64,000 nucleotides of DNA from Siphonodentalium dalli (Eukaryota; Mollusca; Scaphopoda; Gadilida; Siphonodentaliidae), in the NCBI GenBank assembly GCA_032622095.1, contig CP136065.1:95551343-95615342 (forward strand), written 5' to 3'. Position numbers and translations under genes: made by a program. Shown piece after piece: positions 1 to 64,000 of this stretch. Under the pieces are notes generated by a model, which made no database searches, had not been told where the DNA came from, and was given only the letters and a program-made list of their open reading frames with translations. Every line of letters starts with the position of its first letter. The first letter of the stretch is position 1.

Positions 1-599
1 ACATGTCTGATGCACCATGGATCATTTTTACTATTGTCACCACTGACATCACCAGAAATATTGAATTTTTCTCTCACAAACTTGACATAAATATCGGCAA
101 AAATTAACTTTTCAGTGTTCGATCATTTGTTCAAGTAAAATGTAACTATCTTTGGATTGAAAGGTGTTTATTGTTTTGGTCTATCGTAAATGTATCACAC
201 TACGGTGTTTATAGACTAAATTGCTCAAGATGGCTTCCAAAATGGCAACCAAATTTGTAAAAAGTTAAAAGTTAACATATCCCGAACATTATTCTCTGCA
301 TTATCCGAAAAAAGGTGGCAAATTGTGACTCACTTGGTTATTGTACGTGTTAGTTACAATGTAATTAACTGACAACTACGTTCTATTATGTTTGTCCCAG
401 TTCCGTATGGGGCATGACAAATTCATTTTAAAGTTGCAGTATGGAATTTTGCGGAAAACCTCTTTTGTGCTTCTGGCCATATTATTGAAAGGGAATGGGC
501 AGAACTTTGAGACGGAACTGAGATGAGCCATGATATGTGGGTATTCTGGCCCATTATGATACAAATTTATCAACTGGATACAGGGTGGAAGTTAAGATG

Positions 600-1245
600 G
601 CATCCAGGGAGTTACTCAATGATCATATATGATGATAATAGGTATACACGGAGTTATTGTATGGTCATGAATGATGTGTGGGTATAAAGGGAGTGCCCTG
701 TTTGTAACGGTGGGACGTATATTTATATATGTTGTGGATGTGTTATCATTGGTGGTGTATGGGGAGTAGATTTATTATCATGGATGGCGTGTATGAGTAT
801 GGCAAGTATGGAACCTGTGAGTGGTCGTATGTGCGGATATTGGTATATCTGGAAGGGATCACCATTGGTGGTGTGCATATGTATACTTGGATTGACTCTA
901 TGGTACGGCGAATAGGTATACATGTAGTGGCTGTATGGTCCATGGTGAGGTGAATATGTATACAATGAGTAACTGTATGATCGTGAATGTAGTGAATATG
1001 TATACATAGAGTGACTATATGGTCATGTGTCGGGTGTAGGTGTATACCTGGTGTTCATGCATGGTGACTCGTGGCTGTATCGTCATTTGTGGTATGTACG
1101 GGTATAACCAAGTATAGGGCTGTACGATCAGGTGTACTAGTACATGTACGTGTATAAAGTGGGTGACTGTGTTGTCATTTGTGTGGTGTTTATGTGCATA
1201 TGGAGTGACTGGGGTAATGGGTGGGTTGTACATGTGTACCTTGGC
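600..1245 (+). repeat. FB1 internal satellite, forward arm
   Basis: Degenerate tandem units of about 40 bp built around GTATAC and a TGTATGGTCAT-like block. Open frames here are rich in Tyr, His and Ile and occur on both strands because the unit is low in stops; none has gene character. Confidence 0.75.
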
Positions 1246-1322
1246 GGCTATCGCTTTCCACAATAACTCAAGGATATGTTAATCAATAGAGAGGTCACGT
1301 CATATCGTGGAAAGCGATAGCC
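1246..1322. repeat. FB1 central hairpin (fold-back axis)
   Basis: The arms GGCTATCGCTTTCCAC (1246-1261) and GTGGAAAGCGATAGCC (1307-1322) are perfect reverse complements around a 45-nt loop. The satellite on the left runs in one orientation and on the right in the other, so this is the symmetry axis. In the copy at 48510-48580 the right arm has lost part of the stem. Confidence 0.8.
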
Positions 1323-2930
1323 ACCCATTATCACACAGTCATTACATATATACATAAACACCACATATATAACAATATAGTGACCCACTGTATACATGTA
1401 CACCTGACCCATGACCACGAATGACCATACAGCCACGCGTCACAATGCAGGCACACTGGGTATACTAAACATGACACATAACCATATAGTCACTCCTTGT
1501 ATATCCATTCATCTCACCATTGGCCATAAGGTCATCCCCTGTATACCTATTCTCCAAACGCATGGTCAAATATACAATCAATATAAACATCAACACCACA
1601 AGACCATAAAGTCACTCCGGTATACATATGCACATCACCAATGGCCATATAGCCACTCGCTTCATACACATACGCTCACCCATGTTACCTGGTATACTCC
1701 TTCACCTGACCTATGGCCATATAGTCACCCCGTGTGTACCTATTCAAAACATTCATACACGATCATGGTCAATCCTTGTATACATATTCACCTCAACATT
1801 GGACATGTCAATACCTGTATCCCTATTTGTCACACCATAGCCGAATAGCCACTCAAGATATACTAATACACCCCAGCCATGACATGTCAGTAAAGTCACT
1901 CCATGTATGCATATGCACCTCATCCATGGCCATATAGCCACTCGCTATATACACATGTCCCTCGCCAATGACAATAAAGCAACACGTGTGTGTACTGGTA
2001 TAACCTACACATGACGATACCGACACGAGTCACCAAACAGAAACACCAGGTACATGTAACCATATCACCATTAACCATACGGTCACTACCTGTATACCTA
2101 TTCGACACTCATAGTCACATAACCACTCGATATACATATGCAGCCCACCCTAGACCATAAATTCACTCCAGGTATACATGTAAACCTCACGAATGGCCAT
2201 TCAGCCCTTCCAGATATACAAAAAACCCGCACAAACGACCACTCAAACAATCCATACTTGCATATACACCTCACGCATGACAATTCAGCAATTCACTGTA
2301 TAATCATACACGCCATCCATGATAATACAGCTAAGCCATATACACCCACCAATGATGATACATACACGAGATATATAAATATACATCCCACCCGTTACCA
2401 CAAGGACACTCACTATGTACCCACACGCTCGATAATGTCCACCCAGCTTACTCCAGGTATTCATATTCAATCATGACCGTACAGTCATTCCATGTATACC
2501 TATACACATTACCCGTAACCATAACATCACACACCCCATCCATGATCATACAGACAACGCATGTACATCCCACCCATGACCTTACAGTCACTCCATATAT
2601 ACATAATCAACACATATATGACCATGTAGCTATATACATACACCACACCAATGACCATACAGGCACACCGGGTGCACCCGTACTGGATATACACAATAAT
2701 ACACCATACAGTCACTCCATGCATACCGATTCACCTCACATCTGACCATGACCTCTCCCTGTATACCTAGATGCATCTTACCATGGACAACCCACTCATA
2801 ACCATATAGTCACTCATTGTATACCTACTCACATCAGTCATGACATACAATAACTCCCTGTATACCTATTCACCTCACATATGATCACAGAGTAACTCCC
2901 TGGCTACGATCTTAGCATCCACACTGTATC
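1323..2930 (-). repeat. FB1 internal satellite, reverse arm
   Basis: The same ~41-bp degenerate unit in reverse complement (blocks like GACCATACAGTCACTCC followed by TGTATACCTAT and CACCTCAC). This arm is about 1.6 kb against 0.65 kb for the forward arm, so the arms have expanded unequally. Confidence 0.75.
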
Positions 2931-5252
2931 CTGTTGACATTTTTTTTATCATAATGGACCAGAATAGCCAAAGATTATGGTCCATCTCAGTTCTGTCTCA
3001 AAGTTCTGCCCATTTCCTTTCAATAGATATGGCAAAAATCACAAAAGAGGTTCTCGGCAAAATTACATACTTTAAAATGAATTTGTCATGCTCCATACGG
3101 AACTGGGACAACTGGGAATAGAACATGTAGTTGTCAGTTAATTAACTAACACGTATAATAACCAAGTGAGTCACAATTTGCTACCTTTTCGGATAATGCA
3201 GAGAATGTTCGGGATATATGTAAAAAAATTACATTTTGGAAGCCATCTTGAGCAATTTGGTCTATAAACACTGTAGTGCGACACATTTAAGATAGACCAA
3301 AGCAATAAACACCTTTCAATCCAAAGATAGTTATATTTTACCTGAAAAAATTGTCCAAACCTGAAAACTTAATTTTTGCCAATATTTATGTCAAGTTATT
3401 TAGAGAAAAGTCCAATATTTTTGACGATGTCATTGGTGAAAATAGTAAAAATTAACCATGGTGCATCAGACATGTTAGTATTCAATGTATCAATACAACT
3501 TGTAAGCGATTGCAAGACACGCTGTGTAATATTTACCATTTTCCATATTTTGGCGGCCATATTGGCAGCCATTTTGAGCCAAAGTAAGAATTTTGGTTCC
3601 AGTGATTTGGAATATTCATAGGTAATGATATGCCTCACTTACATTACAAAGTTCTGCTCATTTCTTGTTGAAATATGAATAAAATCCCAATTGTATTTTT
3701 TTGTGAAATTTTATACCGCATTCTGTACAATCGAATTTTTGAGGGATCGGACCCCAATAATTACATATTTAATTGCTCCAATAATCAGTTAACATACAAA
3801 ACACAAAATAAAGTTGCATTACTCAACCAGTTCCAAACAGCATGAATTGATCTAGAAGATATTTGTGAAAAAATGTCATATTTTCAACTTCCGGCGGCCA
3901 TTTTGGTGGCCATCTTGGATGGTGAGTTTCAATTTTGGCCCAAAAAAGTGTCATTATGTCTTAGCTTCACGAAAATATATACATTTGTATACATTTTACT
4001 AGATTTTCCGCTATAATTTTCATAAAACTGGCTCACTTATAGTTCTAGAAAATGGATCGGGTTGGGGGGGGGGGGGGGGTAACAAGTCTCGTTCTTATCA
4101 GAAAACGACATGAATATTTCTTAAGTTGATCGTATCGATTTAGGGATGTATTGGTTGTAATAGTGCAACGTTCCAGGGGTGTACGCACATACACACACGT
4201 TGGACGAATGCAATCATGTAAATAAAAGTGATTTTTTTACGTTTTGGGGGGTGACCCGATGACCCCCTTCTTATCTTAAAAGCCCAGGAAAAGTTGCTTC
4301 TTAAGTTGTGTTTTTATAATTAGTATATATCAAAGTACTTTGAGACCAAAAATTATGGATGTACGCGAAAGTATAAAAAAAAGTGAAAAATCACGTTTTG
4401 GGGTTCAGCATGGGACCCACTTTCTTATCTGAAAACCCCAGGAAAATCCCTTTCTTAAGTTGTGTTTTCTTTATCGGTACACTTAGGAGTATCATCAAAC
4501 CAAAATTCATCGATGTACGCGGAAGTGTAAATAGAAGTGATTTTTGGCACTTTTTGGGGTTCAGCGGCCCCTAAACCCCAGGAATGCGCAACTTAAGAAA
4601 TCGGTTTTTCAGAATGTTCCATTATTGGTACCAACTTTAGGGGGTCAAACCTTTTGTACGCAAAAGTGTAAATGGAACATATGCGGGCTCCCTAACTAAT
4701 AGCACTGGACACCGGCTTGATCACACACAGACGCGCGTTGTTCGTTTTTGGTGGATTTCTCTCTTGGAAATTGTGCAATAACAAAGGAGTATTCTCTGTT
4801 CATAACATTTGCCAGGTATGTTCCCAGAATTTCGTAACTCTCATGTGCCTAATAATCGTGATGGCCTAATAATAGTGATGGGTGGGGATTTAGGCTGAAA
4901 TTAATAATAGTGATGGCAATTTCACTCTATGTCTCAATCATGCCAAATAATATTGATCATTGGGAATTTTCTCCAAAATTAATAATCGTGCTGACAGTGA
5001 CAATATTATAATTATTAGGCACCTGCGAGTAGTTGTTGTATAAATGGCTTTGTTTACTCATTCGAGTCATTGCTTTGACATTCAACAGACCTCTGATATA
5101 CACATGTTGTTTGAAAGCCTGCCCTCTATTTTCGTATACGAAAACTTAAGCGGCCATTTGATCTAATCCGAAGACATACACCGTATTACACGCACGATAA
5201 TTCCTACCAACGATTCTGTCCATCATTGAAGACAAATGGGTCACTTGTGGGT

Positions 5253-5311
5253 GTGACTTGGTCCACAACAGCATTAACCCATTGGGTTAATGCTGTTGTG
5301 GACCAAGTCAC
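5253..5311. repeat. 59-bp perfect palindrome
   Basis: Two 29-bp arms (GTGACTTGGTCCACAACAGC... and its reverse complement) surround a single central T. In unit 2 the palindrome is 63 bp (14367-14429, 31-bp arms), so unit 1 has lost two terminal pairs to a substitution just after 5311. Confidence 0.9.
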
Positions 5312-5429
5312 CCAACAAGCTGTGGACCGAGAAGACTTGGTCTATCACAACTGAACATACCATGCTGTGGTACATGTACCAGTGTTACTAGCATCAAATA
5401 CATAGATTTATGCCCTAAATAATTGACCC

Positions 5430-5531
5430 CTTAACCACAGCAGAATTATTGCTAACTTTTCAGGATTTTCACGATTTAGTCGGAAATATGGTTTGTTGCC
5501 ATTCGTCGGAAATATCTCTGCTGTGGTTAAG
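5430..5531. repeat. short inverted-repeat element, MITE-like
   Basis: CTTAACCACAGCAGA (5430-5444) is matched by TCTGCTGTGGTTAAG ending at 5531, enclosing about 70 bp with no coding potential. No clear target duplication is visible. Unit 2 copy near 14546-14647. Confidence 0.5.
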
Positions 5532-7095
5532 AAGTCCTGGGCTCCAAATAAATCAGCAAACTAAAAAATTCTATACCATGATTCTGATATCAAAATGCTG
5601 AGCTTAATAACTTTGTGCATGTACATATTTCAAGTATATATATGTCATACATGTTAACATTTAAATATTGAATAAAACACCACATGACACATACTATGTT
5701 GATTCCTATACTTGACATACTAGTACTATAATTAAAAATAATTTGTTTAAGCAGTTATGTTGATGTTTTGCTCAGTGTTCACCCTGCACTATTATTTGGG
5801 TCTGCACTTTTATTAACTTTCAATGGAATTTCCCCTCTGCACTATTATTTGGAGCATGAATATCCTGTATACCGTTACTTTAATTATTAATTTATTTCTT
5901 TTCAGCAGCTTGAAGAGCCCTATTGCCCTGCCATGCATGATGGTCCCATAATACTGGTATATATGATGGCATTAATATCAGACATGATTTGTCATATCCA
6001 CAGCCTTTACTACCACATCACCCACAAGAATGTTCCCGATATCATTATTTGGTAAGTTGGTTTTAATAATACATCTGATCTTCTCCAATATCATCGTGAT
6101 GCTCATGTATGATGGAATGACATATAGGTACATGGAGTGGCATGATTTAATTTGAATATAAACCATTTTGTGATTGTGAACATGTAAAAAATTAGAGGTG
6201 GTAAAATGAATTTTAAAAACATAAGTATAATCTACTAATGCTGAGCTTCAATGGCAGGAATGTGCAGATATTTGGTTAAAGATTTCAACAGTTTACATGA
6301 TTTCTTTGAGTTCATGTTTCACATTAATTAAGGGGGAGGCGAAATGACCAGTTTTGAATGGGGATTTCCATGTAAAGTTATGTACGAAACAGTTGTTTGG
6401 GAACTAAAGCAGGTATATCATTGAACAATCATAACATTTAACTGACAGGTGCACTAGGTAAATTATAAAAATTTACCTATAATTTTATTATAATGGAACA
6501 AGTTCAAATATGACCCACCTGTGACCAGATAACTAGTTAAATACCTATTTTCAATACGACCTCAAGTCACAAGTATTTGAGTATTTGCAACTCTATAACT
6601 TAATTTGGAGAGCCCTTAGTATGTAAAATGTGTAACTTGGTCTTAAAGGTGGTTATCTCTTCCTATATACGTTTTAGATATTTCCGGGTTAGAAAATAAT
6701 AAATATGAGTCGAAGAAATCTGGCAATATCCTGAATTGATTATACATGTATACACTAATAAAATTCAATTTCATCTGTCTGTCTGCCTATGGGCAACTAA
6801 ATGTCAGATCCTCTTGAGCTCAACATTATACACAGGGATCAATTAACCTGGAGAGTGTCGGGACAGATAGGTATCGGACTATCGGATACCGTACTAGTAT
6901 GTGCCTTCGACGTCAGATGTCTTAAAATGGTACTAATAATTAATTTGACTAAATAATTAATTATATGCCCAAAATGGTTTGACTCTGTCATTAATCATAG
7001 ATGAAGTTGGCCTTCTCTCTATGCCTACCAATGCTATTACCAAAATATTAACCCTTTCATGTCGGGAGATGTGCTGGTGCAGCATTAAAGATCAT

Positions 7096-7175
7096 GTGCC
7101 AGTGCATTCTCTTATATATGCGAGGCTCCCCATGGGAGGCTTGTATATATATTGTATAAGAGAATGCATTGGTAC
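7096..7175 (+). other. long imperfect hairpin, pre-miRNA-sized
   Basis: GTGCCAGTGCATTCTCTTATA pairs with TATAAGAGAATGCATTGGTAC. A second inner stem (GAGGCTCCC with GGGAGGCTT) closes on a CATG loop. Total length is 80 nt with few mismatches. The same hairpin is at 16213-16292. It could be a microRNA-like precursor or just a MITE; sequence alone cannot decide. Confidence 0.4.
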
Positions 7176-7341
7176 AGTTTTTTCTCAAAATTTCAGGAAG
7201 CTCCAGAAATGAAAAAGTTAAATAGGATTCAGATTCTAATATAATTTTCTATTTCTTATTTTTTTTGAAGATTGAGGATGAAGTTTGGCAGAATGATAGC
7301 CAAAACCTATCAACGACCAACCATTCAATGCGTAGGACTTA

Positions 7342-7856
7342 AGAAACATATGATGGCAATGAGCATAGTATGGCTGGAAGATGGGACCGTCGAATGCTGC
7401 TCATTCTAGGACAGTAACTAAAGTGTATAATCTGTTTGTGAACAAGATTTGTGTTCCTATGACCTATATCTTCTGGATTTAAAGTGTGATCTTCTGTCAC
7501 ATGTGACAATGTGGGAGTGGTTTAGTGGAACCGGGAAACTACTGATAGAAGGCATTATTCTTAAGTAATTCAAATTGATATCAAAATCCAGAACAAAATA
7601 CTTAATAAACACATGATGACAGTGACCATAGGATGGCTGGAACCGTGGAATGCTGCTCATTCTCTGACAGTGGTGTCTACTAGTAAAGTGTATAATCTGT
7701 TTTGAACAATATTTGTGTTCCTATATCTTCTGGATTTAAAGTGTAATCTTCTGTCACATGTGACATTGTGGGAGTGGCTTAGTGAGACGTGGAATCTACT
7801 GATACAAGGTGCTATTCTTAATTCAAATTGATATCAAAATCCAGAACAAAATAACT
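7342..7856 (+). repeat. two-copy direct repeat, ~265 bp
   Basis: Both halves carry, in order, a GGATGGCTGGAA-like block, GAATGCTGCTCATTCT, AAAGTGTATAATCTGTTT, a TTCTGGATTTAAAGTGT block, TCTGTCACATGTGACA and TTGATATCAAAATCCAGAAC. The copies are diverged, so this is older than the 9.1-kb duplication. No coding frame survives. Confidence 0.75.
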
Positions 7857-8166
7857 GGCAAAGTTTATCAATCTACAAACAACTTGGGACAAGTGTCACA
7901 TGTAACAACACCAACTAAACAATGAGTTCATTGTTTATTAAAATAATATTTACTTTCATTATATCATTTGTTTGTTGATTTATTTCTGATAGCACATTAA
8001 ATTTTAAATATAATTAAGAAATTACCGCATGCCATATTATGGTACTCTCAGGTGCCTAATTATAGTGTCAGCACATTTATTAATTTTGGATATCATTTCT
8101 CGCCAGCAATCTCCTGAATTTACCTCAAGTATCGGTTTACTGTAGCAATAGTGTCAGTGATCATGA

Positions 8167-8420
8167 CAGAACACATGTGTTCTATATCTACATCAGAACA
8201 GAACACATGCGTCCTATTATTTGAATCAGAACACATTTTAGCGTTCTATATCTGTTACATTGAGCCCGACGCGTAAAACGTGTTCTAAAATTATGTTTGA
8301 GAACACTAGTGTTCTACCATTTTTAGAACACGTTTATGTGTTCTACTTATCGTGTTCTGTTTTAGAACACATTTATGTGTTCTATATCTGTTACATTTTG
8401 TGTTCTATTTAGGTGTTCTG
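8167..8420. repeat. array of GAACAC/GTGTTC palindromes
   Basis: About a dozen AGAACAC or GTGTTCT half-sites fall within 254 bp, several as near-perfect inverted pairs (AGAACACATGTGTTCT at 8168, GAGAACACTAGTGTTCT near 8301, AGAACACGTTTATGTGTTCT near 8323). Half-sites resemble steroid-receptor elements, but the spacing is 2-6 bp rather than a fixed 3. Unit 2 copy: 17284-17537. Confidence 0.75.
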
Positions 8421-8440
8421 CACTTTTTACAGTGTATGTG

Positions 8441-9425
8441 TTAATTTATTCACTTCCGCTGCAGCTAGCGACTTGTCCGATCGCCCATTGATGCATATGG
8501 TTATTCACTTCATGATATAATGTCCATTTCCGTGGTCAGGCAGTCAGGGGAGGTGCGGTCGGCCCCTTATCGGATTCCCGTACCTGTCGGAAACGGTCGC
8601 AAGTCAGGGGTTAACAGTGCCGTGTCCGCTCTAGCTATCGACTTGGGGATTGGAACTTTGGTACATTCGGATCCATTCTACACGATAGTGCAAACCCCAT
8701 CTCGCTCGGACCCCTGGGCGGTCCGGTCGGCGGGTGTTAATTTCGGCGTTTTTGCGTACATTTATAGCGAATTCGGCAGCAGCGTATGGGTTAATTTATT
8801 CACTTCCGCTGCAGCTAGCGACTTGTCCGATCGCCCATGGATGCATATGGGTATTCACTTCATGATATAATGTTCATTTCCGTGGTCAGGCAGTCGGGGG
8901 AGGTGCGGTCGGCGCCTTATCGGATTTCACGTACCTGACGGAAACGGCCGCAAGTCACGGGTTAACACTGCCGTGTCCGCTTGAGCTATCGACTTGGGGA
9001 TTGGAACTTTGGTACATTCGGGTCCATTCTACACGATAGTGCAGACACCATCTCGCTCGGACCCCTAGGGGCGGTCCGGTCGGCGGGTGTTAATTTCGCG
9101 GTTTTTGCGTATATTTATAGCGAATTCGGCAGCGGCGTATGGGTTAATTTATTCACTTCCGCTGCAGCTAGCGACATGTCCGATCGCCCATGGATGCATA
9201 TGGTTATTCACTTCATGATATAATGTCCATTGGCAGTCAGTGGAGGTGCGGTCGGTGCCTTTTTGTATTTCCCTTACCTGGCGGAAACGGCCGCATGTTA
9301 GGGGGTTAACAGTGCCGTGTCCGCTCGAGCTGTCGACTTGGGGATTGGAACTTTTGTACATTCATGTCCATTGTACACGATAGTGCAAACCCCATCTCGC
9401 TCAGACCCCTGGGGCGGTCCGGTCG
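8441..9425 (+). repeat. ~350-bp tandem repeat, three units
   Basis: Unit starts at TTAATTTATTCACTTCCGCT occur at 8441, 8791 and 9144, giving periods of 350 and 353 bp. GC content is higher than the surroundings. Open frames of up to 116 codons arise in different units but break on indels, so they look incidental. Unit 2 copy of the array: 17557-18550. Confidence 0.9.
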
Positions 9426-9460
9426 GGTGCGGTCGGGTGTGGTCGGGTGCGGTCGGGTTT
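9421..9460 (+). repeat. 10-bp minisatellite GGTCGGGTGC
   Basis: Four consecutive units, the last degenerate. The motif resembles the larger GTCGGG minisatellite at 20317-21040. Unit 2 copy about 18548-18589. Confidence 0.85.
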
Positions 9461-9812
9461 TAGTAGGACCGTTGACGAATACGCGAAATTGATATAACGG
9501 CCTCATTGCGGGTGTACGGGATTTTGAACTGCTGAACTGGGGTGGAGGTCGTCCAAATGGTTTCTATCCATATATACCTGGTTCTGGCACATTAATTATC
9601 AGTCATTTGCACTAACTAAACTCTGCTAATTTCGTTACAATTGAGTTAAACTGCGTTCGCGATAATCTGCTGAACTGCAGCCGCCGTACAGCTGAACGGG
9701 AATTGCGTGCAGTCAAATGCGTCCCTCTTCCTGTATTGGCATGTAGCACTTATATTAAGTGTCATTTACACAAACTTACGGTGGCTGATTTGCGACATAC
9801 TCAATTACTATA

Positions 9813-9912
9813 TATTATCTCGAGATATTATCTCGAGATCTCGAGATATTATCTCGAGATCTCGACATGATTATCTCGAGATCTCGAGATAATATCTTGA
9901 GATTCTCGACAT
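9813..9912. repeat. TCTCGAGA palindromic array
   Basis: TATTATCTCGAGATC blocks repeat in both orientations; each TCTCGAGA is self-complementary and the whole tract can fold on itself. Unit 2 copy about 18943-19039. Confidence 0.85.
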
Positions 9913-10017
9913 AACATGCATATTTAAACATCTGTTGTAGTGGCAATGTTACAACGACCAAGATGGGAACGCGAGCAAGTCGCTCCCTGTCGCTCACTCA
10001 AACTGATCTGTCTCGTC

Positions 10018-10349
10018 TGTCTCCCCCTCTCTCTCTCTCTCTACACTCTCTCTCTCACCTCTCTCTCTCTCCTCGTCTCTCTCTTCTCTCTCTCACTCTC
10101 TCTCTCACGTTCTTTCATGAGTCCCGGTACATACAAATCGATTGGTTCAAATCCGGGAATCTCGATTCATAATCTGGGACTCGGGGTCTCTGGCCCCCTC
10201 CGTCTCTTCCCACTCCCTCTCATCTCCCCACTCTGCTCTGTTCTCCCTCGCTCCAATCGACTTGGTTCAAATCCGGGAATAGAATCCGGCTTATTCTCTA
10301 TTGATAATCTGGGACTCTGTGTCTATGTCTCTTTCCCACTATATCTCCC

Positions 10350-10419
<70 letters not shown>

Positions 10420-10558
10420 GTTAGCCGCTGATCATTCGAAAGGCGGCGCGTGTGCCCACCTGTCCTCTTGACCCAGTTCCGGAACGCAAATCCGGGTTAT
10501 TCTCGATCGATAATCTGGGACTCGGGTCTATGTCTGTCTCTGTCTCTGTCTCTGTCTC

Positions 10559-10631
<73 letters not shown>

Positions 10632-10676
10632 CCACACTCTCTCCCTCTGTCTCTCTGTCTCTCTCTCTCATTAACC
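10018..10676 (+). repeat. CT/GTCT microsatellite tracts with interspersed unique blocks
   Basis: Long (CT)n and (GTCT)n runs are separated by blocks containing GGTTCAAATCCGGGAAT and GATAATCTGGGACTC. Open frames are poly Ser-Leu or Arg-Glu translations of the repeat and are not genes. Tract lengths differ between the two 9.1-kb units. Confidence 0.95.
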
Positions 10677-10840
10677 CCTGATCGTACAGAGTGCAGATGT
10701 ACGAACAAATCGCCTTGGTTCAGTTCCGGGAAGCGAATCCGGGTTATTACCGATCGATCGAGAATAAGCCGGATTTGCGTTCCGGAACTGAGTCAAGACG
10801 ACAGGTATGCACACGCGCCGCCTTTCGAACGATCAGGGGC
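10425..10840. repeat. ~90-bp inverted repeat around a CT tract
   Basis: 10425-10516 (CCGCTGATCATTCGAAAGGC...) is the reverse complement of about 10748-10840 (...GCCTTTCGAACGATCAGGGG) with a handful of mismatches. The loop is the CT microsatellite. Unit 2 copy about 19553-19968. Confidence 0.8.
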
Positions 10841-11204
10841 TAAAGAACATCAACGCTGCAGTCAGTAGCACTATTTTGTTATCAGTCCAACATATATTGA
10901 TGCACATTCTTCCCCACTATACAAGGAATCTAATGGTGTTATTTAAAGATGCCAAATGTGTGCTGTTTGGGTGAGAGATGAGGCTGGGGAAATTTGATAA
11001 GACTTTTTTATTCGCGGATTACCACCAAACTTATACATAATCATTTTTCAAACCGAAAAATCAGGTGAAATTTTCAGAGCGTAGCAAGAGAGAGAACTCT
11101 ATCTTGTTATCACTCAATCAAGACAAAACGTGATTTCGATTTGTGAATATCGCTCGACTACTACATCAAGAATAAACCACTTAATTATGACTTTATTGTC
11201 GGGC

Positions 11205-13814
11205 CGGTCACTACCTGTATACCTATTCGACACTCATAGTCACATAACCACTCGATATACATATGCAGCCCACCCTAGACCATAAATTCACTCCAGGTAT
11301 ACATGTAAACCTCACGAATGGCCATTCAGCCCTTCCAGATATACAAAAAACCCGCACAAACGACCACTCAAACAATCCATACTTGCATATACACCTCACG
11401 CATGACAATTCAGCAATTCACTGTATAATCATACACGCCATCCATGATAATACAGCTAAGCCATATACACCCACCAATGATGATACATACACGAGATATA
11501 TAAATATACATCCCACCCGTTACCACAAGGACACTCACTATGTACCCACACGCTCGATAATGTCCACCCAGCTTACTCCAGGTATTCATATTCAATCATG
11601 ACCGTACAGTCATTCCATGTATACCTATACACATTACCCGTAACCATAACATCACACACCCCATCCATGATCATACAGACAACGCATGTACATCCCACCC
11701 ATGACCTTACAGTCACTCCATATATACATAATCAACACATATATGACCATGTAGCTATATACATACACCACACCAATGACCATACAGGCACACCGGGTGC
11801 ACCCGTACTGGATATACACAATAATACACCATACAGTCACTCCATGCATACCGATTCACCTCACATCTGACCATGACCTCTCCCTGTATACCTAGATGCA
11901 TCTTACCATGGACAACCCACTCATAACCATATAGTCACTCATTGTATACCTACTCACATCAGTCATGACATACAATAACTCCCTGTATACCTATTCACCT
12001 CACATATGATCACAGAGTAACTCCCTGGCTACGATCTTAGCATCCACACTGTATCCTGTTGACATTTTTTTTATCATAATGGACCAGAATAGCCAAAGAT
12101 TATGGTCCATCTCAGTTCTGTCTCAAAGTTCTGCCCATTTCCTTTCAATAGATATGGCAAAAATCACAAAAGAGGTTCTCGGCAAAATTACATACTTTAA
12201 AATGAATTTGTCATGCTCCATACGGAACTGGGACAACTGGGAATAGAACATGTAGTTGTCAGTTAATTAACTAACACGTATAATAACCAAGTGAGTCACA
12301 ATTTGCTACCTTTTCGGATAATGCAGAGAATGTTCGGGATATATGTAAAAAAATTACATTTTGGAAGCCATCTTGAGCAATTTGGTCTATAAACACTGTA
12401 GTGCGACACATTTAAGATAGACCAAAGCAATAAACACCTTTCAATCCAAAGATAGTTATATTTTACCTGAAAAAATTGTCCAAACCTGAAAACTTAATTT
12501 TTGCCAATATTTATGTCAAGTTATTTAGAGAAAAGTCCAATATTTTTGACGATGTCATTGGTGAAAATAGTAAAAATTAACCATGGTGCATCAGACATGT
12601 TAGTATTCAATGTATCAATACAACTTGTAAGCGATTGCAAGACACGCTGTGTAATATTTACCATTTTCCATATTTTGGCGGCCATATTGGCAGCCATTTT
12701 GAGCCAAAGTAAGAATTTTGGTTCCAGTGATTTGGAATATTTATAGGTAATGATATGCCTCACTTACATTACAAAGTTCTGCTCATTTCTTGTTGAAATA
12801 TGAATAAAATCCCAATTGTATTTTTTTGTGAAATTTTATACCGCATTCTGTACAATCGAATTTTTGAGGGATCGGACCCCAATAATTACATATTTAATTG
12901 CTCCAATAATCAGTTAACATACAAAACACAAAATAAAGTTGCATTACTCAACCAGTTCCAAACAGCATGAATTGATCTAGAAGATATTTGTGAAAAAATG
13001 TCATATTTTCAACTTCCGGCGGCCATTTTGGTGGCCATCTTGGATGGTGAGTTTCAATTTTGGCCCAAAAAAGTGTCATTATGTCTTAGCTTCACGAAAA
13101 TATATACATTTGTATACATTTTACTAGATTTTCCGCTATAATTTTCATAAAACTGGCTCACTTATAGTTCTAGAAAATGGATCGGGTTGGGGGGGGTAAC
13201 AAGTCTCGTTCTTATCAGAAAACGACATGAATATTTCTTAAGTTGATCGTATCGATTTAGGGATGTATTGGTTGTAATAGTGCAACGTTCCAGGGGTGTA
13301 CGCACATACACACACGTTGGACGAATGCAATCATGTAAATAAAAGTGATTTTTTACGTTTTGGGGGGTGACCCGATGACCCCCTTCTTATCTTAAAAGCC
13401 CAGGAAAAGTTGCTTCTTAAGTTGTGTTTTTATAATTAGTATATATCAAAGTACTTTGAGACCAAAAATTATGGATGTACGCGAAAGTATAAAAAAAAGT
13501 GAAAAATCACGTTTTGGGGTTCAGCATGGGACCCACTTTCTTATCTGAAAACCCCAGGAAAATCCCTTTCTTAAGTTGTGTTTTCTTTATCGGTACACTT
13601 AGGAGTATCATCAAACCAAAATTCATCGATGTACGCGGAAGTGTAAATAGAAGTGATTTTTGGCACTTTTTGGGGTTCAGCGGCCCCTAAACCCCAGGAA
13701 TGCGCAACTTAAGAAATCGGTTTTTCAGAATGTTCCATTATTGGTACCAACTTTAGGGGGTCAAACCTTTTGTACGCAAAAGTGTAAATGGAACATATGC
13801 GGGCTCCCTAACTA
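11205..13814 (+). mobile_element. FB1 copy truncated by the duplication breakpoint
   Basis: It holds part of the reverse-arm satellite and the full right terminal repeat. It begins at the duplication breakpoint and not at a transposon end, which shows that the duplication came after FB1 inserted. It has an intact GTATAC at 11944-11949 (empty-site equivalent). Confidence 0.85.
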
Positions 13815-16800
13815 ATAGCACTGGACACCGGCTTGATCACACACAGACGCGCGTTGTTCGTTTTTGGTGGATTTCTCTCTTGGAAATTGTGCAATAACAA
13901 AGGAGTATTCTCTGTTCATAACATTTGCCAGGTATGTTCCCAGAATTTCGTAACTCTCATGTGCCTAATAATCGTGATGGCCTAATAATAGTGATGGGTG
14001 GGGATTTAGGCTGAAATTAATAATAGTGATGGCAATTTCACTCTATGTCTCAATCATGCCAAATAATATTGATCATTGGGAATTTTCTCCAAAATTAATA
14101 ATCGTGCTGACAGTGACAATATTATAATTATTAGGCACCTGCGAGTAGTTGTTGTATAAATGGCTTTGTTTACTCATTCGAGTCATTGCTTTGACATTCA
14201 ACAGACCTCTGATATACACATGTTGTTTGAAAGCCTGCCCTCTATTTTCGTATACGAAAACTTAAGCGGCCATTTGATCTAATCCGAAGACATACACCGT
14301 ATTACACGCACGATAATTCCTACCAACGATTCTGTCCATCATTGAAGACAAATGGGTCACTTGTGGGTGTGACTTGGTCCACAACAGCATTAACCCATTG
14401 GGTTAATGCTGTTGTGGACCAAGTCACACAACAAGCTGTGGACCGAGAAGACTTGGTCTATCACAACTGAACATACCATGCTGTGGTACATGTACCAGTG
14501 TTACTAGCATCAAATACATAGATTTATGCCCTAAATAATTGACCCCTTAACCACAGCAGAATTATTGCTAACTTTTCAGGATTTTCACGATTTAGTCGGA
14601 AATATGGTTTGTTGCCATTCGTCGGAAATATCTCTGCTGTGGTTAAGAAGTCCTGGGCTCCAAATAAATCAGCAAACTAAAAAATTCTATACCATGATTC
14701 TGATATCAAAATGCTGAGCTTAATAACTTTGTGCATGTACATATTTCAAGTATATATATGTCATACATGTTAACATTTAAATATTGAATAAAACACCACA
14801 TGACACATACTATGTTGATTCCTATACTTGACATACTAGTACTATAATTAAAAATAATTTGTTTAAGCAGTTATGTTGATGTTTTGCTCAGTGTTCACCC
14901 TGCACTATTATTTGGGTCTGCACTTTTATTAACTTTCAATGGAATTTCCCCTCTGCACTATTATTTGGAGCATGAATATCCTGTATACCGTTACTTTAAT
15001 TATTAATTTATTTCTTTTCAGCAGCTTGAAGAGCCCTATTGCCCTGCCATGCATGATGGTCCCATAATACTGGTATATATGATGGCATTAATATCAGACA
15101 TGATTTGTCATATCCACAGCCTTTACTACCACATCACCCACAAGAATGTTCCCGATATCATTATTTGGTAAGTTGGTTTTAATAATACATCTGATCTTCT
15201 CCAATATCATCGTGATGCTCATGTATGATGGAATGACATATAGGTACATGGAGTGGCATGATTTAATTTGAATATAAACCATTTTGTGATTGTGAACATG
15301 TAAAAAATTAGAGGTGGTAAAATGAATTTTAAAAACATAAGTATAATCTACTAATGCTGAGCTTCAATGGCAGGAATGTGCAGATATTTGGTTAAAGATT
15401 TCAACAGTTTACATGATTTCTTTGAGTTCATGTTTCACATTAATTAAGGGGGAGGCGAAATGACCAGTTTTGAATGGGGATTTCCATGTAAAGTTATGTA
15501 CGAAACAGTTGTTTGGGAACTAAAGCAGGTATATCATTGAACAATCATAACATTTAACTGACAGGTGCACTAGGTAAATTATAAAAATTTACCTATAATT
15601 TTATTATAATGGAACAAGTTCAAATATGACCCACCTGTGACCAGATAACTAGTTAAATACCTATTTTCAATACGACCTCAAGTCACAAGTATTTGAGTAT
15701 TTGCAACTCTATAACTTAATTTGGAGAGCCCTTAGTATGTAAAATGTGTAACTTGGTCTTAAAGGTGGTTATCTCTTCCTATATACGTTTTAGATATTTC
15801 CGGGTTAGAAAATAATAAATATGAGTCGAAGAAATCTGGCAATATCCTGAATTGATTATACATGTATACACTAATAAAATTCAATTTCATCTGTCTGTCT
15901 GCCTATGGGCAACTAAATGTCAGATCCTCTTGAGCTCAACATTATACACAGGGATCAATTAACCTGGAGAGTGTCGGGACAGATAGGTATCGGACTATCG
16001 GATACCGTACTAGTATGTGCCTTCGACGTCAGATGTCTTAAAATGGTACTAATAATTAATTTGACTAAATAATTAATTATATGCCCAAAATGGTTTGACT
16101 CTGTCATTAATCATAGATGAAGTTTGGCCTTCTCTCTATGCCTACCAATGCTATTACCAAAATATTAACCCTTTCATGTCGGGAGATGTGCTGGTGCAGC
16201 ATTAAAGATCATGTGCCAGTGCATTCTCTTATATATGCGAGGCTCCCCATGGGAGGCTTGTATATATATTGTATAAGAGAATGCATTGGTACAGTTTTTT
16301 CTCAAAATTTCAGGAAGCTCCAGAAATGAAAAAGTTAAATAGGATTCAGATTCTAATATAATTTTCTATTTCTTATTTTTTTTGAAGATTGAGGATGAAG
16401 TTTGGCAGAATGATAGCCAAAACCTATCAACGACCAACCATTCAATGCGTAGGACTTAAGAAACATATGATGGCAATGAGCATAGTATGGCTGGAAGATG
16501 GGACCGTCGAATGCTGCTCATTCTAGGACAGTAACTAAAGTGTATAATCTGTTTGTGAACAAGATTTGTGTTCCTATGACCTATATCTTCTGGATTTAAA
16601 GTGTGATCTTCTGTCACATGTGACAATGTGGGAGTGGTTTAGTGGAACCGGGAAACTACTGATAGAAGGCATTATTCTTAAGTAATTCAAATTGATATCA
16701 AAATCCAGAACAAAATACTTAATAAACACATGATGACAGTGACCATAGGATGGCTGGAACCGTGGAATGCTGCTCATTCTCTGACAGTGGTGTCTACTAG

Positions 16801-19146
16801 TAAAGTGTATAATCTGTTTTGAACAATATTTGTGTTCCTATATCTTCTGGATTTAAAGTGTAATCTTCTGTCACATGTGACATTGTGGGAGTGGCTTAGT
16901 GAGACGTGGAATCTACTGATACAAGGTGCTATTCTTAATTCAAATTGATATCAAAATCCAGAACAAAATAACTGGCAAAGTTTATCAATCTACAAACAAC
17001 TTGGGACAAGTGTCACATGTAACAACACCAACTAAACAATGAGTTCATTGTTTATTAAAATAATATTTACTTTCATTATATCATTTGTTTGTTGATTTAT
17101 TTCTGATAGCACATTAAATTTTAAATATAATTAAGAAATTACCGCATGCCATATTATGGTACTCTCAGGTGCCTAATTATAGTGTCAGCACATTTATTAA
17201 TTTTGGATATCATTTCTCGCCAGCAATCTCCTGAATTTACCTCAAGTATCGGTTTACTGTAGCAATAGTGTCAGTGATCATGACAGAACACATGTGTTCT
17301 ATATCTACATCAGAACAGAACACATGCGTCCTATTATTTGAATCAGAACACATTTTAGCGTTCTATATCTGTTACATTGAGCCCGACGCGTAAAACGTGT
17401 TCTAAAATTATGTTTGAGAACACTAGTGTTCTACCATTTTTAGAACACGTTTATGTGTTCTACTTATCGTGTTCTGTTTTAGAACACATTTATGTGTTCT
17501 ATATCTGTTACATTTTGTGTTCTATTTAGGTGTTCTGCACTTTTTACAGTGTATGTGTTAATTTATTCACTTCCGCTGCAGCTAGCGACTTGTCCGATCG
17601 CCCATTGATGCATATGGTTATTCACTTCATGATATAATGTCCATTTCCGTGGTCAGGCAGTCAGGGGAGGTGCGGTCGGCCCCTTATCGGATTCCCGTAC
17701 CTGTCGGAAACGGTCGCAAGTCAGGGGTTAACAGTGCCGTGTCCGCTCTAGCTATCGACTTGGGGATTGGAACTTTGGTACATTCGGATCCATTCTACAC
17801 GATAGTGCAAACCCCATCTCGCTCGGACCCCTGGGGCGGTCCGGTCGGCGGGTGTTAATTTCGGCGTTTTTGCGTACATTTATAGCGAATTCGGCAGCAG
17901 CGTATGGGTTAATTTATTCACTTCCGCTGCAGCTAGCGACTTGTCCGATCGCCCATGGATGCATATGGGTATTCACTTCATGATATAATGTTCATTTCCG
18001 TGGTCAGGCAGTCGGGGGAGGTGCGGTCGGCGCCTTATCGGATTTCACGTACCTGACGGAAACGGCCGCAAGTCACGGGTTAACACTGCCGTGTCCGCTT
18101 GAGCTATCGACTTGGGGATTGGAACTTTGGTACATTCGGGTCCATTCTACACGATAGTGCAGACACCATCTCGCTCGGACCCCTAGGGGCGGTCCGGTCG
18201 GCGGGTGTTAATTTCGCGGTTTTTGCGTATATTTATAGCGAATTCGGCAGCGGCGTATGGGTTAATTTATTCACTTCCGCTGCAGCTAGCGACATGTCCG
18301 ATCGCCCATGGATGCATATGGTTATTCACTTCATGATATAATGTCCATTTCCGTGGTCAGGCAGTCAGTGGAGGTGCGGTCGGTGCCTTTTTGTATTTCC
18401 CTTACCTGGCGGAAACGGCCGCATGTTAGGGGTTAACAGTGCCGTGTCCGCTCGAGCTGTCGACTTGGGGATTGGAACTTTTGTACATTCATGTCCATTG
18501 TACACGATAGTGCAAACCCCATCTCGCTCAGACCCCTGGGGGCGGTCCGGTCGGGTGCGGTCGGGTGTGGTCGGGTGCGGTCGGGTTTTAGTAGGACCCG
18601 TTGACGAATACGCGAAATTGATATAACGGCCTCATATGCGGGTGTACGGGATTTTGAACTGCTGAACTGGGGTGGAGATCGTCCAAATGGTTTCTATCCA
18701 TATATACCTGGTTCTGGCACATTAATTATAAGTCATTTGCACTAACTAAACTCTGCTAATTTCGTTACAATTGAGTTAAACTGCGTTCGCGATAATCTGC
18801 TGAACTGCAGCCGCCGTACAGCTGAACGGGAATTGCGTGCAGTCAAAATGCGTCCTCTTCCTGTATTGGCATGTAGCACTTATATTAAGTGTCATTTACA
18901 CAAACTTACGGTGGCTGATTTGCGACATACTCAATACATATATTATCTCGAGATATTATCTCGAGATCTCGAGATATTATCTCGAGATCTCGACATATTA
19001 TCTCGAGATCTCGAGATAATATCTTGAGATCTCGACATAACATGCATATTTAAACATCTGATGTAGTGGCAATGTTACAACGACCAAGATGGAACGCGAG
19101 CAAGTCGCTCCCTGTCGCTCACTCAAACTGTCTGTCTGTCTGTCTC

Positions 19147-19208
<62 letters not shown>

Positions 19209-19449
19209 GTTCTTTCATGAGTCCCGGTACATACAAATCGACTTGGTTCAAATCCGGGAATCTCGATTCATAATCTGGGACTCGGGGTCTCTGCCCCTCC
19301 GTCTCTCCCACTCCCTCTCACTCTCCCACTCTGTCTGTCTGTCTCCCTCGCTCCAATCGACTTGGTTCAAATCCGGGAATAGAATCCGGCTTATTCTCTA
19401 TTGATAATCTGGGACTCTGTGTCTATGTCTCTTTCCCACTATATCTCCC

Positions 19450-19547
<98 letters not shown>

Positions 19548-19676
19548 GTTAGCCGCTGATCATTCGAAAGGCGGCGCGTGTGCCCACCTGTCCTCTTGAC
19601 CCAGTTCCGGAACGCAAATCCGGGTTATTCTCGATCGATAATCTGGGACTCGGGTCTATGTCTGTCTCTGTCTCTG

Positions 19677-19744
<68 letters not shown>

Positions 19745-20316
19745 ACACTCTCTCCCTCTGTCTCTCTGTCTCTCTCTCTCATTAACCCCTGATCGTACAG
19801 AGTGCAGATGTACGAACAAATCGCCTTGGTTCAGTTCCGGGAAGCGAATCCGGGTTATTACCGATCGATCGAGAATAAGCCGGATTTGCGTTCCGGAACT
19901 GAGTCAAGACGACAGGTATGCACACGCGCCGCCTTTCGAACGATCAGGGGCTAAAGAACATCAACGCTGCAGTCAGTAGCACTATTTTGTTATCAGTCCA
20001 ACATATATTGATGCACATTCTTCCCCACTATACAAGGAATCTAATGGTGTTATTTAAAGATGCCAAATGTGTGCTGTTTGGGTGAGAGATGAGGCTGGGG
20101 AAATTTGATAAGACTTTTTTATTCGCGGATTACCACCAAACTTATACATAATCATTTTTCAAACCGAAAAATCAGGTGAAATTTTCAGAGCGTAGCAAGA
20201 GAGAGAACTCTATCTTGTTATCACTCAATCAAGACAAAACGTGATTTCGATTTGTGAATATCGCTCGACTACTACATCAAGAATAAACCACTTAATTATG
20301 ACTTTATTGTCGGGCC
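11205..20316 (+). repeat. 9.1-kb tandem segmental duplication, unit 2
   Basis: Near-identical to 2080-11204 and directly adjacent to it. It contains a 5'-truncated FB1 (11205-13814), the gene-poor stretch (13815-17276), the 63-bp palindrome (14367-14429), the hairpin (16213-16292), the GAACAC array (17284-17537), the 350-bp tandem repeat (17557-18550), the TCTCGAGA array (18943-19039) and CT tracts (19140-19780). Its right edge (GGGCC at 20312-20316) abuts the GTCGGG minisatellite. Confidence 0.93.
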
Positions 20317-21040
20317 GTTCTGGGATCAGGTTGTACATCTCTCTTGAGTTGGGTTGTCTTCAACTGGGTTGATCGGGTTTGGTTGGCTTCTGGTCGGGCT
20401 ATCTCTGGTCGACCGGGTCGAGCTGCATGCCTCGTGTTGGATTGTCTCTGTGTCGGGCAGTCCCGGTCAGGTTGTCTCTTAGTCGGTTTGTCTCTGTGTC
20501 GGGCCGTCTCTGGGTCGGACTGTCACGGTCGGGTTGTTTCTTGGTCGTGATGAGTCGGGTCAGGTTGTCTCTAGGTCGGGTTGTCTCTAGGTCGGGTTGT
20601 CTCTGGGTCTGGTTGTTTATGGATTGGGCTGTCTCGTGTCGGGGTTTTATCTGGGTCGGGCAGTTCATGGTCTGGCTGTATCAGGTCTGGTTGCCACTTG
20701 GTCGGGCAATCCCGGTCGGGTTGTCTCTGGGTCTCTTGGGGCAGGTTGTCTCGGTGTCGAGGGGAGTCTTTGGGTCTGGCTGCATTGGGTCTGGTTGTCA
20801 CTTGGTCGGCCCGGTCTCTGGGCCCGGTTGTCAGTCGGGCAGTCTCGGATCGGGCTGTATCGGGTGGATGGAGTCAGGTAGTCTCTGGGTCGGGTTGTCT
20901 ATGGTCTGGTTGTCACTTGATCGGGCAAGCCCGGGTCTGGCTGTCTCAGTTTGATCGGGTCGAGTTTCCTATGGGTCTGATTGTAACTTGGTATGGCAGT
21001 CTCGGGTCGGCCTGTCTGTTGTCGATCGGGTAGGGTTGTC
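20317..21040 (+). repeat. GTCGGG minisatellite, degenerate ~20-bp units
   Basis: Units vary around GGGTCGGGTTGTCTCT with interspersed GGTCTGGTTGTCACTTGGTC. Long open frames on both strands (up to 191 codons) are Gly/Ser/Val/Leu- or Arg/Asp/Pro/Thr-rich translations of the repeat and are rejected as genes. Confidence 0.92.
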
Positions 21041-21270
21041 GATCTCGTTCCCAATATGGACGGATGTTGTGGATATTATAGAGAGGATAAACATCTGTGC
21101 TCCACCTTAAAATATTAATCTCAGATTCCTGTGAGAGTTTCCGTAATAACGAATTAGATGCCAAATTAAAGAGTATTAATCTAAAACAGCTGAATCACAA
21201 GCAATGTTCCTCCGCGGTGCTATAACATATAATTACCCGATCATTTGATTTATAACGGGCGTGTCCTGGA

Positions 21271-21358
21271 ACGATATATATTGTGCCTCTACTATCTTAC
21301 CTCGCTCACATATTTCAGAAAGCACAGTGGACAGACAGACATAACTTTGAACAGCAAG
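21271..21358 (+). promoter_or_regulatory. candidate promoter and non-coding first exon with splice donor
   Basis: A TATA-like GATATATATT (21273-21282) is followed about 80 nt later by CAGCAAG|GTGAGTAA, a perfect-consensus donor cutting after 21358. No ATG lies between ~21300 and the donor. The GPCR exon at 30220 starts with a splice acceptor only 3 nt before its ATG, so an upstream 5'UTR exon must exist and this is the best candidate. The intron would be 8.9 kb. Another donor-like AAGGTGAGC lies near 24705. Inference only. Confidence 0.3.
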
Positions 21359-21399
21359 GTGAGTAATCAGGGATCAGGTTGATATTTCATCACAATTTA

Positions 21400-22090
21400 A
21401 TTTAGTTTATTTGGGATTATCGCCATTTCTGTATAACAGGCGGAGGAGAACCACACATCTAGGGCTAATTTCACCAGGGCACCACGCTTTTGGTATTTTG
21501 GTAAGAAATTTCCAAATAATCTATTTTTAAAAGAGTAATTTATGAAAAGCTCAGGAGAAGGTATGTCTGTCCCAAAATTTTCTCCCAGACTGCTGGTCGT
21601 CCGTTTTCAACCAAATTTGGTGTGATGACTCGGGATACCCTGGCGGGGGTAATAACGGTGTTAGTTTTTCAAAATTTTGATTTAAAACAAATTTGATTAA
21701 ATAAATAAAAAACAAAACAAAACAAATGAGCTCACTATGGGCCTATTTCAGCACCAGATGTACGATCTTTATATATGTGCTTTCACTGTGGCCGCGCCAT
21801 CCAACAGAATAACGGGTATAAGTCCACTATGAGCTTATTCCAGAATCAAATTATTTAGGTCCAATATGAACCTATTTGTACGCGGATATATTGTAGTAGC
21901 ATACTAAATGGTATCTATATCTATATTTGCGAATGTCTGTCTGTCTATCTGTGTTCTATATAAATTCACAACGGACCATCTAGATGATACCAAGGGGGTC
22001 TACTAGGGTTAACTTTTTACGAGAAAGATAATGGTGCGGGTTAGAATTTTCTAAAGTGACGCCGTTTTTGTCGGGGGCAGAAAAGGGAGA
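21400..22090 (+). other. intergenic or intronic repeat remnants
   Basis: Contains a block (CCCAGACTGCTGGTCGTCC, near 21586) and a GTCTGTCTGTCTATCTGTGTTCTATATA stretch (about 21938-21965) that recurs at 23140-23170 and, inverted and diverged, near 36860-37040. No gene is seen. Confidence 0.4.
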
Positions 22091-23800
22091 GGGGCAGATT
22101 ATTTTTGTCCCCGATTGCCACGAAACTTATATATAATCATCCCCATGATATGAAGAATCTAATGGTTCGAGTCAGGGATGCACGGAAGGGGAGAGGGACA
22201 CCAAAATTGATCAATCTAATTTTAGCACCGAATTCCATCAAATTGATATATATTCTTCTTCATGATACAAGGAATCTAATTGTGCGATTTAAAGACACCA
22301 AATTTGTGTCGTTTGGATGAGAGATGGGGGGGGGCACTAAATTTGATAAGATTGGGTTTAGTCGCCGATTGCCAACACACTTATACAAAATCATCCCCAT
22401 GGTATGAGGAGTCTAATGGTGTGGCTTAAAGCTGTCAAAAGTTGCCTCATTCGAGTCAGGGGTGCACTGAAAGGCAGAGGGGCACCAATATTGATACACA
22501 ATATTTTTAGCGCCAATTTCCACCAAATTGATACACGTTTTCATCCATGACACGAGGAATCTAATCTTGTGATTTAAAGACGCCATATTGGAGATGTTTG
22601 GGTGAGAGATTGGGAGGGGAGGGGTGTTCACCAAATTTGATAAAAATTTGTTTAGTCACCGATTAGCACCAAACTTATAAATATATCTCCAAAATATCTC
22701 CATGATATCAGGAGTGTAATTGTGTGGTCTAAGGATGTAACAAGTGGGGCCATTCTAGTCAGTGGTGCATAGAGGTGAGAGGGGCACACCATAATGATAA
22801 CAATGTGTTTAGCGCCGATTTCCACCAGATTGATACATCTTTTTCTCCGTGATACGAGGAATCTAATCGTGTGGTTTAGATACACCAAATTGGTGCCGTT
22901 TGGATGAGAGACATGGGGATCTTAAATTTGATATGATTTTCTATACTCGCCAATTTTCACCAATTTTATATATATGCATCTCCATAATGAGTCTAAGTGT
23001 GTGGTTTAATGGTGACACAAGTGGCGACGCTTGAGTCCGAAATAGGGACACCAAAACTGACAAAAAATATTTTTAGTACCAATTACCATCAAATTCATAC
23101 ACGTTCTTCTCAAATGATACGAGGAATCAAATCGTGCTGTCTGTCTTTCTGTCTGTCTGTATGTGTTCTATATATAACTTTACGTGGTATAATTAAGATG
23201 GCACCAAGGCGGTCTAAGTGGGGTAACATTTTACGAGGAAGATAATGGTGCGGGTTAATATTTTCTAAAGTGACGCTGTTTGTGTCAGGGGAAGAAAAGG
23301 TGGAAGGGCGGAAAAATTAAAACAATATGGTGAAATAGTTTTGTCGGCGATTTCCACCAAACGCATACATAATCACCTCCGCGATATGGCGCTGTTCGAG
23401 TCAACATTGCAGGGGCATCAGCAATTGATTTAATAAACTATTCGCAGATTCCCACCAAATTGATATATTATTCTTCTCCATGATACGAGGAATATAATCG
23501 TGTGTTTTAAAGACGCCAAATTGCTGCAATTTTGGCGAGAGATGAGGGGGGTCATAACTATGATAAGAATTTGTTTAGTTGCTGATTACCACCAAACATA
23601 TATATAATCATCTCCAGTATATCATGTATCCATGAGTCTAATGGACGTGGTTTAAATATGTTACAAGTGGCACCGTTAAAGTCATGCATGAGGATGGCAA
23701 AGCTGATACAGATATATTTAGCACTAATTTCCACCAAATTCATAGACGTTCTTCTCTAATGGATCCTAATGATACGATTGAACTAAATCACATTTGGTGT
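22090..23800 (+). repeat. old ~145-bp tandem repeat, about 12 diverged units
   Basis: Units share GCCGATTNCCACCAAA, then an AT stretch, then ATGATACGAGGAATCTAAT and GTGNTTTAAAGACGCC. Two alternating subtypes differ in the middle (CATAATCATCCCC versus CACGTTCTTCTC). Single units also occur at 10905-11060 and 20030-20180 and, inverted, at 36250-36480. Short open frames of 60-82 codons are repeat translation. Confidence 0.8.
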
Positions 23801-24890
23801 CGTTTGGGTCACGGATAGCGAGAGGATATGCACTTTCATTGATAGGATTGCTATTTGCCGATATCCACCTATAAGTTAAATATAGTCACCCAAGCCATCT
23901 CCATATCGTTTTAAGGAGTTTTTGGAGTTAAAATTTCACAATCTCGACAAATGGTGGCCCAATTAAGTCACTTCAACAATTATATCTTCTCAACTGTCAT
24001 ATTTATATGGGGATGGGAATCCGGGCATTCACATAATGAGCTAGCAAAAACAGATACATATAGAAGAAGCATTAAAAGTATAGTTATCATTCTATTTAAG
24101 AGATACATATATTCTTGCAAACTGAGAGACATCGAATCGTCAGAGGATTGCATATTGGAATGGCTCATGTATATACTATAACACAAATGAGTCTGTTCCA
24201 TTCAATACAGTTTCCACAAAAAAGTTACAATTTGTCAAGAGATATGGAAATGTATCGAAGGCCTGTTCAAAAATAGGGGTCACAGTGTGCAGTAAAATAT
24301 ATTTTTTTCTGATATAAAAGAAATATTAACAACTCAAAATCTCGCTCTGTGTCGGGCACATGTAGCTGATATACTGCGCATCAACATTTCTTTTAAACTG
24401 AGAATATTTAGCCAACATATAGCACCACGGACAGAGGACAACCTGGACATTTCTTTAAATTAAAACATCTGTATCTTCACGGATATATGATAGCCAGGTG
24501 TCCTCAAAATCTTATGCTAACCCTCTAGATTGATTGACACATCTCTATATGTAAAACCCAATTGTCGTCTTTTATTTTTGCAAACTAATGTGTTTATGAT
24601 GTTCATGTATCATGTTATAACGTCTGAAGTATACGCAGTTGTAAATAAATAAATACTTCTTAATTGGTGGAACGGATTAATCGCGATAAACAAAATGACA
24701 ATCGACAAGGTGAGCCACTACTTATATTCCATGACTGTAAGAATCATGTTTTGTGATGCTATTTGAATATAAAATTTATGAGAATACGTGTAACACTTTG
24801 AACAAGAGTAGTCTCTATTCCCAACAAATATCCACAGCATGTAGAGGGTTTCACATCACTTAACCTAGGCAACGCCGGGTAACCCTGCTA

Positions 24891-24891
<1 letters not shown>
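23800..24891 (+). other. unassigned AT-rich stretch ending in a Helitron-like 3' terminus
   Basis: No gene is recognised; a 76-codon frame at 23951-24181 has no family signature. The right edge has a small hairpin (GGGTAACCC within CGCCGGGTAACCCTG) followed by CTAG at 24888-24891 and a TA microsatellite, the arrangement seen at the Helitron 3' ends at 45442 and 63492. The 5' end could not be placed. Confidence 0.35.
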
Positions 24892-24934
<43 letters not shown>

Positions 24935-24943
24935 CTATATATG

Positions 24944-24974
<31 letters not shown>

Positions 24975-24975
24975 G

Positions 24976-25038
<63 letters not shown>
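24892..25038 (+). repeat. (TA)n/(GA)n microsatellite
   Basis: About 120 bp of TA dinucleotides interrupted by TAGC, then a GA run. Confidence 0.97.
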
Positions 25039-25445
25039 AGAGTGGGAATTATTTGTCATGGGCGCGAAGTGCACACAGAGGCCGTATGCGCATTTGTGCC
25101 GGGGCTGCAGGCTCCTCCGACGCTGAATAAAGGCACCCGAATGGAGCCTGTTTCAGCTAATCTTAATATAATGTTTCCTGCTGTTGAACATTTTGGCCAA
25201 AGTTGGGGAACACCCCACCTAGGTAGTCCGGCAGCTTATAGGGCACCCTTGCATGCACCCCAAGGAATTAACTTCATACCACTTATTTTCTTCCTTATTA
25301 TATCCCTCAACTGTTACAGGGGAAAAAGTGGCGGTGTAGACGCCAGACAAGATGGCATCCATCATGGCCGCTGGTTTTCAGACTAGGAACAAAGTCAGTT
25401 TGATGAAAATTATGGCGAGAAAATTTGTAAAATGTATATATATAT
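25039..25445 (+). other. unique spacer without recognised gene
   Basis: A 114-codon frame (25042-25386) has no recognisable domain, and AATAAA lies inside it at about 25125. GC content is locally raised. It may be a SINE-like or pseudogene remnant; the sequence does not settle it. Confidence 0.3.
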
Positions 25446-28400
25446 CGATTTGAACGGTAATGCTCTTGAAATGGATGCAAATTTCAAATATTCATTCTCC
25501 AGACGATATTCTGATGAACTTCACCTCGAAATATTAACAAAATGTTCACACAGTTAACCTCTTTTGTGCCGCTTTCATTCTAATAAGTAACAGCATTCAT
25601 AGCTACATGCGGGGGGGGGGGTAGGGTATCCGGGTCTCACACAGAGATGCGCACAATCGGAAGAAATCAGGTCACCACTCATGTTCTATATTGAAACAAC
25701 ATAGACCACTCTATCGCCATCTAACTACAATTAGGCTGAACCTTTGCCTATAATGCTATCTAAATTTAACCACTTGCGTGCTAATATCGCTATATGTGGC
25801 CATATGGTACCAGATTTTCACACAGAAATGCGCACAAAGTAAAGCAACCGGGGCACCTACCATAACCTATTTTGATACACGATGCACTACTCTATCATGA
25901 ACTAACTGCAAATAGACTGCCTTTTACCGCATCAGGCGACAGCAACTTAACAATTGTTTGTTAATAAGTAACCGCATTTATCGCTATATGCTGGAAAAGG
26001 GTGCCCGATTTTCACTCATAAATGCGCACAAACTAAAGCAACCGCGGCAACTGTCATGGCCATTGTGATAGACAATATACTACTATATCGTGATCTAACT
26101 GCAAATAGGCTGCGTTTTATCTTATCGTATAAGCCATAACAACTTAACAATAGTTTGTTAATAAGTAACCGCAAAGTAACCGGGAAAAGGGTACCCGATT
26201 CTCACACATACATGCGCACAAACTAAAGCAACAGGGCCACCTATCATGACCAATTGTGATACATAATACACCACACTATCACGATCTAACTGCAATAGGC
26301 TGCCTATTACCGTATAAGGCCACACAAGCTTAACAATTGTTTGTTAATAAGTAACCACATTTACAGATATATACGGGAAAAGGGTACCCGATTCTCACCA
26401 ATAAATGCGCGCAAAGTAAAGCACCCGGGCACCTACCATGACCAATTTTGATACATAATGCACTACTCTATCTTGATCTAACTGCAAATAGGCTGCATTT
26501 ACCATATAAGACCATAAACATTAACAAATTGTATGTTAATAAGTAACCACATTTATCGCTATATGTGGGATAAGGGTACCTGAATCTCACACATAAATTC
26601 GCACAAACTAAACCATATGCGGCACCTATCATGACATATTGTGATACGTAATACACTACTTTACCATGTTCTAACCTCAAGTGTGCTGTCTTTTGTCGTA
26701 GAAGGCTACTATCATAACCCATTCTGATACATAATGCACCACTCTATCATGATCTAACTTCAATTAGGCTGCCATTTACCGTATAAGGCCATGGCAACTT
26801 AACAATTGTTTGTTAATAAGTAACCTCATTTATTGCTATATGCGGGAAAAGGGTACCCGATTCTCACACATAAATGCGCACAAACTAAAGCACACGTGGC
26901 AGCTGTCATGACATATTGTGATACATAATATATTATTCTATCACGATCTGACTGTAAATGGGCTGCATTTTACCGTAAAAGGCCATACACACGTAACATT
27001 TTTTTGGTAAATAAGTAACCGCATTTATCGCTATATGCGGAAAAAAGGGTATTCGATTATCACACAGAAATGCGCACTAAGAAAAGCACCCGGGCAACTA
27101 TCATGACCTATTCTGATACATAATGCACCACTCTATCACGATCTGACTGCAAATAGGCTGCCTTTTTTCCATATAAGGCCATAACAACTTAACAAATGTT
27201 TGTTAATAACTAACCGCATTTATCGCTATGTGAGGGGAAAAGTTACTCGATTCTCACACATAAATGCGCACAAAGTAAAGCACCCGGGGGCACCTATCAT
27301 GACCTATTCTGATACATAATACAAAACTCTATCACGATCTAACTGCAATAGGCTGCCTTTTACCGTATAAGGCAACACAAGCTTACCAATTGTTTGTTAA
27401 TAAGTAACCGCATTAATCGCTATATGATGGAAAATGGTGCCCGATTATCACACAGAAATACGCACAAACTAAAGCAAACGGGGCATCTATCACGACCCAT
27501 TCTGATACACAATGCAACACTCTATCACGATATAACTGCAAATAGTATGTCTTTTTCCGTATAAGGCCATAACAACTTAACAAATGTTTGTTAATAACTA
27601 ACCGCATTTATCGCTATATGAGGGGAAAAGTTACTCGATTTCGTTCACATAAATGCGCACAAAGTAACGCACCCGCGGCACCTATCATGGCCTGTCGTGA
27701 TATATAATACACTACTCTATCATGATATAACTGCAAATAGGCTGCCGTTTACCATATAAGGCCATACAAACTTACAATTGTTTGTTGATAAGTAACCACA
27801 TATATCGCTATATGCGGGAAAAGATTACCCGATTATCACACAAAAACACTCTTTTTCCGCTAATAGCGATAAATATGGTTACTTATTAACAAACAGTTGT
27901 TAAGTTTGTATGGTCTTATACAGAACAAGACAGCCTATTTGAAGTTATATCGTGATAGCGTAGTGAATTATTATCACACTATGTCATGATAGGTGGCCCT
28001 GTTGCTTTAGTGTGTGCGCAAAATTTTGTGGGAATCGGGTGCCCCTTTCTCGGATATAGCTACAAATGTGGTTACTTATTACAACAAAAAATTGTTAAGT
28101 TTTTATGGCTTTTTGCGGTAAAAGGCAGCCTATTTTCAGTTACATCGTGATAGAGCAGTGTATTAGGTATCACAATATGTCATGATAGGTGCCATGGGGG
28201 CTTTAGTTTGTGCGCATTTATTGGTGAGAATCGGGTACCATTTTCCCGCATATAGCGATAAATGCGGTTACTTATTAACAAATAATTGTTAAGCTGTTAT
28301 GGCCTTATACGGTAAAGGACAGCCTATTTGCAGTTAGATCGTGATAGAGTATTGCATTGTGTTTCAGAATAGGTCATGATAGGTGCCTCGGGTGCTTTAC

Positions 28401-29160
28401 TTAGTGCCCATTTCGTTTTGCCGCATACAGAGATATATGTGGTTACTTATTAACAAACAATTGTTAAGTTTGTGTGGCGTTATACGGTAAAAGGCAGCCT
28501 ACTTGCAGTTAGATCGTGAGTAGTGTAATATGTATCACAATATGTCATGATAGTTGCCGCGGGTGGTTTACTTTGTGCGCATTTATGTGAGATATTCGGG
28601 TACCCTTTTCCAGCATATAGCGATAAATACGGTCACTTATTAACAAACAATTGTTAATTCTTGTATGGCCTTATACGGAAAAATGCAGCCTATTTGCAGT
28701 TAGATCACGATAGAGTAGTGCATCATGTATCAAATTAGGTCATGATATGTGCCCCGATTGCTTTACTCTGTGCGCATTTATGTGTCAAAATCTTGTACCA
28801 TTTGGCCACATGTAGCGATATTAGCAATTTAGCACGTAAGTGGTTAAATTTAGATGCCTTATAGGCAAAGGTTCAGGCTAATTGCAGTTATATTGCGATA
28901 GAGTAGTCTATGTTCCTTCAATATAGAACATGAATGGTGACCCAATTTCTTCCGATTGTGCGCATCTCTGTGTGAGACTCGGTTACCCTACACCCGCATG
29001 TAGCGATGAATGCAGTTACTTATTACAATGAAAGCAGCACAAAAGGGTTTAACTGTGTGAACATTTTGTTAATATTTCGAGGTGAAGTTCATCAGAATAT
29101 CGTCTGGATAATGAATATTTGAAATTTGCATCCATTTCAAGCGCATTACCGTTCAAATCG
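25446..29160. mobile_element. FB2 foldback element built of ~195-bp units
   Basis: The ends CGATTTGAACGGTAATGC (25446) and GCATTACCGTTCAAATCG (ending 29160) are reverse complements, and the first ~430 bp on each side mirror one another. Between them, units carrying GTTAATAAGTAACCGCATTTA, a TATATGCGGGAAAAGGG block and TGCGCACAAA repeat about 11 times forward (25570-27850) and about 7 times reversed (27850-29030). The two outermost unit types keep the same order from each end. No coding sequence or clear target duplication was found. Distinct in sequence from FB1 but with the same architecture. Confidence 0.85.
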
Positions 29161-29224
29161 GACAGTAACGTATATGGGTAACGTATGTAACTGGTCGCGG
29201 GTCGCGGGTACCTATCACCAAATA

Positions 29225-30197
<973 letters not shown>

Positions 30198-30200
<3 letters not shown>

Positions 30201-30219
30201 CGATTTCACTGTATTTCAG
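30198..30219 (+). promoter_or_regulatory. splice acceptor of the GPCR coding exon
   Basis: A pyrimidine-rich run ends in CACTGTATTTCAG (AG at 30218-30219). The exon starts at 30220, three nucleotides before the ATG, so the start codon probably sits near the beginning of exon 2. Confidence 0.7.
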
Positions 30220-30222
30220 GAT

Positions 30223-31833
30223 ATGTCTGGAAGTTCTGTGATGGCTACCCACGGACGCCCCTCAAACATATCGCTCGTTTTGCGTGTACTTGGTATAGCC
30301 CTATTTACGAGCATAGACGTGCAGGCTACAGAAGAAAACGAATTCGTTGGCAACTGTTCATTTCTCGTGCCTTCGTCGTGGCTAAATGTCAACGAAACCA
30401 TTGCACACGACATATCGACCATTTCGACTGCTAACACTACAAATATGACGTCTATAACAGTCGAGGCAACACTCGTTTGTCGAAGAATCGAAGCAAATGG
30501 TGACACAGTTATTGGAATTGTGGGCGACTGCGGACTTGGTTTGATGAATAGAACTGACAAATCGAATGATACAACGTCATCCACAGATGAAGGACGATTA
30601 TCAGAAGCAAGCGATATTGTAACGCCATCTACCGAGATTCACATGCGCACTACGTATGGGCCCATGGGTGACGTCAGAAGTTCCATATCAACGACCATAT
30701 CCCAAGACCGAGACGAGACCGAAGGAAACTCGAATAATTATATCAGAAATGCGCATCAGATTGGTCCGTCTATAATATATATGAGTTTGAACGATTTCTG
30801 TCAGGAACTACATGAATATGATTCGGGGATGAATTTGCCGCCACGGTGGTACGATTGGAGCATGGATCAGACAGAGGTTATGCGAATAATTAATTTAATG
30901 TATTCGAGAATTCTTATTCCTGTTGTTGGAATTCCTGGTAATATCCTAGCGTTTCTGACAATAGTGAACATGAAACCCTTGTTGTCGTCTTCGCTATACA
31001 TAGCCGTATTAGCTGTGAGTGATACGTTATTCATCACCAACTTGATGTTTTTCAACGAAAAGAGCAGGATGTACAATCCCTATTTCGGAAAGGTTGAATG
31101 CAAGCTCATTAACTGGAACAACACATGGCTACCAATGTTTTCAAATCTGATCCTTGTGTTGATGACGGTTGAGCGGGTCGTTGCGGTTTGGTATCCTTTG
31201 AAGGTCAAGGCTGTTTGCACGAAGAAAAGGGCGGTGGTGTCGATGGCGATCGCTTGTGTTGCGTCAATGGGATTGAACTCATTTGTGATCTTGGGAACAA
31301 CGTCTGGTGTGCTCCCTTACCCCATTAGAACCCCAGGTACACATTGCATCGACGAACGGGACTATATCCAGTTTCTCGATGATATTGGAGTCTGGCTCAA
31401 TTCAATTTTCTCCCAAATAATTCCAGCAGTTATTTTGACCATTTGTAATTGCGCTATTATAGCTGGCATGCGTCGACGTCGTGAGGTGTGGGCGAATAAG
31501 AAATTGGGCGACCGAGCTTTGGAAGAAGTAAGAAAAGAACAACAGCAAATAACGGTTAGGGTTTTGGCCGTCAGTTTTGCATTTATCATGCTCACTACTC
31601 CCGTTGTTATATTTCAAGTTTTGGAAACGTATTTCTTCCCCGCATTCTCCCCAGATGACATGGAGTCGATAGAAAAAAACGCACTTGTAAATATTGTTTT
31701 AAATAAGTTATCCGACACTAATCAGGCAGTTAATTTCATTATGTATTTCCTCGCAGGGCAGAAATTCCGCTCACAGCTGTTCGCGATGTCATCAAGGTGT
31801 ATAAGGAAAATCTTCCGCAGACATAGGGAATAA
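30223..31833 (+). CDS. class A peptide-type GPCR (FMRFamide-receptor-like)
   Basis: The 536-residue protein has a likely signal peptide (hydrophobic run ~17-31, possible cleavage after Ala35) and a long ~220-residue extracellular N-terminus with several N-glycosylation sequons (for example at N44, N57, N71, N74, N109, N115). Seven membrane helices follow: TM1 ~224-249 with GN (N240), TM2 ~256-278 with LAVSD (D267), TM3 ~297-320 ending ERV (E317-R318) then WYP, TM4 ~338-359, TM5 ~391-416 with P401, TM6 ~442-467 with P460, TM7 ~488-512 with N504-F-I-M-Y508 in place of NPxxY, then KFR in helix 8. Cys293 and Cys375 suit the ECL1-ECL2 disulphide. The NFxxY and ERV variants and the AVNFIMYFLAG-type TM7 are typical of invertebrate FMRFamide-receptor-like orphans, so a neuropeptide ligand and G-protein signalling at the plasma membrane are inferred. 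The whole 7TM domain is in one exon. TM6 lacks the usual CWxP Trp, and TM4 lacks the usual Trp. The true ligand is unknown. Confidence 0.9.
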   Translation: MSGSSVMATHGRPSNISLVLRVLGIALFTSIDVQATEENEFVGNCSFLVPSSWLNVNETIAHDISTISTANTTNMTSITVEATLVCRRIEANGDTVIGIVGDCGLGLMNRTDKSNDTTSSTDEGRLSEASDIVTPSTEIHMRTTYGPMGDVRSSISTTISQDRDETEGNSNNYIRNAHQIGPSIIYMSLNDFCQELHEYDSGMNLPPRWYDWSMDQTEVMRIINLMYSRILIPVVGIPGNILAFLTIVNMKPLLSSSLYIAVLAVSDTLFITNLMFFNEKSRMYNPYFGKVECKLINWNNTWLPMFSNLILVLMTVERVVAVWYPLKVKAVCTKKRAVVSMAIACVASMGLNSFVILGTTSGVLPYPIRTPGTHCIDERDYIQFLDDIGVWLNSIFSQIIPAVILTICNCAIIAGMRRRREVWANKKLGDRALEEVRKEQQQITVRVLAVSFAFIMLTTPVVIFQVLETYFFPAFSPDDMESIEKNALVNIVLNKLSDTNQAVNFIMYFLAGQKFRSQLFAMSSRCIRKIFRRHRE

Positions 31834-33121
31834 CAGAACCTACGCCATCGAAGCGAAGTCTATATGTAAATGAATAACGCCAGGCAATTTAAGCATTCGT
31901 TTTTTTTCTATATATTTTCCAAAGATATATCAGCAAGCTAGTAGACTAGTGCGCTATCCCGAACACTTATCTCATGCAGATTCTGAAAAAAAAACGATAT
32001 CGAACAGATTTTGACGTTCAAATTTCACAAGTAATTTATCAATTGTATCTTCTCAACAGTAATTTTATATATTGTTTGTATCATTATTATATATTCATTT
32101 AAGAAACGCATTCTACAGCAATTAGTTTCAATGCGCATTTACATAAACAGCAACACAAACAAGATAACATCGCGCATATTTACACATAAAACAATGCAAG
32201 CTTCAACAATATATGATAGATATCTCGGAAGATAACAATACAAAATTGGCACTACACTTAAAAATAAAAAAAATATCCGGTAGATTAAAAGACCTGGCTA
32301 AAACAATACTATAAGTTAAGATATATCAATTTCCAACTATAACGGATAAACCTAAATATATAAACGAGTTAAATAACAGATGCTGCACGTATAGCGAATA
32401 ACACATTTTGAACAGGTGAGTTTTAGAGATGTTTTAAAAGATACTACCAATTATATCCTCATCATACTAACGGCTAGTCAGTTCCAAATAGAGATTTAGA
32501 CATTTTGAAATGAGGGCCATGATGCACAGTGATCATAAAAATCATACATACATGTAGCTCATTCTTTATCTCTGTTGGTTGAGTTATGTATACTATATGT
32601 GAAGAAACAGATCATAGATATAGTCTAACCTTCCAACCATGAATGACATAATATATATAGCAAGAAAACCATAGTCAGAAATGGTAATGACCTCAATATC
32701 ATATTATTGGGCATATATAAATTATAGAGGAGCTTTAATATGTAATTGTTTTCATATGTGTGTGTATGGTGTGCGCTTGGTGATGAAACACGTAAAAACA
32801 TTTCTATAATCGGACGTGCCAAGCTAATGATAATTATGAAATATTTACGCACCATGCGTCCATATAATATGCATTCACAAAGGGCGCATACGATCCAATT
32901 GGTTGAAAGGTTCATCGGTAAACTTGCAACGCCCATTGCATTGATACATCAATGTCGTTCATAACAAGCTGGTGATACCGCGATTAACATTGTTTATAAC
33001 GAACCAAAGCCGGGCGCTTTGGGTCGTATATAGACTATATCTAATTTTGTGTCGTCATCAATTATTATGACCTGTTTCGGCTCGGCGCCTCTGAATTCGA
33101 AAATTAGAGTACAATTTTCTC
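31834..33121 (+). other. GPCR 3'UTR and downstream AT-rich DNA
   Basis: The nearest clear polyadenylation hexamer on the + strand is AATAAA at about 32263-32268, 430 nt after the stop. The rest is AT-rich with no convincing frame; 32625-32936 (-) and 32746-32964 (+) overlap each other and have no family features. Confidence 0.45.
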
Positions 33122-33613
33122 ATTACGCGCACTCCGCGTGTATATACTGGTGTAGAGATTCTTGTTTCGAATGGGCGCATGGGTGTTTTATTTATAGAAT
33201 GGGAATTTTTGGGAGGATTAAAAGTCGAACTGCGACCGGAGGCCTAGTCCGGTAAAAGGTGTAGTTGGGAATTTCAATTTCGTTTATTGTCGTTAACATT
33301 ATGTCAATAATGTTGATTTTTGGTTTGTGATAAGCTATGCCAATTGCAAATAAAAGAAATGAAAAAGAAATTTTTTAAGTCTTATATTTAAACTTTTATG
33401 TTTTATGTTCTGCAGCCCACTGGAGGTTGTGGTCGGAGACGGCCGAGTCGGCCGCCGGTTCGTTAATTAGGTGCTGGTTGTTATTGTTATTTTAACGGAA
33501 TTCTGAGTTGGTCATTCGCAAAACCAATATATTTTATATTCTATAATTACAATCATGGGTATATAATATATTATTTTGAACGTGTTACCATTTCTGACAT
33601 TGTTTTTCTTGTA
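33122..33613 (+). repeat. ~490-bp dispersed repeat, copy 1
   Basis: High-identity direct match to 37660-38154, from GCACTCCGCGTGTAT through AAAAGGTGTAGTTGGGAAT and GGTCGGAGACGGCCGAGTCG to ACCATTTCTGACATT. A partial third copy (first ~150 bp) lies at 33635-33775. The ACCATTTCTGAC end also recurs near 35283 and, inverted, near 32675. Probably a non-autonomous element; ends and target duplication are not defined. Confidence 0.75.
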
Positions 33614-33634
33614 AGCTGCTGTCTCTTGGTAATA

Positions 33635-33775
33635 TATGGGCGCTGGGGGTTTTATTTATAGAAATTGGGATTTTTGGGACGCATTAAAAGTTGTAGTGCG
33701 ACCCCGATGCCGAATCCGGTAAAAGGTGTAGTTGGGAATTTCAATTTCGTTTATTGTCATTTACATTATTATTTC
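33635..33775 (+). repeat. partial copy of the ~490-bp dispersed repeat
   Basis: Matches the GGGTGTTTTATTTATAGAA to TCGTTTATTGTC segment of the 33122 copy with more divergence. Confidence 0.65.
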
Positions 33776-34345
33776 GTGCAGCGGACGTCTCTCGAGACAT
33801 GCAGGGTGATGAATTCGCGCGTTAACCATTAGCCCGCTGCGCGTTATGTGTTTCTATTGTTATTTAACCTGCTTTGTTGCATTGTTGTTTTAACATCTTT
33901 CGTTTATTTTTACGTAACATAAATCGGAATGCTATCTACTATTATACTATACGGAGATTTGACGATTGTATAGGAAATTTAATTGGAACATGAATCCTAC
34001 GAGGTGTTTGTTTATATCGGTGTTTAACATGTTACTTAATATCGTTTGGTGATTTGTTTTCATTTAGTTATACTCGACACATATCGGCATGTTAAATTAT
34101 AAATGAATTGGAATGGGTTATTGTTAACCAATTCCCACGTTACTCCTTCGTGCTGTTTATAAATATTGACTTTTCATTTCTTTGTATGTGGAATATATCG
34201 GAGCTATGAATAGAAATGTTATTGAGAAAAAGTTCCAACACTAACCCTTCACATTGGATGTGGCCTATAATTCTAAACATCAGTTTTATTTATGTGTACC
34301 GAGGATATATCAGAATGCTGTACGAATTGAAGAATGTTCAGAAAT
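33776..34345 (+). other. AT-rich stretch without a gene
   Basis: Contains loose recurrences of a block like ATATATCGGAATGCTAT (near 33920, 34080, 34195, 34305), suggesting a decayed tandem repeat of irregular spacing. No open frame of interest. Confidence 0.4.
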
Positions 34346-34349
34346 CACC

Positions 34350-34890
34350 CACACCCTCCCCGTGACCATGCTTTAATTGATCCTCATGGGGGAGGGGGCA
34401 TATTATAATTAGTCCTCATTGGACCATATTTTAATTGACCCTCATGGGAATTTATTGTATTTCACCCCAGTGGGACCGTAGTTTAATCAACACTGATGAC
34501 ACATATTTTAATTTTGATTAACCCTCATAATGGGACCATATATTTATTCTTTAATTAAGTCACGTTACCATATTTTAATTGACCTTAATGGGGCCATATT
34601 TCAATTAACCCCCATGGGTCCATATTTGTATTAACCATCATGGGACGATATTTTAATTAACAATCAAGGTACAATTTTAATTAACCATCATGGGACCATA
34701 TTTTTATTAACCCTCATTGGACGATATATTAATTAAACTCATGGGACCATATATTATTTAACTGTGATGTGACCATATTTTAATTTACCCTCATCGGACC
34801 ATATTTCAATTAACCCTATCTGGGTGTGACCATATTTTAATTCATCATCATGGAACCATACATGCATGTTAATTAATCCTTATGAGAGGT
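34350..34890 (+). repeat. ~32-bp minisatellite, about 16 units
   Basis: Units follow GGGACCATATTTTAATTAACCCTCAT with substitutions and small indels. Confidence 0.9.
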
Positions 34891-37659
34891 CATACCAGGA
34901 GTGCATTACCTGAGTCAATTCTTAGATCAGCATTACGCCCTCCTATAGTGTATATTGGCAAGTATATCTGACCCAGTCGCAGGAGGTGGTGGGCTAAATG
35001 TGATTAAAACATACTCGGCATTTGCATAATTGGATACTAAATGTGATTAGAAACGTGCTCGTACTTGAACCATCTTACGAAGATCGCAAATTTTTGCCCG
35101 ATTATTATTCTGCATGCTATTTCATGCGCTACTCTGACCACTATTTCAAATGAAATTAGAAACAAATATCACATATAATCAACTACGTACATAGGCGTTA
35201 GCTATATACAGATTTTTCACAATAACCCCATTAAAGTTGTTATATTGTATATACGGCTAATAATATGTTCTTGAGGGCGCTACCATTTCTGACTATGGTT
35301 TTGTTGTTATCTAGTAACACGCTGCTGTTTTGAATTTGAGCGTGCACTTTTGTCGCACAGAATATCGATGGGCTTAAAGCATTATAATGCCGTAGTCGGA
35401 AAATCTTGTCACTGTGTCTTTCGATTACTGGTATTATTAATGAGAATTATGAATATTGAATTACAATTTAAGTTCATTCGTAGCAGTATAGTTTACCTTT
35501 TATTGAGAACATATGACCCAATGTGAAAAATAATAAGATTCACAACACGAATTTACCGATATATACTGTGCGACGGCGGACCATAAGGCTGGATTCGTCA
35601 TCTCCGGTTTAAACCTCCGAGTTTAAACCTGGCTTAAACTACATTGGTAGTCCATCCAAACCGGGTCTAATGGGGCGTTTTTGTCCTTCAGTTGCAAGCT
35701 AATTGACAACTCGGTTCGGTGATATGAGCATGCAGTCAAACCAATCGGACCAAAAAGACAGGCCGATATAATGATTATTAACACGCCATAAATTATCGCG
35801 AACGCATGCACGCTTATTGGATTTATCCATTGAGAAACAAGTAGCGCTCATGGACCATTAATCCGATCTCATTCTGGGTTTAAATAAATCTGACAAAGGC
35901 ATGTCTCTCAACACGAGTTTCACACGCTGTTCATCACTTGGTTTGTGATAGATTTTCTGCAAGATGCTTTACTCACACAGACGTATATCTGTATATATTA
36001 ATATTTCACACCAATTTATATGCATTCTCCAGCACATGTATAATCTTTTCGTCCGTCTGTCGTCTGCTAGTTTATCCTGAACATCCACCCAAATGAATAA
36101 TATATGATTCCATGTTTATCTTTATAACTGAAAGGAAGAATCCATTTAGTATATAAAAAGTGTTAATTACATATATACCGTTGTATAAATAGTAAACATC
36201 GTATCACGAGTTGCATGACAATATAAGTTTGCTGAAGTCGGTGCAGGTCGGTGACACTTTTTATTGCAATTGTGGTGCCCCTTCATCTATACCATGGACG
36301 GCGCCAAGTATGTATCTTTAAACCATAATATTAGATTCCATCATGGCGATGACAATATACTGAATAAGTTTGTTAAAAACAAGTTTTATTAATTTGGGCG
36401 CCTCATCCCAATCCCACCAATTACCCAAACGACACCACTTTGCTCTCCGTAAACACCAATGTTAAAGAATCCACGTCATATTAGACACTATTAGAGAACC
36501 ATATGTACGTTTTTTTTAAGTCTGAGCATAATTAGAGTAGACCATGAGGCCACTAATATGAGGTTTTCATGTCCAGTTTTAACTCGTTTTGAATGTTTGT
36601 CAGCCTAGCAAAAAATGAGCACCTCTTATAAAGAGCGCACATATTAAGTAGACATTGTAGAGCGTTTTCGATTAAGAACTTTTCTGTTCGTTTTGACCCA
36701 TTACTTTTGGATGAATTTGTGAATTTTCGCGAGGTATGTGTGATCCGATTGAGAGAATTTTAAATTTTTCTTTTTCATGGTAAGCTGAACGTTGGCTGAG
36801 AGTTTTTGTTTTGTAAAAGTGTGTGTCAAATGGGACCGTGGATCTTTAACTCCCCGATATCACGTGTTTGACTATATGTAAGTTTGTTGGAATTCGGTGC
36901 CCCTTCCATTTTCCTTTAGAATTAACTTGCACCGTTATCGTCCCGTAAAAAGTTATTTACAGGTATGTTAGACATCTTTGGAGTCCTCTAGATGATCCCC
37001 CGTTAGTTGCTATAGCGGGCAGATAGACATTCGCAAATATAGTTATAGATATGTATATGTTGTATTATATTCTATTGTGTATTATGAGTATTATATACGT
37101 ATATGTATGTTATATTGTATGTATCATGTGCATGTATTATAAACATATTTTACTGTCAATTTTGTGAATAATATAATTTGCTTTAAAAAATGTGGTTTCA
37201 ACTTGTTCTACCATGGGTAAGATGATACAGTAACCACTAGCTACGAAATGACGTACTGAAATAACGTCACACATGGAAATGTGGTCGCTATGGTCCAAAA
37301 AGTGTAGGTATCTTAGAAATGTCTTAAATTGAGTATAGCCTCCATCTGACTCCATATTACTTATTAGTCCATGTGCTGGTAGGACCCATCATGCATCCCC
37401 CACATGTACCCTAATGTGCATTGTTCAGCCATGGACCATATCACGTTATACAGTATATACCAAGTACATTTACACATTGTGTTTTGGAATAACAAATGTG
37501 TAACGGTTTCTACGCTTTAATTTTCTCCTGTCCATCTGTTCCTGATGACACGTCATGTTCAGACATGACAAATCAGCCGAATGCGTCATAATATCTACAA
37601 CAAAGGGTAACGAGATTGTATGTCGGCAACACGTGTATGGCTGGTATGTACGGTGATTT
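34891..37659 (+). other. intergenic; old repeat fragments only
   Basis: 36250-36480 and 36860-37040 carry inverted, diverged pieces of the repeats at 22090-23310. The 62-codon frame at 35623-35811 (-) begins with a hydrophobic stretch but has no recognisable family and overlaps a small inverted-repeat-like GTTTAAAC cluster. No gene is called. Confidence 0.4.
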
Positions 37660-38154
37660 ATTACGGGCACTCCGCGTGTATGCTAATGTAGAGATTCTTG
37701 TTTCGCCTGGGTGCATGGGTGTTTTATTTATAGAATGGGAATTTTTGGGAGGATTAAAAGTCGAACTGCGACGGGAGGCCGAGTCGGGTAAAAGGTGTAG
37801 TTGGGAATTTCAATTTCGTTTATTGTCGTTAACATTATATTAATAATGTTGATTTTTGGTTTGTGATAAGCTATGCCAATTGCAAATAAAATAAATGAAA
37901 AAGATAATTTGTAAGTCTTATATTTCAACTTTTATGGACATATTTCGTTCTGCAGCCCACTGGAGGTTGTGGTCGGAGACGGCCGAGTCGGCCGCCGGTT
38001 CGTTAATTAGGTGCTGGTTGTTATTGTTATTTTAACGGAATCCTGAGTTGGTCATTCGCAAAACCAATATATTTTATATTCTATAATTACAATCATGGGT
38101 ATATAATATATGACCTTGAGCACGTTACCATTTCTGACATTGGTTTTCTTGTAC
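37660..38154 (+). repeat. ~490-bp dispersed repeat, copy 2
   Basis: Direct match to 33122-33613. Differences include scattered substitutions and a short insertion near 37935 (GGACATATTTCG). Confidence 0.75.
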
Positions 38155-40585
38155 AGAAAGATAAGCAAAACACTTAAAACCTAGCGATATTTTGGGAGAG
38201 TGATTCGCGGTGACCCATGCACCAAGACAGAAATCTTGGGTGGGAAGGAATAGCGAGCACTTTGGGCAATTTGGTCACTGACAGCACCACAGTGCTATGT
38301 CGTACTCAACACGGTGATGGCAGTTTTATTTACTAGGGAGTCTGATGTGGACCCGGAAGATTTGGAAGGTGTGTTCCCCTGTCCAAGAACCCACGTTGGT
38401 ATGGTTTTGGGGGTTATAAAATGATATGACATATACATAACGATGAGGATGAAAAAATATCTAGACCTTATTTTTTGTGTCTTATGCTTTGCTCTCTTTT
38501 TCTTTCTTTCATCTGATCTTAGTGTTGGTTGTGGTGGTCGTGGTGGCAAGCTGGTAGCTGCGAGCCGAGTGTTGTTAATCAGTTGTTTCATTCAGCTATG
38601 ATATCCTTGGATTTATGTACCAAACTACTGGTCACAATATCTGCCAGCTCCGCCGCCAAGATGGAGTAGATGGAGCCGCTGCTGGTGGAGTTGGATGACA
38701 CCGGGCTGTGGTGCTACTTCTGAATCCAGATTCTCCCTCGAAATAACGACTCAGAGTCATTGTTTGGTGGGAGAATCTGTATTCAGAATCCTAAACCGAT
38801 TACGGGGCGGGGCTAAATCGAGATGACACGGATTCTAGGTCAGATTTTGAAATCCACGTGGTCTCCGATAGCATGTTTAATGTTCTCCCAGCGTCAAACA
38901 TGGCTCATGTATTTGAAACAAGTATCACTTGATTCTTATATTTATAAAGTTCATGTTTGTTGTGAAAGTCATGCTTTTCTTCTACATGGCACCTAATTCG
39001 ACTTAATCGCATCTTTTGTCAACTTAAAGTGTGTTTATTGATTAGGGCAAGCATTTCTAACAGATCTAGATCTCCTGAATCCGTCCCTTGTGTACACATT
39101 ATTGCAGATATAAACTATCCATATCAAAGAATTTTAAATGAGGAGACAAATTCGTGTTATCTTGTGTAAACGGGGAGAATATTACTGACATTAGCAGAAT
39201 AAAAATGTTATTGATAGTAACGCCGGGGAGCACTTCGGTTAATGGCGAACTTGAAGCAAATCATTGTCAATTTCATTGTCACTTTCATCATGTTCATTTC
39301 ATAATTCGATCCATAGAATACAGCCCGAACGCATCATCTGTTCCCCGAAAATCATTCCTGTCCCGTTTTATGTTCCACTTCGATTTTGATCATGTCCCCC
39401 TCCGGTGCTGATTTTAAAATGTTTTTGAAGATGAAAAGGCTGGAAAACTTAGACAAAATGGCAGATATGTGAGTTTGTATTTTGGTCATTGTGAGGGTGA
39501 TAAATAAATATAGCTCGCGTCGAACTGTTATTTCACTCTTATTTTCGTTAAAATAGCATTTCAACTAATTCAAGTGTTAATACAATGCAAAAATGTCGAG
39601 TTGATTTCTTTCCAGCTGACATATCGTCAATGAATCTTCAGATTTATAATAACTGGGTGCCATTAGTTATGCATGCATCAAATCAGCATGATCCTATAAT
39701 CGTTTCCATGCGAAAAATGCAGGGAAATTTCACCCGAAAATGTTCCACTTCTTATACGATTTTTGTTTCCCTGATCGCTTCTGTGCTGCCCCACTTCTTT
39801 GGTGATTAATCAAATTTATGAGGGCTAAAAACTCATCGAAATCAGGCCATATTCTCTACTTCTATGACAACCCGTTATTATAGGTATGTCCTGACCACGC
39901 ACGAGTTTGATTCGCGAAAAAAAGAGGAATATATTTTACGCAACAAACCCAAATTCTGATATAACAAATTATTTAGGCCAATATGTTTTCTGTCAAACTG
40001 CTATAGAAATTAAAGGGGCTTCAAAATTGGTTCTGCGGGATAGCATTTCAGGAAGAAGTGGTTGCAGAAATTGGCGATCCGTGACGGGATGCATGGGGTG
40101 GAGGGGGGGGGGGGGGGATCAAAATTGGCAAGACCGTTTTCGTCGCCGATTTCTATCAAACTCAGTTGAAAGCATTACCCTGATACGACTAATACAGCTA
40201 TGTTATTTGGAATTGCCTACGTGGCTTCGCCCGATTCCGTGGTTGGTGGGGATACCACCGGGGGCCAATAATTAAGAAAATAACATAAAATAAAATGGTG
40301 TTGTTACCAATTTCAATCAAATCTCGATCTCTGTAATACTGAGAATATGATAGTGTGATTCAAAATTGCTCAATATTTAGTGCTATGGATTGTATTTTAT
40401 TCCTTCGATGTTATACGTTATGACATAGTTATATCTGCCAGATCTAGAATATATTATTTACACTGTTATCAAACCCTTTGATTGAACATATATAGTACAT
40501 GCTCGCTCTAGTCTAGTGATCAAAGTAGATTGATGCACTAAGGAAACATAAACTAATTCAGAGTAATTATGTGCCATAAACACTA
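38155..40585 (+). other. unassigned; no recognised gene upstream of the PLE
   Basis: 38728-38785 contains a small inverted repeat (CAGATTCTCCC and GGGAGAATCTG). A poly-G run sits at about 40100-40117. Several 70-120-codon frames on both strands lack domains or consistent codon use. The PLE 5' end must lie here, but I could not place it. Confidence 0.4.
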
Positions 40586-41899
40586 ATGATTTGTGATCCC
40601 CCGACAGTAATAACATCGGCGGTAATTCTGAAATATGAGTCAGGGCGAAAGAAGACATTCCGACCAGTGCTCCCCTGTGAGGATGTCTTCAATTCGCTTA
40701 AAGCGGACGCTTTTCAGTGGGGTTTAAACTCCATGAAAACTTTGGTAAATTATTATCGGAAAACGGAATCAGAAATTGAAGTCAAGGTTCTTTCGGCTCT
40801 TTCTTCTAAAACCCTTGACTTCGACCGAGCACGTGACACGGCATTAAAATGGGGACTGAAGAATTTTGGCACCAAATTAACCAATGAGACAAAATCAAAG
40901 TTCTTGAGCATCTGTGGTAATCTTCAGTCCTCGATAGGTACACGAGTTGGCGTCCAAACTCATACAAACAAACGTGGTCGGTCACCCTCCCCTCCCCCAC
41001 TAATCGCTCGCCAGCTTCAATTTCAGGATAGTCCAGGCAGGGATCAGACAACGTCGTCGTCTGTGAGATCCACACCAAAACGCGTCAAAGCCACACCACA
41101 GCCACAGAGACCTGCACCAAAACCACGGACGTCACGCATATCCACTCCACCAAATACATCACTTCAAAATTCACCAGCCAAGAAAACAACACCACCAAAG
41201 CACATCTCTTCCAGCCCTCCTTCGCCTGTTGGTTCCATTGCTTCGATGACATCGCCAGCGATTTCAACATCATCACCATCGTATGCCGAGGTATTATCAA
41301 CATCACCTAAGGTATCCAAATTTTATAAATTTCGTCAACCTGGCCCTAAGAAGGATTGGTCCTTCCCTAAACAGATAAAAAACCCTGTTGTTATTTTAGG
41401 CTCTTCTAATGTGTCCCGGATCGATGTCGATCCTCCCAAAAATGTTTGTATTGCTTCTTACCCAGGTGGCAATTTAGGTCATTTCTGCAACATGGCCCAC
41501 AAACTGAAATCGAAGCCAGAAAAGACACCTCGACACGTCATCATCAACATTGGCATCAACAACCGAGAGGACTGGAAGACAGACAACGACAAAGGCAAAA
41601 CAGCAGGCACCACAGCTAAAAGCAGGGTAACTAACATGGTTAGTAATTTCCGAAAAGTTTTTCCTAATGCGACACTTCATTTTCAGGAAATAAATATCTC
41701 ATTCAGTTTAGATTCTAGGGACCAGGATGTTCTGCGTGCCATTAACAGCCAAGCTCGTCAGACACAGAACCTCAAGGTCATACAGGCAATACCCCCCCGC
41801 GACTTTCACGTGGAGAATGACAACATCCACTGGACATCACAGACGGCGGCGAAAATCTACCAAGGCTGGACCAACATCTTTAAAGGTCATTTAAACTAA
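40586..41899 (+). CDS. PLE ORF1: basic, Pro/Ser-rich protein with C-terminal SGNH-hydrolase-like domain
   Basis: 437 residues from the first ATG after an in-frame TAA at 40577. Residues 1-120 form an unrecognised, probably helical region. Residues 125-245 are a low-complexity Lys/Arg/Pro/Ser/Thr linker, suited to nucleic-acid binding. Residues ~265-437 resemble an SGNH/GDSL esterase: block I G272-S-S-N, block II-like PGG at 293-295, block III G323-I-N-N326, block V D412-N-I-H415. Hydrolase-type ORF1 domains are known in CR1-group LINEs; I do not know one as standard in PLEs. The last two sense codons form part of the slippery heptamer at 41890-41896. Activity is inferred from motifs only, and block I is GSSN, not GDSL. 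Confidence 0.8.
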   Translation: MICDPPTVITSAVILKYESGRKKTFRPVLPCEDVFNSLKADAFQWGLNSMKTLVNYYRKTESEIEVKVLSALSSKTLDFDRARDTALKWGLKNFGTKLTNETKSKFLSICGNLQSSIGTRVGVQTHTNKRGRSPSPPPLIARQLQFQDSPGRDQTTSSSVRSTPKRVKATPQPQRPAPKPRTSRISTPPNTSLQNSPAKKTTPPKHISSSPPSPVGSIASMTSPAISTSSPSYAEVLSTSPKVSKFYKFRQPGPKKDWSFPKQIKNPVVILGSSNVSRIDVDPPKNVCIASYPGGNLGHFCNMAHKLKSKPEKTPRHVIINIGINNREDWKTDNDKGKTAGTTAKSRVTNMVSNFRKVFPNATLHFQEINISFSLDSRDQDVLRAINSQARQTQNLKVIQAIPPRDFHVENDNIHWTSQTAAKIYQGWTNIFKGHLN

Positions 41900-44262
41900 T
41901 TCCTCAGAAGGGCATCAGCCATGCGGAAAGAGTCGGTCTCGGCACCGAGATAGTCAATCTTGTACCCGACCTTTCCCTGAGCGCTGGCGAGAAATCAATA
42001 CTTAGGTATGGTCTAACCTTTGTTCCTACCCCACCCGATCTCAAAGAAACACCACATGTTGTTGAGACGGAGGATGGAACATTGGTTTTACCAGACTCTA
42101 TGTATGCCATGGAAATGAACGGCGGTCCAGCAAGCATGCAATTTAGGGAAGTAACAGCTATGGCTGATTTCTTTCGCAATTCGACAGGTTTAAAAGATCA
42201 ATTTAAAGAACCTTCGATATGGACCCCCTCTGATCGCCAGATTGACCACTCCATTCCCGAGGTCGCTGGCTTAGTCAAAACCGACATCACAAATTTACCA
42301 AAATTTCACAACGAGGATAACCTCACTAAAGTTGAAAGAACTGCACTAAAAACTCTTCGCAGCAATAAAAACATTGTAATCAAACCTTGTGACAAAGGCA
42401 GCTCGCTCGTCATCATGTCTAAAGAAAATTACATTCTAGAAGCGACGCGCCAATTAAGCAACACTAAATATTACAAACCATTGGATGGGCCAATTTGGAA
42501 ATCCAATGTTTTAAAATTCAATCTCATTCTCAAAAGCTTGCTGGACCAGGACGTTTTAAAGAAAAAACATGTTCAGTATCTAATTGCAAAACCTGAATCC
42601 AATAATAGGACATTTTATTTGCTACCTAAAATACACAAACCTTTGAGCTGTTGGACTAATCCATACACACCACCCGGTCGCCCCATCATCAGCGACGTGG
42701 CTTCGGAGTCGTACCACATTTCGGAGTTTATTGATTTCTATTTGAAACCAATTGCTACCCGCCATCCGAGCTATCTAAAAGACACGGAGGACTTCCTCAT
42801 TAAATTGTCGAAAATTGAAGTTCCATCTTCTGCTTACCTAATTAGTCTCGACGTGGAATCTATGTATACAAATATTGGAATCGATGCCGGATTAAAGTCA
42901 ATTAAGAATGCATTTGATTTCCACCATGATCCTCATAGACCTGGAGATGAACTACTTCAATTATTAGAACTTTCTCTTAAAGGGAATGACTTTGAATTTA
43001 ATGGACGATATTATTTACAGGTCTCCGGCTGCAGTATGGGCAAGAAGTTTAGTCCTAATTTTGCCTCAATTTTTGTTGCAGAGTGGGAGAAAGGCGCCCT
43101 GGCCAAATCTGATAAACAACCATTAGCCTATTATAGATTCTTGGACGACATATTTATCATTTGGACTCATGGTCTGGATGAGTTTAGGGTGTTCTTGGAC
43201 ATCTTGAACAGTCATGACGAATCAATCAAACTCAAAGAATCAATATCGCAAACCAGCATTGATTTCCTTGATTTAACAATATTTAAGGGCCCACAATTTA
43301 CATCATGCAACATTTTAGATACAAAACTTTTTACGAAACCAACGGATTCTCACCAGCTACTTCATCGTAAATCTTTCCATCCGCCAAAACTTTTCAATGG
43401 ATTGATTAAATCTCAAATCATTCGATATCACCGGAACTGCACGAACAGAAGCGACCTAAATCAAGCTTGTTCAGTGCTTTTCCAGGCTTTACGACCGCGC
43501 GGCTACTCTAGTAGATTACTGCGCCAAGTAAAGTCCGAAACTCTCAGAGAATTGAACTCGTCACGCCATGACCCAAAATCGACTGAACCAACAAGGATAC
43601 GGCACAACCGGCCGGTGTTGGGTAATGGTTCAGCCTCATTTTGTCACAAAAAACGATGTTACATCAATACAATAGGATATATCAATACTAGTAACACTTT
43701 CACCAGCGAACAAACACGCATATCGTATCAAATGCATAGCGAACTTAATTGTGATTCTAAAAATGTAATTTACTTAATCACATGCAAAAGATGCCGTATA
43801 CAATATGTTGGACAAACAAAAACCTCTCTCAAAGTTAGAATGTCTAATCATCTTTCCAGTGTTCGCAAAAAACTCGACATGCAAATTTCCGATCATTTCA
43901 ACTCATCTAATCATGACATTAAATCCCATTTCAGCTTTCAGCCAATAGAACAGACACCAATTCTAGCCGACGAAGACCAAACCGATTCAATACGCCTAGA
44001 ACGCGAAAATCATTGGATGGGCGTACTTAAAACATATCTTCCGTTCGGACTTAACATTGACTACAAAGGTGTTTCTCGAAATTTCTTGTGCTTTCCTCTG
44101 ATCTACAATCGTAGAAATGTTGAAATCGCAAACATTTTCAGAAAAAACTTTGCATTATTAAACACTAAATTGACCGAGCCTCTCGACAAACGGGTTATTA
44201 TTGCCTACAAGAAAAATCCCAGTTTGAGAGATATGCTCGTTCGATCTAGACTCAGACCTTGA
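41884..44262 (+). CDS. PLE ORF2: reverse transcriptase plus GIY-YIG endonuclease
   Basis: The frame is open from just after a TAA at 41881-41883 and has no ATG until about 42100. PLE-type N-terminal coding (LSxGEKSILRYGLTFVPTP-like, ~41980-42035) is already present upstream, so translation probably enters by -1 frameshifting from ORF1. A frame beginning at the TTG at 42082 would be 726 residues, and in that numbering: KPCDKGSSLVIM (101-112), FYLLPKIHKP (178-187), motif A SLDVESMYTNIG with Asp257, motif B GCSMGKKFSPNFAS, motif C FLDD (D355-D356). The GIY-YIG domain spans ~560-655, with VIYLITC, QYVGQT, Arg586 and Glu640/642, and the PLE CCHH-like set C568, C571, H590 and H605 or H611. Catalyses target-primed cDNA synthesis and DNA nicking. 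No inactivating change is seen. Confidence 0.9.
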   Translation, partial: RSFKLIPQKGISHAERVGLGTEIVNLVPDLSLSAGEKSILRYGLTFVPTPPDLKETPHVVETEDGTLVLPDSMYAMEMNGGPASMQFREVTAMADFFRNSTGLKDQFKEPSIWTPSDRQIDHSIPEVAGLVKTDITNLPKFHNEDNLTKVERTALKTLRSNKNIVIKPCDKGSSLVIMSKENYILEATRQLSNTKYYKPLDGPIWKSNVLKFNLILKSLLDQDVLKKKHVQYLIAKPESNNRTFYLLPKIHKPLSCWTNPYTPPGRPIISDVASESYHISEFIDFYLKPIATRHPSYLKDTEDFLIKLSKIEVPSSAYLISLDVESMYTNIGIDAGLKSIKNAFDFHHDPHRPGDELLQLLELSLKGNDFEFNGRYYLQVSGCSMGKKFSPNFASIFVAEWEKGALAKSDKQPLAYYRFLDDIFIIWTHGLDEFRVFLDILNSHDESIKLKESISQTSIDFLDLTIFKGPQFTSCNILDTKLFTKPTDSHQLLHRKSFHPPKLFNGLIKSQIIRYHRNCTNRSDLNQACSVLFQALRPRGYSSRLLRQVKSETLRELNSSRHDPKSTEPTRIRHNRPVLGNGSASFCHKKRCYINTIGYINTSNTFTSEQTRISYQMHSELNCDSKNVIYLITCKRCRIQYVGQTKTSLKVRMSNHLSSVRKKLDMQISDHFNSSNHDIKSHFSFQPIEQTPILADEDQTDSIRLERENHWMGVLKTYLPFGLNIDYKGVSRNFLCFPLIYNRRNVEIANIFRKNFALLNTKLTEPLDKRVIIAYKKNPSLRDMLVRSRLRP
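41890..41896 (+). promoter_or_regulatory. -1 programmed frameshift heptamer TTTAAAC
   Basis: T TTA AAC is in register with ORF1 (TTA 41891-41893, AAC 41894-41896) and is followed at once by the ORF1 stop TAA. A -1 slip continues straight into ORF2 (about 1,225 residues fused). This is a classic X XXY YYZ site. A downstream stimulatory structure was not established by eye. Confidence 0.7.
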
Positions 44263-44334
44263 TTAACACGCAGTTCAATTAGCTTTTAGCTTATGTCAAC
44301 ACCATTATCCTTAGTTTGTGCTCAACACAATATT

Positions 44335-44525
44335 TTATGTCAATTTCCGACACAACCCAAACAAATTTAGCTAGTTCCATCTTTGAATGGCAACAATGCT
44401 CAACAAATTATTCAATGTCAATTTCCGACACAACCTAACAAAATTGATGTCAATTTCTGACACAACCTAACAAAATTTATGTCAATTTCCGACACAACCT
44501 AACAAAATTTAGCTAGTTCCATAGA
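44335..44525 (+). repeat. PLE 3' tandem repeats, ~32 bp
   Basis: ATGTCAATTTCCGACACAAC followed by CYAACAAAATT occurs four times; TTTAGCTAGTTCCAT closes the first and last. The last three copies are contiguous. Such 3' repeats may be part of the retroelement end. Confidence 0.8.
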
Positions 44526-44540
44526 AATAATTACATAAGA

Positions 44541-44578
44541 AATCGGATTCCGACCTGTGCCCGCGCTCTCCACACTTT

Positions 44579-44613
<35 letters not shown>

Positions 44614-44650
44614 GAAAGTGTGGAGAGCGCTGGCACAGGTCGGTTATCCG

Positions 44651-44655
<5 letters not shown>
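44541..44655. repeat. inverted repeat with (AT)n loop
   Basis: 44541-44582 (AATCGGATTCCGACCTGTGC...) pairs with about 44611-44653 with only about three mismatches. The loop is a TA microsatellite. It lies between the PLE and the first Helitron-like element. It is possibly a MITE. Confidence 0.8.
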
Positions 44656-44681
<26 letters not shown>

Positions 44682-44683
<2 letters not shown>

Positions 44684-45442
44684 TATTATATATTTTGGAA
44701 GATCTGTTTGTGTGTTTGTGTGTTTGTGTGTTTGTGTGTAATCGATGGACTCGAAAATGGCCCAGCCGATTTCGATGAAACTTGGTATGTGGAGGTATTT
44801 TCGGGCCAGGAGCAACATAGGCCTATTAATTTGTCCGTGCGAGGTCAACTTTTCACGTGCCGAGGTCAAATCTGTTTTTACGCCGTTTTGCGCTAATATA
44901 TTTCAGTTCGGTGCTTACAAATCGATTCGAAACAGCGCGAATAATAACATGCCAGTCATAATAATGACACTATGAGAATCTTTCGTGTTTCCTCTTTCCA
45001 ACGATATATAATATTTATGTATCCGTTTTAGTTATCTGCCTCAATTATTAAGAAGAAGTGGTACGATCTTCTATCAGGGTAAAAACAATGCGTAACTTCT
45101 ATGACGTCGTTAGAGGTCATAAAGTTAGATCACGTTAACTCTTCTCCGGCCGATGCATTTGACTGTTTCAGACGTCTTGGCGATATCTCGGGCACCGATG
45201 GTAATTTATCTTTACGTTGAAACTTGATAATTAATGAGCGTGTGTATATGAGGCGCGTTTATATACTTGAGTGGAAATCAAATCGGGTTAAAAGGTCAAA
45301 TCGGGTAAAACCGGATGGATTTCGACGGGTACTTTTGTTCGGGCAGTGTTTTGGACGGGTCAAATCGTGACCCCACTTGACCTTGGCCTTCAAAATAGAC
45401 AATTCAAGGTCAAACCCCGGACGAAGTCGGGTCACCTTCTAG
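44682..45442 (+). mobile_element. Helitron-like non-autonomous element A
   Basis: It starts TCTATTATATATTTTGGAAG and ends CCGGACGAAGTCGGGTCACC-TTCTAG. That is 5'-TC, a short GC hairpin (GAC...GTC with flanking CCC/GGG), then CTAG-3', inserted at A|T within TA repeats. 761 bp, no coding capacity. Contains a (GTTTGTGT)n tract near the 5' end. About 95% identical by eye to element B. Confidence 0.6.
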
Positions 45443-45987
45443 TATATATATATATCTATTATATATTTTGAAAGATCTGTGTGTGTGTGTGTGTGTATCT
45501 GTGGGTGTGTGTGTAATCGATGGACTCAAAAACGGCTCAGCCAATTTCGATGAAACTTGGTATGTGGGGGTATTTTCGGGCCACGAGTAACATAGGCCTA
45601 TTAATTTGTTCGTGCGAGGTCAACTTTTCACGTGCCGAGGTCAAATCTGTTTTTACGCTGTGTTACGGGACTTTCATTTGAGTTCGGTGCTTACAAATCG
45701 ATTCGAAACAGCGCGAATAATAACATGCCAGTCATAATAATGAAACTGTGAGAATCTTTCGTGTTTCCTCTTTCCAACGATATATAATGCGTATGTATCC
45801 GTTTTAGTTATCTGCCTCAATTATTAAGAAGAAGTGGTACGATCTTCTATCAGGGTAAAAACAATGCGTAACTTCTATGACGTCGTTAGAGGTCATAAAG
45901 TTAGATCACGTTAACTCTTAACCTGCCGATGCATTTGACTGTTTCAGACGTCTTGGCGATATCTCGGGCACCGATGGTAATTTATCT

Positions 45988-45990
45988 TTA
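45988..45990 (+). other. FB1 target-site duplication TTA (left)
   Basis: TTA here and at 63255-63257 flank the FB1 insertion; the empty site in Helitron-like element A (near 45215-45220) has TTA once. Three-base TWA duplications are typical of PIF/Harbinger-type transposases; the assignment is inference. Confidence 0.75.
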
Positions 45991-47879
45991 TAGTTAGGGA
46001 GCCCGCATATGTTCTATTTACACTTTTGCGTACAAAAGGTTTGACCTCCTAAAGTTGGTACCAATAATGGAACATTCTGAAAAACTGATTTCTTAAGTTG
46101 CGCATTCCTGGGGTTTAGGGGCCGCTGAACCCCAAAAAGTGCCAAAAATCACTTCTATTTACACTTCCGCGTACATCGATGAATTTTGGTTTGATGATAC
46201 TCCTAAGTGTACTGATTAAGAAAACACAACTTAAGAAAGGGATTTTCCTGGGGTTTTCAGATAAGAAAGGGGGTCCCATGCTGAACCCCAAAACGTGACT
46301 TTTCACTTTTTTTTTATACTTTCGCGTACATCCATAATTTTTGGTCTCAAAGTACTTTGATATATACTAATTATAAAAACACAACTTAAGAAGCAACTTT
46401 TCCTGGGGTTTTGAGATAAGAAGGGGTGTCATCGTGTCACCCCTCAAAACTTAAAAAAATCGCTTTTATTTAAATGATTGCATTCGTCCAACATGTGTGT
46501 ATGTGCGTACACCCCTGGAACGTTGCACTATTACAACCAATACATCCCTAAATCGATACGATCAACTTAAGAAATATATATTCATGTCGTTTTCTGATAA
46601 TAACGAGACTTGTTACCCACACCCCCCCCCCCACAACCCGATCCATTTTCTAGAACTATAAGTGAGCCAGTTTTATGAAAATTATAGCGGGAAAATCTAG
46701 TAAAATGTATACAAATGTATATATTTTCGTGAAGCTAAGACATAATGACACTTTTTTGGGCCAAAATTGAAACTCACCATCCAAGATGGTCGCCAAAATG
46801 GCCGCCGGAAGTTGAAAATATGACATTTTTTCACAAATATCTTCTAGATCAATTCATGCTGTTTGGAACTGGTTGAGTAATGAAACTTTATTTTGTGTTT
46901 TGTATATTAACTGATCATTGGAGCAATTAAATATGCAATTATTGGGGTCATAACCCCTTCCGATCCCTCAAAAATTCGATTTTACAGAACGCAGTACAAA
47001 TTTTTTTTTAAATCACAATTGGGATTAGATAGTCATATTTCAACAAGAAATGAAAAGAACATTGTAATGTAAGTGAGACATGTCATTACCTATGAATATT
47101 CCAAATCTCTGGAACCATAAATCTTACCTTGGCTCAAAATGGCTGCGAAAATGGCCGCCAAAATATGGAAAATGGTAAATATTGCCCCAGGGTGTCCTGC
47201 AATCGCTTACAAGTTGTGGTTGATGTACACAATTGGCTAATCTGTTTTCTATACATTGCATACTAACATGTTTGATGCACCATTGATCATTTTTACTATT
47301 GTCACCACTGACATCACCAGAAATATTTTTCTCTCACAAACTTGACATAAATATCGGCAAAAATTCACTTTTCAGGGTTCGACCATTTGTTCAAGAAAAA
47401 TGTAACTATCTTTGGATTGAAAGGTGTCTATTGTTTTGGTCTATCTTAAATGTGTCACACTACGGTGTTTATAGACTAAATTGCTCAAGATGGCTTCCAA
47501 AATGGCAACCAAATTTGTAAAAAGTTAAAAATTAACATAACCCGAACACTATTCTCTGCATTATCCGAAAAAGGTGGCAAATTGTGACTCACTTGGTTAT
47601 TGTACGTGTTAGTTACAATGTAGTTAACTGACAACTACGTTCTATTATGTTTGTCCCAGTTCCGTATGGGGCATGACAAATTCATTTTAAAGTTGCAGTA
47701 TGGAATTTTTCGGAGAACCTCTTTTGTGATTCTGGCCATATTATTGAAAGGGAATGGGCAGAACTTTGAGACGGAACTGAGATGAACCATGATATGTGGG
47801 TATTCTGGCCCATTATGATAAAAATTTATCAACTGGATACAGGGTGGAAGCCAAGATGGCAGCCAGGGAGTTTAATACT

Positions 47880-48520
47880 CTATGATCATATATGAGGATA
47901 ATAGGTATACACGGAGTTATTGTATGGTCATGAATAATGTGTGGGTATAAAGGGAGTGCCCTGTTGGTAACGGTGGGACATATATTTATATATGTTGTGG
48001 ATGTGTTATCATTGGTGGTGTATGTGGAGTAAATGTATTATCATGGATGGCGTGTATGAGTATGGCAAGTATGGAACTTATGAGTGGTCGTATGTGCGGA
48101 TATTGGTATATCTGGAAGGGATCACCATTGGTGATGTGCATATGTATACCTGGATTGACTCTATGGTCATGTGTATGGCGAATAGGTATACATGTAGTGG
48201 CTGTATGGTCCATGGTGAGGTGAATATGTATACAATGAGTGACTGTATGATCGTGAATGTAGTGAATATGTATACATAGAGTGACTATATGGTCATGTGT
48301 CGGGTGTAGGTGTATACCTGGTGTTCATGCATGGTGACTCGTGGCTGTATCGTCATTTGTGGTATGTACTGTATAACCAAGTATGTATGGTCAGGTGTAC
48401 TAGTACATGTACGTGTATAAAGTGGGTGACTGTGTTGTCATTTGTGTGGTGTTTATGTACATATGGAGTGACTGGGGTAATGTGTGGGTTGTACATGTGT
48501 ACATTGGGCGGCTATCGCTT
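47880..48520 (+). repeat. FB1 satellite, forward arm (complete copy)
   Basis: Collinear with 640-1245; small unit-level indels only. Confidence 0.75.
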
Positions 48521-48589
48521 TCCACAATAACTCAAGGATATGTTTAATAATCAATAGAGAGGTCATGTCATATCGTGGAAAGCCACCCA

Positions 48590-50238
48590 TTATCACACAG
48601 TCATTACATATATACATACACACCACATACATAACAATATAGTGACCCACTGTATACATGTACACCTGACCCATGACCACCCATTATCACACAGTCATTA
48701 CATATATACATACGCACCACATACATAACAATATAGTGACCCACTGTATACATGTACACCTGACCCATGACCACGGATGACCATACAGCCACCCGTCACA
48801 TCGGGTATACTCCTAAACATGACCCATAACCATATAGTCACTCCTTGTATACCCATTCATCTCACCATTGGCCATAAGGTCATCATCCCTGTATACCTAT
48901 TATCCAAACTCATGGTCAAATATACAATCAATATATACATCAACACCACAACAATGACCATAAAGTCACTCCGATATACATATGCACATCACCAATGGCC
49001 ATATAGCCACTCGCTTCATACACATACCATCACCCATGTTACCTGGTATACTCCTTCACCTGACCTATGGCCATATAGTCACCCCATTCATACACGATCA
49101 TGGTCAATCCTTGGATACATATTCACCTCAACATTGGCCATGTCAATCCCTGTATCCCTATTTGTCACACCATAGCCGAATAGCCACTCAAGATATACTA
49201 ATACACCACAGCCATGTCAGTATAGTCACTCCATGTATGCATATGCACCTCATCCATGGCCATATAGCCACTCGCTATATACACGTATCCCTCGCCCATG
49301 ACAATAAAGCAACACGTGTGTGTACTGGTATAACCTACACACGACGATACCGACACTAGTCACCAAACAGGAACACCAGGTACATGTATACTCATACGCC
49401 TGTCACTCCCTGTATAGATGTTCATTACATTTATGATCATACAGTCACTACTTGTATACCTACATGTAATCATCTCACCATTAACCATACGGTCACTACC
49501 TGTATACCTATTCGACACTCATAGTCATATAATCACTCGATATACATATGCAGCCCACCCTAGACCATAAATTCACTCCAGGTATACATGTAAACCTCAC
49601 TAATGGCCATTCAGCCCTTCCAGATATACAAAAAACCCACACATACGACCACTCAAACAATCCATACTTGCATACACACCTCACAAATGACAATTCAGCA
49701 ATTTACTGTATAATCATACATGATAATACAGATAAGCCATATACACCCACCAATGATAATACATCCACGAGATATATAAATAAATATCCCACCCGTTACC
49801 ACAAGGACACTTCATATGTACCCACACGCTCGATAATGTCCACCCAGCTTACTCCAGGTATTCATATTCAATCATGACCGTACAGTCATTCCATGTATAC
49901 CTATACACATTACCCGTAACCATAAAATCACTACCTATTTATCCACACACCGCATCCATGATTATACAGACAACGCATGTACATCCCACCCATGACCTTA
50001 CAGTCACTCCATATATACATACTCAACACATAGATGACCATGTAGCTATATCCATACACCACACCAATAACCATACAGGCACACCGGGTGCACCCGTACT
50101 GGATATACACAACCATACACCATAGTCACTCCATACATACCGATTCACCTCACATCTGACCATGACCTCTCCCTGTATACCTAGATGCATCTTACCATGG
50201 ACAACCCACTCATAACCATATAGTCACTCATTGTATAC
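48590..50238 (-). repeat. FB1 satellite, reverse arm (complete copy, part 1)
   Basis: Collinear with 1325-2824. It contains a local ~115-bp tandem duplication at about 48585-48775 (the CCCATTATCACACAGTCATT block occurs twice) that the copy at the window start lacks. Confidence 0.75.
50233..50238 (+). other. palindrome target-site duplication GTATAC (left)
   Basis: GTATAC precedes the element here and follows it at 61486-61491; the unoccupied FB1 copies have it once (2819-2824, 11944-11949). A 7-bp reading (TGTATAC) is also possible because T precedes both copies. Confidence 0.9.
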
Positions 50239-50505
50239 AGAAGAAGATAGAGCGTCTCGTTCGCGCCACATCTAAAAATAGAATCTTTGGGGTCTAAAAT
50301 TGGTTGTACTAAAATATTCCCAAAATATCAAAACCCAAAAAAAAATTTCAAAACTTCAAAAATTTATTTTTTCCAAAAAATTTCAAAACCCTAAAATTAA
50401 TTTTTTCCACAAAAAAATTCAAAACCCCCAAATTTCAAAAAAAGAAAAAATTTCAAAACCCTCAAAATTATTTCTCTAAAAAAAAGTTTAAATAAAAAAT
50501 TTATA
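50239..50505 (+). repeat. palindrome terminal block, left (T)
   Basis: A GC-richer tip (AGCGTCTCGTTCGCGCC) is followed by TCTAAAAATAGAATCTTTGG, GGTTGTACTAAAATATTCCC and TTTCAAAACTTC-like runs. The same order recurs in the same orientation beside the palindrome centre (55646-55820). The mirrored block is 61222-61485. Confidence 0.85.
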
Positions 50506-51628
50506 ACGAGTTTTTTCGGTTTCTGATAATCTCGATATTAAAAAATATCGAATGTTAAATTATTTGCGCGTAATATCTTTCGTTATTTTTTTGTTCAACC
50601 AATGTTTCAATGTATTTATTAATCGATGTTTAGAAATATCTTTATACCAATTATATGTGTATGGACAGTCGCTGTAATGTTGGACATTGTGACCAACGGT
50701 ATGAATGCATACATTCCAGTGTTTAACGGACGCAGTTCATATAATTGTCATACCTGAAAATAGACACCATTACTTTTTACATAAATAATAAAGAGCGTTT
50801 ATTCTTTACTTATCTCTATATGAAGTTATTGAGTATATGACAGGCGTGTATTTTCGTCAATTATTGGAAGTATTGAAATGTACTATGTTGAATCCCTAAC
50901 GGTCGAAAATTGTAAGGCGAAATTACAACCCCCCAGAATGAACTGTCATATTGAATGAGTGATGATTTAATCTCAGCCATTTTTACATGGAACATGAGCG
51001 ATGTACACGCAATCACACACGCCACATTGGTGTTAACAATGTGTCTTTCACACCTTTGCTTTACCAAATGAATTCTATTATTTCCCCGGTCACAGCTATA
51101 TGGTATTCAGAAAACATATCGATTTGAGCAGAAATAGTTGTTTAACGGGTTAGTATCAATTAAGGTTGATAAACTGTGTCATTCACACGATAATTAGTTA
51201 GCCAAAAACATGCATACATATTACGTCAGGTCGTGAGACACTCAATTATACAAATTGCTTTGACTGTGGAATGTAAGGACCTTTAACTTATTTATCGATC
51301 TAAAGGGACACTCATTATGAATGAATGTTAACAATACAAGCGCACGAATGAAGAGCGTTGAACATATACGAAATTACTACACGAATGAATTGAACCTTGA
51401 AATTTATATTTTCATATCTTACCAACAACAGCTACAGACATAATCATAGTATTATACTGTCTTGCATGTACACACGCTATGACATCATTAAAGGCGGACA
51501 ATCCACTCACGGTGTGACAACAGATACGGACATAGGCATGGTGTTATACAGTCTTCTATGTACCCACGCTATGACACCATTAACGTACATTGGATGTTAG
51601 GTATATGACTCTTGAGTATGTACCGATC
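50506..51628 (-). other. unique part of left arm, no confident gene
   Basis: A 68-codon frame at 50861-51067 (-) lacks an ATG (it opens on TTG) and any family signature. 51312-51585 is a diverged direct duplicate of 53886-54172. The mirrored region is 60099-61221. Confidence 0.5.
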
Positions 51629-53004
51629 AATGAGCAAATGAGCAAAAAACTGAGCAAATGAGCAAGAAAATGAGCAAATGAGCAATAAAAATGAGCAAAT
51701 GAGCATAAAAATGAGCAAATGAGCAAGAAAATGAGCAAATGAGCAAGAAAATGAGCAAATGAGCAATAAAAATGAGCAAATGAGCAAGAAAATGAGCAAA
51801 TGAGCAAGAAAATGAGCAAATGAGCATAAAAATGAGCAAATGAGCAAAAAAATGAGCAAATGAGCAATAAAAATGAGCAAATGAGCAAGAAAATGAGCAA
51901 ATGAGCAAGAAAATGAGCAAATGAGCAATAAAAATGAGCAAATGAGCAAAAAAATGAGCAAATGAGCAAATAAATGAGCAAATGAGCAAGAAAATGAGCA
52001 AATGAGCAATAAAAATGAGCAAATGAGCAAATAAATGAGCAAATGAGCAATAAAAATGAGCAAATGAGCAAAAAAATGAGCAAATGAGCAATAAAAATGA
52101 GCAAATGAGCAAATAAATGAGCAAATGAGCAATAAAAATGAGCAAATGAGCAAAAAACTGAGCAAATGAGCAAGAAAATGAGCAAATGAGCAATAAAAAT
52201 GAGCAAATGAGCATAAAAATGAGCAAATGAGCAAGAAAATGAGCAAATGAGCAAGAAAATGAGCAAATGAGCAATAAAAATGAGCAAATGAGCAAGAAAA
52301 TGAGCAAATGAGCAAGAAAATGAGCAAATGAGCATAAAAATGAGCAAATGAGCAAAAAAATGAGCAAATGAGCAATAAAAATGAGCAAATGAGCAAGAAA
52401 ATGAGCAAATGAGCAAGAAAATGAGCAAATGAGCAATAAAAATGAGCAAATGAGCAAAAAAATGAGCAAATGAGCAAGGAAATGAGCAAATGAGCAATAA
52501 AAATGAGCAAATGAGCAAATAAATGAGCAAATGAGCAAGAAAATGAGCAAATGAGCAATAAAAATGAGCAAATGAGCAAATAATTGAGCAAATGAGCAAT
52601 AAAAATGAGCAAATGAGCAAATAAATGAGCAAATGAGCAAAAAAATGAGCAAATGAGCAAATAAATGAGCAAATGAGCAATAAAAATGAGCAAATGAGCA
52701 AAAAAATGAGCAAATGAGCAATAAAAATGAGCAAATGAGCAAAAAAATGAGCAAATGAGCAAATAAATGAGCAAATGAGCAATAAAAATGAGCAAATGAG
52801 CAAAAAAATGAGCAAATGAGCAATAAAAATGAGCAAATGAGCAAATAAATGAGCAAATGAGCAAAAAAATGAGCAAATGAGCAAATAAATGAGCAAATGA
52901 GCAAGAAAATGAGCAAATGAGCAAATAAATGAGCAAATGAGCAAAAAAATGAGCAATAAAATGAGCAAATGAGCAATAAAAATGAGCAAATGAGCAAAAA
53001 AATG
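51629..53004 (+). repeat. ATGAGCAA minisatellite, left arm
   Basis: Units of about 19-21 bp (AAATGAGCAAATGAGCAA plus a variable AT spacer), about 68 copies, 1,376 bp. Frames of 455-514 codons on the minus strand (Leu/Ile/Phe/Cys/Ser/Ala/His) are open because neither unit nor spacer contains a stop in that direction; three overlapping frames are open at once, which marks them as repeat translation. Confidence 0.95.
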
Positions 53005-54290
53005 GGCATACCTGTATGTAGGCCTACCAGTGGATGAATAGTCTGCCGGAGAAGTACTGTGTAGACAGGTCTTGTCAGTAAGAGAGTCAGACGATAAGTG
53101 AAGGCTCGGCTATTAAAACATAGTAATGCGATAGCGAACATCAAACGAGTCTGCGCACGCATATCTGTCAAAGGATACGATGGCAGTCATTGGTCAATTT
53201 ATCCCCGGTGTCAGCTCAGTACCCAATCGGGACGAAGCCGAAGGTCAACTCATTTTTTTTTTGCTCATTATAGTACGTCACTTGGACATTTTATCAGTTT
53301 ATCACGTGATCACTAAATGTGGCAATCGGGTATCCACCGATGCCTGCAATTTATTATTTATAATAATTGGACTCATTGATCTCACGTAAATAATACTCTT
53401 AGTTGTTCCAATAAAATAGTTATCAAATTCGATCACCAATAGATTTGACTGTGGAATATAATGACCTTTAACTTATTTATCGATCTATGTTAGAACATGG
53501 TCTTAACAAAAAACTTGACCATAACAAAAATTACCTTACATTTATGCATGAATCTAATTAGACCATACGTAAATATTGTCAGCTTATCGTCTGATGAGCA
53601 AATCCGATGTTTATCAAAAATAGTACAACTTCCAGTTGGTAATTACTCTTACGAATGAAGAGCGTTGAACATATACGAAATTACTACACGAATGAACTGA
53701 AATTTATATTTTCACATCTTACCAACAACAGATACAGACATAGTCATAGTGTTATACTATCTTACATGTACCCATGCTATGACATCATTCGAAGGGGCAA
53801 TACACTCAAGGAGTTAAAGTGACACGAAACAAGGGACGTGATGTAATATTGGTGTTTGAATCTTAAAGGAACACAAGACACTCTAAAGGGACACTCATTA
53901 TGAATGAATGTTAACAATACAAGCGCACGAATGAAGAGCGTTGAACATATACGAAATTACTACACGAATGAATTGAACCTTGAAATTTATATTTGACATC
54001 TTACCAACAACAGCTACATGCATTATCATAGGGTTATACTGTCTTGCATATACACACGCTATGACATCATTAAAGGCGGACAATCCACTCACGGTGTGAC
54101 AACAGATACAGACATAGGCATAGTGTTATACAGTCTTCTATGTACCAATGCTATGACATAATTAAAGGGGGATAATACACGCACGGTGTGGAATGTTAAA
54201 GTGACACGCGGTAAGGGACGTGATGTAATATTGGTGAAACCCCCTCCCCACTTATAGATATATAACGAAGACGAGAATAACATGTTGATG
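53005..54290 (-). other. unique and internally duplicated part of left arm
   Basis: Contains two further copies of the GAAGAGCGTTGAACATATAC block (53655-53830 and 53925-54172). Mirrored at 57499-58784. No gene is recognised. Confidence 0.5.
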
Positions 54291-54293
54291 AAG

Positions 54294-54299
54294 TTTATT
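54294..54299 (-). promoter_or_regulatory. polyadenylation hexamer for the left-arm gene block
   Basis: AATAAA on the minus strand, a few nucleotides after the stop of the zinc-finger ORF. Confidence 0.6.
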
Positions 54300-54304
54300 G
54301 AAAT

Positions 54305-54874
54305 TTAATCATTGTCTGAATCTTCGACCGTTAGATTTACTTCTAAGAGTTTCTTGAATTTTCTCATCGCTTCATCTGCAGCCCATTCATTATTATATCC
54401 GTGTTTGGTCAGTTTGACCATTTTCTTCATGATCATGGTATGTATGCGTGATGTTTTCAATCGATACTGGTATTCTATTAATCGTCTATAACTTTTGAGA
54501 AACAGAGCAAACTCTGTGTCGATGGTATCCTCTTTTCCCGACATGCTCTCATCTCCCGAAATGCTCTCTTCTTCTTTCACATCATTGGTGACGCGTTTCA
54601 TCATACTTTTGAATGTGTCCATCTCGTTGACACATCGCGCAGCTTTCTTAAGACCGAATACCGTTCTACTACCGACGCCATTACCATCTTCTGAATCTGA
54701 TAGCGTTCCACGTTCATCTTCATCTGAATCTAGAACCGCTTCGTCAGATTCATCGGTATCTTCTCCGAAGAGAGTTGGTTTTGTCTCGGACATAACTCCG
54801 TGTTTAATCTGTTTATGTCTTTGTAGATTGTAGTTCGTCGATAAAATAATGCCACATAAATCACACCCGTGCAT
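54305..54874 (-). CDS. C2H2 zinc-finger acidic protein, left-arm copy
   Basis: Exact mirror of 56915-57484, 189 residues. Residues 4-25 form one C2H2 finger (C4, C7, H20, H25; spacing 2-12-4). Residues ~36-65 are strongly acidic (Asp/Glu/Ser), ~95-120 acidic again, and ~125-180 form a likely helical, Lys/Arg-rich region. ATG start, overlapping the end of the preceding ORF by 14 nt. The function is unknown; a DNA- or capsid-associated role is conceivable in a Polinton-like context. Keeping a 189-codon frame identical in both arms suggests function or recent duplication. Confidence 0.6.
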   Translation of the reverse strand: MHGCDLCGIILSTNYNLQRHKQIKHGVMSETKPTLFGEDTDESDEAVLDSDEDERGTLSDSEDGNGVGSRTVFGLKKAARCVNEMDTFKSMMKRVTNDVKEEESISGDESMSGKEDTIDTEFALFLKSYRRLIEYQYRLKTSRIHTMIMKKMVKLTKHGYNNEWAADEAMRKFKKLLEVNLTVEDSDND

Positions 54875-55055
54875 TATCGCGAATTATTGGAAGAACCATC
54901 ACTCTTATAAGTAGCGATAAAAAGAGAGAATAAGGTGCGGTATACAACCGTCGCTCTAAGAGTACGTTCGTCCCGGGGCTAGGGTATAGATATTTGACCG
55001 CCGGTGATTCAATTAATGCCAATTTATCAGTATGGTACTCTATGTATTCATTCAT
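54861..55055 (-). CDS. small ORF of 64 codons, left-arm copy
   Basis: Mirror of 56734-56928. It begins with ATG 7 nt after the preceding stop and overlaps the zinc-finger ORF. No domain is recognised; the C-terminal half is hydrophobic (SLFLSLLIRVMVLP). It could be a real micro-protein or a remnant of a longer gene. Confidence 0.4.
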   Translation of the reverse strand: MNEYIEYHTDKLALIESPAVKYLYPSPGTNVLLERRLYTAPYSLFLSLLIRVMVLPIIRDNARV

Positions 55056-55062
55056 GATTTGG

Positions 55063-55389
55063 CTAATCGTATGACACTGCTCTTTTCATTTTCTTCTTAT
55101 TATTATTAGACAAACCTCCATCAGACACTCTCTTGTTGGTTTGTTTGGACGCTTTACGTGTGTTTGTCAACTTATTTGCTGCAACTTCAGCCTTAGCCAT
55201 TTCAATCGCTTGAGCGATGGGTGTCACCACGTTAATAAGTGGTTTTAGAACGTCTTCTTCACTATCACTAGTTTTAGTTTTGTCAATAAAGTATCGACCC
55301 TGATTATCTGGCATTAACTTCCCATCAACCATATCTCTGAAATGTTTTCTCCACATTTCAATATCTGCTGGAATATACGGGATCGACAT
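55063..55389 (-). CDS. small basic-tailed protein of 108 residues, left-arm copy
   Basis: Mirror of 56400-56726. Starts MSIPYIPADIEMWRKHF; middle is mixed, C-terminus is Lys/Arg/Asn-rich (residues ~75-105). Short proteins of this general kind occur in Polinton/adintovirus-type elements, but I cannot name a family with confidence. Confidence 0.55.
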   Translation of the reverse strand: MSIPYIPADIEMWRKHFRDMVDGKLMPDNQGRYFIDKTKTSDSEEDVLKPLINVVTPIAQAIEMAKAEVAANKLTNTRKASKQTNKRVSDGGLSNNNKKKMKRAVSYD

Positions 55390-55449
55390 GTTTCTTCAAA
55401 ATGTACAAGTCACTCTTTTTTCTGCATTTTATTTTAGAAAGTTTATCGC

Positions 55450-55459
55450 CTCTTATAAA
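55450..55459 (-). promoter_or_regulatory. TATA-like box before the left-arm gene block
   Basis: TTTATAAGAG on the minus strand, about 60 nt upstream of the ATG at 55389; mirrored at 56330-56339. Confidence 0.4.
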
Positions 55460-55645
55460 AATCGATTATTGGCCATGAATGCCAAATGCACCATGATAGT
55501 TATCGATGTCAATAATGCGTTTCGTTGAGATCTTGATTGAGTATGCACCAATCAATGAGCAAATAAATGAGCAAGCAGGATGTTATGTCGCTTGGTGGCG
55601 GAGGTAGCATCACCAAATTACCCTCTGGGGACCTCATTCTGCCAT

Positions 55646-55820
55646 CTAAAAATAGAATCTTTGGGTCTAAAATTGGTTGTACTAAAATATTCCCAAAAAC
55701 CCAAAACTTCAAAAATTTCAAAAAACTTCAAAAATTTCAAAAAATTTCAAAAACTTCAAAAATTTCAAAAACTTCAAAAATTTCAAAAAACTTCAAAAAT
55801 TTCAAAAACTTCAAAAATAA
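55646..55820 (+). repeat. internal copy of the terminal block beside the centre (T')
   Basis: TCTAAAAATAGAATCTTTGG, then GGTTGTACTAAAATATTCCC, then repeated ACTTCAAAAATTTCAAAA, in the same orientation as the left terminus. It therefore makes each arm end in direct copies of one block. Mirrored at 55969-56143. Confidence 0.85.
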
Positions 55821-55822
55821 GA

Positions 55823-55932
55823 CCCCGGCGGCGGAGGCGGCGGCGGCGCCGCCGCCGGTATTTTACTGCGGGGTCCGCCGGCGGCGGACCCCGGCGGCGG
55901 CGGCGGAGGCACCGCCGCCGCAGTAAAATACC

Positions 55933-55963
<31 letters not shown>

Positions 55964-55966
55964 GGG
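55823..55966. repeat. GC-rich nested-hairpin centre of the palindrome
   Basis: About 144 bp of mostly GGC/CCG repeats between AAGACCCC and GGGGTCTT. Inner arms GGTATTTTACTGCGG and CCGCAGTAAAATACC enclose an asymmetric loop with its own hairpin (GGTCCGCC / GGCGGACC near 55875-55893). Base composition is opposite to the AT-rich arms. Proline/alanine/arginine-rich frames here are repeat translation. Confidence 0.9.
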
Positions 55967-55968
55967 TC

Positions 55969-56143
55969 TTATTTTTGAAGTTTTTGAAATTTTTGAAGTT
56001 TTTTGAAATTTTTGAAGTTTTTGAAATTTTTGAAGTTTTTGAAATTTTTTGAAATTTTTGAAGTTTTTTGAAATTTTTGAAGTTTTGGGTTTTTGGGAAT
56101 ATTTTAGTACAACCAATTTTAGACCCAAAGATTCTATTTTTAG
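55969..56143 (-). repeat. internal copy of the terminal block beside the centre (mirror)
   Basis: Reverse complement of 55646-55820. Confidence 0.85.
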
Positions 56144-56329
56144 ATGGCAGAATGAGGTCCCCAGAGGGTAATTTGGTGATGCTACCTCCGCCACCAAGCG
56201 ACATAACATCCTGCTTGCTCATTTATTTGCTCATTGATTGGTGCATACTCAATCAAGATCTCAACGAAACGCATTATTGACATCGATAACTATCATGGTG
56301 CATTTGGCATTCATGGCCAATAATCGATT

Positions 56330-56339
56330 TTTATAAGAG
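56330..56339 (+). promoter_or_regulatory. TATA-like box before the right-arm gene block
   Basis: TTTATAAGAG about 60 nt upstream of the ATG at 56400. Confidence 0.4.
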
Positions 56340-56399
56340 GCGATAAACTTTCTAAAATAAAATGCAGAAAAAAGAGTGACTTGTACATTTTGAAGAAAC

Positions 56400-56726
56400 A
56401 TGTCGATCCCGTATATTCCAGCAGATATTGAAATGTGGAGAAAACATTTCAGAGATATGGTTGATGGGAAGTTAATGCCAGATAATCAGGGTCGATACTT
56501 TATTGACAAAACTAAAACTAGTGATAGTGAAGAAGACGTTCTAAAACCACTTATTAACGTGGTGACACCCATCGCTCAAGCGATTGAAATGGCTAAGGCT
56601 GAAGTTGCAGCAAATAAGTTGACAAACACACGTAAAGCGTCCAAACAAACCAACAAGAGAGTGTCTGATGGAGGTTTGTCTAATAATAATAAGAAGAAAA
56701 TGAAAAGAGCAGTGTCATACGATTAG
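56400..56726 (+). CDS. small basic-tailed protein of 108 residues, right-arm copy
   Basis: First of three tightly packed ORFs. ATG start. Residues 1-35 contain W13 and aromatic/charged residues, 40-48 are acidic (SDSEED), ~50-72 likely helical and Ala-rich, ~75-105 basic with KKKMKR. The basic tail suggests nucleic-acid binding. No named family is recognised. Identical to the left-arm copy at 55063-55389. Confidence 0.55.
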   Translation: MSIPYIPADIEMWRKHFRDMVDGKLMPDNQGRYFIDKTKTSDSEEDVLKPLINVVTPIAQAIEMAKAEVAANKLTNTRKASKQTNKRVSDGGLSNNNKKKMKRAVSYD

Positions 56727-56733
56727 CCAAATC

Positions 56734-56928
56734 ATGAATGAATACATAGAGTACCATACTGATAAATTGGCATTAATTGAATCACCGGCGGTCAAATATC
56801 TATACCCTAGCCCCGGGACGAACGTACTCTTAGAGCGACGGTTGTATACCGCACCTTATTCTCTCTTTTTATCGCTACTTATAAGAGTGATGGTTCTTCC
56901 AATAATTCGCGATAATGCACGGGTGTGA
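56734..56928 (+). CDS. small ORF of 64 codons, right-arm copy
   Basis: ATG 7 nt after the previous stop; its end overlaps the zinc-finger ORF by 14 nt, giving a virus-like compact arrangement. No homology is recognised. Confidence 0.4.
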   Translation: MNEYIEYHTDKLALIESPAVKYLYPSPGTNVLLERRLYTAPYSLFLSLLIRVMVLPIIRDNARV

Positions 56929-57484
56929 TTTATGTGGCATTATTTTATCGACGAACTACAATCTACAAAGACATAAACAGATTAAACACGGAGTTATGTC
57001 CGAGACAAAACCAACTCTCTTCGGAGAAGATACCGATGAATCTGACGAAGCGGTTCTAGATTCAGATGAAGATGAACGTGGAACGCTATCAGATTCAGAA
57101 GATGGTAATGGCGTCGGTAGTAGAACGGTATTCGGTCTTAAGAAAGCTGCGCGATGTGTCAACGAGATGGACACATTCAAAAGTATGATGAAACGCGTCA
57201 CCAATGATGTGAAAGAAGAAGAGAGCATTTCGGGAGATGAGAGCATGTCGGGAAAAGAGGATACCATCGACACAGAGTTTGCTCTGTTTCTCAAAAGTTA
57301 TAGACGATTAATAGAATACCAGTATCGATTGAAAACATCACGCATACATACCATGATCATGAAGAAAATGGTCAAACTGACCAAACACGGATATAATAAT
57401 GAATGGGCTGCAGATGAAGCGATGAGAAAATTCAAGAAACTCTTAGAAGTAAATCTAACGGTCGAAGATTCAGACAATGATTAA
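56915..57484 (+). CDS. C2H2 zinc-finger acidic protein, right-arm copy
   Basis: 189 residues; single C2H2 finger at residues 4-25, then acidic low-complexity stretches and a basic helical C-terminal third ending in VEDSDND. Identical in frame to 54305-54874. AATAAA follows 5 nt after the stop, so the polyadenylation signal fits this gene closely. The role is not known. Confidence 0.6.
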   Translation: MHGCDLCGIILSTNYNLQRHKQIKHGVMSETKPTLFGEDTDESDEAVLDSDEDERGTLSDSEDGNGVGSRTVFGLKKAARCVNEMDTFKSMMKRVTNDVKEEESISGDESMSGKEDTIDTEFALFLKSYRRLIEYQYRLKTSRIHTMIMKKMVKLTKHGYNNEWAADEAMRKFKKLLEVNLTVEDSDND

Positions 57485-57489
57485 ATTTC

Positions 57490-57495
57490 AATAAA
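57490..57495 (+). promoter_or_regulatory. polyadenylation hexamer for the right-arm gene block
   Basis: AATAAA starting 5 nt past the zinc-finger ORF stop; mirrored on the other arm. Confidence 0.6.
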
Positions 57496-57498
57496 CTT

Positions 57499-58784
57499 CA
57501 TCAACATGTTATTCTCGTCTTCGTTATATATCTATAAGTGGGGAGGGGGTTTCACCAATATTACATCACGTCCCTTACCGCGTGTCACTTTAACATTCCA
57601 CACCGTGCGTGTATTATCCCCCTTTAATTATGTCATAGCATTGGTACATAGAAGACTGTATAACACTATGCCTATGTCTGTATCTGTTGTCACACCGTGA
57701 GTGGATTGTCCGCCTTTAATGATGTCATAGCGTGTGTATATGCAAGACAGTATAACCCTATGATAATGCATGTAGCTGTTGTTGGTAAGATGTGAAATAT
57801 AAATTTCAAGGTTCAATTCATTCGTGTAGTAATTTCGTATATGTTCAACGCTCTTCATTCGTGCGCTTGTATTGTTAACATTCATTCATAATGAGTGTCC
57901 CTTTAGAGTGTCTTGTGTTCCTTTAAGATTCAAACACCAATATTACATCACGTCCCTTGTTTCGTGTCACTTTAACTCCTTGAGTGTATTGCCCCTTCGA
58001 ATGATGTCATAGCATGGGTACATGTAAGATAGTATAACACTATGACTATGTCTGTATCTGTTGTTGGTAAGATGTGAAAATATAAATTTCAGTTCATTCG
58101 TGTAGTAATTTCGTATATGTTCAACGCTCTTCATTCGTAAGAGTAATTACCAACTGGAAGTTGTACTATTTTTGATAAACATCGGATTTGCTCATCAGAC
58201 GATAAGCTGACAATATTTACGTATGGTCTAATTAGATTCATGCATAAATGTAAGGTAATTTTTGTTATGGTCAAGTTTTTTGTTAAGACCATGTTCTAAC
58301 ATAGATCGATAAATAAGTTAAAGGTCATTATATTCCACAGTCAAATCTATTGGTGATCGAATTTGATAACTATTTTATTGGAACAACTAAGAGTATTATT
58401 TACGTGAGATCAATGAGTCCAATTATTATAAATAATAAATTGCAGGCATCGGTGGATACCCGATTGCCACATTTAGTGATCACGTGATAAACTGATAAAA
58501 TGTCCAAGTGACGTACTATAATGAGCAAAAAAAAAATGAGTTGACCTTCGGCTTCGTCCCGATTGGGTACTGAGCTGACACCGGGGATAAATTGACCAAT
58601 GACTGCCATCGTATCCTTTGACAGATATGCGTGCGCAGACTCGTTTGATGTTCGCTATCGCATTACTATGTTTTAATAGCCGAGCCTTCACTTATCGTCT
58701 GACTCTCTTACTGACAAGACCTGTCTACACAGTACTTCTCCGGCAGACTATTCATCCACTGGTAGGCCTACATACAGGTATGCC
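57499..58784 (+). other. unique and internally duplicated part of right arm
   Basis: Reverse complement of 53005-54290. No gene is recognised. Confidence 0.5.
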
Positions 58785-60098
58785 CATTTTTTTGCTCATT
58801 TGCTCATTTTTATTGCTCATTTGCTCATTTTATTGCTCATTTTTTTGCTCATTTGCTCATTTATTTGCTCATTTGCTCATTTTCTTGCTCATTTGCTCAT
58901 TTATTTGCTCATTTGCTCATTTTTTTGCTCATTTGCTCATTTATTTGCTCATTTGCTCATTTTTATTGCTCATTTGCTCATTTTTTTGCTCATTTGCTCA
59001 TTTTTATTGCTCATTTGCTCATTTATTTGCTCATTTGCTCATTTTTTTGCTCATTTGCTCATTTATTTGCTCATTTGCTCATTTTTATTGCTCATTTGCT
59101 CATTTTTTTGCTCATTTGCTCATTTTTATTGCTCATTTGCTCATTTATTTGCTCATTTGCTCATTTTTATTGCTCATTTGCTCATTTTCTTGCTCATTTG
59201 CTCATTTATTTGCTCATTTGCTCATTTTTATTGCTCATTTGCTCATTTTCTTGCTCATTTGCTCATTTTTTTGCTCATTTGCTCATTTTTATTGCTCATT
59301 TGCTCATTTTCTTGCTCATTTGCTCATTTTCTTGCTCATTTGCTCATTTTTATTGCTCATTTGCTCATTTTTTTGCTCATTTGCTCATTTTTATGCTCAT
59401 TTGCTCATTTTCTTGCTCATTTGCTCATTTTCTTGCTCATTTGCTCATTTTTATTGCTCATTTGCTCATTTTCTTGCTCATTTGCTCATTTTCTTGCTCA
59501 TTTGCTCATTTTTATGCTCATTTGCTCATTTTTATTGCTCATTTGCTCATTTTCTTGCTCATTTGCTCATTTTTTTGCTCATTTGCTCATTTTTTTGCTC
59601 ATTTGCTCATTTATTTGCTCATTTGCTCATTTTTATTGCTCATTTGCTCATTTTTTTGCTCATTTGCTCATTTTTATTGCTCATTTGCTCATTTATTTGC
59701 TCATTTGCTCATTTTTATTGCTCATTTGCTCATTTTCTTGCTCATTTGCTCATTTATTTGCTCATTTGCTCATTTTTTTGCTCATTTGCTCATTTTTATT
59801 GCTCATTTGCTCATTTTCTTGCTCATTTGCTCATTTTCTTGCTCATTTGCTCATTTTTATTGCTCATTTGCTCATTTTTTTGCTCATTTGCTCATTTTTA
59901 TGCTCATTTGCTCATTTTCTTGCTCATTTGCTCATTTTCTTGCTCATTTGCTCATTTTTTTTGCTCATTTGCTCATTTTCTTGCTCATTTGCTCATTTTC
60001 TTGCTCATTTGCTCATTTTTATGCTCATTTGCTCATTTTTATTGCTCATTTGCTCATTTTCTTGCTCATTTGCTCAGTTTTTTGCTCATTTGCTCATT
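58785..60098 (-). repeat. ATGAGCAA minisatellite, right arm
   Basis: Mirror of the left array but 62 bp shorter (1,314 bp), from loss of whole units plus local rearrangement. The 415-509-codon frames on the plus strand are repeat translation. Confidence 0.95.
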
Positions 60099-61221
60099 GA
60101 TCGGTACATACTCAAGAGTCATATACCTAACATCCAATGTACGTTAATGGTGTCATAACGTGGGTACATAGAAGACTGTATAACACCATGCCTATGTCCG
60201 TATCTGTTGTCACACCGTGAGTGGATTGTCCGCCTTTAATGATGTCATAGCGTGTGTACATGCAAGACAGTATAATACTATGATTATGTCTGTAGCTGTT
60301 GTTGGTAAGATTTGAAAATATAAATTTCAAGGTTCAATTCATTCGTGTAGTAATTTCGTATATGTTCAACGCTCTTCATTCGTGCGCTTGTATTGTTAAC
60401 ATTCATTCATAATGAGTGTCCCTTTAGATCGATAAATAAGTTAAAGGTCCTTACATTCCACAGTCAAAGCAATTTGTATAATTGAGTGTCTCACGACCTG
60501 ACGTAATATGTATGCATGTTTTTGGCTAACTAATTATCGTGTGAATGACACAGTTTATCAACCTTAATTGATACTAACCCGTTAAACAACTATTTCTGCT
60601 CAAATCGATATGTTTTCTGAATACCATATAGCTGTGACCGGGGAAATAATAGAATTCATTTGGTAAAGCAAAGGTGTGAAAGACACATTGTTAACACCAA
60701 TGTGGCGTGTGTGATTGCGTGTACATCGCTCATGTTCCATGTAAAAATGGCTGAGATTAAATCATCACTCATTCAATATGACAGTTCATTCTGGGGGGTT
60801 GTAATTTCGCCTTACAATTTTCGACCGTTAGGGATTCAACATAGTACATTTCAATACTTCCAATAATTGACGAAAATACACGCCTGTCATATACTCAATA
60901 ACTTCATATAGAGATAAGTAAAGAATAAACGCTCTTTATTATTTATGTAAAAAGTAATGGTGTCTATTTTCAGGTATGACAATTATATGAACTGCGTCCG
61001 TTAAACACTGGAATGTATGCATTCATACCGTTGGTCACAATGTCCAACATTACAGCGACTGTCCATACACATATAATTGGTATAAAGATATTTCTAAACA
61101 TCGATTAATAAATACATTGAAACATTGGTTGAACAAAAAAATAACGAAAGATATTACGCGCAAATAATTTAACATTCGATATTTTTTAATATCGAGATTA
61201 TCAGAAACCGAAAAAACTCGT
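60099..61221 (+). other. unique part of right arm, no confident gene
   Basis: Mirror of 50506-51628. The 68-codon frame at 60660-60866 opens on TTG, not ATG. Confidence 0.5.
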
Positions 61222-61485
61222 TATAAATTTTTTATTTAAACTTTTTTTTAGAGAAATAATTTTGAGGGTTTTGAAATTTTTTCTTTTTTTGAAATTTGGG
61301 GGTTTTGAATTTTTTTGTGGAAAAAATTAATTTTAGGGTTTTGAAATTTTTTGGAAAAAATAAATTTTTGAAGTTTTGAAATTTTTTTTTGGGTTTTGAT
61401 ATTTTGGGAATATTTTAGTACAACCAATTTTAGACCCCAAAGATTCTATTTTTAGATGTGGCGCGAACGAGACGCTCTATCTTCT
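61222..61485 (-). repeat. palindrome terminal block, right
   Basis: Reverse complement of 50239-50505, ending GACGCTCTATCTTCT. Confidence 0.85.
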
Positions 61486-61491
61486 GTATAC
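61486..61491 (+). other. palindrome target-site duplication GTATAC (right)
   Basis: See the left copy at 50233-50238. FB1 sequence resumes directly (CTACTCACATCAGTC), matching 2825 onward. Confidence 0.9.
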
Positions 61492-61579
61492 CTACTCACA
61501 TCAGTCATGACATACAATAACTCCCTGTATACCTATTCACCTCACATATGATCACAGAGTAACTCCCTGGCTACGATCT

Positions 61580-63254
61580 TGGCACCCACACTGTATCCTG
61601 TTGACATTTTTTTTTATCATAATGAACCAGAATAGCCAAAGATTATGGTCCATCTCAGTTCTGTCTCAAAGTTCTGCCCATTTCCTTTCAATAAATATGG
61701 CCAAAATCACAAAAGAGGTTCTCGGCAAAATTACATACTTTAAAATGAATTTGTCATGCCCCATACGGAACTGGGACAACTGGGAATAGAACATGTAGTT
61801 GTCAGTTAATTAACTAACACGTATAATAACCAAGTGAGTCACAATTTGCTACCTTTTCGGATAATGCAGAGAATGTTCGGGATATATGTAAAAAAACTGA
61901 ATTTTTACCAATATTTATGTCATTTTTTTTTTAGAGAAAAGTCCAATATTTTTGACGATGTCAATGGTGAAAATAGTAACAATTAACCATGGTGCATCAG
62001 ACATGTTAGTATTCAATGCATAGAATGCAGAATAGCCCATTTTATACATCAACACAACTTGTAAGCAATTGCAAGACATGCTGGTATAATATTTACCATT
62101 TTCCATATTTTGGTGGCCATATTGGCAGCCATTTTGAGCCAAAGTAAGAATTTTGGTTCCAGTGTTTGGAATATTCATAGGTAATGATATGCCTCACTTA
62201 CATTACAAAGTTCTGTTCATTTCTTGTTGAAATATGAATAGAATCCCAATTGTAATTTTTTGTGAAATTTTATACCGCATTCATTACAATCGAATATTTG
62301 AGGGATCGGAAGGGGTTAGGACCCCAATAATTGCATATTTAATTGCTCCAATGATCAGTTAATATACAAAACACAAAATAAAGTTTCATTACTCTACCAG
62401 TTCCAAACAGCATGAATTGATCTAGAAGATAATTGTGAAAAAATGTCATATTTTCAACTTCCGGCGGCCATTTTGGTGGCCATCTTGGATGGTGAGTTTC
62501 AATTTTGGCCCAAAAAAGTGTCATTATGTCTTAGCTTCACGAAAATATATACATTTGTATACATTTTACAAGATTTTCCCGCTATAATTTTCATAAAACT
62601 GGCTCACTTATAGTTCTAGAAAATGGATCGGGTTGGGGGGGGGGGGGGGTAACAAGTCTCGTTCTTATCAGAAAACGACATCAATATATATTTCTTAAGT
62701 TGATCGTATCGATTTAGGGATGTATTGGTTGTAATAGTGCAACGTTCCAGGGGTGTACGCACATACACACACGTTGGACGAATGCAATCATGTAAATAAA
62801 AGTGATTTTTTACGTTTTGGGGGGTGACCCGATGACCCCCTTCTTATCTTAAAACCCCAGGAAAAGTTGCTTCTTAAGTTGTGTTTTTATAATTAGTATA
62901 TATCAAAGTACTTTGAGACCAAAAATTATGGATGTACGCGAAAGTGTAAAAAAAAAGTGAAAAATCACGTTTTGGGGTTCAGCATGGGACCCCCTTTCTT
63001 ATCTGAAAACCCCAGGAAAATCCCTTTCTTAAGTTGTGTTTTCTTAATCATCAAACCAAAAATCATCGATGTACGCGGTAGTGTAAATAGAAGTGATTTT
63101 TGGCACTTTTTGGGGTTCAGCGGCCCCTAAACCCCAGGAATGCGCAACTTAAGAAATCGGTTTTTCAGAGTGTTCCATTATTGGTACCAACTTTAGGGGG
63201 TCAAACCTTTTGTACGCAAAAGTGTAAATGGAACATATGCGGGCTCCCCAACTA
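61580..63254 (+). repeat. FB1 right terminal repeat
   Basis: Collinear with 2930-4698 except for a ~140-bp deletion near 61900 that removes part of the block at 3225-3375. Reverse complement of 45991-47875. Confidence 0.85.
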
Positions 63255-63257
63255 TTA
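63255..63257 (+). other. FB1 target-site duplication TTA (right)
   Basis: Pairs with 45988-45990; Helitron-like element B continues with ACGTTGAAACTTG just inside and after it. Confidence 0.75.
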
Positions 63258-63491
63258 CGTTGAAACTTGATAATTAATGAGCGTGTGTATATGAGGCGCG
63301 TTTATATACTTGAGTGGAAATCAAATCTGGTTAAAAGGTCAAATCGGATAAAACCATTTCGACGGGTACTTTTGTCGGGTACTTTTGTTTGGGCAGTGTT
63401 TTGGACGGGTCAAATCGTGACCCCACTTGACCTTGGCCTTCAAAATAGACAATTCAAGGTCAAACCCCGGACGAAGTCGGGTCACCTTCTA

Positions 63492-63492
<1 letters not shown>

Positions 63493-63530
<38 letters not shown>
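63493..63530 (+). repeat. (TA)n microsatellite after a Helitron-like 3' end
   Basis: A TA run directly after CTAG (63489-63492). Confidence 0.95.
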
Positions 63531-63531
<1 letters not shown>

Positions 63532-64000
63532 ATATGAGGTAGGATTTTTCACGAGGTGAATCGCGACGCGATCAGGCGTACAGGCGATCAGGCGTACAGG
63601 CGTACAAATTTGCGGTTTTTATATACTAATTCAGAACTCGAGAACCGCTTGACCGATTAGGCTGAATCTTCGTATGTGGAACTATTTTGACCCGGGGAAT
63701 ATTTATACGCTACATACAAGTTCGTGCTGCGTGATCTTGACCTTCAAGCACTTTACATAGAACACGCATTCCGTGGAGTAATGGGGATATCCATTTGAAA
63801 TTTAGTATGTATAGGTATAAGAGGACGGAACACTTTTATCTGCATGGTCACATTCCAAACAGTATTCCCATCACGTGCAGTTTTGAGAAATGTGGCCTGG
63901 CCGGTTCACGAACTAGTGTCGTGACCCGGAAAATTCACATATTACGCCATTTAAAGTGGCGACGAGTAAATATCACGGCATAACTCGTCGTGATTTTGAT
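63531..64000 (+). other. second interspersed repeat family, partial
   Basis: After short GATCAGGCGTACAG tandem units (63570-63605) comes a block (AGAACTCGAGAACCGCTTGA, then a TCGTATGTGG motif) with the same layout as the Helitron-like elements near 44745 (GATTTCGATGAAACTTGGTATGTGG-like). A 62-codon frame at 63795-63983 has no recognised domain. It runs out of the window. Confidence 0.4.

What the first reader, a model, noticed from the sequence alone, without database searches (positions are those of the whole stretch)
50239..61485. 11.2-kb near-perfect palindrome integrated with a Polinton-type 6-bp target duplication
Both arms match base for base over ~2.9 kb on each side of the centre and, apart from a minisatellite length difference of 62 bp, out to the tips. 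The element is bounded by GTATAC on both sides, and two unoccupied paralogous sites in this same window (2819-2824 and 11944-11949) give the pre-insertion sequence. AG...CT ends plus a 6-bp TSD are the Polinton/Maverick signature, but the core genes are absent and the whole element is a head-to-head dimer. Protein-primed or hairpin-ended linear replication could create such a dimer, and an integrase in trans could insert it. I know of no described family with this design.
Basis: partly seen in the sequence, partly recalled or inferred. Interest (0 to 1): 0.92.

Follow-up and report, generated by a model that had tools for sequence, protein, structure and literature searches.

The report
Integrated palindromic two-gene mobile element
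An 11.2-kb stretch of what looks like an animal genome is a mobile element made of two mirror-image halves, each with two small genes of unknown kind, inserted cleanly with a short duplicated target; its tips resemble those of Polinton/Maverick viruses and its centre can fold like a parvovirus end, so it may be a stray replication dimer that was integrated.

Summary
The palindrome is real. Arms 50239-55894 and 55895-61485 are mirror images: outside the minisatellite and the GC-rich centre they differ by 3 substitutions and one 3-bp indel in about 4.2 kb. Joining the flanks with one GTATAC reproduces, without a gap at the joint, a paralogous empty site (892/932 identical), so this is one insertion, not an assembly fold-back. 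Each arm carries two ORFs (189 aa with a sub-threshold C2H2 finger; 108 aa), 35 and 68 bp downstream of the arm's only two TATAAGAG boxes; neither has a detected relative. I add two features. The tips are AGA triplets, three left and two right, like the jumping-back end motifs of Mavericks. The centre can fold into a stem with two side hairpins, the layout of an AAV terminal repeat. Best reading (0.40): a non-autonomous snap-back dimer of a linear, probably protein-primed replicon, inserted by a Polinton-type integrase in trans. Against it: no integrase, PolB or capsid domain was found, no second copy could be examined, and the duplication could be 7, 6, 4 or 2 bp. A foldback cut-and-paste transposon is an equal rival (0.40).

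The parts
50233..50238 (.). left copy of target duplication GTATAC (7-bp reading: 50232-50238)
50239..55894 (+). left arm of the palindrome; tip AGAAGAAGATAG, i.e. (AGA)3
50269..50365 (+). subterminal repeat T, 88% identical direct copy at 55643-55737
51299..51583 (+). internal direct repeat, 95% identical to 53882-54165, related to 53651-53808
51629..53008 (+). minisatellite, ~20/61/81-bp period (AATGAGCAAATGAGCAAAAA), left arm; mirrored at 58781-60098
54305..54874 (-). ORF P1, 189 aa, N-terminal sub-threshold C2H2 finger then acidic stretch; TATAAGAG at 54909, AATAAA at 54299
55063..55389 (-). ORF P2, 108 aa; TATAAGAG at 55457
55643..55737 (+). inner direct copy of subterminal repeat T
55815..55980 (.). 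GC-rich centre: stem (55857-55869 with 55920-55932 as innermost part) carrying side hairpins 55870-55892 and 55893-55919
55895..61485 (-). right arm of the palindrome (reverse complement of the left); tip has (AGA)2
56400..56726 (+). identical right-arm copy of P2
56915..57484 (+). identical right-arm copy of P1
61486..61491 (.). right copy of target duplication GTATAC
2819..2824 (.). paralogous empty site (same again at 11944-11949 in a tandem duplicate)

Best explanation
A non-autonomous mobile element that is an integrated head-to-head (snap-back) dimer of a linear replicon of about 5.6 kb. Shown: mirror-image arms, a single clean insertion with a duplicated GTATAC, triplet-repeat tips of unequal number, two ORFs per arm with a shared upstream box, and a centre able to fold into a two-armed hairpin. 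Inferred: the replicon is copied from its outer tips by a protein-primed polymerase (jumping back on AGA repeats). A displaced single strand folds at the central hairpin and primes its own complement. The next round opens it into a linear dimer with an origin at each end, and a Polinton-type integrase acting in trans inserts the dimer with a 6-bp duplication. P1 and P2 would be passenger or regulatory genes of the parent virus or of the satellite.
For: Palindrome and arm differences. Empty site and exact duplication. (AGA)3 against (AGA)2 at the tips is the only indel between the arms outside the minisatellite and the centre; Mavericks have end motifs (AGT)2 or (AG)3 and 6-bp TSDs, and these motif repeats are held to allow jumping back in protein-primed replication (PMC8097293, passages read). 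Central two-armed fold: -102.3 kcal/mol against a shuffle mean of -57.2 (inflated by the palindrome itself). For the 50 inner bases alone, 2 of 5000 dinucleotide shuffles fold as well and 36 of 5000 give two helices of 9 bp or more (base shuffles 9 and 18 of 5000). In 1000 order-2 Markov sequences of 53009-55830 none had an ATG ORF of 189 aa or more, the longest being 184. TATAAGAG occurs twice in the left arm, 0.22 expected, both times just upstream of an ORF start. Self-complementary snap-back genomes able to replicate, with dimer forms, are described for AAV (PMC8235507, passages).
Against: No integrase, PolB, ATPase or capsid domain in six frames of the scanned parts of the left arm. One copy only. 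Duplication length open (7, 6, 4 or 2 bp). About 4.1 kb between tip and P1 holds no annotated gene but a minisatellite, unlike a compact viral end. Subterminal repeat T occurs twice per arm in the same orientation, which the model does not explain. Two-armed folding of a CGG-rich stretch is not very rare (36 of 5000). P2's length is unremarkable: 106 of 1000 simulated sequences had an ORF of at least 108 aa, and a 103-aa ORF runs antisense to P1 (54522-54833). P1 and P2 have no detected relative, so nothing ties the coding part to Polintons.
Confidence: 0.4

Rival explanations
1. A foldback-type (long-TIR) cut-and-paste DNA transposon, non-autonomous, whose inverted repeats have grown by aberrant gap repair until only a short GC-rich middle remains; the arms stay identical by gene conversion.
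For: Its arm layout (outer flanking part, tandem-repeat block, inner part, small middle) is that of the foldback element Tetris, whose TIRs are built of three such domains (PMC4079207, passages). The window holds other long-inverted-repeat elements: 25446-29160 and the host repeat 45990-63255. The junction allows a 7-bp duplication, which is the length I recall for Galileo of the P superfamily.
Against: Tetris has 8-10 bp TSDs and its complete copies lack conserved ORFs; here the duplication is at most 7 bp, and 7 bp makes the ends unequal by one base; each arm carries two ORFs. Unequal triplet tips and the two-armed centre are not expected. No transposase domain in the scanned frames.
Confidence: 0.4
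2. A Ginger2-like or other integrase-type transposon with a 4-bp TATA duplication and CAG..CTG ends.
For: Ginger2 prefers RTATAY targets and makes 4-bp TSDs (PMC2836005, passages); GTATAC fits exactly.
Against: Ginger2 termini follow TGTNR; here the end would be CAGAA. No transposase domain found.
Confidence: 0.08
3. Integrated dimer replicative form of a parvovirus-like (rolling-hairpin) element, the central hairpin being its telomere.
For: Two-armed hairpin at the dimer joint; half-element size of 5.6 kb against 4.7 kb for AAV2; AAV ITRs fold into a double hairpin that primes replication (PMC11575299, passages).
Against: No parvoviral NS1 or capsid domain in the scanned frames; the outer tips fold no better than shuffles; a clean short duplication is not how parvoviruses are known to integrate (recalled).
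Confidence: 0.07
4. Assembly artefact (fold-back read or duplicated contig end).
For: Long near-perfect inverted duplications are a known artefact of long reads (recalled).
Against: The right arm runs into the correct right flank, and the flanks together equal the empty site plus exactly one GTATAC; the arms differ by private changes and a 62-bp length difference.
Confidence: 0.04

Closest known systems
Polinton/Maverick (polintoviruses, adintoviruses)
   Same: AG..CT ends with short terminal tandem repeats and a 6-bp target duplication (one of the readings).
   Different: 11.2 kb palindrome throughout; none of the core genes found; the TIR would be the whole half-element (intact vertebrate Maverick TIRs 46-1447 bp, PMC8097293, passages).
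Foldback elements (Tetris read in passages; FB and Galileo recalled or mentioned there)
   Same: Very long inverted repeats with an internal tandem-repeat block and a small middle.
   Different: Duplication at most 7 bp rather than 8-10; ORFs in both arms; triplet tips; two-armed GC hairpin centre.
AAV/parvovirus terminal hairpin and snap-back genomes
   Same: Centre can fold into a stem with two side hairpins; self-complementary architecture.
   Different: No NS1 or capsid domain found; outer ends not hairpins; integrated with a short duplication.
Bidnaviridae (PMC4061559, passages)
   Same: A proposed meeting of parvovirus parts with Polinton PolB and ends.
   Different: Their inverted terminal repeats do not form parvovirus-type hairpins, and they are viruses with PolB and capsid genes; none was found here.
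Hairpin and palindromic derivatives of protein-primed linear DNAs (killer-plasmid hairpin forms, symmetric adenovirus defectives; recalled, not described in the titles and abstract starts of the 15 of 755 papers listed)
   Same: Palindromic linear dimers with a protein-primed origin at both ends.
   Different: Those are extrachromosomal; I recall none integrated with a target duplication.
Ginger2/Tdd
   Same: RTATAY target fits GTATAC.
   Different: TGTNR termini not met; no transposase found.

Membership tests
Polinton/Maverick | 6-bp target site duplication | tested here: inconclusive
   GTATAC duplicated, but 7-, 4- and 2-bp readings fit the same DNA
Polinton/Maverick | ends beginning AG with short terminal tandem repeats | tested here: met
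   AGAAGAAGA left, AGAAGA right, if the 6-bp reading is taken; motif class from PMC8097293; the exact AGA unit is not among those in the passages seen
Polinton/Maverick | core genes: protein-primed PolB, integrase, ATPase, protease, capsid | tested here: not met
   No such Pfam match in six frames of 50239-51628 and 53009-55830; minisatellite, centre and right arm not scanned
Foldback transposon (Tetris-like) | long TIRs with internal tandem repeats | tested here: met
Foldback transposon (Tetris-like) | 8-10 bp target duplication | tested here: not met
   at most 7 bp; comparison
Ginger2/Tdd | TGTNR termini | tested here: not met
   with a TATA duplication the end is CAGAAG
Ginger2/Tdd | RTATAY target, 4-bp TSD | tested here: inconclusive
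   GTATAC fits; duplication length open
Parvovirus | terminal hairpin with two side arms | tested here: inconclusive
   possible at the centre by folding, not at the outer tips
Parvovirus | NS1 and capsid genes | tested here: not met
   same scanned parts
Any of these | multiple copies with consistent ends and duplication | not testable with these tools
   The genome search did not complete; no second copy in the window

The most novel reading that the evidence does not exclude
A family of satellite elements that combines two replication strategies: protein-primed, Polinton-type outer ends used for origin and integrase recognition, and an evolved parvovirus-like two-armed hairpin at the centre that makes the strand fold back and copy itself. 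The palindromic dimer would then be the normal transposing form, carrying two copies of its own genes and parasitising a Polinton or adintovirus helper.
Probability: 0.15. Interest if true: 0.88.

Novelty: new variant of a known kind. Interest (0 to 1): 0.62.

Why it matters
If the Polinton reading holds, this would be genomic evidence that Polinton-like viruses produce snap-back defective genomes as AAV does (and adenoviruses, recalled), and that their integrase can fix such a genome in a chromosome. Unequal terminal triplets would be a trace of jumping-back initiation, a step expected for Mavericks by analogy (PMC8097293). It would also give a route by which foldback elements can arise at once from a replication error rather than by slow growth of their repeats.

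Tried and rejected
Homologues of P1: none among 67 word-sharing candidates from the 5.8-billion-protein set; viral contigs, 14 pattern stretches, none confirmed; genome contigs, 35 stretches, none confirmed; PDB sequences, none. P2: 1 candidate, not significant; viral contigs, 13 stretches, none confirmed; PDB, none; P2 was not run on genome contigs. These absences are weak: a host receptor used as a control found only two weak matches among 8000 scored candidates (a capped set), one named from Lineus longissimus, which suggests that the host lineage is poorly covered.

DNA patterns from the subterminal repeat, the centre and the minisatellite gave 0 exact matches in viral contigs. Rfam at gathering thresholds: no match. 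tRNA: none. A weak Pfam match of P2 to Enc34_ssDNA-bd (E 0.055, below its cut-off) and a weak unnamed PHROG (E 0.025) were set aside as probable chance.

Considered and rejected: the two empty sites as independent witnesses (same tandem duplicate); a 2-bp TA target, because both sides carry TATA; assembly fold-back, because of the flanks. Literature searches: none of the titles and abstract starts in the (capped) listings describes a palindromic integrated Polinton; beyond the listings I saw only passages of PMC8097293, PMC2836005, PMC4061559, PMC8235507, PMC11575299, PMC4079207 and PMC4028283. Most subscription papers are not in the library.

Full report
Setting. The window looks like an animal genome: a single-exon rhodopsin-type receptor at 30187-31833 and a reverse transcriptase with a GIY-YIG domain at 41884-44262 (the name Penelope-like is recalled from that domain pair). 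GC is 33-50% per 2 kb; there are no tRNA or Rfam matches. The species is not known to me.

The palindrome. The axis is at 55894.5. The arms are about 5.6 kb each and align end to end. Outside the minisatellite and the last 60 bp before the axis (1390 + 2826 bp) there are three substitutions (51415, 51569, 53995) and one indel. Within the minisatellite there are five substitutions, two single-base indels and one 62-bp indel. So the arms are very similar but have private differences, as expected of two real DNA stretches.

The insertion. Joining the flanks with one GTATAC matches 2314-3228 at 892 of 932 positions, with no gap at the joint, and 11439-12353 with the same score. These two sites are copies within one tandem duplication and count once. 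The palindrome thus entered as a unit, and the right arm leads into the proper right flank, which a fold-back artefact would not do. GTATAC is a palindrome and a frequent word (61 copies). The junctions share 7 bp, TGTATAC. The same DNA can be read as a 6-bp duplication with AG..CT ends, a 7-bp one with ends unequal by one base, a 4-bp TATA duplication with CAG..CTG ends, or a 2-bp AT duplication with ACAG..CTGT ends. One copy cannot decide this.

The tips. Left AGAAGAAGATAG, right AGAAGATAG: three against two AGA triplets. This is the only indel between the arms outside the minisatellite and the centre, although the arm has many homopolymer runs that did not change. Vertebrate Mavericks carry (AGT)2 or (AG)3 end motifs and 6-bp duplications, and the motif repeats are held to permit jumping back in protein-primed initiation (PMC8097293, passages). 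The likeness is in kind; AGA is not among the motifs in the passages seen.

The centre. Bases 55815-55980 fold into a long stem with two side hairpins, 55870-55892 and 55893-55919. A palindrome always folds, so the test that counts is on the 50 inner bases between the stem halves: 9 of 5000 base shuffles and 2 of 5000 dinucleotide shuffles fold as well; 18 of 5000 and 36 of 5000 give two helices of at least 9 bp. The arrangement is that of the AAV terminal repeat, described as palindromic blocks A, B and C that form a double hairpin and prime replication (PMC11575299, passages). It is suggestive, not proof, since CGG-rich DNA folds easily.

The genes. Each arm has P1 (189 aa) and P2 (108 aa), both pointing away from the axis; the right-arm copies are identical. 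None of 1000 order-2 Markov sequences of 53009-55830 had an ATG ORF of 189 aa (longest 184), but 106 of 1000 had one of 108 aa or more, so P2's length alone is not evidence. A 103-aa ORF lies antisense to P1, and five shorter ones (53-69 aa) were listed, open frames of the minisatellite left out. TATAAGAG occurs exactly twice in the left arm, on the coding strand, 35 bp before P1 and 68 bp before P2, against 0.22 expected per arm on both strands. It also occurs elsewhere in the window (7109, 7155, 16226, 16272, 36623, 63816). An AATAAA lies just behind P1 (54299); none was seen directly behind P2. P1 has a C2H2 finger below Pfam's cut-off. No relatives were found, but the protein set seems to cover this host poorly.

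Other anatomy. A subterminal repeat T of about 97 bp recurs near the centre in the same orientation, 88% identical. This is far more diverged than the two arms are from each other, so T was probably doubled before the dimer formed (inference). Related direct repeats (51299, 53651, 53882) lie on both sides of the minisatellite. No part of the arm outside the minisatellite matches the rest of the window.

Mechanism. The reading I prefer is a snap-back dimer of a linear replicon: copied from its outer ends, folded back at the central hairpin, then integrated in trans by a Polinton-type integrase. Steps shown: dimer, insertion, duplication, unequal tips, hairpin potential. Steps inferred: protein priming, self-priming at the hairpin, helper integrase. 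AAV gives a documented parallel for self-complementary genomes that replicate (PMC8235507, passages). The main rival is a foldback transposon, which shares the arm layout (PMC4079207, passages); Tetris has longer duplications and no conserved ORFs, but a 7-bp duplication is open here. I give the two the same weight (0.40 each) because no autonomous relative and no second copy could be examined.

Membership. It fails the Polinton gene-content test in the scanned parts and so is not filed as a Polinton; it may work with one. It fails the Tetris-like TSD length, the Ginger2 termini and the parvovirus gene content. Novelty is rated as a new variant of a known kind because both leading readings start from known mobile elements.

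Noticed in passing
window 25446-29160: Another foldback-like element: 350-bp inverted ends 91% identical, enclosing ~195-bp tandem repeats in opposite orientations.
   Followed up: partly
window 45990-63255 (without the insert): The sequence that took the insertion is itself a long-inverted-repeat element with GGGAGCCCGC near its ends, possibly with a TTA duplication (read by eye), with a GTATAC-rich stretch of ~42-bp repeats in its middle; partial copies at 1-695, 2811-4698 and 11936-13814.
   Followed up: partly
window 2080-10416 and 11205-19516: A tandem duplication of more than 8 kb, 99.1% identical.
   Followed up: no
window 40580-44262: Penelope-like element (name recalled): reverse transcriptase plus GIY-YIG ORF preceded by an ORF with a sub-threshold GDSL-like match.
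   Followed up: no
window 51569-53186: The minisatellite stays open in all three reverse frames for about 480-520 codons, encoding a repetitive hydrophobic peptide; probably a by-product of a repeat without stops.
   Followed up: no
window 20373-21038: Open G-rich imperfect repeats of ~16 and 71 bp.
   Followed up: no
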